Assembly: GCA_030681475.1 (NCBI GenBank)
Contig: JAUXWT010000064.1
Span: 1 to 54,805 of the forward strand
Direction: 5' to 3'
From: Bacteroidales bacterium
GTDB taxonomy: Bacteria > Bacteroidota > Bacteroidia > Bacteroidales > FEN-979
DNA length: 54,805 nucleotides
Part shown: one piece after another, positions 1-54,805 of the stretch
Numbering within the stretch: position 1 is the first letter of the stretch
Layout of the letters: each line of letters begins with the position of its first letter
Notes under the pieces: generated by a model
Told to the model about the DNA's origin: nothing
Database searches by the model: none
Seen by the model: the letters and a program-made list of their open reading frames with translations, nothing else
Position numbers and translations under genes: made by a program

Positions 1-1
1 A

Positions 2-79
2 GATGCCGACCAAAAATATCGTGAAAGGAAGATCAAGCACCTTGAAAAACTGCTGCAACAATTAAAAAAGGTTGCGTAA
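2..79 (+). CDS. C-terminal end of an unidentified gene (partial)
   Basis: The window opens inside a reading frame that runs from base 2 to a TAA at 77-79. The 25 visible residues are strongly charged and lysine-rich (ending LEKLLQQLKKVA), consistent with a C-terminal amphipathic or coiled helix. Nothing in so short a tail identifies the family. It is followed at once by a repeat element and gene debris, so a mobile-element protein is possible but is only a guess. Confidence 0.4.
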   Translation, partial: DADQKYRERKIKHLEKLLQQLKKVA

Positions 80-130
80 TGAGCTTTTGCAAACACAATA
101 TAATCAACCAGTTAAAAACAAGTTATATAG

Positions 131-229
131 TAGACGCAAAGGCGCAGAGAAATAAAGCATTGATTGTTAATCCTCTGCGTCTCCGCGTCTGCGGTTAATC
201 TTTAAAAGTTACCTTTTGAGACTCCTCTT
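131..229. repeat. Degenerate copy 1 of a dispersed palindromic (MITE-like) element
   Basis: This stretch matches the elements at 30696-30827 and 46075-46207. It has the GACGCAAA-type octamer arm, the AGAAATAAAG-TATTGATTGT-like centre (here with CATTG), the complementary TCTGCGTCTCCGCGTC arm, and the right end with TTTTGAGACTCCTCTT. The left terminal repeat and about 30 bp are missing or unrecognisable. Bases 230-451 downstream hold no recognisable gene; the only open frame there (271-456) has no familiar features. Confidence 0.7.
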
Positions 230-451
230 TTTATGAGGAAGTTTAGTTTCATTATAGTTTCCGCGGACAAATGATTAACTTTGCCCAGAATATACAGCTT
301 GATGGCAGTCTCGGCCCGGTCTCCACCGTTAACCGGGCTGATATGATATGTAAGGCCATGTATGGCATGTTGGGTGTGCTGAACAACTTTTCTGGGACTT
401 TACACGACAACTTCCGATACCGTTATAGGAGCAGGAAACCACCATCTGTAG

Positions 452-763
452 TTTGATTTTTATATTACAGGGCTTCCAACGAAAAAGAACGCCTGTACCA
501 TGCAGATTATTCCAAATCAGGCCAATTCTAACAGCCTGTTATGTTTTACCTTGCCTTCTTCAGGCAGGTGGACACTGGAACTGATCGATATCCGGGGTGC
601 CATCCTTACCGGATGGACAAAGCACATGGATGCAGGGAACCACCGGCTTCATCTCGCGGAAATATTGAGAGATAATGAGTTGCAGTAGGGAATTTTCTAC
701 CTCCGTTTGACCGGAGAAGAGTACGCGGTAACATTGTATAAAATGGTCTTCTCTGGTCACTAA
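452..763 (+). pseudogene. Remnant of a T9SS cargo protein: C-terminal sorting domain with in-frame stop
   Basis: The frame is open after a TAG at 449-451. Translation gives a typical type A sorting domain: an IIPNQANSNS segment (the usual YPNPA... start), a beta-rich LELIDIRG segment, then a TAG at 686-688, and immediately afterwards in the same frame GIFYLRLTGEEY and a basic-hydrophobic end before TAA at 761-763. The GxYFLRL and V-K-M ending is the usual last strand of these domains, so the TAG interrupts what was one domain. The body of the protein is missing upstream, so this is the 3' relic of a lost secreted protein. Confidence 0.65.
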
Positions 764-799
764 TTCAACAAGACCTTTTTTCCATAACAGATTTTTACC

Positions 800-807
800 T
801 ATTTTTG
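800..807 (+). promoter_or_regulatory. Probable -7 box of the 854 gene promoter
   Basis: TATTTTTG fits the Bacteroidota -7 consensus TAnnTTTG and lies 46 bp before the ATG at 854. No clean TTG -33 box stands at the expected distance, only a T-run, so the call is moderate. It would serve the 854 and 4924 genes, which are 23 bp apart on the same strand. Confidence 0.45.
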
Positions 808-853
808 TGATGTTATGTTCACTTAAAACCTCGTTATTCTTTACACTTTACAC

Positions 854-3800
854 ATGAAAAAGATCAATTACACGATCTTGGCAGCATTCTTAAGTCTGTC
901 AGGATCACTCCTGTATGCACAGGATTCAAAGGATGTGCAGCATCCAACCCTGATCACCCACTCCGAAAACATGATTGAAGCGCCTTCGATCGAATCTCAG
1001 ATCGCTTCAGGTACTTTCATCCCAGCCGAAGACCGGGTTAAAGAATTCAATCCAAAACGCTGGGGTTCAAATACATCCGTGCCCGGAAAAGGCTTGCCCA
1101 AAGGCAATGACCCGTTATGGCACAAACAAGTCCAGGTGAATAAAACCCCTGGCAAAGCCCCGATCCTCAGTTTTGAAGCTGCCAGCGCTTCAGCCACCCC
1201 CACCGATCCGACCGGGGCTGTGGGCCCGAATCATTTTGTAAATTCCTGGAACTCATCCTTCCGGATCTGGGATAAAACAGGCAATCCACTCACGGCAGCC
1301 GCATCGCTGGGAACAATCCTGCCCGGAACTTTGGGAGATCCGATCGTTATCTATGATCCGTTTGCCGACCGTTTTCTGATCACTGAATTTTATTCCAATG
1401 GTTTTGATGTCGCGATCAGCAAGGGGCCAAATCCCGTAACCAGCGGCTGGTATGTTTATCGTTTTCCAACGAATACTTTCCCCGATTATCCCAAATTTTC
1501 GGTATGGTCTGATGGCTACTATATCACGGCCAACAAAGACCAGACCTCAGCAAGTACAAGCCAGGTTGTGTTTGCACTCGAACGGGACAAAATGATCGCG
1601 GGCAACACAACCGCGCAGATGATCGGGTTTCCGCTGACCGGAATAGTCACCAGCGGGTTTTACAGCCCGCTTGGCTTTAATGCCAACGGACCAACCATGC
1701 CGGCCATAGGAAATGCCCCCATCGTTTACATGCAGGATGATGCCTGGTCGGGTGTTTCCGTCGATCATTTAAAGATATGGTCGGTCAATGTCAATTGGAC
1801 GACCCCCGCCAGTTCTACCATTTCCAGTCCCCAGATCATCAACACCGCACCATTCGACGGACTGTTCGATGGCGGATCATTCGTTAACCTCCCGCAACCC
1901 TCAGGCAGCGATATTGATGCGCTGCAGGCAACCATCATGTATATGGCCCAATACCGGAGATTTCCAACCTACAATACTGTTGTGTTTAATTTTGTTGTTG
2001 ACCTGAACGGAGCAGATAATTATGCCGGAATACGCTGGTATGAATTGCGTCAGACAACCGACGGCGCGCCATGGACCATTTATCAGGAAGGCACCTATGC
2101 ACAACCCAACGGACACAGCGCATTTTCAGGGAACATGTGCATGGATATATACGGAAACATCGGCCTGGCATATACCGTAGTCAGTACTACGCAAAACCCT
2201 TCCTTACGCTTCACCGGAAGATTGGCATCCGACCCCCTTGGAACCATGCCCATTGCCGAAGACGTTATCATCAACGGAACATCGGTTGATCCATCTTCGA
2301 GATATGGAGACTATTCCCAAATGACCATTGACCCAGTTGACGGAAGAACGTTCTGGTCGATCGGGGAATATTTTTCAAGCGGCAGAAAAAACCGCGTCGG
2401 GGTCTTCAACATTGCACCGCCGACACTCACGGCTCAATTTACGGGAACGCCGACAACAGTGTGTGCAGGCGGTTCTGTCGTCTTCACCGACCAGTCACTC
2501 GCCTCACCCACCTCCTGGACATGGAGTTTCCCGGGCGGGACACCATCAAGTTATATTGGACAAACCCCACCGGCCATCACCTATAATACCCCCGGAATTT
2601 ACGATGTTACCCTTACGGTTTCCGATGGGGCATCATCCGATCCGGAGGTTAAGACCGGATATATCACGGTCAAGAGCGTAATTGCCAATTTTACGGGAAC
2701 TCCGGTCAACGTTGTCGTTGGAAATTCAGTGATATTCACCGATAATTCGTCATGCAGTCCCACAACATGGGAATGGTCATTTCCCGGCGGTACACCCTCA
2801 ACATTCAGCGGGCAAACCCCGCCGCCCATAGTTTACAGTTCAACAGGAACCTATGATGTTTCCCTAATCGTTACAAAACCGGCCGGTTCCGATACCAAGA
2901 CGAGAACGGGCTATATCACGGTGAGCCCGCCAATATTCAACATTGCCAGTGGAACGGTGACTACTTGTACCGGTGATTTCTATGATACGGGAGGCCCTAC
3001 GGGCGATTATCAAAACAATGAAACAATTACAGAGACATTTTATCCCTCCACCACGGGTGCGATGATACGGTTTAACTTTACTTCGTTCGCCACGGAATCG
3101 GGGTATGATACGTTGACGATTTACAATGGGATTAACTCATCTGCTCCGCTCATCGGCAAATATCACGGGACTGCCGGCCCCGGAATCGTCATGGCAACAA
3201 ATGGGTACGGCGCCCTTACATTCCGGTTCCGTTCCGATGTCAGCGTTACCGCCGCTGGATGGACAGCAACAATCAGTTGTGTCACCGGTTTTGTGTCCGA
3301 CCCTACGACATTTACTGCATCCGCCGCTTCAACATCGCAGATTGATCTGGCATGGACAAAGAATCCCGGAAATAATAACGTCATGATCGCATGGTCGCCG
3401 ACCAGTACTTTCGGAACCCCGGTTAACGGAACCATTTATACCCCTGGAGGAACGATCGCCGGCGGAGGGACCGTTCTTTACAGGGGAAGCCTGACTTCGT
3501 TCAATCATACCACCCTCAGTCAGAATACAACCTACTATTACAAAGCATATTCCTATGATGGCAGCGATGCCTATTCACCGGGGTTAACAGCCAACGCAAC
3601 AACATTATGTGGTGTTTACAACCTGCCATTATCAGAAAATTTCCCGCTCGCTACCCTGCCGAATTGCTGGACAAAGCAAATCTCAGGTACCGGAGGAGTT
3701 GACAAATGGACGGTTTCAAATACAGCCAATGCAGGAGGAACGGCGTATGAAATGAGGACGACTTGGCAGTCGGTAAATCCGGGTATCACGCGACTTGTCA

Positions 3801-4900
3801 CACCTCCTTTTAATACAACCGGAGTTTCGCAAGTGAATTTAAGCTTCAAACACATGCTCGACGGGTACGGAACCGGCTGCACGCTTCGCATACAATCAAG
3901 TACGAACGGAAGCGCCTGGACAAATGAAGCCTGGTCTGTTGCATCAACAGCAACCAATATTGGCCCGGCAACGGTAAATACGACGGTATTAAACAACCTG
4001 AATTCTCCAAATACCATGATTGCATTTACAATCGAAGGGAATCTTTACCAATATGACTACTGGTATGTGGATGATGTATCCGTTTCCTACACATGCGCGA
4101 CAACACCCCCTGTTGGAATTACCATTGTGCCATCGGCAAACCCGGTTGATGCCGGAGTTCCGGTAACTTTCACGGCAAACCCTGTAAACGGGGGAACATC
4201 CCCTGTTTATCAATGGAAAATAAACAACATCAATGTCGGAACAAACGTCGATTCATACCAGTATATTCCTGTTGACGGAGATCAGGTTTCCTGTGTTTTG
4301 ACCTCAAATTCACTGTGTGTTTCAGGCAACCCTGCTACTTCGAACCTGGTGACGATGACGGTGAACAGTGTTCCGGTCAACCTGAACCTCAACAACATAA
4401 TGGTTACAGGGACCCAGTGTTTTAATGCCGTTCAAACCATCATGGTGGCCGGAAGCGGGAACGAATTTAACGTAATGAACGGTGGTTACGTCACCATGAT
4501 CGCAGGACAAAATATCCTTTATTATCCGGGAACTGTCGTTAACCCGGGAGGGTATATGTATGGCTATATCGCTCCTGGTGGTCCATGGTGCGCCGCTCCG
4601 ACAATGCCTGTTGTGCTGACCGGTACAAATGAGTTTCAACCGGAATTGGAAAAGCAGTTTTACCGGATCTATCCCAACCCGACTGACGGCACATTCACCC
4701 TTGAGTTGAATGCATCTGATAATACCGGAAAATGGTTTGTTGAAATCTATGACATGAATGGACAAAGGATAATTTCCAGTGCATTTTCAACCGAAAGGAA
4801 GCATGAGTTTTCATTGTCCGGCAAGCCTGCCGGGATATACCTTCTTCGTGTGATCAGCGACAGGAGATCGGGAACCACAAGAATCATAAAACAAAAATAG
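854..4900 (+). CDS. Giant secreted mosaic protein with PKD, CUB, Fn3, cleaved-adhesin and T9SS sorting domains
   Basis: The 1348-aa protein starts with a clear signal peptide (MKKINYTILAAFLSL..., cleavage near the LYAQ). Residues about 95-515 form an unnamed beta-rich head. Then come two PKD domains (about 527-694, with WSFPGG motifs), a CUB domain (about 704-808), Fn3 (816-917), a cleaved-adhesin/MAM-like domain (921-1081), an Ig-like domain (1090-1173), a 3-coathanger-stack module (1175-1258) and a type A T9SS tail (1268-1348, starting at IYPNPT and ending in a basic IIKQK). It is probably exported across the outer membrane by T9SS and fixed to, or released from, the cell surface. No catalytic motif was recognised, so an adhesive or carbohydrate/protein-binding role is inferred. 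It is probably co-transcribed with 4924, to which its central and C-terminal modules are closely related. Confidence 0.9.
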   Translation: MKKINYTILAAFLSLSGSLLYAQDSKDVQHPTLITHSENMIEAPSIESQIASGTFIPAEDRVKEFNPKRWGSNTSVPGKGLPKGNDPLWHKQVQVNKTPGKAPILSFEAASASATPTDPTGAVGPNHFVNSWNSSFRIWDKTGNPLTAAASLGTILPGTLGDPIVIYDPFADRFLITEFYSNGFDVAISKGPNPVTSGWYVYRFPTNTFPDYPKFSVWSDGYYITANKDQTSASTSQVVFALERDKMIAGNTTAQMIGFPLTGIVTSGFYSPLGFNANGPTMPAIGNAPIVYMQDDAWSGVSVDHLKIWSVNVNWTTPASSTISSPQIINTAPFDGLFDGGSFVNLPQPSGSDIDALQATIMYMAQYRRFPTYNTVVFNFVVDLNGADNYAGIRWYELRQTTDGAPWTIYQEGTYAQPNGHSAFSGNMCMDIYGNIGLAYTVVSTTQNPSLRFTGRLASDPLGTMPIAEDVIINGTSVDPSSRYGDYSQMTIDPVDGRTFWSIGEYFSSGRKNRVGVFNIAPPTLTAQFTGTPTTVCAGGSVVFTDQSLASPTSWTWSFPGGTPSSYIGQTPPAITYNTPGIYDVTLTVSDGASSDPEVKTGYITVKSVIANFTGTPVNVVVGNSVIFTDNSSCSPTTWEWSFPGGTPSTFSGQTPPPIVYSSTGTYDVSLIVTKPAGSDTKTRTGYITVSPPIFNIASGTVTTCTGDFYDTGGPTGDYQNNETITETFYPSTTGAMIRFNFTSFATESGYDTLTIYNGINSSAPLIGKYHGTAGPGIVMATNGYGALTFRFRSDVSVTAAGWTATISCVTGFVSDPTTFTASAASTSQIDLAWTKNPGNNNVMIAWSPTSTFGTPVNGTIYTPGGTIAGGGTVLYRGSLTSFNHTTLSQNTTYYYKAYSYDGSDAYSPGLTANATTLCGVYNLPLSENFPLATLPNCWTKQISGTGGVDKWTVSNTANAGGTAYEMRTTWQSVNPGITRLVTPPFNTTGVSQVNLSFKHMLDGYGTGCTLRIQSSTNGSAWTNEAWSVASTATNIGPATVNTTVLNNLNSPNTMIAFTIEGNLYQYDYWYVDDVSVSYTCATTPPVGITIVPSANPVDAGVPVTFTANPVNGGTSPVYQWKINNINVGTNVDSYQYIPVDGDQVSCVLTSNSLCVSGNPATSNLVTMTVNSVPVNLNLNNIMVTGTQCFNAVQTIMVAGSGNEFNVMNGGYVTMIAGQNILYYPGTVVNPGGYMYGYIAPGGPWCAAPTMPVVLTGTNEFQPELEKQFYRIYPNPTDGTFTLELNASDNTGKWFVEIYDMNGQRIISSAFSTERKHEFSLSGKPAGIYLLRVISDRRSGTTRIIKQK

Positions 4901-4923
4901 TTAAACAAACTGACCCCAACCTG

Positions 4924-7900
4924 ATGAAAAGACTACTGAACCTTTTTTGCCTGACATGTTTGCTCTTTACTTTTTCGACTGTTTTTGGTCAAAATAATAA
5001 AAATGTGCCTGCCCGAAAATGGATCTACGACCAGTTGGATCCCCGCGTGGACAATATGAGTTACTGGATGACCATGGCTGAAAAGGGGCTTACACCATAT
5101 AATCCGGACATCCCATTGCCTCCTGCCATATTTAAAGGCAGTCAGATCAGGGCGCATGGGGTAAGAACGACAAATTCGCCGGATGTCCCTGTTACCAACC
5201 TGACCAATGTCACTGAAAGTGAAAACTCCGTTTTTATCGACCCGAATAATGCCAATTACATACTGAACTCCAACAATTCAACTTCATGGAGCGGCAGTAC
5301 TGTTGGGTCAGTTTACGGAGCAAACTATTTCCAGTCATCCAATGCCGGAATAGGCTGGGTTGGAACCCCGAATGGGGCAGGGGGTACAAACCGCGGCGAC
5401 CCCACAACAGCCATCGGATTGAATGGCCGGGAATATGTAAACTTTATTAGCAGCGGTTCCGGACAGGGGATTGCATATTCTGATAACGGAACTTCCTGGT
5501 CAACGGCATCCATAGCGCCAAATCCCGGCACACTGGCCGATAAAAATCACATGTGGATCGATAACAAAATTACCAGTCCGTATGAAGGGAATCTTTATGT
5601 GGCGTGGACTGATTTTGGTGGAACCTACAATTACCAGGTTTTGTTGTCCCGGTCAATAGATGATGGGGCGACATGGTCGGCAAAATTGCCCGTCTCGGGC
5701 AGTATTTCCACCTTTAACCATGGGGTTAACCTTCAGACAGGACCTGGCGGAGAGGTATATGCCATATGGGCGACCTATCCGAGTTCAGGCCTTACGGAGG
5801 AAGGTATTGGCTTCACCAAATCATTAGATGGCGGTGTAACCTTTTCGACCGCCACAAAAATTATTTCAAACATCAGGGGAATACGTGAAACAGGCGTGCA
5901 GAAAAACATGCGCGTTAACTCCTTTCCTGTAATGGCTGCGGACATCAGCGGAGGTCCCAATAACGGAAATATTTATGTTGTCTGGACCAATATTGGCATT
6001 CCCGGAATAAACACAGGCACCAATAAAAGTGTCTACATCATTCGGTCAGTCAACGGAGGAACGTCATGGTCAACTCCCGTTCGGGTAAACCAGGGAACCT
6101 ATGCAGATGGCAAGGAAGCCTACTTTCCGTGGATCAGCTGTGACCCTGTTACAGGTGTGCTGACTGTTGTGTTTTATGATGACCGGAATGTCTCGAGCAC
6201 CCAGTGCGAGGTTTTTACTGCTTATTCAACTGATGCAGGCACCACCTGGACTGATTTCCAGGTCAGTGATGTGGCTTTTACGCCAACTGCAATTCCGGGC
6301 CTCGCCAGCTCATACATGGGTGATTACCTGGGCATAACATCAAAAGGTGGAAAAGTATATCCATGCTGGACAGATAACCGGGGTGGCATCTTCATGACCT
6401 ACGTCTCGCCATTTGAACTGGGACTGAACGCCGACTTTTTTACGAACAGCACAACCATTTGCACAGGTTCGGGTGTGACATTCACCGATGTATCCACCGG
6501 TCCGCCAATATCCTGGACATGGAGTTTTCCGGGCGGAACACCTTCAAGTTATATCGGACAAACGCCTCCTGCCATCACCTACAGTGCACCAGGTTCCTAT
6601 GATGTCTCCCTGACCGTATCTGATGGGGTGACATTTGATACGGAGACTAAAACCGGTTTCATCACGGTTAAGAATGTGATTGCAGGTTTTACAGGGGCGC
6701 CAACGACCGTCGTTGTAGGAAATACAGTAACCTTCACCGATAATTCGTTGTGTGGCCCGGCAACATGGACATGGTCGTTTCCCGGAGGTTCTCCCGCTTC
6801 GTTTACCGGGCAAACTCCCCCTGCGATTTTATACAATACCCTTGGAACTTATGATGTTTCCCTGACCGTTACCAAGCCGGGCGGATCAGATACGAAGACC
6901 CGGACAGGGTATATCTCCGTTGTGCCGCCAATATTCAACATAGCCAATGGTACCGTGACCACCTGTACCGGCGATTTCTATGACTCAGGAGGCCCTGCAG
7001 ACGCTTATCAGAACAATGAAACTTTCACGGAAACCTTTTATCCATCCACTCCCGGCGCCATGATGCGGTTTACCTTTACATCGTTCAGTACGGAACTGGA
7101 TTACGACACATTGACAATCTATAACGGGATCAACACCTCAGCGCCAATCATTGGTAAATATCACGGTACCACAGGTCCCGGGACGGTCACTGCATCAAAT
7201 CCATCCGGCGCTCTTACATTCCGGTTCTATTCCGATGCATACGTTACCGCGGCGGGATGGGCTGCATCCATAAGCTGTTACAGCATCACGGATCCTCCGG
7301 TGGCTGATTTTTCTGCCTCGACCACAACACCTGTTGTCGGACAAACTGTGACGTTCACCGACCTGTCGTCAAACGCACCGACTTCATGGGCCTGGTCTTT
7401 CAACCCGCCAACGGTGACCTATGTTGGAGGTACAACCGCTTCCTCAAAGAATCCCCAGGTACAATTTTCTGCTCTCGGCATGTATACAGTTACTTTAACT
7501 GCCACCAATGCATATGGTTCTGATGCCGAGATAAAAACGAATTATATCAATGTGACGAATTGTACATATACCACACTGCCATTCACCGAAAATTTCCCGG
7601 GAACGACCATACCCAATTGCTGGTCACAAGTTGACAACCAGGGCAACGGGCAGGTCTGGGAATTCGGCGTGATCACCGGCCAGAGCCCCAACCCGGCACT
7701 AACAGGGAACTATGCCTATTTGGACAGCGATACTTATGGCAACGGTAATTCACAAAATGCAGATCTCATATCACCTACCCTCAATTTATCCGCTTATACA
7801 GGCATCACATTGCAGTTCAGCCATTATTTTAAGAGTTATTCCGGCTCATCGGGAACCCTGTCATACAGCATTAATAACGGTTCGACCTGGGCCCAAATCC

Positions 7901-8859
7901 AGCAGTTTACAACCACCTCTGCATCAAACCCAGTTACATTCAACCAGGTTCTGCCAGCACTTGCAGGGCAGCCTCAGGTAAAATTCAAATGGAATTATAC
8001 AGGCTCATGGGGTTGGTACTGGGGAATAGACAATATCCAGGTCACCGGAACCTGTATTTCAACACTTCCGGTAAGTGTTTCGATTTCGGCTTCAGCCAAC
8101 CCGGTTGATCAGGGAGTGCCGGTAACATTCAACGCAATCGTTGTAAATGGGGGAACATCCCCGGTTTATCAATGGAAAATCAACAATATCAATGTCGGAA
8201 CAAACGCTGGTTCATATCAGTATATACCTTCCGATGGTGATCTGGTTTCGTGTGTTTTGACATCGAATGCCGCATGTGTTTCCGGTAATCCAGCCACTTC
8301 GAATGTGGTGACGATGACGGTGAACAGCGTGCCGGTCAACCTGACCGTTAACAACATCACGGTTACAGGTACCCAGTGTTTTAATGCCGTTCAGACCATC
8401 TTTGTGGCAGGAAGCGGGAATAACTTCAGTGTTGTGAACGGCGGCAATGCAACCATGATCGCGGGACAAAATATCCTTTACTATCCGGGAACAACTGTTG
8501 AACCCGGCGGGTATCTTTACGGCTATATTGCCCCCGGAGGTCCATTTTGCAATCCGCCGACAAAACCGGCAGTTCTTACAGGGAACAATGAAAAGAGTGC
8601 AAGGCTTGAAAAAGATTTTTTCCGTATTTATCCAAATCCGACAACCGGGGAATTCACACTGGCTTTGAACGGGTATGTGCCTTCGGAGAAGATCAGTGTC
8701 GCAGTTTATGACATGAACGGCGGAATCGTTCTCTCCGGGGAGATTACCGATGAGATGAAACATGTATTCTCACTCTCCGGCAAACCGGCCGGTCTTTACC
8801 TGATCAGGGTCATTTCCGGAAACCAGCATGGTTCATCCAGAATTATCAAGGGTGAATAA
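4924..8859 (+). CDS. Giant secreted protein with sialidase-like (BNR) beta-propeller head and T9SS sorting domain
   Basis: The 1311-aa protein has a signal peptide ending near VFGQ. Residues about 97-503 contain repeated Asp-box motifs (SIDDGATW, SLDGGVTF, SVNGGTSW, STDAGTTW), the mark of a BNR/sialidase-type propeller. Asp boxes alone do not prove sialidase activity, and a catalytic Arg triad or Tyr/Glu pair was not located. After it come two PKD domains (503-672), CUB (681-786), a third PKD (791-879), cleaved adhesin (884-1046), Ig-like (1056-1140), 3-coathanger (1140-1224) and a type A T9SS tail (1232-1311). From the first PKD to the CUB it closely parallels the 854 product, indicating tandem duplication or cassette exchange. 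It starts 23 bp after the previous stop and is probably in the same operon. Confidence 0.9.
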   Translation: MKRLLNLFCLTCLLFTFSTVFGQNNKNVPARKWIYDQLDPRVDNMSYWMTMAEKGLTPYNPDIPLPPAIFKGSQIRAHGVRTTNSPDVPVTNLTNVTESENSVFIDPNNANYILNSNNSTSWSGSTVGSVYGANYFQSSNAGIGWVGTPNGAGGTNRGDPTTAIGLNGREYVNFISSGSGQGIAYSDNGTSWSTASIAPNPGTLADKNHMWIDNKITSPYEGNLYVAWTDFGGTYNYQVLLSRSIDDGATWSAKLPVSGSISTFNHGVNLQTGPGGEVYAIWATYPSSGLTEEGIGFTKSLDGGVTFSTATKIISNIRGIRETGVQKNMRVNSFPVMAADISGGPNNGNIYVVWTNIGIPGINTGTNKSVYIIRSVNGGTSWSTPVRVNQGTYADGKEAYFPWISCDPVTGVLTVVFYDDRNVSSTQCEVFTAYSTDAGTTWTDFQVSDVAFTPTAIPGLASSYMGDYLGITSKGGKVYPCWTDNRGGIFMTYVSPFELGLNADFFTNSTTICTGSGVTFTDVSTGPPISWTWSFPGGTPSSYIGQTPPAITYSAPGSYDVSLTVSDGVTFDTETKTGFITVKNVIAGFTGAPTTVVVGNTVTFTDNSLCGPATWTWSFPGGSPASFTGQTPPAILYNTLGTYDVSLTVTKPGGSDTKTRTGYISVVPPIFNIANGTVTTCTGDFYDSGGPADAYQNNETFTETFYPSTPGAMMRFTFTSFSTELDYDTLTIYNGINTSAPIIGKYHGTTGPGTVTASNPSGALTFRFYSDAYVTAAGWAASISCYSITDPPVADFSASTTTPVVGQTVTFTDLSSNAPTSWAWSFNPPTVTYVGGTTASSKNPQVQFSALGMYTVTLTATNAYGSDAEIKTNYINVTNCTYTTLPFTENFPGTTIPNCWSQVDNQGNGQVWEFGVITGQSPNPALTGNYAYLDSDTYGNGNSQNADLISPTLNLSAYTGITLQFSHYFKSYSGSSGTLSYSINNGSTWAQIQQFTTTSASNPVTFNQVLPALAGQPQVKFKWNYTGSWGWYWGIDNIQVTGTCISTLPVSVSISASANPVDQGVPVTFNAIVVNGGTSPVYQWKINNINVGTNAGSYQYIPSDGDLVSCVLTSNAACVSGNPATSNVVTMTVNSVPVNLTVNNITVTGTQCFNAVQTIFVAGSGNNFSVVNGGNATMIAGQNILYYPGTTVEPGGYLYGYIAPGGPFCNPPTKPAVLTGNNEKSARLEKDFFRIYPNPTTGEFTLALNGYVPSEKISVAVYDMNGGIVLSGEITDEMKHVFSLSGKPAGLYLIRVISGNQHGSSRIIKGE

Positions 8860-8979
8860 ATCGATTCTGATTGATCACCATCTTACCAGTAGGTATGTTA
8901 AAGCGCTTACGTCATTTTACAAAACAAAATCCTCATTATTATGAGACTGTTAAGTGGAATGTCAAACGATCAGATTTTT

Positions 8980-9068
8980 CTCTGTGAACCTCTGTGACTA
9001 CTCTGTGAACCTCTGTGTAACAAATAATTACACAGAGAACCACGGAGGAGACACGGAGGGCCACAGAG
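8980..9068. repeat. Long imperfect hairpin of CTCTGTGAAC-type repeats in the 8860-9256 gap
   Basis: The left arm at 8980-9020 repeats CTCTGTG about every ten bases, the loop is CAAATAA, and the right arm at 9028-9068 is its imperfect reverse complement (CACAGAG/CACGGAG units). The arms are about 41 bp with roughly 80% pairing. The design resembles the elements at 30696 and 46075, with direct sub-repeats inside inverted arms, but the unit differs. The rest of 8860-9256 holds no gene I can support, apart from the likely promoter of the next gene. Confidence 0.75.
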
Positions 9069-9202
9069 ATCATATGAAACAAGATTATTTATGTTTTCCT
9101 GGCCGGGTATCCCCAAATCAGTTCCTCTTGTATAATTGCGAGCTATCAGAAATACAGATGGAGAAATAATTTCTTCCCCCCATCAATTGTTAATTATTTC
9201 AC

Positions 9203-9210
9203 TAATTTTG
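9203..9210 (+). promoter_or_regulatory. Probable -7 box before the C25 peptidase gene
   Basis: TAATTTTG matches TAnnTTTG and lies 46 bp before the ATG at 9257, the same spacing as the 854 gene shows to its own box. A TTG at 9187-9189 is too close to be a canonical -33 box. Confidence 0.45.
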
Positions 9211-9256
9211 GAATGGCTGTTCATTTTGAGCTGCATTTTATTAAAAATTAGTGACT

Positions 9257-12200
9257 ATGAAAACTATCTACACTCTATCCCGAAGCATTACTTTCCTGCT
9301 GGCAATGCTCCTTCTGCCGGTCTTGGTATTTACCGGAAATGTTCAATTGAATAACGGAAAAACCGCCGTTTCATTCAAAGAGAAAGACTATCAGAAAATA
9401 GTGTTTTCAAGCTCAATCGCGGGTTTTTCCTTTGCCGAAGTCAACGCCCCGGCCGGAATGTTTTCAATGCTGTCGATCGATGGTTTTGGTAAAAGGAATA
9501 TTGAAGGGGAACCCTCTTTGCCTGTTTACAGAAAACTTATCGAGGTACCGGTAAACGCCACTTTCAAAGTGAAGATTATCAGGCAGCATTACCAGGAGAT
9601 CGTTCTTAATGAAGTTGGCGTCAAAACGCCTGTTTTTCCCGCACAACCGCCCCTGTCAAAAGGTGACGACCCAATAAAAGTCCCATTTATTTATTCCAAG
9701 GATGTATATTTCACCGATGGTTGGATTGCGGACGACCTGGCCACCGTGAGTTTTATCGGAACGATGCGTGCGATTAACCTGGCCAGGATTGATATTTCAC
9801 CGGTTCAATACAACCCTGTGGAAAACAAACTACGGATCTACGATGAACTTGAAGTTGAGATCATATTTGAAAATGCAGATATTCCGGCAACGATTGAATT
9901 GAAAAGTTCAAAAGCCTCGCCATATTTCAACAGCATGTACCGGATGGTGGAGAATTTCAAACCCAATCCGATGACCGATGAGTTGATAACCTCAGCACCG
10001 GTTACTTACGTGATCGTTTCTGACCCCATGTTTCAGGCAACTTTACAACCTTTCATTGCCTGGAAAAAGAAAAAGGGTTTCAGGGTGATCGAAGGATATA
10101 CCAATAATCCTGCAGTTGGCAATACAACAACAACGATCAAAGCGTGGCTCCAGGGATTATACTCCTCACCTCCGGCTGGTTACAATGCACCGAGTTTTGT
10201 ATTGTTTATCGGCGATGTGGCACAGGTCCCTGCATGGGCAGGAGGCGCTGGTTCTCATTATACCGATCTGCGGTATTGTGAATATACCAATGATAACCTG
10301 CCGGAAGTCTATTATGGTCGTTTCTCAGCAACTTCAGTTGCACAACTCCAACCCCAGGTTGATAAAACGCTTGAGTATGAGCAATACCTGATGCCCGATC
10401 CCTCCTTTTTGAATGAGGCGGTTATGGCTGCCGGCGCCGATGCCAGTTTCCAGACACACAGCAACGGACAGATCTATTATGGCACCGAGAATTACTTCAA
10501 TGCAGCACATGGAATTTTATCGCACACGTACCTTCAGCCGGAACCTTCAGGGGGAAACTATTCCCAGAACATAAAAAATAACGTATCAAGCGGTGTGTCA
10601 TTTGCTAATTATACAGCCCATTGCAGTGAAAACGGCTGGGCCGATCCCAGTTTTGTGATCTCCGATATTGCCAGCCTTACCAATGCCCATAAATACTGCC
10701 TGATGGTGGGAAATTGCTGCCTGTCGGCCAAATTCGATGTGAACAGTTTTGCCGAGGAGCAACTCCGGGCAGTCAACAAGGGTTCGGTCGGGTATATCGG
10801 TGGCTCCAACAATACCTATTGGGATGAGGACTATTGGTGGGGTTGCGGTTTCAAGAGTGTGGTACTGCACCCGGCCTATGATCCTGCCCATATCGGCGCC
10901 TATGATGGCGCTTTTCACGATCACGGGGAACCTGTTGCCGACTGGTTCGTGACCCAGGGACAAATGTTCGTTTGCGGAAATTATGCAGTAGAAGAATCCA
11001 ATACAAGCCGGAAGCAATACTATTGGGAGATATACCACCTGATGGGTGACCCGTCGCTGATGATCTATTATTCCGTACCACCGGCGCTTACCGCATCCTA
11101 TCAAAGTCCCCTGATGATTGGCATGACAACCCTTACAGTGAATACAGCGCCCTATGCCTATATCGCCTTGTCGATGAACGGCATCCTGCTTGATGCCAGG
11201 ATTGCTGACGCCACTGGAGCGGCAACTCTTGCTTTTCCGGCGCTGAACACACCTGGAACCGCCGATATCGTGATCACCAAACAAAACAGGCAACCACATA
11301 TCAGCACGATACAAGTCATTCCGGCATCGGGGCCTTACGTGATCTATACGTCCAGCGCCATCAACGATCCACTTCCCACCGGAAACAACAACGGGCAAAT
11401 GGATTTTGATGAGATCAACAGTTTGAATGTTTCATTAAAAAATGTGGGTGTTCAGACCGCTACAAACGTGATCGCAACGTTGTCAACCACCAGTCCCCAT
11501 ATCACCATGACCGATAATTCTGAGAATTTCGGCAACATTAACCCGGATCAGACGATCACCATGAATGATGCATTTTCGTACATCGTGGCCAATGACATTC
11601 CCGATCAGCAGGTGGTTCCTTTCACCCTTCATGCCGTAAGCGGAGTTGATCTTTGGAATTCAAGTTTCAATATCACCGCTAATGCCCCTGCGCTTCAGGT
11701 TGGCGCCATGACCGTCCAGGATAACTGCCCGGGATGTAACAACGATGGCATCCTTGATCCGGGCGAAACTGCCAACCTCGTGATTGTTAACAGTAATAAC
11801 GGGCACGCCGGGTTGTCAAACATCAACGGAACCTTGTCTGTTGCAGGGGGATCAAGCCCCTACCTGGTGATCAATAATTCAACTTCCGTTATTGGCACCC
11901 TGGCAACCGGAGGTTCCGGCAATGCAGTATTTAGTGTTACAGCCGATCCATCCACCCCGATCGGTACGCCGGTTGACCTCAGTTACACGGTAACCGGAGG
12001 CACATCAGGGCAATACACCGCTACAGCGTTAAAACAGGTAGTGATCGGATTGATCCCCACATATATTATGTCGTCCACCTCGGTAACAACCTGTACCGGT
12101 TATTTTTATGATCCGGGCGGCCCTGCGGGGAGCTATAGTAACAGTCAGGACTTCACCATGGTAATCAATCCTGGCATGACCGGAAGCATGCTCCGGGTGA

Positions 12201-14044
12201 TATTCAGCAGTTTTGAGCTAGAAGCTCAGACCACCTGCAACTATGATTACCTTAAAATTTATGATGGAACCAACACCTCCGCCCCGCTACTGGGCGCCTG
12301 GTGTGGCACAAACTCACCGGGAACCATTATTGCCAACAATTCAACCGGTGCGCTGACATTTGTGTTTCACAGCGATGTATCCGTTACGAAGCCGGGATGG
12401 GAGGCCAGTGTCAGTTGCTTGTCAGGGGTAGTGATCAACCCTGCAACTTTCTCCGCCACTGCGGCCACCACCACACAGATCGACTTGGCCTGGACTCCCA
12501 ATGCTTCCAACCATAACGTGATGGTGGTGTGTGCCATGACGAGTGTTTTTGGTGTTCCGGTCAACGGAACGGTTTACAACCCCGGAAATGCCATTGCCGG
12601 CGGAGGAACGGTGATCTGTACTGATCCGGGCACATCCTTCAATCATTCCGGGCTGAATCCAAGTACAACCTATTACTATAAGGCTTTTTCATATGATGCA
12701 ACACACAATTATTCTTCAGGGATAACTACAAGCGCCAATACCGCCTGCGGTACCGTGGATGCTTTTCCTTGGGCAGAAGGGTTTGAAAACGCAGGTTTGA
12801 TACCGGCTTGCTGGTCGCAGGAGTATGTGACCACCCCCGGCCTGAACTGGACTTTTGTAAAGGGAAACGGCAGTTCGAATCCGGCGACCGCACATGGAGG
12901 TAATTTCAATGCCTGCCTGAAAGATGCCTCATCTGCGGATAATATAACCCGTCTTGTTTCTCCAAAACTTAATCTTGCCGGCCTTCCTCAACCCCAACTG
13001 AAGTTCTGGCACACGCAGGCATTCTGGAGCCCGGATCAGGATCTGTTAACTGTTTATTACAGGAAATCTGCAACCGATCCCTGGAAATTACTTACGGTCT
13101 ATACCAGCAGCATCGCAACCTGGACATTGGAAACGATTCCGCTTCCGGAGGCTACTGATTCTTATTTCATTGCTTTTGAAGGCAACGCAAAATACGGTTA
13201 TGGCGTATGCGTTGATGATGTTGAAATATCGAGCGCCTGCCCTGCGATCTACCCGGTTGGCATTGAGATCATGGCATCGGCAAACCCGGTCAGTTCCGGA
13301 ACCAGCGTTATGTTTACGGCCACCCCTGCAAATGGCGGAACGGTTCCTGCTTTCCAATGGGAACTGAATGGGACAAACATTCCGGGTGCAACAAATTCAA
13401 GCTATGCTTATATCCCCGAAAACAGCGACGTGATCACGTGTCGGCTGACTTCCGACATCTCCTGTGCATCCGGTAATCCGGCCAACTCCAACGCGATTGT
13501 CATGATCGTCACAACCATTCCGCTTACCGTCACACTGTATGACCTCACGGTTACCGGTTCGCAGTGTTTTGATGCCGTTCAGACCATTACCGTGGCGGGC
13601 AGCGGACACACCTTTACGGTAACTAACGGAGGATATGCCACGATGATCGCCGGCCAGAACATCCTGTACCTGCCGGGAACGGCTGTCGTGTCGGGTGGGT
13701 ATATGTATGGTCAAATCGCCCCGGGAGGGCCATTCTGCCAGGCTCCGACGAAGCCGGCAGCAGTTACCGGGACAGATGAAATACACCCCACCGGCGGAAA
13801 AACCTTCTGGAAAATATATCCCAATCCGACCTCCGGCGAATTCACCCTGGAAATGGATGGCGATGTTTCATCAGAGAGAACCATCGTGGCAATCTATGGC
13901 ATGAAGGGGGAGAAGATCATATCTGCGGAGTTAATCCATGAAAGGAAGCATGAATTCTCTCTTTCAGGTATGCCTGCCGGGCTGTATCTGATCAGGGTTA
14001 TTTCCGGTGGTTTGACAGGCACGGTGAGAATAGTGAAGCAATAG
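9257..14044 (+). CDS. Gingipain-like C25 cysteine peptidase, T9SS-secreted
   Basis: The ATG at 9257 is preferred over the in-frame GTG at 9251; it gives 1595 aa with a signal peptide (MKTIYTLSRSITFLLAMLLL). A C25-type propeptide (about 27-230, with GEPSLP) precedes the peptidase domain (about 248-606). The expected catalytic His is His455 in YTAHCSENGW. The nucleophile is Cys487 or Cys488 in GNCCLSAKFD, and alignment with the usual CYTGKFD favours Cys488. Next are an Ig-like segment, two CARDB-like domains (about 697-925), CUB (944-1055), Fn3 (1058-1165), cleaved adhesin (1170-1330), Ig-like, 3-coathanger and a type A T9SS tail (about 1515-1595). Peptidase plus cleaved-adhesin architecture matches gingipains of Porphyromonas. 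It probably degrades extracellular protein. A fossil copy of its 3' end lies at 15310. Confidence 0.92.
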   Translation: MKTIYTLSRSITFLLAMLLLPVLVFTGNVQLNNGKTAVSFKEKDYQKIVFSSSIAGFSFAEVNAPAGMFSMLSIDGFGKRNIEGEPSLPVYRKLIEVPVNATFKVKIIRQHYQEIVLNEVGVKTPVFPAQPPLSKGDDPIKVPFIYSKDVYFTDGWIADDLATVSFIGTMRAINLARIDISPVQYNPVENKLRIYDELEVEIIFENADIPATIELKSSKASPYFNSMYRMVENFKPNPMTDELITSAPVTYVIVSDPMFQATLQPFIAWKKKKGFRVIEGYTNNPAVGNTTTTIKAWLQGLYSSPPAGYNAPSFVLFIGDVAQVPAWAGGAGSHYTDLRYCEYTNDNLPEVYYGRFSATSVAQLQPQVDKTLEYEQYLMPDPSFLNEAVMAAGADASFQTHSNGQIYYGTENYFNAAHGILSHTYLQPEPSGGNYSQNIKNNVSSGVSFANYTAHCSENGWADPSFVISDIASLTNAHKYCLMVGNCCLSAKFDVNSFAEEQLRAVNKGSVGYIGGSNNTYWDEDYWWGCGFKSVVLHPAYDPAHIGAYDGAFHDHGEPVADWFVTQGQMFVCGNYAVEESNTSRKQYYWEIYHLMGDPSLMIYYSVPPALTASYQSPLMIGMTTLTVNTAPYAYIALSMNGILLDARIADATGAATLAFPALNTPGTADIVITKQNRQPHISTIQVIPASGPYVIYTSSAINDPLPTGNNNGQMDFDEINSLNVSLKNVGVQTATNVIATLSTTSPHITMTDNSENFGNINPDQTITMNDAFSYIVANDIPDQQVVPFTLHAVSGVDLWNSSFNITANAPALQVGAMTVQDNCPGCNNDGILDPGETANLVIVNSNNGHAGLSNINGTLSVAGGSSPYLVINNSTSVIGTLATGGSGNAVFSVTADPSTPIGTPVDLSYTVTGGTSGQYTATALKQVVIGLIPTYIMSSTSVTTCTGYFYDPGGPAGSYSNSQDFTMVINPGMTGSMLRVIFSSFELEAQTTCNYDYLKIYDGTNTSAPLLGAWCGTNSPGTIIANNSTGALTFVFHSDVSVTKPGWEASVSCLSGVVINPATFSATAATTTQIDLAWTPNASNHNVMVVCAMTSVFGVPVNGTVYNPGNAIAGGGTVICTDPGTSFNHSGLNPSTTYYYKAFSYDATHNYSSGITTSANTACGTVDAFPWAEGFENAGLIPACWSQEYVTTPGLNWTFVKGNGSSNPATAHGGNFNACLKDASSADNITRLVSPKLNLAGLPQPQLKFWHTQAFWSPDQDLLTVYYRKSATDPWKLLTVYTSSIATWTLETIPLPEATDSYFIAFEGNAKYGYGVCVDDVEISSACPAIYPVGIEIMASANPVSSGTSVMFTATPANGGTVPAFQWELNGTNIPGATNSSYAYIPENSDVITCRLTSDISCASGNPANSNAIVMIVTTIPLTVTLYDLTVTGSQCFDAVQTITVAGSGHTFTVTNGGYATMIAGQNILYLPGTAVVSGGYMYGQIAPGGPFCQAPTKPAAVTGTDEIHPTGGKTFWKIYPNPTSGEFTLEMDGDVSSERTIVAIYGMKGEKIISAELIHERKHEFSLSGMPAGLYLIRVISGGLTGTVRIVKQ

Positions 14045-14059
14045 ACGCCTTTTTGGACT

Positions 14060-15184
14060 TTATTCGAGGAATGAAAAATAATTTTCCGGGGTGATGGTGT
14101 CGAACGAATGATTTGGATAAGCGGCGCTGAATGTTTTCGGGAGCCGGCCTTTCTTCAACGGATTTATTTTAAATTCCCAGGCAAAAAGATGCCCGTCTTT
14201 TTCCTCGAGATAATCAATCTCCTGTTGCTGGGTTGTCCTCCAGAACCAGGTATTAACAAATAAATTATACTGGTGAAGTACTTTATAACGTTCACACACC
14301 AGGAAATTTTCCCACAGCGCGCCTTTGTCAGTTCTCAGGTTCAACGGGCTAAAATTGGCGATGATGGCATTTCTTACCCCATTGTCGGTAAAATAGATTT
14401 TCCTGCTTTTCTTTAATTCATTCCTGACATTCCGGCTCAATGCACGCAGCCTGAAAATGACAAAAGCCTGCTCAAGCATGTAGATATAGCGTTCGATGGT
14501 AACCGGATCGGCATGGACAATCTGTCCCAATTCATGAAAAGAGACTTCCGACCCAACCTGAAGGGCCAGCGCCTCCAAAAGCAGACTGAACAGCTCCGGT
14601 TTACGCAAATCATTATAGGCCAGAATATCTTTATACAGGTAACTTGTAGTGAGACTTTTCAGCGTTTGATAGGCGTTTCCCGGATTTGTAACAACCTCGG
14701 GGTACATTCCGTAAATCAACCGGTTTTCGAGTTGTCTTTTTTCTTCTGTTTCGCCATGCTCGGATTTAAGTTCTGATATTGAAAAAGGGAACAGGTGATA
14801 TTCAATCTTCCTGCCGGTGAGGGGTTCCATAATTTTATTGGCCAGTTCAAAGGAGGAAGATCCTGTAGCGATCAATTGGATGTTTTTTATTTTGTCAGCG
14901 ATAAGCTTGATGGTCAGCCCGATGTTTTCTATGCGTTGGGCTTCATCGATCATCACCACGTCAAACCCCGAAAAAAAAGTCTTTAGCTGACTTGATGTGA
15001 CATTGGTCAGTTTTTGCCTTGTATCAGGTTCATCACCATCGAGCATCAGGATATTTTCGGTTAATGAGTCCTTAATTTCATTCAGCAGGGTGGTTTTTCC
15101 CGACTGCCGGGGCCCGTAGATGATAATTACTTTACCCTTGAACAGGTTTTCTTTAATAGAGGTGAATATCCGGCGTTTTATCAT
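14060..15184 (-). CDS. AAA-type ATPase with C-terminal DUF4143 domain
   Basis: The 374-aa protein has a Walker A motif GPRQSGKT (residues 24-31), a Walker B MIDEAQ, and the LIATGSSSFEL segment characteristic of the AAA_14/DUF4143 family. The C-terminal part ends with an acidic-Glu-x-Lys arrangement (YLEEKDG...WEFK) like the nuclease-fold tails of this family. The physiological role of these proteins is not settled, and they are often scattered, horizontally moving single genes. Here it is convergent with the C25 gene (15 bp between stops) and is flanked on one side by the C25 3' end and on the other by a fossil copy of that same end. This suggests arrival or rearrangement together with the duplication. 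Confidence 0.88.
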   Translation of the reverse strand: MIKRRIFTSIKENLFKGKVIIIYGPRQSGKTTLLNEIKDSLTENILMLDGDEPDTRQKLTNVTSSQLKTFFSGFDVVMIDEAQRIENIGLTIKLIADKIKNIQLIATGSSSFELANKIMEPLTGRKIEYHLFPFSISELKSEHGETEEKRQLENRLIYGMYPEVVTNPGNAYQTLKSLTTSYLYKDILAYNDLRKPELFSLLLEALALQVGSEVSFHELGQIVHADPVTIERYIYMLEQAFVIFRLRALSRNVRNELKKSRKIYFTDNGVRNAIIANFSPLNLRTDKGALWENFLVCERYKVLHQYNLFVNTWFWRTTQQQEIDYLEEKDGHLFAWEFKINPLKKGRLPKTFSAAYPNHSFDTITPENYFSFLE

Positions 15185-15309
15185 ATTGCATTTTTCTCAA
15201 AAGTACATGATTTTAGATTATAATCCAAAAATATTATATTATTTTATGATTACGATCCAAATTTTACAGCTACTTCGTTATTTGATGTGCTTGACTATGA
15301 TGAGCTTTG

Positions 15310-15452
15310 TTGCCCCGGGAGGGCCGTTCTGCCTGGAAAATATATCCCAATCCGACCTCCGGCGAATTCACCCTGAAAATGGATGGAGATGTTTCATCTG
15401 AGAGAACCAGCGTGGCAATCTATGGCATGAAAGTGGAGATGATCATATCCGC
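15310..15452 (+). pseudogene. Fossil copy of the C25 gene 3' end (T9SS sorting domain, internally deleted)
   Basis: The sequence GCCCCGGGAGGGCC and what follows matches 13718 onward, near the end of the C25 gene. The match then jumps over about 70 bp to the part encoding WKIYPNPTSGEFTL, and continues almost unchanged through VAIYGMK to about 15450. The deletion shifts the frame: the APGGPFC part and the IYPNP part are in different frames. No start codon context or body exists upstream. Near identity to the intact gene suggests a fairly recent duplication. Confidence 0.8.
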
Positions 15453-15716
15453 GCCCGCAAACTTAACCGGGATGAGGAGATGTGGGGTATGGCAGGACTG
15501 CTGCACGATCTCGATGTGGAAATCACCAATGCCGAACCCACCGTACATGGCACCCAAACTGAAGAGTTACTGAAGGATTACGATATTGATCCGGAAATCC
15601 TTGACACCATCCGAATGCACAATGAATGTTCATCGGGAAAGGAAAGAAGTACCGAATTCCAACATGCCCTGGCAATTGAATCAATGCTGCCAATTGCAAA
15701 TGACATCGGCCTTTAA
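15453..15716 (+). pseudogene. Fragment of an HD-domain metal-dependent phosphohydrolase
   Basis: In the frame ending at TAA 15714-15716 the translation reads ARKLNRDEEMWGMAGLLHDLD and continues to HNECSSGKER and HALAIES. The LLHDLD motif (HD metal ligands), the second histidine region (VHGTQT), the MHNE and the EFQHALA segment are those of small HD-superfamily hydrolases. The usual N-terminus and the last 60 or so residues of the family are missing. The fragment is joined directly to the T9SS fossil upstream, so it is a chimeric, probably non-functional relic. Confidence 0.75.
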
Positions 15717-15728
15717 ACCCATCCTTTC

Positions 15729-15766
15729 GTCCGCCTGTCCGCCTGTCCGCTTGTCCGCTTGTCCCC
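15729..15766. repeat. Tandem octamer repeat, four units plus partial (GTCCGCCT/GTCCGCTT)
   Basis: Two units of GTCCGCCT and two of GTCCGCTT are followed by GTCCCC. The array lies 63 bp before the ATG at 15829, within the likely promoter region of that gene, and 12 bp after the HD fragment's stop codon. It has the same 8-bp period and copy number as the arrays at 33885 and 39689 but a different unit. Confidence 0.85.
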
Positions 15767-15828
15767 AAAAAAGTTATTAACAATCCCCCCACCTTTCCCC
15801 TCCGGAACCGATTAACCGGAAAAACACC

Positions 15829-18800
15829 ATGAAAAAGTTCATCTATTTGGCCTGCCTGGCATATCTGGCTGGTCACACAGGCAGTTGTCAGATCGCTGCC
15901 TGGGATTTTTACGGAGCGTCGTTCCCGGTAACATGGCCGGCAACCACCTTTCAGGCGAACCTCAACACCACGGGAAACGCAAGCGAGATCACCCGCGGTT
16001 CCGGTTCGCCTGCGTCCGGCGGTGTAAACTCATTCCGGACAACCGGATTTCAGAACAACGGGATATCCACGGCCGCGACCGATTATTTTCAGATCACCCT
16101 GCAGGCTGTTCCGGGATACAAGTTATCCCTTTCCACCCTGGATGCGAAATTCAACGGAACCTCCACCTTTTTTGCCAGTCCGGGGGTCACTTCACAATTT
16201 GCCTACAGTCTTGACGGCGCGAACTTTATCCTGATCGGGAATCCGGTGCAATCAACCTCGCTGACCATGACACAGGTGAATTTATCCGGCATCGCCGACC
16301 TGCAGAATGTCTATACAGAGACAACGGTCACCCTGAGGTATTATGCCAGCGGTCAGACCACCACAGGAGGATGGGGGTTTTATTCCAGTGCATCGGGGGT
16401 CAACGGCCTTGCTGTGGGCGGAACTGTAATGGAAGCGCTCATCACAGTTCCGGCGGTGCAGGCTTCCGGTATTAATTTCAGCAACATTCAGCAAACCCAG
16501 ATGGGCTTATCCTGGACTCCGGGTAGTGGAGAAAAGCGGCTGGTGAAGATCAACACCGCCAACAATTTTACCGATCCGGCCAACGGCGCCGACCCTATTG
16601 CGAACCCGGTATATTCCGGAAGCGGCGAACAGGTTGTCTATAACTATTCAGGCTCATCAATACCTGCAGTGACCGGACTGACGACAGGGGTGACCTACTG
16701 GTTCCGGATATACGAATACAACGGTTCTGGAACACTTACGATGTTCAACATCCTTGGTGCGATGACCAACCCACTGAGTCAGACAACCTCTGCGTTGCTG
16801 CTTTCACCGGCTGTTTCTTCACCAACAGCAACAATGGTCTCCTCAGATGCTGCCATTCTCGGGGGCCACATCACCTCCGATGGAGGCAGTCCGGTCACAG
16901 AGCGGGGAACGGTTTGGAAAAGCTCTTCCCCCGTCACTATCAGCGATAACAAACTTCCGGAGGGCGACATTGATACAGGTTTCTTCAGCCACCAGCGGAC
17001 GATGATGCCTCCGGCCATGCAGATCCATTATGCCGCCTATGCCACGAATGCGGTTGGCACGACGCTGACGACGGAGGCGACATTTTTTACACTTGCCCTT
17101 GAACCGCCGGGCCATGTTACCGGTTTTACAGCAACTTCAGCCGGAACAACAACCATCGGTCTGTCCTGGATCCCTGTCACGACCGGAGCAAATGGATATC
17201 TGATCCTGCAAAAGCAAGGAACAACACCCACTGCTGGAATGCCGGCCGATGCCGGTCAATACTTACCAGGGGCAATCATTGATGATGGGATGGTGGCGGC
17301 AAACGTCACCCAGGGAACAACCGGCGTTCAGGCCATCACCGGCTTATCGCCCGGAACGGCATATACTTTTTCCATTTTTCCATATACCTGGGATGAGGTC
17401 AATCCACAGACTACCAACTATCTTACGCAGTCGCCTGTTCCAGTTGCCTCCGCCATGACCGGAGTTCCCGCAGTGGCGACCTATCATTGGACCGGAGCTT
17501 CCGGTAACGACTGGAACGTGGCGGGAAACTGGAATCCATACCGGACCGTACCTGCATTGAACGATATTCTTGTATTTGATGCAGGCGGATCATGGACAAT
17601 CATCAATGTACCTTCTCAGACTATTGGACAATTGCATGTTTCGGCGAACACTGCCGTAACGCTCCAAGGGTTGGGAACGCTGAACGTAGCCGGGGATACC
17701 GGAGAGGATCTGGCAGTTGCATGGGTCTGCCAGTTGAATCTCTCCGGTTCCGGTACGATCAGCATTTCTCTTGCAGCAGGTGCATCGGGTATTATAAACG
17801 GATCAATGACCTTTTCTGGCGGCGGACACCGGTTGCTTGGTGCCTCGGCGAACGGGATCGTTTTTGCCTCAGGCAGCATGTTTAAAGCGGGGAGCGGATT
17901 TTCCGGAAATCCTTTCGGGACGGTGATCTTTAACTCCGTCGTTTTCAGTTCCGGATCAGTATATGTGTGCCAGGCGGGAGGAAATCCTTTTGGCGCCACC
18001 GCGCCGGCTTCCGTGGTGGTCTTTCAGCCGGGGAGCCTCTACCGGATTGATGCCTATGCGGTTCCATCCTTCGGCGGCAGAACTTACGGAAATTTTGAGA
18101 TGAACTACCCCGGATCCATTACGGTAACGGGATCATCAGCCGTGTCTATCGGCAATTTCACGGCATCACAGGGGACATTTTATTTCAACACGACAGGAAT
18201 ACCCGGACACTCCATAAAGGGGAATGTCTTCGTGGCAAATGTAGCCACGCTGATCCTTGCGCCGTCATCAGCCGGAACGATTTCGTTTAACGGCACATCG
18301 CCGCAAACAATTTCGGGCAGCGGATCGCTGATGACCGGTCCATTTTCGACGGTGGAATTCGGGAACAGTTCAGGGGTAACCTTGAACATGGATGCCAGGT
18401 TGAACAACGTAACGATTACGACAGGAGGATTGTTCACCATCGCCCCAAACGCGGAGTTGACTGTAACAGGCGACCTTGTCAACGGCGCACCGGCGACCGG
18501 CTTTATCGTCGAGCCGGATGCGTCGCTGATCCATAACAGCGTTGGGGTGGCGGGAACCGTAAAGCGAAATATTGGAGCTGCGACCTGGATAGACTGGCAG
18601 GACGGATGGCACTTTCTGTCATCTCCTGTTGCCGGCCAGTCAATTAATGAAACAGGCGGATTCATAACCCTTGGAACAGGCAATGATTTTGACTTGCTGA
18701 CCTGGTCGGAACCCGATAATCTCTGGGTCAATTATAAAAACACAACAGTCCCGCCATACTTTGCCGACATCAACGGCAGCAATAACTTCGAAGTTGGAAG

Positions 18801-19827
18801 GGGATATCTGACAGCCTATGAACAAACCGGAACCAAAATGTTTACCGGACCTCTGAATGTTGCGGATCTCCCGGCTGGAAACCTTACCTGCACCGGTGCA
18901 ACGGCTCCAAGCCGGGGGTGGCATCTGCTTGGCAATCCGTTTCCCTGTGCTTTGAGATGGTTTACGGACTGGACGACCAGCAACATCGGGGGTGTGTCAC
19001 AGATCTGGAATGAGGCAGGGCTGAGTTACACCCCGCGGAATCCCGGAGAAATCATTCCTGCCTGCAACGGATTCATGGTACAGGTGATTGAGAACTTCGG
19101 AAGTCCCGGATCGCTGATCATTCCGGCTTCGCAACGAATTCATGACCACCAGGCCTGGTTCAAGGAATCCGCAGGTTCAGTGATCCGGTTAATTGCAAGG
19201 AATAATGACCGGCACTGCTTCCAGGAGAGTCAAATCCGTTTCAACCCATTGTCAACCAATGATTTTGATCCCGAATACGATGGCAGGTTCCTCCCGGGAT
19301 ATGCAGACCTGTTCTATTCATGGTCCGGAAATGAAAAATTATCGGTCAACACAATTCCCCTGTCCGGAAAAGGGATGTGCATCCCATTCTCCTTTGAGAA
19401 GACAGAAGGTGAACAATTTCAGATCGAAGCCCAATTCACCGGCAATGTACCTTCTTTGGTACTACTTATCGATAAGAAGACCGGAGTCATGCATGACCTG
19501 ACCCATGATCCGGTGTACAGATTCACTGCCGGTGAAGGCGATTCATCTGACCGGTTCGGAATTACCTTCAGCTATACTGTTGTGGATCAGCCACATGCGG
19601 CGAAGCCCAAAGTTTTCTCGCGGAGGAATGAGATTGTGATCGAACACCCGGGTGATATCCTGCTGGAGGTATTCGGGATGTCGGGTAGATCAATGATCTG
19701 GCGTGATCTGAAGGGGATGGGGCGTGAAAAAATAGTTATTGACGCTCCTGCCGGATTATATCTTGTCAGGGTCTCCTCGCAAGCGTATGTTGAAGTGACA
19801 AAGGTTTTTCTCCAATCATCCAATTAA
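15829..19827 (+). CDS. Giant secreted surface protein with Fn3 domains and beta-solenoid-like repeats
   Basis: The 1332-aa protein has a signal peptide (MKKFIYLACLAYLAGHTGSC; the Cys is near the predicted cleavage site). An N-terminal beta-rich region (about 23-205) is followed by two or three Fn3-like domains (about 207-545), then a long Gly/Ser/Thr-rich region (about 550-900) with regularly spaced short strands (YHWTGASGNDW..., SGSGTISIS, GNFTASQGTF), as in parallel beta-helices. A conserved Trp-rich block follows (about 915-1110). The end (about 1255-1332) looks like a sorting domain of T9SS type A: VEVTKVFLQ follows a GLYLVRV strand, although the usual YPNP opening is absent. It is likely a cell-surface protein; no enzyme motif was found. 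Confidence 0.82.
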   Translation: MKKFIYLACLAYLAGHTGSCQIAAWDFYGASFPVTWPATTFQANLNTTGNASEITRGSGSPASGGVNSFRTTGFQNNGISTAATDYFQITLQAVPGYKLSLSTLDAKFNGTSTFFASPGVTSQFAYSLDGANFILIGNPVQSTSLTMTQVNLSGIADLQNVYTETTVTLRYYASGQTTTGGWGFYSSASGVNGLAVGGTVMEALITVPAVQASGINFSNIQQTQMGLSWTPGSGEKRLVKINTANNFTDPANGADPIANPVYSGSGEQVVYNYSGSSIPAVTGLTTGVTYWFRIYEYNGSGTLTMFNILGAMTNPLSQTTSALLLSPAVSSPTATMVSSDAAILGGHITSDGGSPVTERGTVWKSSSPVTISDNKLPEGDIDTGFFSHQRTMMPPAMQIHYAAYATNAVGTTLTTEATFFTLALEPPGHVTGFTATSAGTTTIGLSWIPVTTGANGYLILQKQGTTPTAGMPADAGQYLPGAIIDDGMVAANVTQGTTGVQAITGLSPGTAYTFSIFPYTWDEVNPQTTNYLTQSPVPVASAMTGVPAVATYHWTGASGNDWNVAGNWNPYRTVPALNDILVFDAGGSWTIINVPSQTIGQLHVSANTAVTLQGLGTLNVAGDTGEDLAVAWVCQLNLSGSGTISISLAAGASGIINGSMTFSGGGHRLLGASANGIVFASGSMFKAGSGFSGNPFGTVIFNSVVFSSGSVYVCQAGGNPFGATAPASVVVFQPGSLYRIDAYAVPSFGGRTYGNFEMNYPGSITVTGSSAVSIGNFTASQGTFYFNTTGIPGHSIKGNVFVANVATLILAPSSAGTISFNGTSPQTISGSGSLMTGPFSTVEFGNSSGVTLNMDARLNNVTITTGGLFTIAPNAELTVTGDLVNGAPATGFIVEPDASLIHNSVGVAGTVKRNIGAATWIDWQDGWHFLSSPVAGQSINETGGFITLGTGNDFDLLTWSEPDNLWVNYKNTTVPPYFADINGSNNFEVGRGYLTAYEQTGTKMFTGPLNVADLPAGNLTCTGATAPSRGWHLLGNPFPCALRWFTDWTTSNIGGVSQIWNEAGLSYTPRNPGEIIPACNGFMVQVIENFGSPGSLIIPASQRIHDHQAWFKESAGSVIRLIARNNDRHCFQESQIRFNPLSTNDFDPEYDGRFLPGYADLFYSWSGNEKLSVNTIPLSGKGMCIPFSFEKTEGEQFQIEAQFTGNVPSLVLLIDKKTGVMHDLTHDPVYRFTAGEGDSSDRFGITFSYTVVDQPHAAKPKVFSRRNEIVIEHPGDILLEVFGMSGRSMIWRDLKGMGREKIVIDAPAGLYLVRVSSQAYVEVTKVFLQSSN

Positions 19828-19840
19828 TAAAAAGATATCA

Positions 19841-20089
19841 ATGAAAACATTCGGAAAAACATATTTATTCCTGGCTTTATTCCTGGGAGGGGTATTCACC
19901 TCAGATTTATCAGCTGATCCACCGTCGAATCCGCCGCCCCCTCCAGGAGGCGGGCATGGCGCCGGAAGCAACCAGCCACCGGCCGGAGCCCCCCTCGATG
20001 GCGGCCTCGGGATACTCTTTATTTTAGGCACTGCATATGCCGGGATAAAAATCTATAAAAGCAAGACAGGAGGTAACGAACAAAACTGA
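19841..20089 (+). CDS. Small secreted/membrane protein with Pro/Gly-rich linker and single C-terminal TM
   Basis: The 82-aa protein has a signal peptide (about 1-24), a Pro/Gly-rich middle (PPSNPPPPPGGGHGAGSNQP), then APLDGGLGILFILGTAYAG, a single hydrophobic segment followed by basic residues (IKIYKSK). Tiny proteins with this P-[IL]-DGG-x-G layout recur in Bacteroidota beside large T9SS proteins; this is family recollection, and no function is established. It starts 13 bp after the previous stop, so it is probably co-transcribed with the 15829 gene. Confidence 0.75.
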   Translation: MKTFGKTYLFLALFLGGVFTSDLSADPPSNPPPPPGGGHGAGSNQPPAGAPLDGGLGILFILGTAYAGIKIYKSKTGGNEQN

Positions 20090-20113
20090 CAAATTGAGCA
20101 GGGGTGAAATGAT

Positions 20114-20121
20114 TATCTTTG
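20114..20121 (+). promoter_or_regulatory. Probable -7 box of the endonuclease I gene
   Basis: TATCTTTG fits TAnnTTTG exactly. A TTG at 20094-20096 lies 17 bp upstream, slightly short of the usual 19-21. Transcription would start near 20127, before the TTG start codon at 20163, which argues the nuclease has its own promoter. Confidence 0.5.
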
Positions 20122-20162
20122 CATTTTCCAGTTTAAGGTAATCATCCATTAACCTCATTGTT

Positions 20163-22088
20163 TTGTTACTTAACCGTAATCTTTCATTCAAGCGTTTTCG
20201 TGCGGGTTTTTTACATATTGGTTTGTTCCTGCTTGTTTCTGTTGCGTCAGGCCAGATTCCGTCCGGTTATTATAACACCGCTGCAGGAAAAACAGGCGAA
20301 ACGCTCCAGATCGCCTTATACAATATCATCAAGGGTCATATGGTGATAAGTTATACTCCCGGTGTATGGAACGCCTTTTATAAGACTGACCCCAAGCCAA
20401 ACGGAAAGGTGTGGGACATGTATTCAGATGTTCCCGGCGGAACTCCTCCATATGAGTACACCTTCGGAACTAACCAGTGTGGAGTGGGCGGCGGTGGTGT
20501 TGAAGGAGACTGTTACAGCCGGGAACACTCTTTTCCGGGAAGCTGGTTCAATAACCTGTCGCCGATGTACACCGATCTCTTTCATATATTTCCTGCTGAC
20601 CAGTACATCAACAACATGCATAGCAATTACCCCTATGCTGCCGTAGGAACGGTTACCGCAATTTCCCTGAACGGCAGTAAAAAAGGAAGTTGTGCAACAC
20701 CCGGGTATTCGGGAATCGTTTTTGAACCGATCAACGCGTACAAAGGAGATTTTGCCAGGGCATACTTATACATGGCCACCCGTTATGAGAATATTATTGC
20801 CACCTGGTATGCCAACAGTGCGTATGCTGATGCCGTACTTGACGGAACATCCTATCCCGTTTTCGAAACGTGGTATTTGAACTTGCTCATTTCATGGCAC
20901 AACCAGGATCCGGTCTCGGCCAAGGAGATTGCCCGGAATGATTCGATCTATAAAATTCAGCTTAACCGGAACCCTTTTATCGATCATCCCGAATATGTGA
21001 ATGCCATCTGGATGCCGTCCGGCCCCAAGCCGGAACCCTCAAGCCATGTCACTAATTTTTCGGCCACCAACGGGAGCCCTGCATACAGCGCAATTCAGTT
21101 ATCCTGGAATGACGCTACCGGTACGGTTATTCCTGACGGATATCTTATCAGGGGGAGTTCCACCGGATTTTCGGCCATCGTTGCACCGGTTGACGGTACA
21201 CCTGTTGCCACCGGCGGACTGGATAAAAATGTCGGATCAGGAGTTCAATCCGGTATTTTTTCAGGCTTGTCGTCAAATACAACTTACTATTTTAAAATCT
21301 TTCCTTACACCAATGCAGGGAGCACAATTGATTATAAAACCGGCGAACCCGTGCCATCAGCCAGCAGCGCTACTACAACCGGTACCAGCATCCTACAGCC
21401 TGGTGATATTGCCATCATCGAATACCAGTCGGTCAATCCCGATAAACTATCTTTCATTACCTTTACACAGCTAAACGCTTCAACCGAAATAAATTTTACC
21501 GATAATGGATTCAAACATCCCGACACCGTGAGGACAGGCGAAGGATTTCTTAAATATACGGCACAAACTGTCATTCCTTCAGGAACTGTCATTTCGTGGT
21601 ATAACGGAATGAACATTGCCGGTACAGGTTGGAATTCGACCAGCCCTTCCAATTTTGCTTTCAATGAAGCAGGGGACCAACTGTTTGCCTATCAGGGCGT
21701 ATGGGGTTCAAACCAGTCATTGATTTGTGGTTTGAATGCAGGTAATTCAGGGTGGATCACCTCCGGGGGGGCGCTTTCGACCACCTCCTATTTTCCGACC
21801 GGGCTGACCGATGGTGTAAATTCCCTTACCTTTACTGAAAAAAACGGAAACTATAATTTAATTACGGCAGGTTCTGTCAATGCCTTAAAGAGCCTGGTGG
21901 TGAACACTCCGAACTGGACCCGAAACATTGGGGTGATCGGTACTCCGGTTTGGAGTTTCATCATCAGTAATAGCACGAATATCAACCAGAATGCGACGGT
22001 TCTTCATTTTTTGATCGGCAGTGAGGAGGTTGTGACCGTCGATCCGGCGGTTGTCTTCACGATTCTGGGGAATATTACGCTAAACTGA
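20163..22088 (+). CDS. Secreted endonuclease I (EndA/NucM family) with Fn3 and C-terminal beta domain
   Basis: The 641-aa protein uses a TTG start; no ATG precedes the signal peptide (core FLHIGLFLLVSVASG), and an in-frame TAA stands at 20139. Residues about 33-285 are endonuclease I: CYSREHSFPGSWF carries the catalytic His region, and DLFHIFPADQYINN the second conserved block. An Fn3 domain follows (about 290-400). The last 230 residues (about 410-641) resemble lamin-tail-like or beta-sandwich domains often attached to secreted nucleases. The product would hydrolyse extracellular DNA and RNA non-specifically. Unlike its upstream neighbours it has no YPNP-type T9SS tail, so its route across the outer membrane is unclear. 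It is convergent with the 22092 gene, three bases between stops. Confidence 0.9.
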   Translation: MLLNRNLSFKRFRAGFLHIGLFLLVSVASGQIPSGYYNTAAGKTGETLQIALYNIIKGHMVISYTPGVWNAFYKTDPKPNGKVWDMYSDVPGGTPPYEYTFGTNQCGVGGGGVEGDCYSREHSFPGSWFNNLSPMYTDLFHIFPADQYINNMHSNYPYAAVGTVTAISLNGSKKGSCATPGYSGIVFEPINAYKGDFARAYLYMATRYENIIATWYANSAYADAVLDGTSYPVFETWYLNLLISWHNQDPVSAKEIARNDSIYKIQLNRNPFIDHPEYVNAIWMPSGPKPEPSSHVTNFSATNGSPAYSAIQLSWNDATGTVIPDGYLIRGSSTGFSAIVAPVDGTPVATGGLDKNVGSGVQSGIFSGLSSNTTYYFKIFPYTNAGSTIDYKTGEPVPSASSATTTGTSILQPGDIAIIEYQSVNPDKLSFITFTQLNASTEINFTDNGFKHPDTVRTGEGFLKYTAQTVIPSGTVISWYNGMNIAGTGWNSTSPSNFAFNEAGDQLFAYQGVWGSNQSLICGLNAGNSGWITSGGALSTTSYFPTGLTDGVNSLTFTEKNGNYNLITAGSVNALKSLVVNTPNWTRNIGVIGTPVWSFIISNSTNINQNATVLHFLIGSEEVVTVDPAVVFTILGNITLN

Positions 22089-22091
22089 GCA

Positions 22092-22550
22092 TTACCGCTC
22101 CCTCGCCAGCATTGCGATCTTTTCCTCAAGTTCTTCCTGGCATTTGAGCAACCGGGTTTCAAGGTCTCTCTGGTACACTGCCAGCCTGATGCTCACCAAT
22201 GCCTGCTGAACATCGAACGGCTTGATCAGAAAAGCATGGGGTTTTGTTTTAAAAGCCTCTTCGAAAATATCTATCTGGCTCATGCCGGTGAGGAAGACCA
22301 GGGCGAAATTGTATTTTAATATCAGGAGCCGGGCCGCTTCAATCCCACTCATGGTTCCGGCAAGCGAAATGTCCATCAACACGATCTCGGGAAGATCTTC
22401 CGGTTTTTGAATGTCGTCAAAAAACTTAAGTCCCTGCTCCGCCTTGCGGAAAATTCCAACAACCGTATAATCAAATTGTTCAATCTGCCGCTTCAGATCA
22501 TTGGCTAACAGAAATTCATCCTCGAAAATGACGATTTTCAGCGGAGGCAT
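22092..22550 (-). CDS. Orphan single-domain response regulator
   Basis: The 152-aa protein is a CheY-like receiver: acidic pair E10/D11, phospho-acceptor Asp60 in LMDISL, Thr88 in LTGMS and Lys110 in IKPF. No output domain follows, only a C-terminal helix (about 125-152, REL-type heptads) that may form a coiled coil. No histidine kinase lies in the window. It is 50 bp downstream of rhaD on the same strand and may be read through from that operon. Confidence 0.92.
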   Translation of the reverse strand: MPPLKIVIFEDEFLLANDLKRQIEQFDYTVVGIFRKAEQGLKFFDDIQKPEDLPEIVLMDISLAGTMSGIEAARLLILKYNFALVFLTGMSQIDIFEEAFKTKPHAFLIKPFDVQQALVSIRLAVYQRDLETRLLKCQEELEEKIAMLARER

Positions 22551-22600
22551 TGTATGGTATTATAATGCGAATATACAACAAAATTCGTAAAACAAACCTA

Positions 22601-23482
22601 TCAGATCGAAAAATCCGGTTTTTTGTAAATTGGCGTATCGGCCGGAGGATTTTCCCGGATCTCTTTCAGTTGCAAATGGTTCAGCCCTTCGGGCTCCATG
22701 CCCGTGGATTTGCAAAGGAAATAGATCTTCGCTGCTTTGGCCAGGATGTCAAGGTTGTCGAAAGCTTCAGCCAGCGTATTGGCAACGGTCATACAACCAT
22801 GCTTTTCCCATAGCACCACTTTATGATTCTCAAATCCATTCAGTGTCTCCAGGGCAATATTTTCAGTACCCGGAATGGTATAAGGGATGAAACCAACGCC
22901 GTCGGGCAGAAAAAGGACAGTTTCAGGGTGCATCCCCCAGAGCAGGGAATTTACAGCCTTTTCTGTCGTAAAGGGAGCAAGTTGAGTAAGTGCGATCAAT
23001 TCGGTGACATGGGCATGCAACACTACTTTTTCCTGTGCATTTTTTTGAAGCAACTGTTGCTGGATGGCTAGATGGGTTGGCAGTTCCGAAGTTGGCCTTG
23101 CCGACCTGCCTTCAGGATTTTCGTCAATAAGGTGGTATGCGGAACCGGAATCGCTGATGAATATAAAACATACATTTTCAACAGGATTATTTGCCACATC
23201 GCGCATGCGTGTGCCGGTACCACTTAAAATGAATACGGTACGGGCAAGGTGGGGATATTGTTTTGATAAGGGAACATAGGGATAGAAGGAGAGCCGGTCA
23301 AGTTCATTTGCGTTAAAAAAACCGGTAACATTGATCGAGAAATTACCCGCATTTCGTTCTGCCCATCCGCGATCCCATAAGTATTGTGCGATACCGGCGA
23401 TCTGGATAAAAACGGATTTCAGCTCTTTTTTCTGAAAAATATTGGTTGTATGGGGTAACAGATTGCCGGAATTTCCAATCAT
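22601..23482 (-). CDS. rhaD: Rhamnulose-1-phosphate aldolase (class II aldolase family)
   Basis: The 293-aa protein would split L-rhamnulose 1-phosphate into dihydroxyacetone phosphate and L-lactaldehyde, using zinc. The zinc ligands are visible: His156 and His158 in LHAHVTELIAL, and His228 in WEKHGCM. The SELPTHL segment holds the conserved Glu, and FPDGVGFIPYTIPG is characteristic of RhaD rather than other class II aldolases. Its start overlaps the tadA stop by four bases (ATGA), so it is translationally coupled to a tRNA-modification gene. No rhaA, rhaB or rhamnose transporter is nearby, which is unusual for a rhamnose gene. Confidence 0.82.
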   Translation of the reverse strand: MIGNSGNLLPHTTNIFQKKELKSVFIQIAGIAQYLWDRGWAERNAGNFSINVTGFFNANELDRLSFYPYVPLSKQYPHLARTVFILSGTGTRMRDVANNPVENVCFIFISDSGSAYHLIDENPEGRSARPTSELPTHLAIQQQLLQKNAQEKVVLHAHVTELIALTQLAPFTTEKAVNSLLWGMHPETVLFLPDGVGFIPYTIPGTENIALETLNGFENHKVVLWEKHGCMTVANTLAEAFDNLDILAKAAKIYFLCKSTGMEPEGLNHLQLKEIRENPPADTPIYKKPDFSI

Positions 23483-23931
23483 GTTCGTTTATTTTTAAAA
23501 AAGTTTTTCAAAAGAAGGCTGCATTCTTCAGCAAGCACTCCGGAGGCAACCTCTGTTTTCGGGTGAAGCAAAGGATATCCTGCCAGCCGGTAACCTCTTT
23601 TCTCGTCGGATGCACCATAGATGATACCCCCAAGTTGGGTCCAGAAAGCAGCTCCGGCACACATCACACAAGGTTCGAGTGTTACAAAAAATGTGCATTC
23701 ATCAAGGTATTTGCCACCCAGGTATCCTGCTGCTGCCGTAAATGCCTGCATTTCGGCATGGGCTGTTGCGTCGTTGAGCGTTTCGGTAAGATTATGTGCC
23801 CTTGCAATGATGGTGCGGTTACAAACCACTACAGCTCCGACAGGCACCTCATCACGTTCAAGCGCCTTTTGTGCCTCCTTCAGGGCTTCGTTCATGTAGT
23901 ATTCGGGAGAGAAGAGCGGGAAGTTTTTCAT
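23479..23931 (-). CDS. tadA: tRNA-specific adenosine deaminase
   Basis: The 150-aa protein belongs to the cytidine/deoxycytidylate deaminase fold. His58 and catalytic Glu60 stand in HAEMQAF, and Cys88 and Cys91 in PCVMC complete the zinc site. TadA converts A34 to inosine in tRNA-Arg(ACG). Length and motif spacing are normal. It overlaps the upstream truB stop by four bases and the downstream rhaD start by four bases, so three genes are translationally coupled. Confidence 0.92.
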   Translation of the reverse strand: MKNFPLFSPEYYMNEALKEAQKALERDEVPVGAVVVCNRTIIARAHNLTETLNDATAHAEMQAFTAAAGYLGGKYLDECTFFVTLEPCVMCAGAAFWTQLGGIIYGASDEKRGYRLAGYPLLHPKTEVASGVLAEECSLLLKNFFKNKRT

Positions 23932-24623
23932 GCGGAGAAATTTGTCATGAGTTTTTCCAGATCGCTGAGTTCATATGCATCCCGAAGATGAAAGGAGCCG
24001 ATGCGGGTACGGCAGAGGGCGGTGAGATGAGCTCCACTGCCAAGTAGTTCGCCGAAATCACGGGCAAGTGAACGGATATAGGTTCCCTTGCTGCATACTA
24101 CCCTGAATTCAACTTCGGGGAGGTTGACCCGGGTAACTTCAAAGGCCGAGATGGTGACCTGCCTGGGCTTGATCTCAACGTTGATCTCCTTTCGGGCTGA
24201 TTCATAGGCTCGTTTTCCATCAACCTTTATGGCAGAAAACTGGGGTGGTACCTGGTCGAAAGTTGCGGTAAAATGTAATGCAGCGGCCATTATGGCGGAT
24301 TCATCCAGGTTACCGAGCGGAAAGAATTTGTCAACGGAGGTTTCCAGGTCGAATGATGGCGTGGTGGCCCCCAGCATGAAGGTTCCAATATATTCCTTCT
24401 CCAGCCCCTGGAACTCATCGATGCGTTTGGTAAATTTACCGGTGCATAAAATGAGCAGTCCGGTAGCCAGCGGATCAAGGGTGCCGGCATGGCCGATCTT
24501 GATTTTCCGGATGCCCAGGCGCTGCCGGATCATGCTCCGCATCTTTCCCACCACATCAAATGATGTCCATGTATGGGGTTTGTTTATCAGGAGGATCTCC
24601 CCTTGTTCAAATCTGAACTCCAT
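23928..24623 (-). CDS. truB: tRNA pseudouridine(55) synthase
   Basis: The 231-aa protein starts at the ATG 24623-24621, which overlaps the uppP stop as TGATG; a longer frame upstream lies wholly within uppP and is rejected. Catalytic Asp50 lies in GHAGTLDPLATGLL. The GTYIRSLARDFG motif further on is typical of TruB. The enzyme makes pseudouridine 55 in the tRNA T-loop. It sits between uppP and tadA, the ftsX-DUF3098-uppP-truB order being common in Bacteroidota. Confidence 0.95.
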   Translation of the reverse strand: MEFRFEQGEILLINKPHTWTSFDVVGKMRSMIRQRLGIRKIKIGHAGTLDPLATGLLILCTGKFTKRIDEFQGLEKEYIGTFMLGATTPSFDLETSVDKFFPLGNLDESAIMAAALHFTATFDQVPPQFSAIKVDGKRAYESARKEINVEIKPRQVTISAFEVTRVNLPEVEFRVVCSKGTYIRSLARDFGELLGSGAHLTALCRTRIGSFHLRDAYELSDLEKLMTNFSA

Positions 24624-25402
24624 CAGAGTATTGTTAAACTTTTCCCGGCAAGCATAAGGATGATTATTGATAAACCTACTGCAATGCGATAATAACCAAA
24701 CCACTTAAAACCGTAGCGGGTTAGAAATGCGATGAAGGATTTGATCGCGATCATGGCCACGATGAACGATACAACGTTCCCTAACAGCAAAAGGTTTAGA
24801 TTGTCGGAGGAGATCATCTTGTAATTACCGGCCAGCTTAAGTACTGAGGCGGCAAACATGGTGGGAACGGCAAGGAAAAAAGAGAATTCGGCGGCGCTCT
24901 TCCGACTGAGTTTCTGGCTCATCCCGCCAACAATCGTGGCGGCTGAACGACTTACACCGGGAATGACAGAGATGATCTGAAAAAACCCGATGATGAGCGC
25001 CTTTTTATAGGTCATTTTGGTGTTCTCATTTTCGGGCCGGTCGAACCACCGGTCAACGAATATCAGCAGGATCCCGCCAAGCAGCAGGGCAACAGCTACG
25101 GTCAGTACACTTTCAAGCATGGTGTCGATCTGTTTTTCCAGCAGGTATGCGATGATCAACGGAAGGCATGCTACGAACAGGCGGAAATAGAAATCCCAGG
25201 ACTGGAAAAAACGTCTCCAATAGAGCACAATTACGGAGAGGATCGCTCCGAATTGAATGTTGACGGTAAAGGCTTTGACAAAATCGGTGCTTTGAACACC
25301 CAAAATGCTCTGAGTGATGATCATATGCCCCGTTGAGGAGACCGGCAGAAATTCAGTGATACCTTCAACGATGGCAATAACGATCGCCTGAAACCAGGTC
25401 AT
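24623..25402 (-). CDS. uppP: Undecaprenyl-diphosphate phosphatase
   Basis: The 259-aa integral membrane protein of the BacA family dephosphorylates undecaprenyl diphosphate to recycle the lipid carrier for peptidoglycan and other glycans. Both signature blocks are present: [14 protein letters not shown] (residues 13-26) and [10 protein letters not shown]. About seven or eight hydrophobic segments follow. Start and stop overlap the flanking genes by one base each (TAATG with DUF3098, TGATG with truB), so translation is coupled. Confidence 0.96.
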
Positions 25403-25707
25403 TAATCCTTCGGTCTTTTCATGATGGCAAAAATCTCGATCACATAACCGGCAAGGATGAGGATCGGGGCCAGGGTAATCCGACGGAAACTGAAAATTTC
25501 AGGGTTGAACTGCGTGGGATCGGTTGAACCTCCTCCAATCATCAATAAAAAACCCACCGCGATAAATGCAAGTCCGATCAGCATAAGCCTGTAATTTTCC
25601 TTGCCGAAAGCAAATTCACCAACTTTGGTTGTTTTCACCGTTTGCTCTTCACTCCTGGCAGGTTTGCCAGCGGCCGGTGATTTCGTTTGTGTCGGTTTCT
25701 TATCCAT
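25402..25707 (-). CDS. DUF3098 small membrane protein
   Basis: The 101-aa protein has a charged, Lys/Pro-rich N-terminus (about 1-35) and two transmembrane segments (about 40-58 and 78-95). The sequence [18 protein letters not shown] and the [10 protein letters not shown] loop are typical of DUF3098, a Bacteroidota family found between ftsX and uppP. Its function is unknown; the location suggests a role with the division or envelope machinery. Confidence 0.88.
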
Positions 25708-25752
25708 GATACCAATGAAATTTGGGGCAAAATTACGGAAAAAATAAGAATA

Positions 25753-26631
25753 TCAGGTATATAATAAATCGGTGCGGATGCGAAGGTATTTCCTAACGGC
25801 CATCCAGGTGGAAAACCAGGAGATCATGGCGCCTAAAACAAAGATGAAGACCACGAGGGCGAGGAGCATGAAGGGATCCTGAAGTTCGAGGAGTTCCGGA
25901 ATCTCTTCGAGGGCGAAATAGGTCAGCAGCATCAGCATCAGCAAGGCAATGAATGCGCTGATGACCCCATGGAGGAGACTGCGCCAAAGCATCGGCCGCC
26001 GGATGAACCGCTCGGTAGCGCCAACCAATTGCATGCTGCGGATGATAAACCGTCTTGAATATACGGCCAGCCTGATGGTGTTGTTGATGAGTACGATCGC
26101 GATGAATAAAAGGATGCCGGTGAATCCGAGCAGGATGAGACTGATCTTTTCGATGTTTCTGTTTATTTCATCCACCAGCGACCGCTGATAAAAAACCTCC
26201 TTGATCTCGGGGTTGGCCAGCAATCGTTTTTCGATGACACGAAGGGTGTCGGAATTGGTATAGGGCGCTTTGATCCTCAGGTCGATGCTGGGCAGCAGCG
26301 GATTATAACCCAGGAAACCGACAAAATCCTCGCCCAGATCTGTTTTCAATTTCTCTGCTGCCTTATCACGGGGAATGTACTCACTCGATTTAACATAATA
26401 TTTTCCATCGAGGGTCTTTTTCAGTTTCAATATTCCCGCCTCATTCACCCCGTCGCGGATCATGATTGAAAAGCCGATATTTTCCCGCACATAGTCCGAC
26501 AACATCCTGGCATGGAGGATGATCATGCCCAATAGGCCCATCAGAAATAGGACCAGGGTAATGCTTATGACCGTTGTAACCTGTGATGTGGCAATCCTTC
26601 GCCGGTAATATCGTTCTTCGTGTTGACGCAT
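25753..26631 (-). CDS. ftsX: Cell-division protein FtsX, ABC-permease family
   Basis: The 292-aa protein has the FtsX layout: one N-terminal transmembrane segment (about 18-43), a periplasmic domain (about 44-165) with the SEYIPRDKAAEKLK stretch, then three C-terminal segments (about 170-190, 218-240, 258-280). FtsX works with the ATPase FtsE to control peptidoglycan hydrolases at the septum; no ftsE lies in this window. It lies 45 bp upstream of DUF3098 and 38 bp downstream of the AsmA-like gene. Confidence 0.92.
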   Translation of the reverse strand: MRQHEERYYRRRIATSQVTTVISITLVLFLMGLLGMIILHARMLSDYVRENIGFSIMIRDGVNEAGILKLKKTLDGKYYVKSSEYIPRDKAAEKLKTDLGEDFVGFLGYNPLLPSIDLRIKAPYTNSDTLRVIEKRLLANPEIKEVFYQRSLVDEINRNIEKISLILLGFTGILLFIAIVLINNTIRLAVYSRRFIIRSMQLVGATERFIRRPMLWRSLLHGVISAFIALLMLMLLTYFALEEIPELLELQDPFMLLALVVFIFVLGAMISWFSTWMAVRKYLRIRTDLLYT

Positions 26632-26669
26632 GCAGTATTGAAATAGGGGCTAAAATTACTCAAATTTTA

Positions 26670-29600
26670 CTACTTAATCTTTTTTCCGACTTTCAGCTTG
26701 TCCTCCTTTTTCATCATTTTCTGCACCCTGGAGTTGAAGCCAACAGATGACTTTAGCCCGCTGAGTACACTTCTCCACACATAGTTTAAAAAACCTCTGG
26801 ACGGGTCGCGGTCAATATAGATGATACCATGTTTCATTTTACCATTATCGTCGGGGTTGCTGTCGGGCAGAAGGAGGTTGACTACGCTTGTCAGCAACGA
26901 CTGTTCTATTCGATTCCAGGTTCCCGGTTTGGTCGGATGAAGCCGGATGGCAAGGTTGTGATACCGGAAGTTCATAGTTCCAACGGCATTGGAGTCGTTA
27001 CCGTTTATCTGAAGGATATCAGTGGAGGTGGCAGTTCCTTGTCTGACAGATACAGGCATCAGTTTTGAAAGCATGGGGTTGATGGCGGTCATGTCCAGTT
27101 CGCCGATGGTGGCACGAACAGTAAAAGAATCTCTGGGGTGATCCTTTTGAAGGTGGAACCATGCCTCAACAGGGGCTAACCCCATCAGTCTGGTAACCCC
27201 ATGAAGATCCAGGTCTTTATCGGCCCCATCCTGTGTGGAGAACCCTGTCAGGGTGGCATTCAACCGGTCAAAAAAGATCCTGCCGGGTTCATTGCCGGTT
27301 TGCTCTTCATAGGAAGCAAACCCGTTCAACAGGGCAATGGTATCAACAGATACAGGGAAGGTAATGCCGGCGATCATTCGTCCGGGCATGAGCGGACGCT
27401 GCCAGGTTGGAAAAGCCATTCGTTTGTCGCGGTATGCTTCAAATGTTATATCGTTAATACTCGTCTTTACAACATATACTTGCCTGTCGCTGACCAGTTT
27501 ATGGAAGTCGAAACGAGTTAATCTTATCCGTGGAATTTCTAAAACGATCCTGTCGGTTTGATAACCCAGTTTCCTTGAGAAATCCACTTTACTGAAATTC
27601 GGTTTGATCGTGACCGAATCCAAAAATGCATTTGCCGACCCGGTTGATAAACCAAACCGCCCGATGGTGAAAGTGTACATGCTGTCGGGAGAAGGCCAGG
27701 AAAAGCCGGGGGCTGAGAGTGTTATGTCGTCGGCGTTGAACAATGGCGTACCCGACGGATTTGACCGGGTGGCTGAATCAACACGGAACCGGGTGATATC
27801 TATCATCACATCTGCAAATGTATAAGCGCTGGTTTTTTCTGACTGATGGATGATCAAACCTGCATCAGCGCTTACAATGGAGATATTATTCACGACAACG
27901 GTTTTCATAAACGGGGGAAACCTGATAAGGCCTGCCGGATCAATATGTGTTGAACCGGTTGATTTTGTTTCGTTCTGCCTGATTTCAAGGGATAACATGG
28001 GATGATCGACATATATTTTTTCGAGCAGCCATTGATTGTTGAAAATTGCACGGTCGAACCAGAACCCGTTTAACTGCATTTCAGGGATGGTCAAGGTCGC
28101 CGTGCTTTTTCGGTCAGGGCATTCATCGAGTGGTTTCAGCGGGGTAACCTTAATACCCTTGAGGATAATGTCGGACGGATAGGAATAAACCTCGAGGCTT
28201 CGTGCCTCCAGTGCATATGCGCTGTCGGCGATCACTGCGCGCAAGGGGAATACTTTAAGATGAAGGGAGTCGAATTTGATAACCCCTTCCTGCACTCCCT
28301 TTTCGGGGAGTTGGACCATGGCATCAGCCACCTCAAAATCAATATCTTTCAGCGAGAAATACGAGGCCTGGATGTCCTCTTCACCATCATAGGAAAAAGA
28401 ACCCTTTCGTACTAAACAGTTGCCGATTTCAAAGGTGTGGACAAACTTATCTGTTTTGAGGAGTTTGTTTTCCGCAGGAGGCCCTTCCGGAGACAGGTTG
28501 GCGCCTGTTTTTAAAAAGAGTACCGGTTTATCAAACACAATCTGGTTGGCCTTGAGTACCTTTTCGAGGAAAAGTTTTTTGTGACTCAGACCGGTGAGTT
28601 GAAGTTTGTGGAGCGTGAATTCAAACGTTAACGATCGTCGTCTGGTTGGCAATGAGTTGATTTGAATGGGACCGGCAGATTGAACGACATGTATGTTTTC
28701 GGCCTCGATCAGCGAATCACCGGTGTTGATGTGAAAATGGTCAACCCTCAGGTGATTAAGGCTATCCGGTGAAACCACAGAAACAGACCGAAGGGCGAGG
28801 TTGAAGTCACGACTGTAAAAATACCCCCGTTCATTCAATCCATGCACCGAATCGATCAGGAACTGCTGCATCGACAGATCAAAATCGCTTGAGGCAACAG
28901 GCATCTCCGATCCGTTATGGTCAACAGAAAATTTTATGAATCCGCGGTTGATATTTATCTCATTCCCACTAATGACCCACAGGTACTTCTTTAACAGATC
29001 ATATACCACATCTTCATTTTCAGAATCGAAAAAATCTTCCGGTTTTTTGAACCTTGGATCGGGGTTGTTTGATTTACGAAAACGAGTATATTTCACCTCC
29101 GGTTCCTCGATGATCAGCTCTTCGAAATCGAGGATCCGTCTGTTGAACACTTTTTTAAGGTCGATACCCGAAAAGGTAAGCCGTGGCATGTTGACAGATA
29201 TTGTATTGCGGCGGTTTGTCAGTTGAAGCAGGTTCTTTTTCCCGTCGGGAAATATACTGGCTTCGTGGATGTCAATCAACGAATTTCTGGTGGAAAAGCG
29301 AATGGCAGAAGCGCCAATATGGTGTATCCTGTCGCGTAAAATGAGTGAGATTCGCTCAAGTTCCAACTCAATGCCCTGGGAGTAAAAGATCCGGGATTGA
29401 TCCTGGTGGGTAATTGAATCCAACAGGAACTGATTCAGTTCAAGGTTGACGGTTCCAATGTGCAATTCTGGTTTTGTATCTGTCACATTGCCGAAAAATT
29501 CAAAAGAACCGTTTTTCAGATGAAGAGAGTCAATGGCAATGAAACGGAGTTCTTTGGCAACAACGGTATATAATCCGGCAAGGGTTATTTTTTTTGCGAT

Positions 29601-30629
29601 CTTCTTTTTGAGCCCTGCCTCAGTTTGCGTTTTATTACGGTAAACCTGCATGACGAAATTGGTCAGGTTCACCGACGAAATTTCCACCTCCCGGCCGGTC
29701 ATGGCACGGTAAAGGTCGATCCCGCTGATCGAAAACTCAGGCAGGTCAATCCTGAACAGATCCCCGCTCCCGACTTGTCTGATCCTTTGTTCCTCAAAGT
29801 TTGGTAAAAGGGAGACTTTTTTTCCGTAAAGTATCGATTTTGTAAGTGAGAAACCGATCTCATCCGCTTTGAGCAAATAGAGGCTGTCGGCGAGTTGTGA
29901 TTCAAAATTATGTATGATCAGGTCAACATCGCGCGAATAAAATACCCTGTCGCGGTTGTAATAACTGAACGGGTTTACCGAGACATCCTTCAGCACCGAG
30001 CTGAATTCATATTCCCCGGTCATCTGCCTGCCTGTTTTCTGCCGGAAGGTGGTGAGCAAAAATCCGTGATTGACTTTGACCGAATCAATATGAAAATCAT
30101 TGAAAAATTCAGAAACGGTCGGGTAAAGGTCTTCATATATCACACGCCATTTGTTGCGTTTGGCGGCCAGGGTGTCCGGAAAACCAACGATGCTCAGTAT
30201 GGGCCGTTGAACGATTAACTGGCGAAAGTTGATGCGTTTCCTGGTAATGACCTGCCTGAAATGAACCTTGTCCACCATTAATGATGAAAACGATATCTGA
30301 TACAATGACCTGGCAATGCTGCCCTGGGCTTTTAACTCCCGGTACCGTGCTGTATCCGGGATCAAATCAAAACTGTCGATTACTATCCTGCCGGCAAGGA
30401 AATTCACGTTAAGTGATTTGAAATTGGCACGGTACAGCCCTTTGCTGGAATCGCGGATTGTTTCCTGAAGATACCTTCTCAGCAACAGTTCGCCAAAATA
30501 GTTGAAGCTGAAGAATAGCGACACTAATAGAAACAAAATAAGAAATAGCGTGGAGATCATGATCTTCCACCAGCGACGGGGTCGTCGCAATGCCTGTGGG
30601 CGATCGTTTCCGGATTCCGTTTCAATCAT
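26670..30629 (-). CDS. Giant AsmA-like envelope protein
   Basis: The ATG at 30629 is chosen (1319 aa); a TTG eight codons upstream would overlap the likely -7 promoter box. A short basic cytoplasmic stretch precedes one transmembrane helix (about 25-45), followed by about 1270 residues of repeated beta-strand-rich segments (recurring I-SxxLxLKxGSF and F-SGIDL patterns), ending in a Lys-rich tail. This architecture fits AsmA/DUF748-type proteins, members of the bridge-like lipid-transfer group thought to carry phospholipids between membranes. That role is inferred from architecture only. It heads the minus-strand cluster, 38 bp before ftsX. Confidence 0.72.
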   Translation of the reverse strand: MIETESGNDRPQALRRPRRWWKIMISTLFLILFLLVSLFFSFNYFGELLLRRYLQETIRDSSKGLYRANFKSLNVNFLAGRIVIDSFDLIPDTARYRELKAQGSIARSLYQISFSSLMVDKVHFRQVITRKRINFRQLIVQRPILSIVGFPDTLAAKRNKWRVIYEDLYPTVSEFFNDFHIDSVKVNHGFLLTTFRQKTGRQMTGEYEFSSVLKDVSVNPFSYYNRDRVFYSRDVDLIIHNFESQLADSLYLLKADEIGFSLTKSILYGKKVSLLPNFEEQRIRQVGSGDLFRIDLPEFSISGIDLYRAMTGREVEISSVNLTNFVMQVYRNKTQTEAGLKKKIAKKITLAGLYTVVAKELRFIAIDSLHLKNGSFEFFGNVTDTKPELHIGTVNLELNQFLLDSITHQDQSRIFYSQGIELELERISLILRDRIHHIGASAIRFSTRNSLIDIHEASIFPDGKKNLLQLTNRRNTISVNMPRLTFSGIDLKKVFNRRILDFEELIIEEPEVKYTRFRKSNNPDPRFKKPEDFFDSENEDVVYDLLKKYLWVISGNEININRGFIKFSVDHNGSEMPVASSDFDLSMQQFLIDSVHGLNERGYFYSRDFNLALRSVSVVSPDSLNHLRVDHFHINTGDSLIEAENIHVVQSAGPIQINSLPTRRRSLTFEFTLHKLQLTGLSHKKLFLEKVLKANQIVFDKPVLFLKTGANLSPEGPPAENKLLKTDKFVHTFEIGNCLVRKGSFSYDGEEDIQASYFSLKDIDFEVADAMVQLPEKGVQEGVIKFDSLHLKVFPLRAVIADSAYALEARSLEVYSYPSDIILKGIKVTPLKPLDECPDRKSTATLTIPEMQLNGFWFDRAIFNNQWLLEKIYVDHPMLSLEIRQNETKSTGSTHIDPAGLIRFPPFMKTVVVNNISIVSADAGLIIHQSEKTSAYTFADVMIDITRFRVDSATRSNPSGTPLFNADDITLSAPGFSWPSPDSMYTFTIGRFGLSTGSANAFLDSVTIKPNFSKVDFSRKLGYQTDRIVLEIPRIRLTRFDFHKLVSDRQVYVVKTSINDITFEAYRDKRMAFPTWQRPLMPGRMIAGITFPVSVDTIALLNGFASYEEQTGNEPGRIFFDRLNATLTGFSTQDGADKDLDLHGVTRLMGLAPVEAWFHLQKDHPRDSFTVRATIGELDMTAINPMLSKLMPVSVRQGTATSTDILQINGNDSNAVGTMNFRYHNLAIRLHPTKPGTWNRIEQSLLTSVVNLLLPDSNPDDNGKMKHGIIYIDRDPSRGFLNYVWRSVLSGLKSSVGFNSRVQKMMKKEDKLKVGKKIK

Positions 30630-30650
30630 GAAACTACGTGGTTTGTGTAT

Positions 30651-30658
30651 CAAAGGTA
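30651..30658 (-). promoter_or_regulatory. Probable -7 box for the AsmA-like gene and downstream cluster
   Basis: On the minus strand the bases read TACCTTTG, an exact TAnnTTTG match. The transcript would start near 30645, about 15 bases before the chosen ATG at 30629. No clear TTG -33 box is present. It stands back to back with the possible leuS promoter. Confidence 0.45.
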
Positions 30659-30686
30659 TGGATTTTCATGGTTGGTGTTAATTGCT

Positions 30687-30694
30687 TAATTTTG
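30687..30694 (+). promoter_or_regulatory. Possible leuS -7 box just outside the repeat element
   Basis: TAATTTTG matches TAnnTTTG and ends one base before the palindromic element begins at 30696. If used, the element would be transcribed as part of the leuS leader. A matching -33 TTG at the proper distance was not seen. Confidence 0.35.
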
Positions 30695-30695
30695 C

Positions 30696-30827
30696 AGAGG
30701 TAGTCTCAAAAGTCTCTTTTTACCGCAGAGACGCAAAGACGCAGAGAAATAAAGTATTGATTATGAATCCTCTGCGTCTCCGCGTCTCCGTGGTTAATCT
30801 TGAAATGGTATCTTTTGAGACAGCCTC
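30696..30827. repeat. Copy 2 of the dispersed palindromic (MITE-like) element, in the leuS leader
   Basis: About 132 bp, with near-perfect terminal inverted repeats: AGAGGTAGTCTCAAAAG on the left and CTTTTGAGACAGCCTC on the right. Inside are two arms made of 8-bp units (GAGACGCA/AAGACGCA and TCTGCGTC/TCCGCGTC) that are complementary. It has no coding capacity. It fills most of the gap between the divergent AsmA-like gene and leuS (ATG 30849). Confidence 0.85.
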
Positions 30828-30848
30828 AACTTTAACGTTTAACCTTCA

Positions 30849-33662
30849 ATGGATTATAACTTTCCGGAAATCGAAAAAAAGTGGCAGAAATACTGGGTGG
30901 ATCATAAGACCTTTAAAACGGAGACTGATCATTCCCGGCCAAAATATTATGTGCTCGACATGTTCCCTTACCCTTCAGGGGCGGGGTTACACGTGGGACA
31001 TCCGCTCGGATACATTGCCTCCGACATTTATTCGCGTTATAAGCGTTTGAAAGGTTTCAACGTGCTTCATCCGATGGGGTATGATGCTTACGGCCTCCCT
31101 GCGGAACAGTATGCCATTCAATCAGGAACCCATCCGGCGGTGACCACCGAGAAGAATGTGGCCCGTTACCGCCAACAAATGGACAAGATCGGATTCAGCT
31201 ACGACTGGGATCGTGAAGTAAAGACCTGTGACCCCGATTATTATAAATGGACCCAATGGACTTTTATCCAGCTTTTCCATCATTGGTATAACAACATCAC
31301 GCAAAAGGCCGAGCCGATTGCCGGTCTGATCCGGATTTTCGAATCTGAGGGAAATGGCAGGGTTGATGCCTCGATGACCTCAAACTGGTTCAAAGATCTG
31401 GTGAAAAAAGATCCCGTATTTGATCGGAAATGGGATGGAATATTTACCCCGGATCAATGGAAAAATTATACTGAAAAGCAGCAGCAGGATATTCTGATGA
31501 ACTACCGCCTTGCTTACATTTCGGATGCGATGGTGAACTGGTGTGCTGAGTTGGGAACCGTTCTGGCCAACGATGAGGTTATCAATTGTTTTTCGGTGCG
31601 GGGCTGCCATCCTGTGGAACGTAAACTCATGCGCCAATGGTTCCTGAGGATCACCGCCTATGCCCAGCGTTTGCTCGACGGGCTGGATTCGGTTGATTTT
31701 TCGGATTCGCTTGTCGAAATGCAGCGAAACTGGATCGGCCGTTCAGAAGGTGCGGCAATTGGGTTCCCCATCAAGGATCATGATCTGAGCCTCAGTGTTT
31801 TTACCACCCGCCCGGATACCATCTTCGGTTCGACCTTCATGGTATTGGCGCCCGAACATGAGCTGATCCCGAAAATAACCAGTTCCGATCGCCGGAAGGT
31901 AGTTGAGCAATATCTGGAGATGGCAAAAAACCGTTCCGAGCGTGAACGGATGGCGGAAGTGAAAAAGATCACCGGCGAATTCACCGGTGCGTACTGCCTC
32001 AACCCGTTCAATGGAACACCTATCCCCATATGGGTTGCCGATTATGTGCTGGCGGGATATGGCACCGGCGCCATCATGGCCGTTCCCGCGCATGACAGCC
32101 GCGACTACGATTTCGCGAAGTTTTTTGGTCTTCCCATTGTAGAGGTGGTATCGGGTGGCGATATTTCCCAGGGTTCATATGATGCCAAAGAGGGAGCGCT
32201 GATCAACTCCGATTTTATCAACGGCATGCAGGTGAAGGAGGCGATCAGCACGATAACACGAAGGATCAGCGAGACGGGTATCGGTAAAGGCACGATCAAT
32301 TTCCGCCTCCGTGATGCCATTTTCAGCCGGCAGCGCTACTGGGGAGAGCCTTTCCCGGTCTATTTCAAAGACGGCATCGCTTATACACTGAACGAAAGCG
32401 AACTGCCGCTCCGGTTGCCCGATGTGGACGCCTACCTCCCCACCGAATCGGGCGAGCCACCCCTGGCCCGCGCCAGAAACTGGACGACCAAAGAGGGATA
32501 TCCGCTCGAAACCAACACCATGCCAGGATTTGCAGGTTCCAGCGGCTATTATCTCCGGTACATGGACCCGCGCAACAATAATGAATATTTCTCGAAAGAG
32601 GCCGTTAGTTATTGGCAGGATGTTGATCTGTACATCGGCGGCGATGAACATGCCACCGGCCACCTGATCTATTCCCGTTTCTGGAATAAGTTCCTTTTCG
32701 ACATCGGTGTGACTGTGAAGGAGGAGCCTTACAAGAGACTGATCAACCAGGGAAAGATCCAGGGACGGTCAAGCCTCGTTTACCGCGTCAGGGGAAGCAA
32801 TACTTTTGTCTCTGAAGGATTGAAAGAGCAGTATGATACCGCGGAAATGCATGTAGATGTGAGTATGGTTGACAACGACATCCTCGACACCGATGCATTT
32901 TGCCAGTGGCGCCCCGACCTTGCAGGATCAGCCTTCATCCTCGAAGATGACAAATATCATTGCGGTTATGCTGTGGAAAAAATGTCAAAATCGCTTTATA
33001 ATGTGGTCAACCCAGATGCTCTGATAGAAAAATACGGCGCCGACACATTCCGGATGTATGAGATGTTCCTCGGACCGCTTGAGCAGTCAAAACCATGGGA
33101 CACCAACGGCATCGAAGGTGTTTTCCGATTTATACGCAAATTCTGGCGGCTGTTTCACGATGAACACAACAATTTCAGGGTTACTCCGGATGCCCCTGAT
33201 GCCGCAGCGTTGCGTGTGCTGCACAAAACCATTAAAAAGATCCAGGAGGATATCGAACGGCTTTCATTCAATACAGCAGTGAGTACTTTTATGATCTGCG
33301 TAAACGAACTCACAGACCTGAAATGCAGTAAACGAGCCATTCTCAGCGACCTGGTGGTACTCATCTCCTCCTATGCGCCGCATATTGCCGAAGAGTTGTG
33401 GAGTTTGCTGGGAAATAACGGAAGTGTTTCCATGGCGGTTTTTCCGGAATTCAACCCGGAATACCTGATCGAGAACACCTTTGAATACCCTGTTTCCTTT
33501 AACGGGAAGACCCGTTTCAAGATGGTATTGCCACTCAACCTGACGATTCCGGAAATTGAAACGGCGGCGCTTGAAGCCAGGGAATCCGAAAAATGGCTCA
33601 TGGGAAAACCACCCCGCAAGGTTATCATCGTGCCGGGCAAGATCATCAATATCGTGGTTTGA
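30849..33662 (+). CDS. leuS: Leucyl-tRNA synthetase
   Basis: The 937-aa class I aminoacyl-tRNA synthetase charges tRNA-Leu. It shows the HIGH motif as HVGH (residues 48-51, within [15 protein letters not shown]), an editing (CP1) domain with [12 protein letters not shown] and [12 protein letters not shown], the [10 protein letters not shown] region, and KMSKS at 711-715. The C-terminal anticodon-binding domain ends normally. The length is slightly above the common bacterial 820-880, as often seen in Bacteroidota. A palindromic repeat lies directly in its leader. Confidence 0.97.
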
Positions 33663-33756
33663 TCGCCAAAAAGGATCCCGATTCCGGTATAATCTTTGTA
33701 ACACCATTTCTTTTGTTAATATTGTATTGGATTTTATCTGAACAAATTATTATTTT

Positions 33757-36700
33757 ATGAAAATCAACCATGCCATCCCGCTTCTTGCCATCCTGTTTCT
33801 GCTGATCACCTTTTCCGTCAATGGAAACCCACAGAAACCCCAAAGTAATCAAATCGCAAGGTCCACGAACTCATCAACTGGCAACTTCACTATTTCACCA
33901 TTTCACCATTTCGCCATTTCCTGGAAGCAGGTCGATTCCCTCGCCAACCTCGGGCAGCCCAGGTCAGCCCTTGAGATCGTGGAGAAAATATACGCACAGG
34001 CGAAAGCCGGGAAAGTTGACCCCCAGGTGATCAAGGCGATTATTTACCGCATCCGCCTGAATTCAGAATTCCAGGAGAACTTTTTGGAAAGGACTATCGC
34101 CGGTCTGCAAAAAGAGATATCTGCCTCTCCCCAGCCAAGGAAACAATTGCTGCAATCTATCCTGGCTGAGGTGTACTGGAAATATTACCAGAACAATCAA
34201 TACCGTTTTCGCAACCGCACCCAGGTCACCTCCAATTTGCCCGACAGCCTTGAAACTTGGGGCTTGGCAACGATCTCCAACGCAATAACACGCACATATC
34301 TTTTGTCGCTTGATCCTGCCGACACCCTCCGGCGTATCCCCATCGGGAAATTTGACGACATCTTAGAACTGGAAATTTTCAATGACGGTAAACGGGATTC
34401 ACTGAAAGCCGAAGCGGCCAGATTCTACCCAACGCTTTACGATTTCTTGGCAGGCCGTGCCCTTGATTATTTCACTTCGGGTGAAATGGGCCAGTCATTG
34501 CCTGCACAGCATTTTGAAGTGGATCAGTCGTGGTTTTTTGCACAATCCGGCGTTTTTTTCGATAACAGGATGATGATCCCTGCCGACACGGCGGTTCCTG
34601 CAAGTTTTGCGATGCGGATTTTCCGCGATCTTGCAAGGTTTCATTTAAAGGATAAGGACCGCGGTGCACTGATCAAAACAGAACTGAAACGCTTTGCATT
34701 TGTCTATGAAAAATATACCCGTCCTGAAAAAGACAGCCTTTACCTGTCCGCATTACGACAATTCGAAAAAGCTGAAGCAGGTTCACCCCACAGTACATTC
34801 ATCTCTTATGCGCTTGCTGCATATCTTAACGGTCAAGGCACGTTGTATCAGCCCTTGATTTCAGATGTCCATAAATGGGACATCAGGTCGGCCCTGGAAG
34901 TATGCGAAAAGGCCATTCAACGGTTTCCCGCATCAGACGGGGCGAAAAATTGTAAAATACTTGCAAAGTCTATCAAAGAACCGTCCCTGCAGATCACTGC
35001 CGGATCGGCTGTTCCTCCCGACAAACCCTCTTTGGCCCTTATCGGGGTAAAAAACCTTAAACAACTCTTTTTCAGACTTATAAAGACCGACCCTGACACC
35101 TATTCAGAAAAAGCAGGTACCCTTGACCGCGACGGGTACTTCAAGTTTCTGACATCGCTGTCTGCCTCCAAAACGTGGTCGCAGGATTTTCCGGATGACA
35201 GCGATTATCAGAACCATCAGGCGGAGATTAAAGTTGCGGATGTTCCGGTGGGTTTTTGGGTGCTGATGTGTGCTCCAAACAAGGATTTTTCCGATCCAAA
35301 ACAGGTTTTTGCATTTACTCCGTTTTGGTCAACCCAAATCAGTTACATAAGCAAACGTAATGCCGATGGTAGTTTTGCCTATTTTTTACTTGACAGGGAA
35401 ACCGGGTTGCCGCTCAAAAATGTTGCCGCCGAAGTATGGGAAAAAAATTATGAATACAGGGAGCGGCGTTCTACAACTGTAAAACTCCGGAGTTTCACTT
35501 CCGACGGCCAGGGATATTTTGAAATTCCACCGATGGATAAAAACAGGCACAATTCGAGTCAGTTCATAAAACTATTTTATAAGGACGACTTGCTGATCAC
35601 GGATAACTTTTACCAATACCCGGTCTATTCCGGCCAGGAACAGACTTCACTGCAAACCATGTTTTACACCGACCGGGCCATATACCGGCCGGGACAGATC
35701 GTCTATTTCAAGGGGATCATCCTGTCGAGAACCGGAGATAGATCAAAGATCAAGACGAATCACACGACAAAAGTGGTATTTACAGATGTAAACGGACAAA
35801 AGATTTCCGAACAGAATCTCACAACCAATGCCTACGGGTCGGTCAACGGTTCCTTTGTTGCGCCGACCGGTGTTTTACCTGGCCAAATGACCATCTCCAA
35901 TGAATCCGGATCCACCTATATTTCGGTGGAAGAATACAAACGTCCGACCTTCGAGGTGGCCTGCGAACCTTTGGAAGGAAACTACAAGTTGGGCGAATTA
36001 CTGTCGGTTACGGGTAAGGCTATGGCCTATACCGGAAATCCCATCGATGCCGGCTTGGTGAAATACAGGGTTGTCCGTACCCCCCGTTTTCCATTCTGGG
36101 ATTGGGGTTGGCGCTGGCCCATGCCCGCTTCGCCGCAGGTAGAGATTACCAATGGCATAACTACAACGGACACCGATGGAAAATTCATCATTTCATTTAC
36201 GGCGCAGCCCGATTTGAATATTGAGAAAAAAAACTTGCCGGTGTTTGATTTTTCAATCTATGCCGACGTTACCGACCTCAACGGCGAGACACAATCGGTG
36301 GAGCAAAAGGTATCGGTGGGATATAAAGCGTTGCAGATCGGAACCAATCTGTCGGAAATGGTCAATCTCGGTAACGACAGTATATTAAAGATTACGACCA
36401 CCAATCTGAATGGAAGACCCACACCGGCAACAGTTACCATCACCCTGCAGCGACTCCGGCAACCCGACAGGGCATACAGAGAGCGGTTGTGGGGACGTCC
36501 GGACCTGCACATTATGTCGCGCGAAGCGTTCAACAAACAATTCCCTGACGATGTTTACGACGATGAAAACGATCAGGTAAACTGGGCCAGGGAGGAAACA
36601 TTAATTGAAAGGACTTTCAACACAGCTACAGATTCCATCCTGAACATTTTCAACGCTGCATCCCGAAAACTGAGTCCGGGATCTTATTTCTTGGTCGTCA

Positions 36701-39700
36701 CATCAACCGATCCATTCGGAGAGGTAGTTGAGATTAAAAAGTACCTGACCCTCTTCTCTCCGTTATCAAAAGAGGTACCTGTAAATATGATCAGTTGGTT
36801 CGTACCGCTAAAGACATCAGGGGAACCGGGAGAGACAGCCAGGTTTCTCATCGGCTCAAAAAAAGAAAATGTCAACCTGATCTACGAAATAAGGAAAAAT
36901 GACACCCTGCTTTTGCGTGAATGGATAAAACTGAACAACCGGGCAATGATGCTTGAAATCCCCATTAAAGAACAGTACCGTGGAAATTTTTCTGTAAATT
37001 TCATGTTTGTCAGGCAAAACCGTGTATTTCAGCACAGCCAGGTGGTGGATGTGCCTCATGTCAATAAAAAACTTGGGATCTCATTCGAAACTTTCCGCAG
37101 CAAACTGGATCCCGGAGCGAAAGAGCGTTGGAAAATAAAAATTTCGGATCCGTCCGGAAAACCTGCCGATGCCGAATTCCTGGCTGCAATGTACGATGCT
37201 TCCCTTGACCTTTTCAGGAGCAACGAATGGTCCTTTAACCTGTATCAGCGATATTCAGGAATGATCAACTGGGATATTAATAATGCTTTCCGTACAAATT
37301 CAGGACAGTGGATCTCTTCTGGCGGCACCAATGACAATTATCTGTTTCAACCTGGTTTGAAGCTGAACTGGTTTGGCGCCAATTACTTTGGCGGATCAGG
37401 ACGATATTCAAGATATGCAAGGGGTGGAATGGATAAAAGCACTCGTCCGGAGATGATGGATTCTCAAACAAGCGGCGGTGTCCTTTCAACTGAAACACAA
37501 CCTCCGCCTCCACCTGAATCGGTGCCGGAAAAGGTGGCAGATGAGACCAATCTGACCGGAAAAGTTCCGGTTCCTTCTAAAATCCAGCAGGAACCCGTAA
37601 AGGTCCGTCGTGATTTTCGTGAAACAGCATTCTTTTACCCGACCCTTCAGACGGACTCAACAGGCAGCCTGATCCTGCAATTTACGGCCCCCGAGTCGCT
37701 CACCAGATGGAAACTGCTCGGGTTGGCCCACACGAAAAACCTCGATTACGGCCTGATCGAAAAAGAACTTATCACCAGGAAAGAGCTGATGGTGTTCCCG
37801 AATACCCCCAGGTTCGTCAGGCAGGGCGATACGGTTATTTTCAGTTCCAAAATTGTCAACCTTTCCGACCGCGATCTCTCGGGCGAAGCTATTCTTACCC
37901 TTACCGATGCCATTACGCAACAATCGTTGAACAACCTGATCGATTTTAAAGCGGATAAGGGATATGGCCTGCGGGTACAGTCTTTTTCCGTTAATAAAAG
38001 CCAGAGTACGGTTGTATCCTGGCGCCTTATCATTCCGGCCAGTCCCGGTCTTTCGGTTCTTCAGTACCAGATCACGGCAGTTTCGGGAAATTTCAGCGAT
38101 GGGGAGGAAAAAGCAATTCCTGTGCTCACGAACCGCATGCTGGTGACAGAATCGCTGCCATTGCCTGTAAGGGGTAAAGGAACATTTGGCTTTTCTTTTG
38201 ATAAACTGTTGAAATCCGGATCACCGGATCAAAATAATTCAACCCTGAAAAATTACAAACTGACCCTTGAATTTTCATCGAACCCAGCTTGGTACGCCAT
38301 CCAGGCATTGCCATCGCTGAATGAAAAACAACATGAAAATGCCGATGCCATCTTTGCCGCTTTCTGGACAAACAGCGTTGCGGCATATATTGCCAACTCA
38401 AACCCGAAAATAAAAGCCGTCTTTGAGTCCTGGAAGAGTCTTACCCCGGATGCGTTGCAATCAAACCTGGCCAAAAACCAGGATCTGAAATCAGCATTGT
38501 TGCAGGAGACCCCATGGGTGATGGAGGCGAATAATGAAACAGGACGCAAACAAAAGCTGGGACTCTTTTTTGATCCGGATAACATTGAGGCAAATCTAAA
38601 GGAGAACCTGGCGAAATTAAGGAAACTTCAAACCCCGAATGGCGGATGGACCTGGTTTGCAGGGATGCCCGAAAACCGTTATATCACCCAAAATATACTT
38701 ACCGGTCTGGGTCAGTTGCACCACCTGGGCATCACAAAGATCATGAAAGACCCGGCCACCCGCGACATGGTGATAAAAGCAATTGGTTTCCTCGACCGGG
38801 AGATGCAAAAAGATCTTGAAAAACTGAAGAAATATCAGTTAAAGAACCTGGAAGGAAACCATCTTGGCAGTCAGCAAATTCAATATTTGTATGCCCGTTC
38901 CTATTTTATGAACAATCCTGACGGTAAGATCCCTGATCCCGGACCGGATTTAACGGAAGCCTTCAACTTTTATAAAAAGCAGGCCGAGAAATACTGGCTG
39001 CAGAATGATCGCTTTATGCAGGGGATGATCGCACTGGCATTGAATCGTATAGGAAGCAAAGCGGTTCCGGGTCTTATCCTGAAGTCGCTTTCAGAAAAGG
39101 CGCTTCATTCGGACGAAATGGGAATGTACTGGGCAGGTGAACGGGGATTTTTCTGGTACCAGGCACCCATTGAAACCCAGGCGCTGATGATCGAAGCCTT
39201 TGATGAGATCAGCCGGGATAAAAACACGTTGGAGGAGATGAAGATATGGTTGTTAAAACAAAAGCAAACCCAGAATTGGCGTTCACCACGCGCAACATTG
39301 CAGGCATGTTATGCACTATTGCTGCGTGGAACAGACCTGCTTGCGGATGATCCGGGCGTGAAAATATCGCTTGGCAAAGAGCGGATCAGTTCCGATAAAC
39401 TGCTGGATGTGAAAAAAGAGGCAGGAACCGGATATTTCCAGGTATCCTGGTCAGGAAATGAGATCAGACCTGAGATGGGCAACATCACCGTTTCAAAATC
39501 GGGCGAAGGTGTAGCCTGGGGCGCCGTTTACTGGCAGTACTTTGAGAACCTCGACAAAATCACCACTGCGGCAACCCCGATGAAACTGGAAAAGAAGTTG
39601 TTTGTTGAGCGAAATACCCCTTCTGGACCTGTTCTTGATCAAATTATAAACGACGAAGGAGGTGCGGCGAAGGACAATGAAAGTTCGGGTTCACCCGTTC

Positions 39701-40089
39701 ACCCGTTTACCCGTTTACTGAAAACCGGTGATAGGATTGTTGTCCGCATCGTACTAACGGCAGATCGCGACCTTGAGTTTGTTCACATGAAAGATATGCG
39801 GGCAAGCGCTTTTGAACCCCACCCCCTGACGCCCGCCCCGAAACAGGGAGGGGGAACTGAAGGGCTGTCGGGTTATCGGTATCAGGATGGACTTGGATAT
39901 TATCAGAGCACCACCGATGTGGCGACCAATTTCTTTTTCGATTATCTGCCAAAGGGAACCTATGTGTTTGAATATGGTTTAAAAGCAAATGCCGCCGGCG
40001 ATTATTCCAACGGCATTACGACGATACAATGTATGTACGCTCCTGAATTTTCGGCTCATTCGGAAGGAGTAAGGATCAGGATTAAGTAG
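33757..40089 (+). CDS. Alpha-2-macroglobulin-like protein (MG2/A2M family)
   Basis: The 2110-aa secreted protein has a signal peptide (MKINHAIPLLAILFLLITFS). An N-terminal helical/beta region precedes the MG2 segment (about 638 onward, TDRAIYRPGQIVYFKG). The A2M domain follows at about 1288-1340 (RETAFFYPTL...ESLTRWKLLG), preceded by a Pro-rich linker. The thioester CxEQ motif is absent: the corresponding place reads LNEKQHENADAI. The terpenoid-cyclase-like all-helical part (GGWTWFAGM) and C-terminal receptor-like domain are present. Such proteins may trap proteases in the periplasm or at the surface. Three short repeat-derived insertions lie in frame at residues about 43-54, 1978-1988 and 2022-2036. 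Confidence 0.88.
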   Translation: MKINHAIPLLAILFLLITFSVNGNPQKPQSNQIARSTNSSTGNFTISPFHHFAISWKQVDSLANLGQPRSALEIVEKIYAQAKAGKVDPQVIKAIIYRIRLNSEFQENFLERTIAGLQKEISASPQPRKQLLQSILAEVYWKYYQNNQYRFRNRTQVTSNLPDSLETWGLATISNAITRTYLLSLDPADTLRRIPIGKFDDILELEIFNDGKRDSLKAEAARFYPTLYDFLAGRALDYFTSGEMGQSLPAQHFEVDQSWFFAQSGVFFDNRMMIPADTAVPASFAMRIFRDLARFHLKDKDRGALIKTELKRFAFVYEKYTRPEKDSLYLSALRQFEKAEAGSPHSTFISYALAAYLNGQGTLYQPLISDVHKWDIRSALEVCEKAIQRFPASDGAKNCKILAKSIKEPSLQITAGSAVPPDKPSLALIGVKNLKQLFFRLIKTDPDTYSEKAGTLDRDGYFKFLTSLSASKTWSQDFPDDSDYQNHQAEIKVADVPVGFWVLMCAPNKDFSDPKQVFAFTPFWSTQISYISKRNADGSFAYFLLDRETGLPLKNVAAEVWEKNYEYRERRSTTVKLRSFTSDGQGYFEIPPMDKNRHNSSQFIKLFYKDDLLITDNFYQYPVYSGQEQTSLQTMFYTDRAIYRPGQIVYFKGIILSRTGDRSKIKTNHTTKVVFTDVNGQKISEQNLTTNAYGSVNGSFVAPTGVLPGQMTISNESGSTYISVEEYKRPTFEVACEPLEGNYKLGELLSVTGKAMAYTGNPIDAGLVKYRVVRTPRFPFWDWGWRWPMPASPQVEITNGITTTDTDGKFIISFTAQPDLNIEKKNLPVFDFSIYADVTDLNGETQSVEQKVSVGYKALQIGTNLSEMVNLGNDSILKITTTNLNGRPTPATVTITLQRLRQPDRAYRERLWGRPDLHIMSREAFNKQFPDDVYDDENDQVNWAREETLIERTFNTATDSILNIFNAASRKLSPGSYFLVVTSTDPFGEVVEIKKYLTLFSPLSKEVPVNMISWFVPLKTSGEPGETARFLIGSKKENVNLIYEIRKNDTLLLREWIKLNNRAMMLEIPIKEQYRGNFSVNFMFVRQNRVFQHSQVVDVPHVNKKLGISFETFRSKLDPGAKERWKIKISDPSGKPADAEFLAAMYDASLDLFRSNEWSFNLYQRYSGMINWDINNAFRTNSGQWISSGGTNDNYLFQPGLKLNWFGANYFGGSGRYSRYARGGMDKSTRPEMMDSQTSGGVLSTETQPPPPPESVPEKVADETNLTGKVPVPSKIQQEPVKVRRDFRETAFFYPTLQTDSTGSLILQFTAPESLTRWKLLGLAHTKNLDYGLIEKELITRKELMVFPNTPRFVRQGDTVIFSSKIVNLSDRDLSGEAILTLTDAITQQSLNNLIDFKADKGYGLRVQSFSVNKSQSTVVSWRLIIPASPGLSVLQYQITAVSGNFSDGEEKAIPVLTNRMLVTESLPLPVRGKGTFGFSFDKLLKSGSPDQNNSTLKNYKLTLEFSSNPAWYAIQALPSLNEKQHENADAIFAAFWTNSVAAYIANSNPKIKAVFESWKSLTPDALQSNLAKNQDLKSALLQETPWVMEANNETGRKQKLGLFFDPDNIEANLKENLAKLRKLQTPNGGWTWFAGMPENRYITQNILTGLGQLHHLGITKIMKDPATRDMVIKAIGFLDREMQKDLEKLKKYQLKNLEGNHLGSQQIQYLYARSYFMNNPDGKIPDPGPDLTEAFNFYKKQAEKYWLQNDRFMQGMIALALNRIGSKAVPGLILKSLSEKALHSDEMGMYWAGERGFFWYQAPIETQALMIEAFDEISRDKNTLEEMKIWLLKQKQTQNWRSPRATLQACYALLLRGTDLLADDPGVKISLGKERISSDKLLDVKKEAGTGYFQVSWSGNEIRPEMGNITVSKSGEGVAWGAVYWQYFENLDKITTAATPMKLEKKLFVERNTPSGPVLDQIINDEGGAAKDNESSGSPVHPFTRLLKTGDRIVVRIVLTADRDLEFVHMKDMRASAFEPHPLTPAPKQGGGTEGLSGYRYQDGLGYYQSTTDVATNFFFDYLPKGTYVFEYGLKANAAGDYSNGITTIQCMYAPEFSAHSEGVRIRIK
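33885..33916. repeat. In-frame tandem octamer, four TTTCACCA-type units
   Basis: Units CTTCACTA, TTTCACCA, TTTCACCA and TTTCGCCA lie inside the A2M-like gene just after the signal peptide, translated as part of a low-complexity linker with HHFAIS. The period is 8 bp and four units are present, as at 39689 and 15729. Confidence 0.85.
39689..39720. repeat. In-frame tandem octamer, four GTTCACCC/GTTTACCC-type units
   Basis: Units GTTCACCC, GTTCACCC, GTTTACCC and GTTTACTG lie inside the A2M-like gene, translated SPVHPFTRLL, directly before the conserved KTGDRIVVRI strand. From memory of Bacteroides homologues this loop is shorter there. Confidence 0.85.
39820..39864. repeat. In-frame 45-bp G/C-tract hairpin insert
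   Basis: Fifteen codons (HPLTPAPKQGGGTEG) separate FEP from LSGYR, which are adjacent or nearly so in the homologues I recall. The DNA is a C-tract and G-tract pair (CCCCCTGACGCCCGCCCC...GGGAGGGGGAAC) typical of intergenic hairpin repeats, and its length is a multiple of three, so the frame survives. Confidence 0.7.
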
Positions 40090-40162
40090 TTTTCTGGTAA
40101 ATATACCATTTCCCCGGATTGGGTTTGGGTGAAATTTGTCATTCAGTGGTTATAATTTTGTG

Positions 40163-40192
40163 TTGTTTTTTTTATTTTTTACCTTATCTTTA
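40163..40192 (+). promoter_or_regulatory. Promoter of the 40210 regulator gene
   Basis: TTG at 40163-40165, a 19-bp spacer, then TATCTTTA at 40185-40192 (TAnnTTTG with one mismatch). Transcription would begin near 40198, giving a very short leader before the ATG at 40210 or 40216. A second match, TAATTTTG at 40153-40160, may be an alternative. Confidence 0.6.
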
Positions 40193-40209
40193 CAGTCTTT
40201 TATACAACC

Positions 40210-41223
40210 ATGGTCATGGATCAGCCGCTAACCATCCAGGAAATTCTTTTCCAGTCGGTAAAAGGCAAACTGGCGCCGAACATATCATTTGTCCATGACC
40301 TCTCAGAACTGTTGGGGATAAGCTACGACAGCGCCTACCGCAGGATCAGGGGAGAGAAGGAGCTCTCGCTGGAGGAGTTGAAGACCATCTGTATTCATTA
40401 CGAAATTTCGGCAGATGCGCTGTTCAATTTAAAAAGCAACCATGTAATTTTTAACTCCCTGGCGATCGGGGAAGATGGCTTTGATATTGAAAAATGGTTG
40501 CGATCAATTTTAAAAGCGATCAGGCAGGTTCATGACGCAAAGGAAAAAGAGATCATTTATGCCGCCAAGGATATTCCGGTGTTTTATTTTTTCGAATTCC
40601 CGGAAATTGCTGCCTTCAAGATCTATTTCTGGAACAAGGCGCTTATTCCGGCGAGCGGTTACGAAAATAAAAAGCTGACGCTTGAACCTCCTGAAGAGTT
40701 GTATGAAACAGGGCGACAACTCCTTTCTCATTATATTAAGATCCCGGCCATCGAGATCTGGAGCGAAGAGACGATCTCCAGCATTTTGCGGCAAATTGAT
40801 TATTGTTTTGTTTCCGGGTTTTTCTCCCGTACCGAGGATGTTTACAGCCTTTGTGATACGCTGGAAACATGGTTGAACCATGTTCAAAGCCAGGCTGAAC
40901 TGGGCTTACAGTATATGTTCGGGACAACTCCTGACGGAATTGAAAACAGCTTTAAACTATATCACAACGAGGTGCTTGTCACCGATAACACCATCCTGGT
41001 CAAAACCAACGGTCAGAAGAAATCCTTCAATACATATAATGTCATCAACCAGCTGATCACATCCAACCCGGTGTTTTGCGACCAGGTTGAAAATTCGCTG
41101 AGAAACCTGATGCAAAAATCCACCATGATCAGCGGAACCTCGGCCAAGGAACGCTACCGGTTTTTTAATATCCTGCATGAAAAGGTCAATACGCTCCGAA
41201 ACCGCATCGAACGGATGAGCTGA
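40210..41223 (+). CDS. Helix-turn-helix transcriptional regulator of a Bacteroidota family
   Basis: The 337-aa protein has an N-terminal HTH (about residues 25-75): LSELLGISYDSAYRRIRGEK with LSLEELKTICIHYEISADAL resembles the Xre/lambda-repressor fold. The remaining 260 residues are mixed alpha/beta with aromatic-rich stretches, likely a ligand or dimer domain with no named family that I recognise. The start could also be the ATG at 40216. It has its own promoter and is convergent with the broken barrel gene downstream. Target genes cannot be told from the sequence. Confidence 0.75.
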   Translation: MVMDQPLTIQEILFQSVKGKLAPNISFVHDLSELLGISYDSAYRRIRGEKELSLEELKTICIHYEISADALFNLKSNHVIFNSLAIGEDGFDIEKWLRSILKAIRQVHDAKEKEIIYAAKDIPVFYFFEFPEIAAFKIYFWNKALIPASGYENKKLTLEPPEELYETGRQLLSHYIKIPAIEIWSEETISSILRQIDYCFVSGFFSRTEDVYSLCDTLETWLNHVQSQAELGLQYMFGTTPDGIENSFKLYHNEVLVTDNTILVKTNGQKKSFNTYNVINQLITSNPVFCDQVENSLRNLMQKSTMISGTSAKERYRFFNILHEKVNTLRNRIERMS

Positions 41224-41268
41224 ATTATCTGCCTGGTTGACCCGTATTAGATTTGGTTACAACTTAAA

Positions 41269-42027
41269 TCATTCTACATTAATAATAAAATACAATCCGA
41301 TATTATAATTCCTGTACTCAATGGTTTTATCTGAATGCAGTCTGTTTTGCTTTGAATAAATCCAAGGATGGTTGTTTATTTTAAATGCATAACCGCTATA
41401 TATTCCAACTGAGTAAAAAATCCCATGTTTATAGGATGCACCGTAGAAGTTATAAGCGAGATCGAGGCCAATAAAGCCAATCAGTTGATTAATCCTGATA
41501 TCAAGGGACCTGTATTTCATATAATTGTCCAATGTGTTTTTATCTGTCTCTGCTTCGTTTAACAACCTGTATCTGTGTCACTTTATCGCAACCGTTGGCG
41601 ATAGTCTGAAACGATGGCTGTTGATTAAATAATATCCGAAATTTAATTCGTACAACCTTGTTTTAAACACAATCGTTAATGAATCATTTCCATCATCCTC
41701 CTGCTTTCCTGTCCCAAAATTAAATCCCAGGTAATACTTTTTATTGAATTTAGTTATCCCAAAAATAAGGGCAACGCCTGACGAATTCATTACATCCAGG
41801 TTGCATTGTCTTAAGGTTTCACTGAAAGCATGAAAATCATTTGGAATAAAATCCAGACCAATGTCAAGCCCTATCCCAATAAAAGATTTATGGTACGCTC
41901 CCTGGTTTTGAGGTTTAACCATGTGTGCTGGGCCACCTGCTCCATTTTGACCACTCAAACTGTTCGGGGAACACAGGATTAAGAGAAAGCAGATGCAATA
42001 AAATAAAATTAAACATCGGGTTTTCAT
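41269..42027 (-). pseudogene. Outer-membrane beta-barrel-like protein interrupted by an in-frame TGA
   Basis: From ATG 42027 the frame encodes a signal peptide (MKTRCLILFYCICFLLILC) and alternating beta-strands (GIGLDIGLDF, YYLGFNFGTG, LYELNFGYYL), then hits TGA at 41580-41578. Directly after it, in the same frame, 102 more codons continue the pattern (HRYRLLNEAETDKN, SLDIRINQLIGFIGLDLAYNF) and end with the aromatic strand YNIGLYFIINVE, a typical last barrel strand. Thus one roughly 252-codon gene carries one nonsense codon. Loss of function, readthrough or sequencing error are all possible. Confidence 0.75.
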
Positions 42028-42085
42028 GGTTCCTTTTTATCCAAAATGATCATCTGGTAGTGTTTTTTGAAAACAGGTGTTTCTG

Positions 42086-42856
42086 CTAATTATCCCTGAT
42101 ACACCTGACAGATAATTCAGACGATTTGGCTGCGTTGGTGAACATTACTCCAAACGTAAGATTGTCAAGATACAAGGCGCCGGCATTGTCGGCACCGTGT
42201 TCTGTGGAAGACCACCACCGGGCAGCAGGACCTTTTCCCGAAAAACTTTTCTCCAGTTTATACCCTGCCCAGTATCCACCACCAAGGGAATTGTAAAGCG
42301 ATGTCCATTCGGCCATCGAAGGGACATGCCAACCGGCAGGGCAGATCCCTCCGCTACCGGTGACTGCAGTCCAATTGTACTTGTATCCGTTTCCATCAAT
42401 ATTTTTAGTGGCCCCCGGTATGCCTGATCCATCGCCAACGTGTGTCATCCTCAGGTTCTCTGCCATCCATACCTGCCCGCCGGGCGCTAGCAAATGATAA
42501 CTGTTCCCGGCAATGTCTGCCACCGTGTCGGGAAGTTTTGAGAAAGTTTTACCTTCAAGACCTGTATTGCGTTTCAATGAATAATCATTCAAGGCGATCT
42601 TATTCCTGTCAAATTGCTCCTGGCTTCCTTTGATCGAAAATTTTCTTTTTGAACGTATTCCCGCACCGATCAGGAAGCCCGCGCCTGTTGAAACTATGAC
42701 CTGGGAAAGTGCGATTAGGAATCCTTCGACCAATATATCGCCAGTTTCATGCCATGATGACGATTTTTTTTTGTTTTGAGCATTTCCCTGATTTTCCTCC
42801 TTGTTTCTTCCTGTGAACCGCTTGCAACGGGTTTTGATGATGTCGAAGGTGCGCAA
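42086..42856 (-). CDS. FISUMP-domain protein with N-terminal transmembrane anchor
   Basis: The C-terminal half (about residues 112-256) is a Fibrobacter-succinogenes-major-paralogous domain: VWMAENLRMTH, YNWTAV, GICPAGWHVPSMAEW, WWSSTEH and LSVRCIRDN are its usual landmarks. Before it lies one hydrophobic segment (about 43-67, GFLIALSQVIVSTGAGFLIGAG), so the domain is probably exported and anchored. The start is uncertain: the TTG at 42856 gives 256 aa but overlaps the opposite-strand 42776 gene by about 80 bp through a poly-A tract, and a later start near 42735 is possible. The domain's function is unknown. Confidence 0.75.
   Translation of the reverse strand: MRTFDIIKTRCKRFTGRNKEENQGNAQNKKKSSSWHETGDILVEGFLIALSQVIVSTGAGFLIGAGIRSKRKFSIKGSQEQFDRNKIALNDYSLKRNTGLEGKTFSKLPDTVADIAGNSYHLLAPGGQVWMAENLRMTHVGDGSGIPGATKNIDGNGYKYNWTAVTGSGGICPAGWHVPSMAEWTSLYNSLGGGYWAGYKLEKSFSGKGPAARWWSSTEHGADNAGALYLDNLTFGVMFTNAAKSSELSVRCIRDN
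42764..42772. other. Nine-T homopolymer at the 5' ends of two opposing genes
   Basis: A run of nine T (plus strand) lies between a tandem ATGATG (42754-42759) and the lipoprotein signal of the 42776 gene. With eight T the second ATG would read in frame into that signal; with nine it does not. On the minus strand the same run (nine A) lies in the 5' part of the FISUMP gene. The tract length was deduced by matching both translations to the surrounding bases. Confidence 0.6.
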
Positions 42857-43855
42857 TGTTATTCTGCCGCCACTATAGTTCCGGTTGCGGATACATTTAC
42901 GGTCGTTCGGGTCATGACCTGGAATATCCGCTTTGGCGCCGGAAGGATCCCCTGGTTCGGGGATGCATGCGGCAACCGCGTTATTCTTTCGGAAGATGAA
43001 GTTTACGGATCGCTGCGGGCCATAGCCGGTAAGATCAATACGGTTAAACCTGACATCCTGCTGCTTCAGGAGGTTGATATCAATTCAAAGCGATCGGGCT
43101 ATATCGATCAGTTGCAGTGGCTTCTCGATCATACCTATTTCAACTATGCTGTGTATGGTTCGCAATGGAAGGCACAATTTATTCCAAGCGACGGACTGGG
43201 CCGCATGGAAGAGGGGAATGTCATCCTTTCACGATGGAAGATCAGTGATGCCACCCGGTTACAGCTTGCGTTGCGCAGCGACCAGGACAAGCTTACCCGC
43301 TATTTTTATGAACGATGCTGCATGGTGACCGCACGGATCGACATCCCGCATATTGACAATTTTTATGCAGTGAATATCCATGCCTCTGCCTTTGCCACGG
43401 ATGATACAAAGCAAAAACATATCATTCAGTTTAAAGACGAACTTGACCGGATTAATAAAAATGGCGGGTGGTTTGTGGCGGGCGGAGACCTGAATACACT
43501 TCCGCCGGGATCGGATACGACCGATTACTGCATCCAGGACATGTGTTCATGGGAATCATTTCACAGTGCCGGAGATGACCCGTTGCACAAGGAGGGAAGC
43601 AATTATGAGCCGGAGAAACATTGGCTGGAGGCGCTTTATGAATCATATCAATGCGCTGTTCCATTGGACACATACCAGGCCAGCCAGTTTAAATATTTCA
43701 CCCATACAACAAGGGGTGCCCATTTCTGGGACCGCACCCTCGATTACCTGTTTACCAATTATCAATGGGTTGATCATTCTGTCGTAACCCATCAGGAGGC
43801 AACCGGAGAATCGGATCATGCCCCGGTAAGTGTACTTATTATGATACCCAAATAA
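42776..43855 (+). CDS. Endonuclease/exonuclease/phosphatase (EEP) family lipoprotein
   Basis: The 359-aa protein shows the EEP fold motifs in order: TWNIRFG (metal-binding Asn), LLLQEVD (catalytic Glu), GGDLNT (Asp/Asn) and ESDHAPV (catalytic Asp-His). The N-terminus, LSISLIFLLVSSC, ends in a lipobox, so it is probably a lipid-anchored periplasmic or surface phosphodiesterase or nuclease; the substrate is unknown. The only in-frame start is TTG 42776, with an unusually short, uncharged n-region. An ATG 19 bases upstream is out of frame by one base because of the T-run. Confidence 0.82.
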   Translation: MSISLIFLLVSSCEPLATGFDDVEGAQCYSAATIVPVADTFTVVRVMTWNIRFGAGRIPWFGDACGNRVILSEDEVYGSLRAIAGKINTVKPDILLLQEVDINSKRSGYIDQLQWLLDHTYFNYAVYGSQWKAQFIPSDGLGRMEEGNVILSRWKISDATRLQLALRSDQDKLTRYFYERCCMVTARIDIPHIDNFYAVNIHASAFATDDTKQKHIIQFKDELDRINKNGGWFVAGGDLNTLPPGSDTTDYCIQDMCSWESFHSAGDDPLHKEGSNYEPEKHWLEALYESYQCAVPLDTYQASQFKYFTHTTRGAHFWDRTLDYLFTNYQWVDHSVVTHQEATGESDHAPVSVLIMIPK

Positions 43856-43865
43856 CTGCACAGGA

Positions 43866-44648
43866 ATGAAAAAAGTTCTTCTTTGCTTCATCGGGGTAAT
43901 CATTTTCAGTGATCTGTTTTCGCAGGATACCCTGACAAAGAATTACTGGACCGATGGAACTGCTTTTACCATTCCGAAACACAGGTGGGAACCTGGCCTT
44001 TTTACCCTCTCCAGATATGGCATTACCAATAAATTGGAACTTTCAGCCCATCCATTGATGGTCTTCCTGATGCCCCAGGTGAAGATCAAGGCAGGTTGGG
44101 GTGAATATTCAGGGTTCCGGCTGGCAACCGAACATGGCATCTTCTATCCGACACAATTCATGCGACTTGTTTCTTCGAAAGGAACCGGCGGATTGATCTC
44201 CCCTGAATTTACCATTCCCCAGATGTTTGCGATCTCCAACAGGTTCCTTGTCTCTTACAGGCCATTTAAAAACGTCATCCTCACTGCACATGCAGGAATG
44301 ACTTTTGCTGTGAAATTTGGGCCACTCGATAAAAGGACCACGATCGACCTTCCAATCCTGTACACGAGACTCGCCGTTTTCTACAACGAACCGGCATCTG
44401 ATGCCGGCCTTGATTTTCGCGGACAATTCATTCCCAGGCTTGGATGGCTTTTCAATGTAGAAAACTTTTTTATTTGGGGTACTGCGGAGAATTATTTACT
44501 TGAAAACAAAGGAGTCCTGGCCTATACATCTAAAAAAGAGACACTCAGAATAGAAGCCGGATACAAACTGTGCTTCGGGAAATATCCTGCCGGGCCGCAA
44601 TGGCATTTGTTGCCAGTGATAGATTTAATTTTCGGGATAGGGCATTGA
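43866..44648 (+). CDS. Outer-membrane beta-barrel-like protein of unknown function
   Basis: The 260-aa protein has a signal peptide (MKKVLLCFIGVIIFSDLFSQ) and many alternating strands (LELSAHPLMVFLMP, FRLATEHGIFYP, LTAHAGMTFAVKFG, LRIEAGYKLCFG), consistent with a porin-like or DUF-type barrel. It starts 10 bp after the EEP stop and is probably co-expressed with it. I do not recognise a named family. It is convergent with the WYL regulator. Confidence 0.7.
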   Translation: MKKVLLCFIGVIIFSDLFSQDTLTKNYWTDGTAFTIPKHRWEPGLFTLSRYGITNKLELSAHPLMVFLMPQVKIKAGWGEYSGFRLATEHGIFYPTQFMRLVSSKGTGGLISPEFTIPQMFAISNRFLVSYRPFKNVILTAHAGMTFAVKFGPLDKRTTIDLPILYTRLAVFYNEPASDAGLDFRGQFIPRLGWLFNVENFFIWGTAENYLLENKGVLAYTSKKETLRIEAGYKLCFGKYPAGPQWHLLPVIDLIFGIGH

Positions 44649-44671
44649 CCTGTGAATTTTGGATTACAAAC

Positions 44672-45580
44672 TCATTCATCCCCATATTGCGCTTCAGCGC
44701 CCGTGTAAATCGTTCTTACCTCACTGATCAGCCGTTCCGGCGAAACGACTTTCACCGCCTTGCCGTAGGAGAGGATCTCCATCACCAGGTCGTGGGTGAT
44801 GAACAGGGTGATTTTAATTCGGAGTTCCTGAGGGTTGTCCTCAAGGATGACCTGCGATTCGTGGATCGGATAGCTTTTTACGTACTTTCCCTGGTCAGGT
44901 TCAAATGAAAGAATGATCTCTTCAGGTTGATCATCGTCGGGGTTGATCACCCCGAAACAGTACCGGAACATTTCATTTACATCCAGGTTCACAGGATAAT
45001 CGAAACAGCCGGGGGTGGTTTGGAAATCGAGGATCCGGTCGAGGCCAAAGGTCTTTACCTTTCGGTCATTCCTGTCCTTTGCAAGCAGATACCACCGGCC
45101 CTTCGACTCTTTCAGGGCAAAGGGTTCAACAAGCCGCTCTTTCGGCTCGTCGCTGTCAAACCGCTTATGCACCAACATCAGGATCACGCGGTTTTTGATG
45201 GCATGGAGGAGGCCGTAAAAATGGTGGGTCCCATGCGCCTTGCGTTTTTCGAAAAACATATACCGGGTGATGTCGCTCACCATTTTCAGCGAATTGATGG
45301 TGTCGATCGATTCGAGCATGCGGTTGTTCAGGTCACTTTGCTGATCTTCGGCAATGAAATAGACCCCTTTGGAGAAGTCGTACCGGATATCGATTTTAAA
45401 CAGCGTCCTGATCTCGTTCAGGTCACGCATGAAGGTTCGGTTTGAAACTGAAAAGGTCCGGTCAAGGAATTCCGATTCTTTTTTAAGGTAATCGTTGATC
45501 TCCTGAAAGGTGGCCTCACCATTGCGCCGGAGTTTTTTAATAATGGTGAGATACCTGAAGATATAGTCCTGCTTTGCCAT
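44672..45580 (-). CDS. WYL-domain transcriptional regulator
   Basis: The 302-aa protein has an N-terminal winged-helix region (about 1-70, with FSVSNRTFMRDLNEIRTLF). The middle segment, EPFALKESKGRWYLLAKD followed by RKVKTFGLDRI, is the WYL core, and a C-terminal WCX-like segment follows. WYL regulators sense small ligands or nucleic acid and often control DNA-damage or phage-defence genes. It is 17 bp downstream of the small 45598 gene and probably co-transcribed with it. Confidence 0.9.
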   Translation of the reverse strand: MAKQDYIFRYLTIIKKLRRNGEATFQEINDYLKKESEFLDRTFSVSNRTFMRDLNEIRTLFKIDIRYDFSKGVYFIAEDQQSDLNNRMLESIDTINSLKMVSDITRYMFFEKRKAHGTHHFYGLLHAIKNRVILMLVHKRFDSDEPKERLVEPFALKESKGRWYLLAKDRNDRKVKTFGLDRILDFQTTPGCFDYPVNLDVNEMFRYCFGVINPDDDQPEEIILSFEPDQGKYVKSYPIHESQVILEDNPQELRIKITLFITHDLVMEILSYGKAVKVVSPERLISEVRTIYTGAEAQYGDE

Positions 45581-45597
45581 GGTGCGGTTGATTCATG

Positions 45598-45909
45598 CTA
45601 ACATCCGGCGCAGTGCAGTTTATGGCTTTGGCCCATCATTTCGTAAGTGAAATTCCCGGCCTGGAAACCTTCTCCTGCATCTTCGTCGGATCTGAATTTT
45701 TTCCAAAGGTATTCCTTCTCATCGTAATACCAGCCGTCGTCCTCCTTCACATTTATTTCGTTCCAGTCAATCACTTTGCCGGTAGCGGGGTCATAGATCT
45801 CATAATCCGACCCGGTCTTTTGTCCGAACTCAATCGCCTCGTGCAGGCGGATAAATTCACGCTTTTCCTTTTTTCCTGCGGGTTTCCTGTAAACTGTCAG
45901 TAAAATCAT
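45598..45909 (-). CDS. Small conserved-looking hypothetical protein
   Basis: The start is taken at the ATG 45909 (103 aa, beginning MILLTVYRKPAGKK), since an upstream ATG at 45951 adds only a Lys-rich stretch. The protein is acidic and aromatic (DDGWYYDEKEYLWKKF) with a C-terminal Cys-x-x-Cys-like ending (LHCAGC). No family is recognised. It precedes the WYL regulator by 17 bp. Confidence 0.6.
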   Translation of the reverse strand: MILLTVYRKPAGKKEKREFIRLHEAIEFGQKTGSDYEIYDPATGKVIDWNEINVKEDDGWYYDEKEYLWKKFRSDEDAGEGFQAGNFTYEMMGQSHKLHCAGC

Positions 45910-46030
45910 AATATAGAGTTTTAATTTTATTTTAGCATTTTTTCCCGGCATCCGTTTGATTTTGAATTGCCGGTTTATTGTTTTCGATGTAAAATTACAA
46001 TGAGACTACGCCAAGATGTGACGTGGTGTG

Positions 46031-46260
46031 GAAAAATATTTACCTCACCCTAACCCTCATGATCACCTCACCCTAAGAGGGTGTCTCAAAAGTCATTTTT
46101 CACCGCAGAGACGCAAAGACGCAGAGAAATAAAGTATTGATTGTGAATCCTCTGCGTCTCCTCCTCTGCGGTTAATATTAAAAAGTTACCTTTCGAGACA
46201 GCCTCTTGGGGGATGAGGTGTGTTTGTCGGGAGAAGGGGTTGGGGGATGAGGTGTGTTTT
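46031..46260. repeat. Inverted G/C-tract repeat interrupted by the palindromic element
   Basis: Left of the 46075-46207 element lies CCTCACCCTAACCCTC and a second CCTCACCCT. Right of it lies a 19-bp sequence TGGGGGATGAGGTGTGTTT, repeated directly at 46207-46225 and 46241-46259. The right side is roughly the reverse complement of the left, so an older hairpin repeat seems to have been split by insertion of the smaller element. Confidence 0.6.
46075..46207. repeat. Copy 3 of the dispersed palindromic (MITE-like) element
   Basis: 133 bp bounded by AAGAGGGTGTCTCAAAAGT and its near complement ACCTTTCGAGACAGCCTCTT. Internal octamer arms GAGACGCA/AAGACGCA and TCTGCGTC match copies 1 and 2. It has no coding capacity. 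Confidence 0.88.
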
Positions 46261-46329
46261 GTGGAGTACTTGAAAAAATAACCACAAACTTTGTCTGGAA
46301 AACTGTTATTTTGCAGAAAAATTCAACCT

Positions 46330-46950
46330 GTGATCAGGCCCGTCCGGTTTTCATTCATTTTACTGATATATACAACCCTGGTATTTTCCGGGCCGATGTT
46401 TGCACAATCATGGGATTTTATCAAAGAAAAGGACGGGATAAAGATATATACCCGTAAAGAGGCCGGGATTTCGCTGAAATCGTTTAAGGGGGTTACTGAC
46501 ATCCATGCGTCTGTCGAAAGTGTTTTCAACCTGATCGGCAATGTAAAGAACCTCGACTGGTGGGATAAGAACCTTCGCGAGATTAAAGTCCTTTATTTTG
46601 AAAAGGATAAACGATCACAGTACTACCTGGTGTATGATTCGCCCTGGCCGGTAACTGACCGCGACCTGTGCGTTGATGCAACGATCACGACCGACCCGGT
46701 AACCGGTATCCGCAAAATCTGGTCAGTACCCTTTCAGGGGGTGGTCCCGGAAAACTCCAAATACGTGAGGATCAAGGACTACTGGCAGCGATGGTCAATT
46801 GAACCTGAGAACAATGGCATCGTGCACGTGGAGCTTGAAGGCTATGTAGATCCTGCCGGTATCGTACCCGATTGGATCTATAATATGGTCATTACCGATA
46901 CTCCGCTGAAGATTATGAGGGGGATCAAACAGCGGCTGGAAACAAAGTAA
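46330..46950 (+). CDS. START-domain lipid-binding protein, secreted
   Basis: A GTG start at 46330 gives 206 aa with a proper signal peptide (MIRPVRFSFILLIYTTLVFSGPMFAQ); a TTG at 46291 would only lengthen the n-region. The rest is a START/polyketide-cyclase-like domain: KEKDGIKIYTRKE, ASVESVFNLIGNVKNLDWWDKNL, WPVTDRDLCV, and a C-terminal amphipathic helix (about 185-206). Such domains hold a lipid or hydrophobic ligand in a helix-grip cavity. Ligand and partner are unknown. It is convergent with the CBM48 gene. Confidence 0.83.
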   Translation: MIRPVRFSFILLIYTTLVFSGPMFAQSWDFIKEKDGIKIYTRKEAGISLKSFKGVTDIHASVESVFNLIGNVKNLDWWDKNLREIKVLYFEKDKRSQYYLVYDSPWPVTDRDLCVDATITTDPVTGIRKIWSVPFQGVVPENSKYVRIKDYWQRWSIEPENNGIVHVELEGYVDPAGIVPDWIYNMVITDTPLKIMRGIKQRLETK

Positions 46951-46974
46951 GATAATGCTGCTGAGTCGGCAGAC

Positions 46975-47280
46975 TTACAGCGCGAGAACGGAATTTTCCG
47001 AACCAAAACCACTGGGAACAAATTTATCGGCTTCGGGGTCATTTTCCCAGTTGTTACCGTCGATGTGGTAACGGAACTGGTGTTCTTTTCCGGTTTCAAG
47101 GTCAAGGGATACAGACCAAACACCGGTTTTAGCTTTCTTCAATGGCGTTTCCCCGATTTGCCAATGGTTGAAATCACCGACCAGGAGGATGGATGAGGCT
47201 GACTTATACTGATCTCCGGAGAGAGAGAATTTTACTTTACAAACGGGTTTTGCTTTTACAAATTTCTTTTCGAGACTCAT
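46975..47280 (-). CDS. Small CBM48/early-set (glycogen-recognition-like) domain protein
   Basis: The 101-aa protein consists almost entirely of one AMPK-beta-like carbohydrate-binding module: VKFSLSGDQY, ILLVGDFNHWQ, GVWSVSLDL, QFRYHIDGNNWENDPEADK. The Trp in FNHW and the YxIDG...NDPEAD segment are diagnostic. It is a stand-alone module with no catalytic domain. It may bind alpha-glucans in the cytosol. Confidence 0.88.
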   Translation of the reverse strand: MSLEKKFVKAKPVCKVKFSLSGDQYKSASSILLVGDFNHWQIGETPLKKAKTGVWSVSLDLETGKEHQFRYHIDGNNWENDPEADKFVPSGFGSENSVLAL

Positions 47281-47347
47281 TGCTGTTTTTATTTAAATTA
47301 AATCGGCGGCAAAAGTAATAATTATTTCGACACGCCGGGATAACAAT

Positions 47348-47364
47348 CGTAAAACCATTTTACG
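47348..47364. other. Short perfect palindrome upstream of the CBM48 gene
   Basis: CGTAAAA-CCA-TTTTACG is a 7-bp perfect inverted repeat with a 3-base loop, about 70 bp before the CBM48 start. It could be an operator or a weak hairpin. Otherwise 47281-47577 holds no gene that I can support. Confidence 0.4.
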
Positions 47365-47478
47365 AGGAAAATAAAATATAGCTGTTTCGTTTTTTGATGT
47401 ACTGGTCTATGACAGCCTTTACCATAAAATGAATTACCCTGCATTTCCTTTTTTAAGGATAATTTTAAGGTCATGTTA

Positions 47479-47509
47479 TTGAATTTATAAATATTTCACC
47501 TTAACTTTG
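47479..47509 (+). promoter_or_regulatory. Promoter of the five-gene envelope/protease cluster
   Basis: TTG at 47479-47481, a 20-bp spacer, and TAACTTTG at 47502-47509 match the Bacteroidota consensus exactly. Transcription would start near 47515, giving a leader of about 60 bases before the ATG at 47578. No other clear promoter is seen within the cluster, whose genes overlap or nearly touch. Confidence 0.7.
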
Positions 47510-47577
47510 TTCGGACAATGACCATTCCGGAGTTGCCGAAAATCCGGATTAAAGAGTAGGCAGAAATACAGGAAACC

Positions 47578-48753
47578 ATGTTTAATTCCAGTGTTTTAGA
47601 AGTTGTTATCGGACTTGTTTTTATCTATTTACTTTATAGTTTGCTGGCTACGATTATTCAGGAGATCCTTGCTTCCACTTTTAGCTTCAGGGCTAAAATA
47701 TTAGAACGGGCAATATCCAGAATGCTGGAGGATGAAAATGTACCTACTCCCAGGATCAACAGCATTCTTCATTTATTTAAAAGAACAGCCAATGCAGAAA
47801 ACAGCAAGTCCACTACTGAAACTTTTTACCATCACCCGCTTATAAAATTTCTGGGCGAAAATAAGCGCCACAGCAAACCTTCATATATTACGAGGGAGAC
47901 ATTCTCCAAAGTTTTAATTGATTTGCTCCGGGGTGACCAGGTCAAACCGGGAGATGACATAAAGCCATTGATCCAGAAAGCATTGGATGATAATAAAACC
48001 AACTGGGGAGGCGCTGAAATCAGCGCTGAAACGCTGAGTTATCTTAAATCTATTTGGGCTGATGCACAAGGTGACATCGAAAAGTTTAAAGAACTGCTTG
48101 GAAACTGGTTTGATGACACCATGGACCGGGCCTCGGGATGGTATAAAAAAAACACGCAGTTTATTTTGTTTTTTATCGGATTGGCATTGGCCATCACTTT
48201 CAATGTTGATACGATCAAGATCGCCGGAAAATTGCAGAAGGACCCCAAACTCAGGGAACAACTTGTACAGCAGGCCGATGCTTTTATTAAGGCACATCCC
48301 GACCTGGATCAGGAATTGGCATCGCAGAAAGCGGAATTGGAGACCATCAAATCAGAAAGCACCAAGAACCCTGACGCTGCAACAGCAGACAGTATCTCCA
48401 AAACGCAATACCTGGCCGCATCGGATGTTAAAAAATACGATTCCCTGATCGCAAGAAGAGACACCTTGCTGAACAGAGCGGAAGCGTTGATTACCAGAGA
48501 TATAAAAAATTCCAATGATCTTTTGGGATTAGGGTGGAAAACCTATGAATGTATTGGTTGTCGGTGGGAATGCTATCTTATGTCGTTATTGGGCTGGGTC
48601 ATCACTGCGCTGGCGCTGTCACTTGGCGCTCCCTTTTGGTATGATGTACTTAATAAACTCATGAAGGTACGCAATTCTGTGGCAAGTTCCACCTCCGATG
48701 ACAAGCAAAAACAACAGGATTCAAATGCTCCGAAAATTAAACGGGTGGGATGA
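47578..48753 (+). CDS. Multi-domain inner-membrane protein of an uncharacterised family
   Basis: The 391-aa protein has a transmembrane helix at the N-terminus (about 5-28), a cytosolic-sized region (29-190), a second helix (about 195-213), a Lys/Asp/Gln-rich helical stretch likely to form a coiled coil (about 215-325), and a C-terminal helix (about 333-358). Motif FDDTMDRASGWYKK (about 178-191) and the SLGAPFWYDVLNKL ending are, as far as I recall, hallmarks of a family widespread in bacteria but without a described function. Its stop overlaps the protease start by four bases (ATGA). It may be the membrane platform or sensor of the cluster. Confidence 0.8.
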   Translation: MFNSSVLEVVIGLVFIYLLYSLLATIIQEILASTFSFRAKILERAISRMLEDENVPTPRINSILHLFKRTANAENSKSTTETFYHHPLIKFLGENKRHSKPSYITRETFSKVLIDLLRGDQVKPGDDIKPLIQKALDDNKTNWGGAEISAETLSYLKSIWADAQGDIEKFKELLGNWFDDTMDRASGWYKKNTQFILFFIGLALAITFNVDTIKIAGKLQKDPKLREQLVQQADAFIKAHPDLDQELASQKAELETIKSESTKNPDAATADSISKTQYLAASDVKKYDSLIARRDTLLNRAEALITRDIKNSNDLLGLGWKTYECIGCRWECYLMSLLGWVITALALSLGAPFWYDVLNKLMKVRNSVASSTSDDKQKQQDSNAPKIKRVG

Positions 48754-49679
48754 TGAAAGACCATTCAGATAACTACTATTGGAGCGGGGGGGCGGAGGTA
48801 AAAAAAGACGATATGACGGACATTGAAATAAATTTCAGCCAGGCAAAAATCAACTACAATGCGTTGGTAGAATTACCAAATGATATGAAACAAACCTATG
48901 GGGAAAACGTTGTTGTTGCCGTCCTGGATTCGGGGTGCAATAAAAACCATAAGGATATCAGTGAAGGAATTCTTAGTGGTTATGATGCGCTGACTGAAAC
49001 CAATGAGATCAAAGATGCATCAAACAAGGGGCATGGAACATTTATTTGCGGACTGATTGCCGGACACACTTCCGGAAATGGAATTGTTGGGGTTGCACCT
49101 AAAGCAAAACTGTTACCGGTCAGAGTTATAGAAAATAATTCTGTTATCTCAAAAAACGTTTTAAAGGGACTAAACTGGTTGCTGAATATTTGCCCGATAC
49201 AACCAGATATTATAAATATGAGTTTTGATTTTTCTCCCGGCACTGATCTGAACGATTTTGAAGAACTATTTCGCAAGGCCAATGAAAAAAACATTTTAAT
49301 TGTTGCAGCAGGGCAAGATTATTATAATCCTTCAGACTCAGGAATTTTTTATCCGGCAGCCAACCCTTTTACATCAGCCGTGGCAGTATTGGATGATAAC
49401 ATTTTAGGCAATCCTGACTTTGGGGGGATAGATAATAGAATAAATTTCATTCTTCCAAGGTATAAATTCTATTCTGCTAATAATTCCAATTTCGTATTAT
49501 ATTCAGAAGATGAAGGTAGCAGCTTTGGTACAGCGGTTATAACAGGTGTTCTTGCATTGGCGACCTCATATAAAAAAAAGACCCAAACCGATAAAACAGT
49601 TATGACAATTTTAAACGAACATTTGCCAGTCTTTGATAAGACCCGATTTACTAACAACTTTAAAATCTGGAGACAATGA
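48750..49679 (+). CDS. Cytosolic subtilisin-like (S8) serine peptidase
   Basis: The 309-aa protein has no signal peptide and no propeptide, so it probably acts in the cytosol. The triad is visible: Asp60 in AVLDSGC, His95 in KGHGTFICGLIAG, Ser258 in GSSFGTAVITG. At the oxyanion position, where family members read AAGN, it reads AAGQ (Gln189), a notable substitution that could lower activity. The length fits a bare catalytic domain. It overlaps both neighbours by four bases. Parts of it are very AT-rich (49441-49500 is only about a quarter G+C). Confidence 0.88.
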   Translation: MMKDHSDNYYWSGGAEVKKDDMTDIEINFSQAKINYNALVELPNDMKQTYGENVVVAVLDSGCNKNHKDISEGILSGYDALTETNEIKDASNKGHGTFICGLIAGHTSGNGIVGVAPKAKLLPVRVIENNSVISKNVLKGLNWLLNICPIQPDIINMSFDFSPGTDLNDFEELFRKANEKNILIVAAGQDYYNPSDSGIFYPAANPFTSAVAVLDDNILGNPDFGGIDNRINFILPRYKFYSANNSNFVLYSEDEGSSFGTAVITGVLALATSYKKKTQTDKTVMTILNEHLPVFDKTRFTNNFKIWRQ

Positions 49680-51946
49680 TAAAAAGGATATTTACGATGG
49701 TTGTGGTCTGCATGATGACATTTTCATCTATCGCTCAGATTGCATCACATGATGCCTTGATATTATCCCGGTATCTCAGGCATGACCAGATTTCAAAAGA
49801 CAACTTCCTGACAAAACAGGAAACGGCTTTAAAGGAAGAACGGTCAGAATTAGAGAAGCTCGATCCTCAAAAAATAACAGCGCTTGAGTCGGAGAGAGTC
49901 GGAAACCGGATCGGGAAAATTGGAGCGATGCTGGAACAAATTGATCATGCCAAAGGGGATTCGATTTTGTCTATCCTGGAATTGTATTTCCCGGGAATCA
50001 AGAACAGTGGATCAACGGATCTGATCAATACAAGGCTGCAAGAGAATCATTTTTTTAAGAATTTTACCTATTCAGGCGAACCAAAGGGTTTTGTCGAAAA
50101 AAAGCAATTATCAATTTCTTCTCTCGCATCTTCAGTCGGCGGACTCGATGTCACTAACCTTGCGTACGGATTTGCCGATTTTTTAGTAAAACGGACAAAA
50201 GAGGAGTTGAATGTCGCCTTCTTCAGCAGGTTAAAGGAGACGCTGAATAAACCGAAATATGCCGATTTAAGAACTCTGTTTCCAAACACATGGGAATTGC
50301 TCGATGCCATTGGCAGTGAAATTTATGATTACAACAAGTACCTTCAAAACCTCAGGGAAGCTTTTCTTTCGGATCTCATCACCCTGGATGGAAATTTACC
50401 CGGCATCATACCGAATCATGAAGAATTTTTCAACAAACATTTTGGTTTGGCAGTAAGTTTAAATACAGCCTGTTATATCACAAGCTCACTCAAATACCAG
50501 GTGCATCCCGGCGACATTATTGACCAATACCCGTTGGATGATTTTTTTATTAAAAAGGGGGAAACCGAATACTTCAACAGGAACTGGAGCGGAGCAGTTC
50601 AAACGCTGCAACTGATCAGTGAATCGCTTCGTGAATCTGATGGCGGCGGGGAGAATTACTGGGTGAGTTTTCAGAAAGTGAAAGAACTTGTCGGTAACGA
50701 GGAGACTTTCCGGATATATCTTGGCCTTATATACCAGGTTGCCAAAAATCAGCGGTACGATTCCATAAAATTTGAGAAAGGCTCCCTGATCGCATTGTTG
50801 AACAAAGTGAATTTTGACTCCAATCATAGCGCATATAAAAGCTATATCTCAAATTTTGCCATGAAAGCAAATGACCTGAACGAAAAGATCAAGAGATATG
50901 CAAAGCCGGCCAACGATTCCGTGGCGGTTGAAAATTATGCCCTTTATTTCAAATCTTCTGTTTCCCTGATCGAATATTGCACGAAGGTGACCGATTTACC
51001 TGATTTTGACAAAGTTATTAAGACAGATCTTCACAAGGAACTTAAAAATTATTTCAAAATAACCTATGAAATTGCCGATCTGGTTACTGACATCAACCGT
51101 AAAAACTACTCTTCAGCCGTTAATCATGCCGTTACGGTTTATAATCTTGTAAGGACGAAACCCCTGGAAACAGAATTTAAAAGAATAACTCGATCTGTTG
51201 ACAGTCTGGAGAAATTACCAAAGGAATCGTTAAAGACCATGGAGAAGTCGCTGAAAATGTCACGGGATACACTGCAGCAGGCGGGGGCTTCGTTCAGTTT
51301 GTCAAAAGATCTGCTGCAAAAATTCGTAATGTATGGCACCTTTATGTCGAATGTGGCCACGGCAAAGAGTCCCGCTGAAGTTGAAAAAGCGATTGAAGCA
51401 GCAGCACTGCCATCAGGCAGTTCACGAATAAAAAGGGAAACATCATTTAATGTTGCTTTAAATGCCTATACCGGATTGTTTATCGGTTATGAACAGATAA
51501 CCGGGCTGGACAGCAAGAGGTTTGAGATCAACAATTTCGGTGTGGCAGCGCCAATCGGGGTGTCGGTCAGTACCGGTGGTCATTCTTTTTTGTGTCTGTT
51601 CCCGAAAAATGAAGGGCATTGGTCCTATTCAGCCTTTATTTCGCTGGTTGATCTTGGCGCTGTGGCTTCATTCAGGTTTCAGAACGGCGACTCCATTGCG
51701 CAGGCGCCCAAGATACAATTGAAGGATATCTTTTCCCCGGGACTGTTTTTCTCCTTAGGGTTTCCGAAAAGTCCGCTGTCGCTTAACCTTGGGGCCCAGG
51801 TGGGGCCGAATCTGAGGAATGTCAATGTCAAAGATGAGAACGGGGACATGGTCAATAAATACCAGGACAATGTTTATTGGCGGTTCAGCGCCTCGCTGGT
51901 CGTTGACATACCGATATTCAATTTTTATACTCGGTCTAAAAAATAG
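49676..51946 (+). CDS. Secreted helical protein with a C-terminal beta-barrel-like region, unknown
   Basis: The 756-aa protein starts with a signal peptide (MIKRIFTMVVVCMMTFSSIAQ). Residues about 25-560 are mainly helical and charged, with coiled-coil-like stretches (about 50-95 and 495-560). The last 150 residues (about 600-756) are strand-rich with alternating aromatic residues (YTGLFIGYEQI, HSFLCLFPKN, FSLGFPKSPLSLNLGAQVG) and end in FSASLVVDIPIFNFY, suggesting an outer-membrane barrel or beta-sandwich. I recognise no named family. Translation is coupled to the protease by a four-base overlap. It could carry the response of the cluster to the periplasm. Confidence 0.78.
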   Translation: MIKRIFTMVVVCMMTFSSIAQIASHDALILSRYLRHDQISKDNFLTKQETALKEERSELEKLDPQKITALESERVGNRIGKIGAMLEQIDHAKGDSILSILELYFPGIKNSGSTDLINTRLQENHFFKNFTYSGEPKGFVEKKQLSISSLASSVGGLDVTNLAYGFADFLVKRTKEELNVAFFSRLKETLNKPKYADLRTLFPNTWELLDAIGSEIYDYNKYLQNLREAFLSDLITLDGNLPGIIPNHEEFFNKHFGLAVSLNTACYITSSLKYQVHPGDIIDQYPLDDFFIKKGETEYFNRNWSGAVQTLQLISESLRESDGGGENYWVSFQKVKELVGNEETFRIYLGLIYQVAKNQRYDSIKFEKGSLIALLNKVNFDSNHSAYKSYISNFAMKANDLNEKIKRYAKPANDSVAVENYALYFKSSVSLIEYCTKVTDLPDFDKVIKTDLHKELKNYFKITYEIADLVTDINRKNYSSAVNHAVTVYNLVRTKPLETEFKRITRSVDSLEKLPKESLKTMEKSLKMSRDTLQQAGASFSLSKDLLQKFVMYGTFMSNVATAKSPAEVEKAIEAAALPSGSSRIKRETSFNVALNAYTGLFIGYEQITGLDSKRFEINNFGVAAPIGVSVSTGGHSFLCLFPKNEGHWSYSAFISLVDLGAVASFRFQNGDSIAQAPKIQLKDIFSPGLFFSLGFPKSPLSLNLGAQVGPNLRNVNVKDENGDMVNKYQDNVYWRFSASLVVDIPIFNFYTRSKK

Positions 51947-51952
51947 ATTCAA

Positions 51953-53043
51953 ATGAAACAGGTATACCCAGTTATCATCCTCCCGGGGATCACAGCAACC
52001 TATCTCCGTGACCAGTATGTGCTGCCGCCCGATGTCATCTGGTCGGTATTGACAAAAAAAACATGAAAACATCGCCCTGCATCCCGACAATTACCGGTAT
52101 GAAGCCATAGAACCGGCGCGGGTGCAGCCCGACCATATCTTCGAGATCGCCTACGAAGAGATGATCAATGAGTTGAGGTACAACCTCCGGGAAACTGACG
52201 ACAGGCCGGTGCCGGTAAATCCTTGTGGTTTCTATTGCATCGCCGTTCAAGGGATCTTTTGAAGCTATCATCAAGATCGCCACCGGCACTGCAAACCTTG
52301 GCACATCTGCTCCCAGCAGCCGCGAGCGTGAAGCGGCCAGGATCATCCCGTCGCTTTACCACCTCCTTCCCACCTGCGAAGGGATCACCGCGCCGGCTTC
52401 CATCAGCAAGGATGTATTTGACCCGGCCATGTGGCAGCAAAGCATCCTCGACACCCTGCAGGAATACATCCGGTTACATGGTGTTTCGGAAAAAAATCCG
52501 GCAAAGCAGGCAAAGGAGTTGTTTGACAGCCTGCTTCAGACGGCAAAATCACACCGTCAGCGGATAAACGGGTTGGATCTGAAAAACACCGGGCTGACCC
52601 ACAGCGATTGGCTGTGCATTGCCGGGGTTGATTCCACTACCCGCGTGGGCGTTGAGGTAAACAAAGATAAAACCGGCGTCTGTTTCAATTTCAACAACGC
52701 CGATCGTGCAAACAACTGGGGTAAGGCAGTGCCGGTGAAACAAAAAATGCTCACCGGCGACGGCACCGTACCGCTCAAAGCAGCCATCCCCGATTTTCTG
52801 GAGATGAAAAACATCGTCTGTTTAACGCCCGATGACTTCGGCTACTGGGAATTGCAGGACAAGGCGCTGGTAAAAGTCGCGGGGTTCCACGGTTTGATCA
52901 CCAACATGAACGTGATCCACCGGCTCATCGTGCGTCATTTCACCGGCCGCCCCGACGCCTATAAAAACACCTGGGGCAGGTCCCTGCCCGGGATCACGGA
53001 AAGGCAATGGGAACCACCGTTTGAGTTGTACTGGAAGAAATAA
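51953..53043 (+). pseudogene. Lipase-like alpha/beta hydrolase, frameshifted and lacking its nucleophile segment
   Basis: Segment A (ATG 51953 to TGA 52064-52066) reads PVIILPGITATYLRD, a lipase start with the oxyanion PG motif. At an eight-A run (52054-52061) the frame changes; segment B, one base offset, reads HENIALHPDNYRYEA and ends VPVNPCG. Segment C (52217-53043, a third frame) starts LVVSIASPFKGSFEA, goes on with GTANLGTSAPSSREREAAR, and keeps the catalytic Asp region (TGDGTVPL) and His (VAGFHGLITN). No frame between B and C has a GxSxG serine motif. In the LCAT/PGAP1-like family I recall, roughly 80-90 residues with YDWR and GHSMGG stand there. The 3' part is GC-rich (about 60% in 52381-52440), unlike its neighbours. 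Confidence 0.78.
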
Positions 53044-53072
53044 AGTTGATAACCGTTTACACAAGTCAATAA

Positions 53073-54680
53073 ATGGAAAATAACAACAAGCAATCTTTTG
53101 GATTTTTTTCTGAGATTCAGGGTTTTATATGGAAAATGATCATCGGCCTGGTATCCTTTGCCATCGTCGTCCCCTATTTAATAGATCAGGCTGGTGACAT
53201 CCTTGGAATACCACCTAAAGCGAGTTTTGCGATCATCCTGGTGATGTATTTCGTGACCCCACTCGTGTTTTTTGTCGTCTGGTTTGCAAAGCGGGATATC
53301 GAAGGCTTCAAACAGATTTTGGATCGTTCTCCTAAAGTCGGTTGTTACTATTACTCCTGGATTATTTTTGCACTGTTCGCCGCACTGGCGATCGTTTTTC
53401 CATTCAGTCCTGTTTTTTCAATCCTTTTTTATACCATTAGTTCGCTATTCCTGCTGAGCGTTTTTATTTATATTGGATATGTTATCTGGTTATACGCTTC
53501 ATCCGAATCTTCCGGTGACGGTAAGGGTTGCCATAGCCCCGGTATTCAATACAGGAAATTACGGAAACGACTGTCCAGTGAATTTGCCCTGCTGCTCGTG
53601 ATCGCAGTTTCAGCGGGGATACTCTATTTCAACAATGCATTCTTCAGAAATGAACATACAAACCAGTGCTATGTTGACAAAGAAAAATTTGAGATGGGTT
53701 TTAATGTGATGGAACTTAATTTAGGTCAGATCGGACCGCTGGATAATTTGGTCCAGCAGAAGTACAATGAACTGATCCGTGTTAATAGCCTTGGATCTAT
53801 TTCAGAGATCCGTTTATCGAAAAACAGGCAAATCACTCACTATCGGGCTCTTGATAAACCACTTAAAACTATTTTCCGATCCCTGGACACATTGGGTTCA
53901 ATCACACTGCAGAAAAATCAGATCAAAAGGAATGAAAAAAAATTAGTCATAGCTAAAATTAAAACAACCTATTATCTCCGAAAATTATCTGATCATCTTC
54001 AGAAACTTCACGGATTAATCGAAAAAGATCAACCTCAGAAAGTTTCCCAGGCCGATATTCAGAATTTTGAAAATATCCTGAATATGCCAAAGGCGATCAT
54101 CCAGAAAGCAGACCTGATATACAGCAACAGCTGGGCGGACATCCTGAGGACAGTTCAGGTTAAGGGGCTGTTCCTGTTCTTCATCGTGCTGTTATTCCTG
54201 CTTGCATTCTCCTTTCATGCAAGCATGGCAAACCTGGATGAACAGTATGAGGGGGTAAAAAAATCCATCAGTGGGAGGAAAATTGTTCTTACCGATCCGG
54301 AGTCGCCCGCGAAGATCCGGGAGATCCTTGAAAAACCAACCTTCCCCGAGATCAGGACCATTAAAATATTAATCTCCATCATCATTTTATTGATTGTTCC
54401 AATATTTAAGCCGGTAAACAAAGAAACGATCCGGCTTGACAGGCCATTATGGCAATTCAACCTACCCGGACTTCTTCTGGGGAGCAACCATCCCATTATT
54501 GTAAAACAGGAAACACCAATAAACTTTAATCCAGTGGACAATAGCAGGACGGAATACCAGATGGACAAGAAATACATAGATAGCGTGTTCAAAGAACAAC
54601 GTGAATCGATAATTAACTCGTTGAGCCAAACTATTGACTCCTCTGAAAAAGCGACCTACGACAAATTCAGACATCCATGA
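53073..54680 (+). CDS. Multi-pass inner-membrane protein with large loop, unknown
   Basis: The 535-aa protein has about five transmembrane segments in the first 190 residues (about 18-38, 49-70, 92-144 as two or three, 170-187), a large charged region with coiled-coil character (about 190-360), and two more segments (about 364-384 and 432-449), then a 90-residue tail. No catalytic motif or named family is recognised. It lies 29 bp after the broken hydrolase on the same strand and is the last gene of the cluster seen here. With the 47578 product it would form the membrane part of the putative system. Confidence 0.78.
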   Translation: MENNNKQSFGFFSEIQGFIWKMIIGLVSFAIVVPYLIDQAGDILGIPPKASFAIILVMYFVTPLVFFVVWFAKRDIEGFKQILDRSPKVGCYYYSWIIFALFAALAIVFPFSPVFSILFYTISSLFLLSVFIYIGYVIWLYASSESSGDGKGCHSPGIQYRKLRKRLSSEFALLLVIAVSAGILYFNNAFFRNEHTNQCYVDKEKFEMGFNVMELNLGQIGPLDNLVQQKYNELIRVNSLGSISEIRLSKNRQITHYRALDKPLKTIFRSLDTLGSITLQKNQIKRNEKKLVIAKIKTTYYLRKLSDHLQKLHGLIEKDQPQKVSQADIQNFENILNMPKAIIQKADLIYSNSWADILRTVQVKGLFLFFIVLLFLLAFSFHASMANLDEQYEGVKKSISGRKIVLTDPESPAKIREILEKPTFPEIRTIKILISIIILLIVPIFKPVNKETIRLDRPLWQFNLPGLLLGSNHPIIVKQETPINFNPVDNSRTEYQMDKKYIDSVFKEQRESIINSLSQTIDSSEKATYDKFRHP

Positions 54681-54710
54681 CTCCCGCAATCTAAACCGCG
54701 ACTGATTCGT

Positions 54711-54746
54711 AAACCAGCTTCAAATCTGTTAAAGGGAAGCAGGTTT
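54711..54746. terminator. Possible hairpin after the cluster
   Basis: AAACCAGCTTC at 54711-54721 pairs with GAAGCAGGTTT (54736-54746) with one mismatch and a 14-base loop. No strong T-run follows, so it may be a weak terminator or merely a structured element. The rest of 54681-54805 shows no gene. Confidence 0.35.
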
Positions 54747-54805
54747 CTGTTTGGTTTAGCAAGGAGCATAATTCCTTGACTGTTTGATTTGCCCTTGGGG
54801 TAGAC

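Follow-up and report, generated by a model that had tools for sequence, protein, structure and literature searches.

A membrane protein, protease and exported protein gene set recurring in Bacteroidota, with a possible role at the cell envelope

A membrane protein gene, a protease gene and a gene for a predicted exported protein (A, B and C below) form a core in fixed order that recurs across several families of Bacteroidota, and the protease in this core is exchangeable in class between subtilase and trypsin-like. The core is described here from a stretch of Bacteroidales DNA of 54,805 nucleotides (the window), which is a whole contig (G000:C71:1-54805) ending just past the last gene of the cluster. 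The cluster is real, but it consists of the three-gene core A-B-C and two loosely attached genes, D and E:

47479..47509, forward strand: promoter-like box TTG-N20-TAACTTTG, presumably Bacteroidota-type, ending 68 bp before A (from sequence)
47578..48753, forward strand: A, inner-membrane protein, 391 aa (from ORF, hydropathy and relatives)
48750..49679, forward strand: B, subtilase (S8), 309 aa, with a short N-terminal part (from PF00082 and alignments)
49676..51946, forward strand: C, predicted exported protein, 756 aa (from hydropathy and relatives)
51953..53043, forward strand: D, broken LCAT/lipase-like gene (from comparison with the relative L109_2 and PF02450)
53073..54680, forward strand: E, membrane protein, 535 aa, orphan (from ORF and hydropathy)

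Two 4-bp overlaps join the ORFs of A, B and C. An earlier note on this DNA had described a five-gene coupled cluster behind a consensus promoter; the overlapping A, B and C and the ORF of E bear this out in part, but D is not intact, and the promoter is found in a loose form. The pattern TTG-N20-TAACTTTG, which resembles the Bacteroidota promoter consensus, is expected by chance about 0.012 times per 220 bp on one strand of a Markov-shuffled window. A stricter version with TTTG in the first box has no match at 47479-47509. The base composition is indeed mixed, with gene GC of 0.376 (B), 0.411 (E), 0.425 (C), 0.427 (A) and 0.536 (D) around 0.469 for the window, and the assembly from mixed sources that had been proposed is compatible with the composition and with the exchange of enzymes.

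In a profile search with C, the gene directly upstream of C was or carried a protease in 18 of 18 close loci, 15 times as a separate S8 protease and three times as a trypsin-like domain fused to A; A was present in 12 of these loci and missing in six. Of the recurrence that the earlier note had named as its check, that of A-protease-C was found in several families of the phylum, and A alone was also seen adjoining hydrolase genes on plasmids of Pseudomonadota (13 plasmid matches, with the surroundings read for eight). Plasmid and viral-contig searches with C gave no match. The A-C distances correlate (r 0.53; 5/2000 permutations) and so do the A-B distances (r 0.49; 43/2000), and the B-C correlation (r 0.31; 264/2000) does not exceed chance. 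At E <= 1, A matched nothing in Pfam, NCBIfam or PADLOC, and C had no convincing family in the same profile sets; sequence searches against PDB chains returned only chance matches for both, with no solved relative of C. A and C are two families without a named model, tied to proteases, and a fixed order together with an exchangeable and sometimes A-fused protease marks out a functioning system that has no name in the libraries searched. A literature search found no description of the A-B-C module, by which its absence is not proven; in passages of PMC8213781, transmembrane, patatin, subtilisin, amidase and caspase are not mentioned, and lysozyme appears once, in a reference.

B is a subtilase (PF00082, 2.6e-27, 96.3 bits against a cut-off of 21.8), and its closest solved chain is 7xr8, 'Major intracellular serine protease' (1.7e-24). 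The triad of B (D60, H95, S258) is intact, as it is in 17 of 17 aligned S8 copies, and the oxyanion position, in a stretch that aligns poorly, is not Asn in B and is Asp or another residue in most S8 copies. By a simple hydropathy measure, which is not a signal-peptide predictor, the N-terminus of B is not hydrophobic, and a hydrophobic N-terminus is absent in 16 of 17 S8 copies, in agreement with the cytosolic subtilisin that had been claimed. Unlike the S8 intracellular subtilisins that it resembles in family, solved relative and triad, B is coupled to A and C, seems not to share the oxyanion Asn, and belongs to a set whose members mostly carry some 100 additional residues at the N-terminus.

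Elsewhere a trypsin-like domain is fused to the C-terminus of A in six cases (L052, L054, L055, L064, L116 and L139), each domain being related to the separate trypsin-like protein L113_2 (BLASTP 8e-26 to 3e-5), which matches Trypsin_2 (1.4e-6) and occupies the place of B in its locus. Such a fusion argues for contact between A and the protease; in L052, from Sporocytophaga, no C lies within the stretch read. C also differs with protease class. Its FFxRF core motif is preceded by 262-288 residues in the five trypsin loci measured and by 125-158 in the 14 S8 loci; the C of the window has 181. A single trypsin clade of C was not rejected (AU p 0.061, with the long branches L117 and L139 left out), and so the longer C with trypsin may be one event.

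The exchange of subtilase for trypsin-like protease and the fusion to another component would also be expected if an infection cue activated an A-bound protease that cuts a partner, so that the infected cell is killed or arrested, as in trypsin- and caspase-activated anti-phage systems. PMC12799240 gives precedent, describing fusions of trypsin-like proteases with defence proteins and the activation of a nuclease by caspases (Hachiman, AVAST and canu pairs), where a protease of exchangeable class is likewise fused to or beside its partner, and a caspase-family gene (PF00656, 9.6e-18) adjoins one divergent C, in L104. However, in our module the protease is partnered by the membrane protein A and the predicted exported protein C and not by the MBL-type nuclease of those pairs, and no nuclease partner was seen adjoining the module in the window. 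B shares the S8 domain with the IetAS-type anti-phage subtilase and matches part of PADLOC profiles (1.1e-7 and weaker), but it is far below the cut-offs of IetS (21.6 bits against 900) and of the T7SS mycosin equivalog (96.6 against 278.75), and the module genes include no ATPase partner. The defence islands suggested earlier did not appear either: a PADLOC scan of the flanks of 22 module loci (120 of 201 flanking genes scanned) gave seven families at E <= 1e-10 (PycC-type cyclase twice and once by a second model; SspA, DndA, mad3, mad8 and an amino-acid transporter once each), which we read as mostly generic enzymes with no clear defence-island signal. A had no match among 50,697 phage records and was rare in viral contigs (one locus), which says only that phages do not carry A. 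Taken as a whole, an immune switch of this kind seems unlikely.

Three segments of A are hydrophobic (about residues 9-27, 195-213 and 332-350), a number shared by 47 of 67 A sequences. A also has a conserved GAPFW motif close to its C-terminal end, and its charge distribution favours an N-out, C-in arrangement of the ends. C has a signal-like N-terminus, a helical middle and a C-terminal region, some 190 residues long, that is very conserved; its N-terminus is hydrophobic by the same simple measure, which is consistent with the secreted protein of the earlier note. Structure models were poor for both (mean pLDDT 41.5 for A from four sequences, 32.3 for the last 197 residues of C from a single sequence), so that the barrel-like nature given to C in the earlier note is conjectural. 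Downstream of A, hydrolase families were matched in 28 of 48 close neighbours (from 66 A loci, near-duplicates L068, L080 and L125 excluded): Amidohydro_2 in 11, S8 in nine, amidase in three and others in five; the wall-cutting ones among all these include Amidase_2 (three) and GH25 (one). Neighbour genes were called by a simple longest-ORF rule, by which start sites and short genes may be wrong, and L140, L143 and L144 (3/33) were excluded because no ORF for A was recovered there. Vanadium haloperoxidases are also among the neighbours of A.

The recurrence of wall-, lipid- and protein-cutting enzymes beside the module suggests the envelope as the site of action, and our preferred though tentative reading, largely inferred, is that A, B and C are one envelope module that may act in conflict or lysis. 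A would serve as a platform in the inner membrane, its C-terminus facing the cytosol, and hold a hydrolase without a signal peptide at the inner membrane face. This hydrolase is a separate subtilase here and a covalently fused, trypsin-like domain in other genomes. C would be exported, correspond to the class of the protease and be its substrate or gate. Upon a trigger, protease and C would jointly open or attack an envelope, most likely that of the own cell (programmed lysis or an abortive response) and possibly that of a neighbour. We count for this the constant protease upstream of C, the A-trypsin fusions, the length of C by protease class, the A-C and A-B correlations, the S8 triad, the hydrolase neighbours and the end charges of A. 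Against it count that no evident target in the envelope exists for the largest neighbour class, Amidohydro_2 (11/48), or for the vanadium haloperoxidases, that B and C need not meet, only C being exported, that the longer C with trypsin may be a single event, that A is missing in six C loci, that the L052 fusion is without C, that B-C distances are uncorrelated, that the flanks of the second segment of A are charged alike (3.66 vs 3.27) and that no defence-gene signal is nearby. The conflict idea of the earlier note, whose sensor-effector wiring is conjectural, has partial support in the recurring A-protease-C set, but its lipid-attacking effector does not stand.

Ordinary envelope maintenance, with B as a quality-control or maturation protease trimming C and the hydrolase neighbours as wall-remodelling enzymes, would account for the B-C pairs without A and for the frequency of known wall enzymes among the neighbours, and in the window the module is chromosomal. 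We nevertheless doubt it, as C is patchy (13/41 relatives, 11/296 phylum genomes), the module is absent from the syntenic place in congeners and the protease class is exchanged, all unlike housekeeping, and signal-like N-termini are missing on the enzymes. Far less probable is an accessory role in a contractile injection system (eCIS), in which the hydrolases would be cargo and A would aid loading or release. Genes of sheath and tube type adjoin A in L067 and L068, and in L107 such genes lie near a patatin and a C-like gene, but L067 and L068 are near-duplicates (sheath and tube identified in L068), and the tube gene PF06841, present in 7 of the 41 genomes searched, was found in 3 of 9 A-bearing relatives vs 4 of 32 without A. 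It is absent from the own genome G000, and eCIS was rejected as a general context for this reason.

The intact lipase-like gene claimed at 51953 proved to be broken. D lies in three frames (about 51953-52060, 52056-52232 and 52225-53040), matching residues 1-36, 35-93 and 162-433 of the intact relative L109_2 (433 aa), and residues 94-161 of this relative (about 68, including GxSxG at 138-142, read GHSMGG) have no counterpart in the window. D thus resembles LCAT-type lipases by a weak PF02450 match of its last piece (17.5 bits, below the cut-off of 21) and differs from them by the missing nucleophile segment. Nor is it a constant partner, as its C-terminal piece occurs in 4 of 41 genomes, the own one and G001, G005 and G010, the latter three having neither A nor C. 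E has seven hydrophobic segments by hydropathy and no relatives beyond its own genome among the 41 genomes, and nothing convincing was found for D or E among PDB chains by sequence search. We suppose that both may be accessory genes from an exchangeable pool and that, with D broken, its step would be lost in this genome. The broken D, the contig stopping just past E and the 59 residues ahead of the catalytic Asp in B, compared with 96-120 in ten other A-linked S8 copies, could also mean that the whole island is falling apart and inactive here. This is quite improbable, since the reading frames of A, B and C are uninterrupted and the triad of B is intact, three A-free S8 copies are even shorter (29-47 residues), and the last piece of D shares 78-79% identity with an intact relative, which indicates a young lesion or an assembly error.

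Phage holin-endolysin-spanin cassettes combine a membrane protein, wall enzymes without signal peptides and an exported third protein. The module is like them in its three-segment A, wall enzymes without signal peptides and predicted exported C. It is unlike them in the size of A, some 390 aa including a large domain between the segments, which was not found in phage records, and in enzymes that extend beyond wall enzymes to proteases and amidohydrolases. One could speculate, with little confidence, that proteins of the A family generally dock or release hydrolases without signal peptides at the inner membrane in several phyla, either as what hosts encode in place of holin-endolysin or as an export route of their own. 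The cargo would be exchangeable (subtilase, trypsin, muramidase, amidase, patatin, lipase, amidohydrolase), and in Bacteroidota C would be the exported partner matched to A. Holding or passing such enzymes at the membrane would, if A does so, explain how many of the neighbouring orphan wall- and lipid-cutting enzymes reach their targets. The window alone is less informative in this respect, its lipase gene being broken and E an orphan. As to other domains, an SH3-like N-terminal domain of B was considered but found no confirmation, one of six domains scanned alone giving SH3_5 at 0.082, and an SH3_3 match was seen in one of the 48 proteins downstream of A.

The gene order A, protease, C recurs across genomes, with the enzyme between the membrane protein A and the exported protein C being exchanged. 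The window, which is the whole of contig G000:C71 from a draft assembly (111 contigs, 98.67% completeness), carries five genes in this region:

47578-48753, forward strand: A, membrane protein of 391 aa
48750-49679, forward strand: B, S8-family subtilase of 309 aa, 4-bp overlap with A
49676-51946, forward strand: C, exported protein of 756 aa, 4-bp overlap with B
51953-53043, forward strand: D, remnant of a lipase-like gene, 3' of C
53073-54680, forward strand: E, membrane gene, 3' of D

The earlier note had described all five as a coupled cluster behind a consensus promoter. The coupling stands for A, B and C, which are joined by their overlaps, but D is only what remains of a gene. As for the promoter, a loose box (TTG-N20-TAACTTTG) is present with 68 bp between its end and A, and it is rare by chance (about 0.012 expected per 220 bp), although the strict pattern has no match.

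Single-sequence search detected A in 9 of the 41 relatives and in 21 of the 296 genomes of the phylum, and a profile detected it in 37 of 395 class genomes; the profile of C found 13 of the relatives and 11 of the phylum genomes (the window's own genome, G000, counted each time). Named relatives of A are a Prolixibacteraceae MAG (64% identity in the best segment) and a Sporocytophaga MAG (35%), which point to Bacteroidota as the source of the window. In all 18 close C loci (E below 1e-100) the gene directly 5' of C is a protease or bears one, being a separate S8 gene in 15 (G000, G002, G011-G016, G018, G019, G036, G077, G166, G214, G314) and a trypsin-like domain fused to the end of A in three (G017, G020, G293). 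A lies upstream in 12 of the 18, with a GH25 muramidase gene separating it from B in G166, and the B-C pair stands alone in the other six (G002, G011, G012, G014, G016, G019), where A has no match anywhere in the genome. Five further loci, located via A in the class survey, have an S8 gene (L117, L122), the A-trypsin-like fusion (L116, L139) or a separate trypsin-like gene in the position of B (L113). The fused domains are related to this separate protein, and Pfam gives them a weak score or none. Five divergent C-like genes keep other company: a caspase-family gene next 3' in G220, a fragment of A together with an NlpC/P60 plus peptidoglycan-binding gene in G230, and a patatin-like gene next 3' with contractile injection system (eCIS)-type genes nearby in G176, while those of G329 and G262 lack neighbours of these kinds. 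An eCIS role for the module is unlikely in the present genome. Contractile-tail-type genes adjoin A in L067 and L068, and C-like and patatin-like genes in L107.

The S8 catalytic triad is intact in 17/17 copies, and the trypsin-like copies have the His and Ser motifs in 7/7 and the Asp motif in 6/7. In most module S8 copies, that at 48750-49679 for example, the oxyanion-hole Asn appears to be replaced, often by Asp, in a poorly aligned column. The length of C ahead of its FFxRF motif is 262-288 residues in five trypsin loci and 125-158 in 14 S8 loci; the C of the window has 181, its surplus falling after the point where the conserved region begins. No such motif was found in C of L117 and L139, and the L122 copy is split. 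A tree of C leaves the trypsin rows ungrouped, with L055 paired to an S8 row (bootstrap/SH-aLRT 96/87 and 93/96). A single trypsin clade was nevertheless not rejected (AU p 0.061), and therefore one event is possible. Distances correlated between A and C (r 0.53, 5/2000 permutations) and between A and B (0.49, 43/2000), but not beyond chance between B and C (0.31, 264/2000).

The neighbours of A were tabulated for 69 loci (66 after removal of near-duplicates). In 48 a gene on the same strand follows A within 200 bp, with Pfam families Amidohydro_2 (11), S8 (9), Amidase_2 (3) and one each of GH25, patatin, GDSL lipase, DUF900 hydrolase and Trypsin_2, that is, 28 of 48 provided that no protein is counted twice; C itself accounts for five more. 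The best 25 of 37 families in 29 upstream genes include vanadium haloperoxidase (2) and papain, CHAP, GH19 and Amidase_2 (one each), whereas among 25 of 83 families listed for 60 control genes lying over 5.5 kb from A no such family had two members, singletons being possible. A second big class of A loci has an 'HTHIF'-type Amidohydro_2 neighbour in 13 loci, mostly without B or C (L060, L076, L121, L123, L125, L126, L129, L130, L132, L134-L137). Relatives of A occur in 13 plasmid records (Pseudomonadota, Cyanobacteriota, Hymenobacter, and weakly Nonomuraea). Surroundings were examined for eight. An amidase adjoins A on the Caballeronia and Hymenobacter plasmids, with an S8 gene next in the latter, and Rhizobium NXC14 has a patatin in this place. 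A haloperoxidase is the neighbour in Agrobacterium and R. rosettiformans, and in Paracoccus it is separated from A by two small genes; Vitreoscilla and Nostoc plasmids had no hydrolase or haloperoxidase partner beside A. The vanadium-dependent haloperoxidase gene followed by A is part of a conserved gene row in L088, L091 and L092 (Agrobacterium, Paracoccus and Rhizobium rosettiformans plasmids). A large membrane-anchored protein of one family (1081-1404 aa; L061_13, L113_0, L137_11), which could be a sensor, lies near A in three loci, and another family (L054_12, L055_4, L085_1; cyclase-type annotation in L085) lies two to five genes away.

The earlier note proposed D as a lipase-family effector, which is not supported: the window matches residues 1-36, 35-93 and 162-433 of its intact relative L109_2 (433 aa, G001) in three frames, and the counterpart of residues 94-161, including GHSMGG, is missing. 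D is thus a broken gene in the window. Its last piece is 79% identical to L109_2 over 270 residues, which argues for a young lesion or an assembly error. Intact D in G001 adjoins the amidase-like L109_3, and since this is 82-86% identical to genes immediately 5' of A in L056 and L059 (one with a weak CHAP match, 0.0014), D belongs to the same exchangeable pool. E had no homologue in other genomes among the 41 searched, and its residues 446-522 gave two chance-level matches to one toxin family (Pfam Ntox46 0.073; Tse6 chains 0.018-0.022).

By hydropathy, a hydrophobic N-terminus is present in the C of the window and in 27 of 28 C and relative ORFs, the exception being a detached end piece in L122, and is absent from 16 of 17 S8 copies (L102_4 has one, perhaps from a wrong start). 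Three hydrophobic segments occur in 47 of 67 A sequences, and the K+R counts flanking them (41 sequences; 0.17/1.95, 3.66/3.27, 1.73/3.10) favour an N-out and C-in topology, the counts on the two sides of the middle segment being about equal. As A is predicted to be C-in, the fused trypsin domain would be cytosolic like the separate proteases. We infer, with the A-trypsin fusions as the ground for docking, that A may hold a hydrolase lacking a signal peptide at the membrane's inner face, that C may be an exported partner matched to the protease, and that the three would jointly target the envelope, either in conflict or as programmed lysis. Gene order, its recurrence and the exchange of proteases are observations, while the docking, any cutting by the protease and the outcome are our interpretation. 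Against this reading, no envelope target is obvious for amidohydrolases or haloperoxidases, an enzyme fused to A could not be released whole, and B and C are perhaps never in contact. The idea of a conflict system gains from the recurrence of the same order across genomes, but no clear defence signal was found in the genes flanking module loci. PycC models match two to three of these genes. We class the module with protease-centred gene modules, an already known type in which the effectors are exchangeable. A has no model in Pfam, NCBIfam or PADLOC, and C only chance-level matches and no covering model there, so both are families without a curated model in these collections; neither matches a solved structure, and no description of the module appeared in the literature searched.

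A WYL regulator, a START-like gene and a small gene read as CBM-like lie to the left of A in the window. None of A to E was found (E <= 1e-6) in 11 congener stretches around the START-like gene, so in this lineage the module is either inserted or relocated, and the contig does not reach its right junction. The small gene is present in nine of the 11, adjoining START in four (L149, L150, L151, L153) and 5 to 7 kb off in five, and beyond it a small lysine-rich gene follows in L149, L151, L153 and L155, but not at this place in the window. In the congeners, an M28-like gene lies near intact D or the B-C pair in G001, G002 and G012 (copies 71-77% identical to each other), and window gene 15829 has a homologue nearby in G001, G012 and G016 (71-77%). 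This shared company (L098, L100, L102, L109, with one or both genes) hints at a common insertion spot for B-C pairs and intact D. Elsewhere in the window, three very large exported proteins stand in a row at 854-14044 with near-identical C-terminal tails, which presumably resemble type IX secretion sorting domains.
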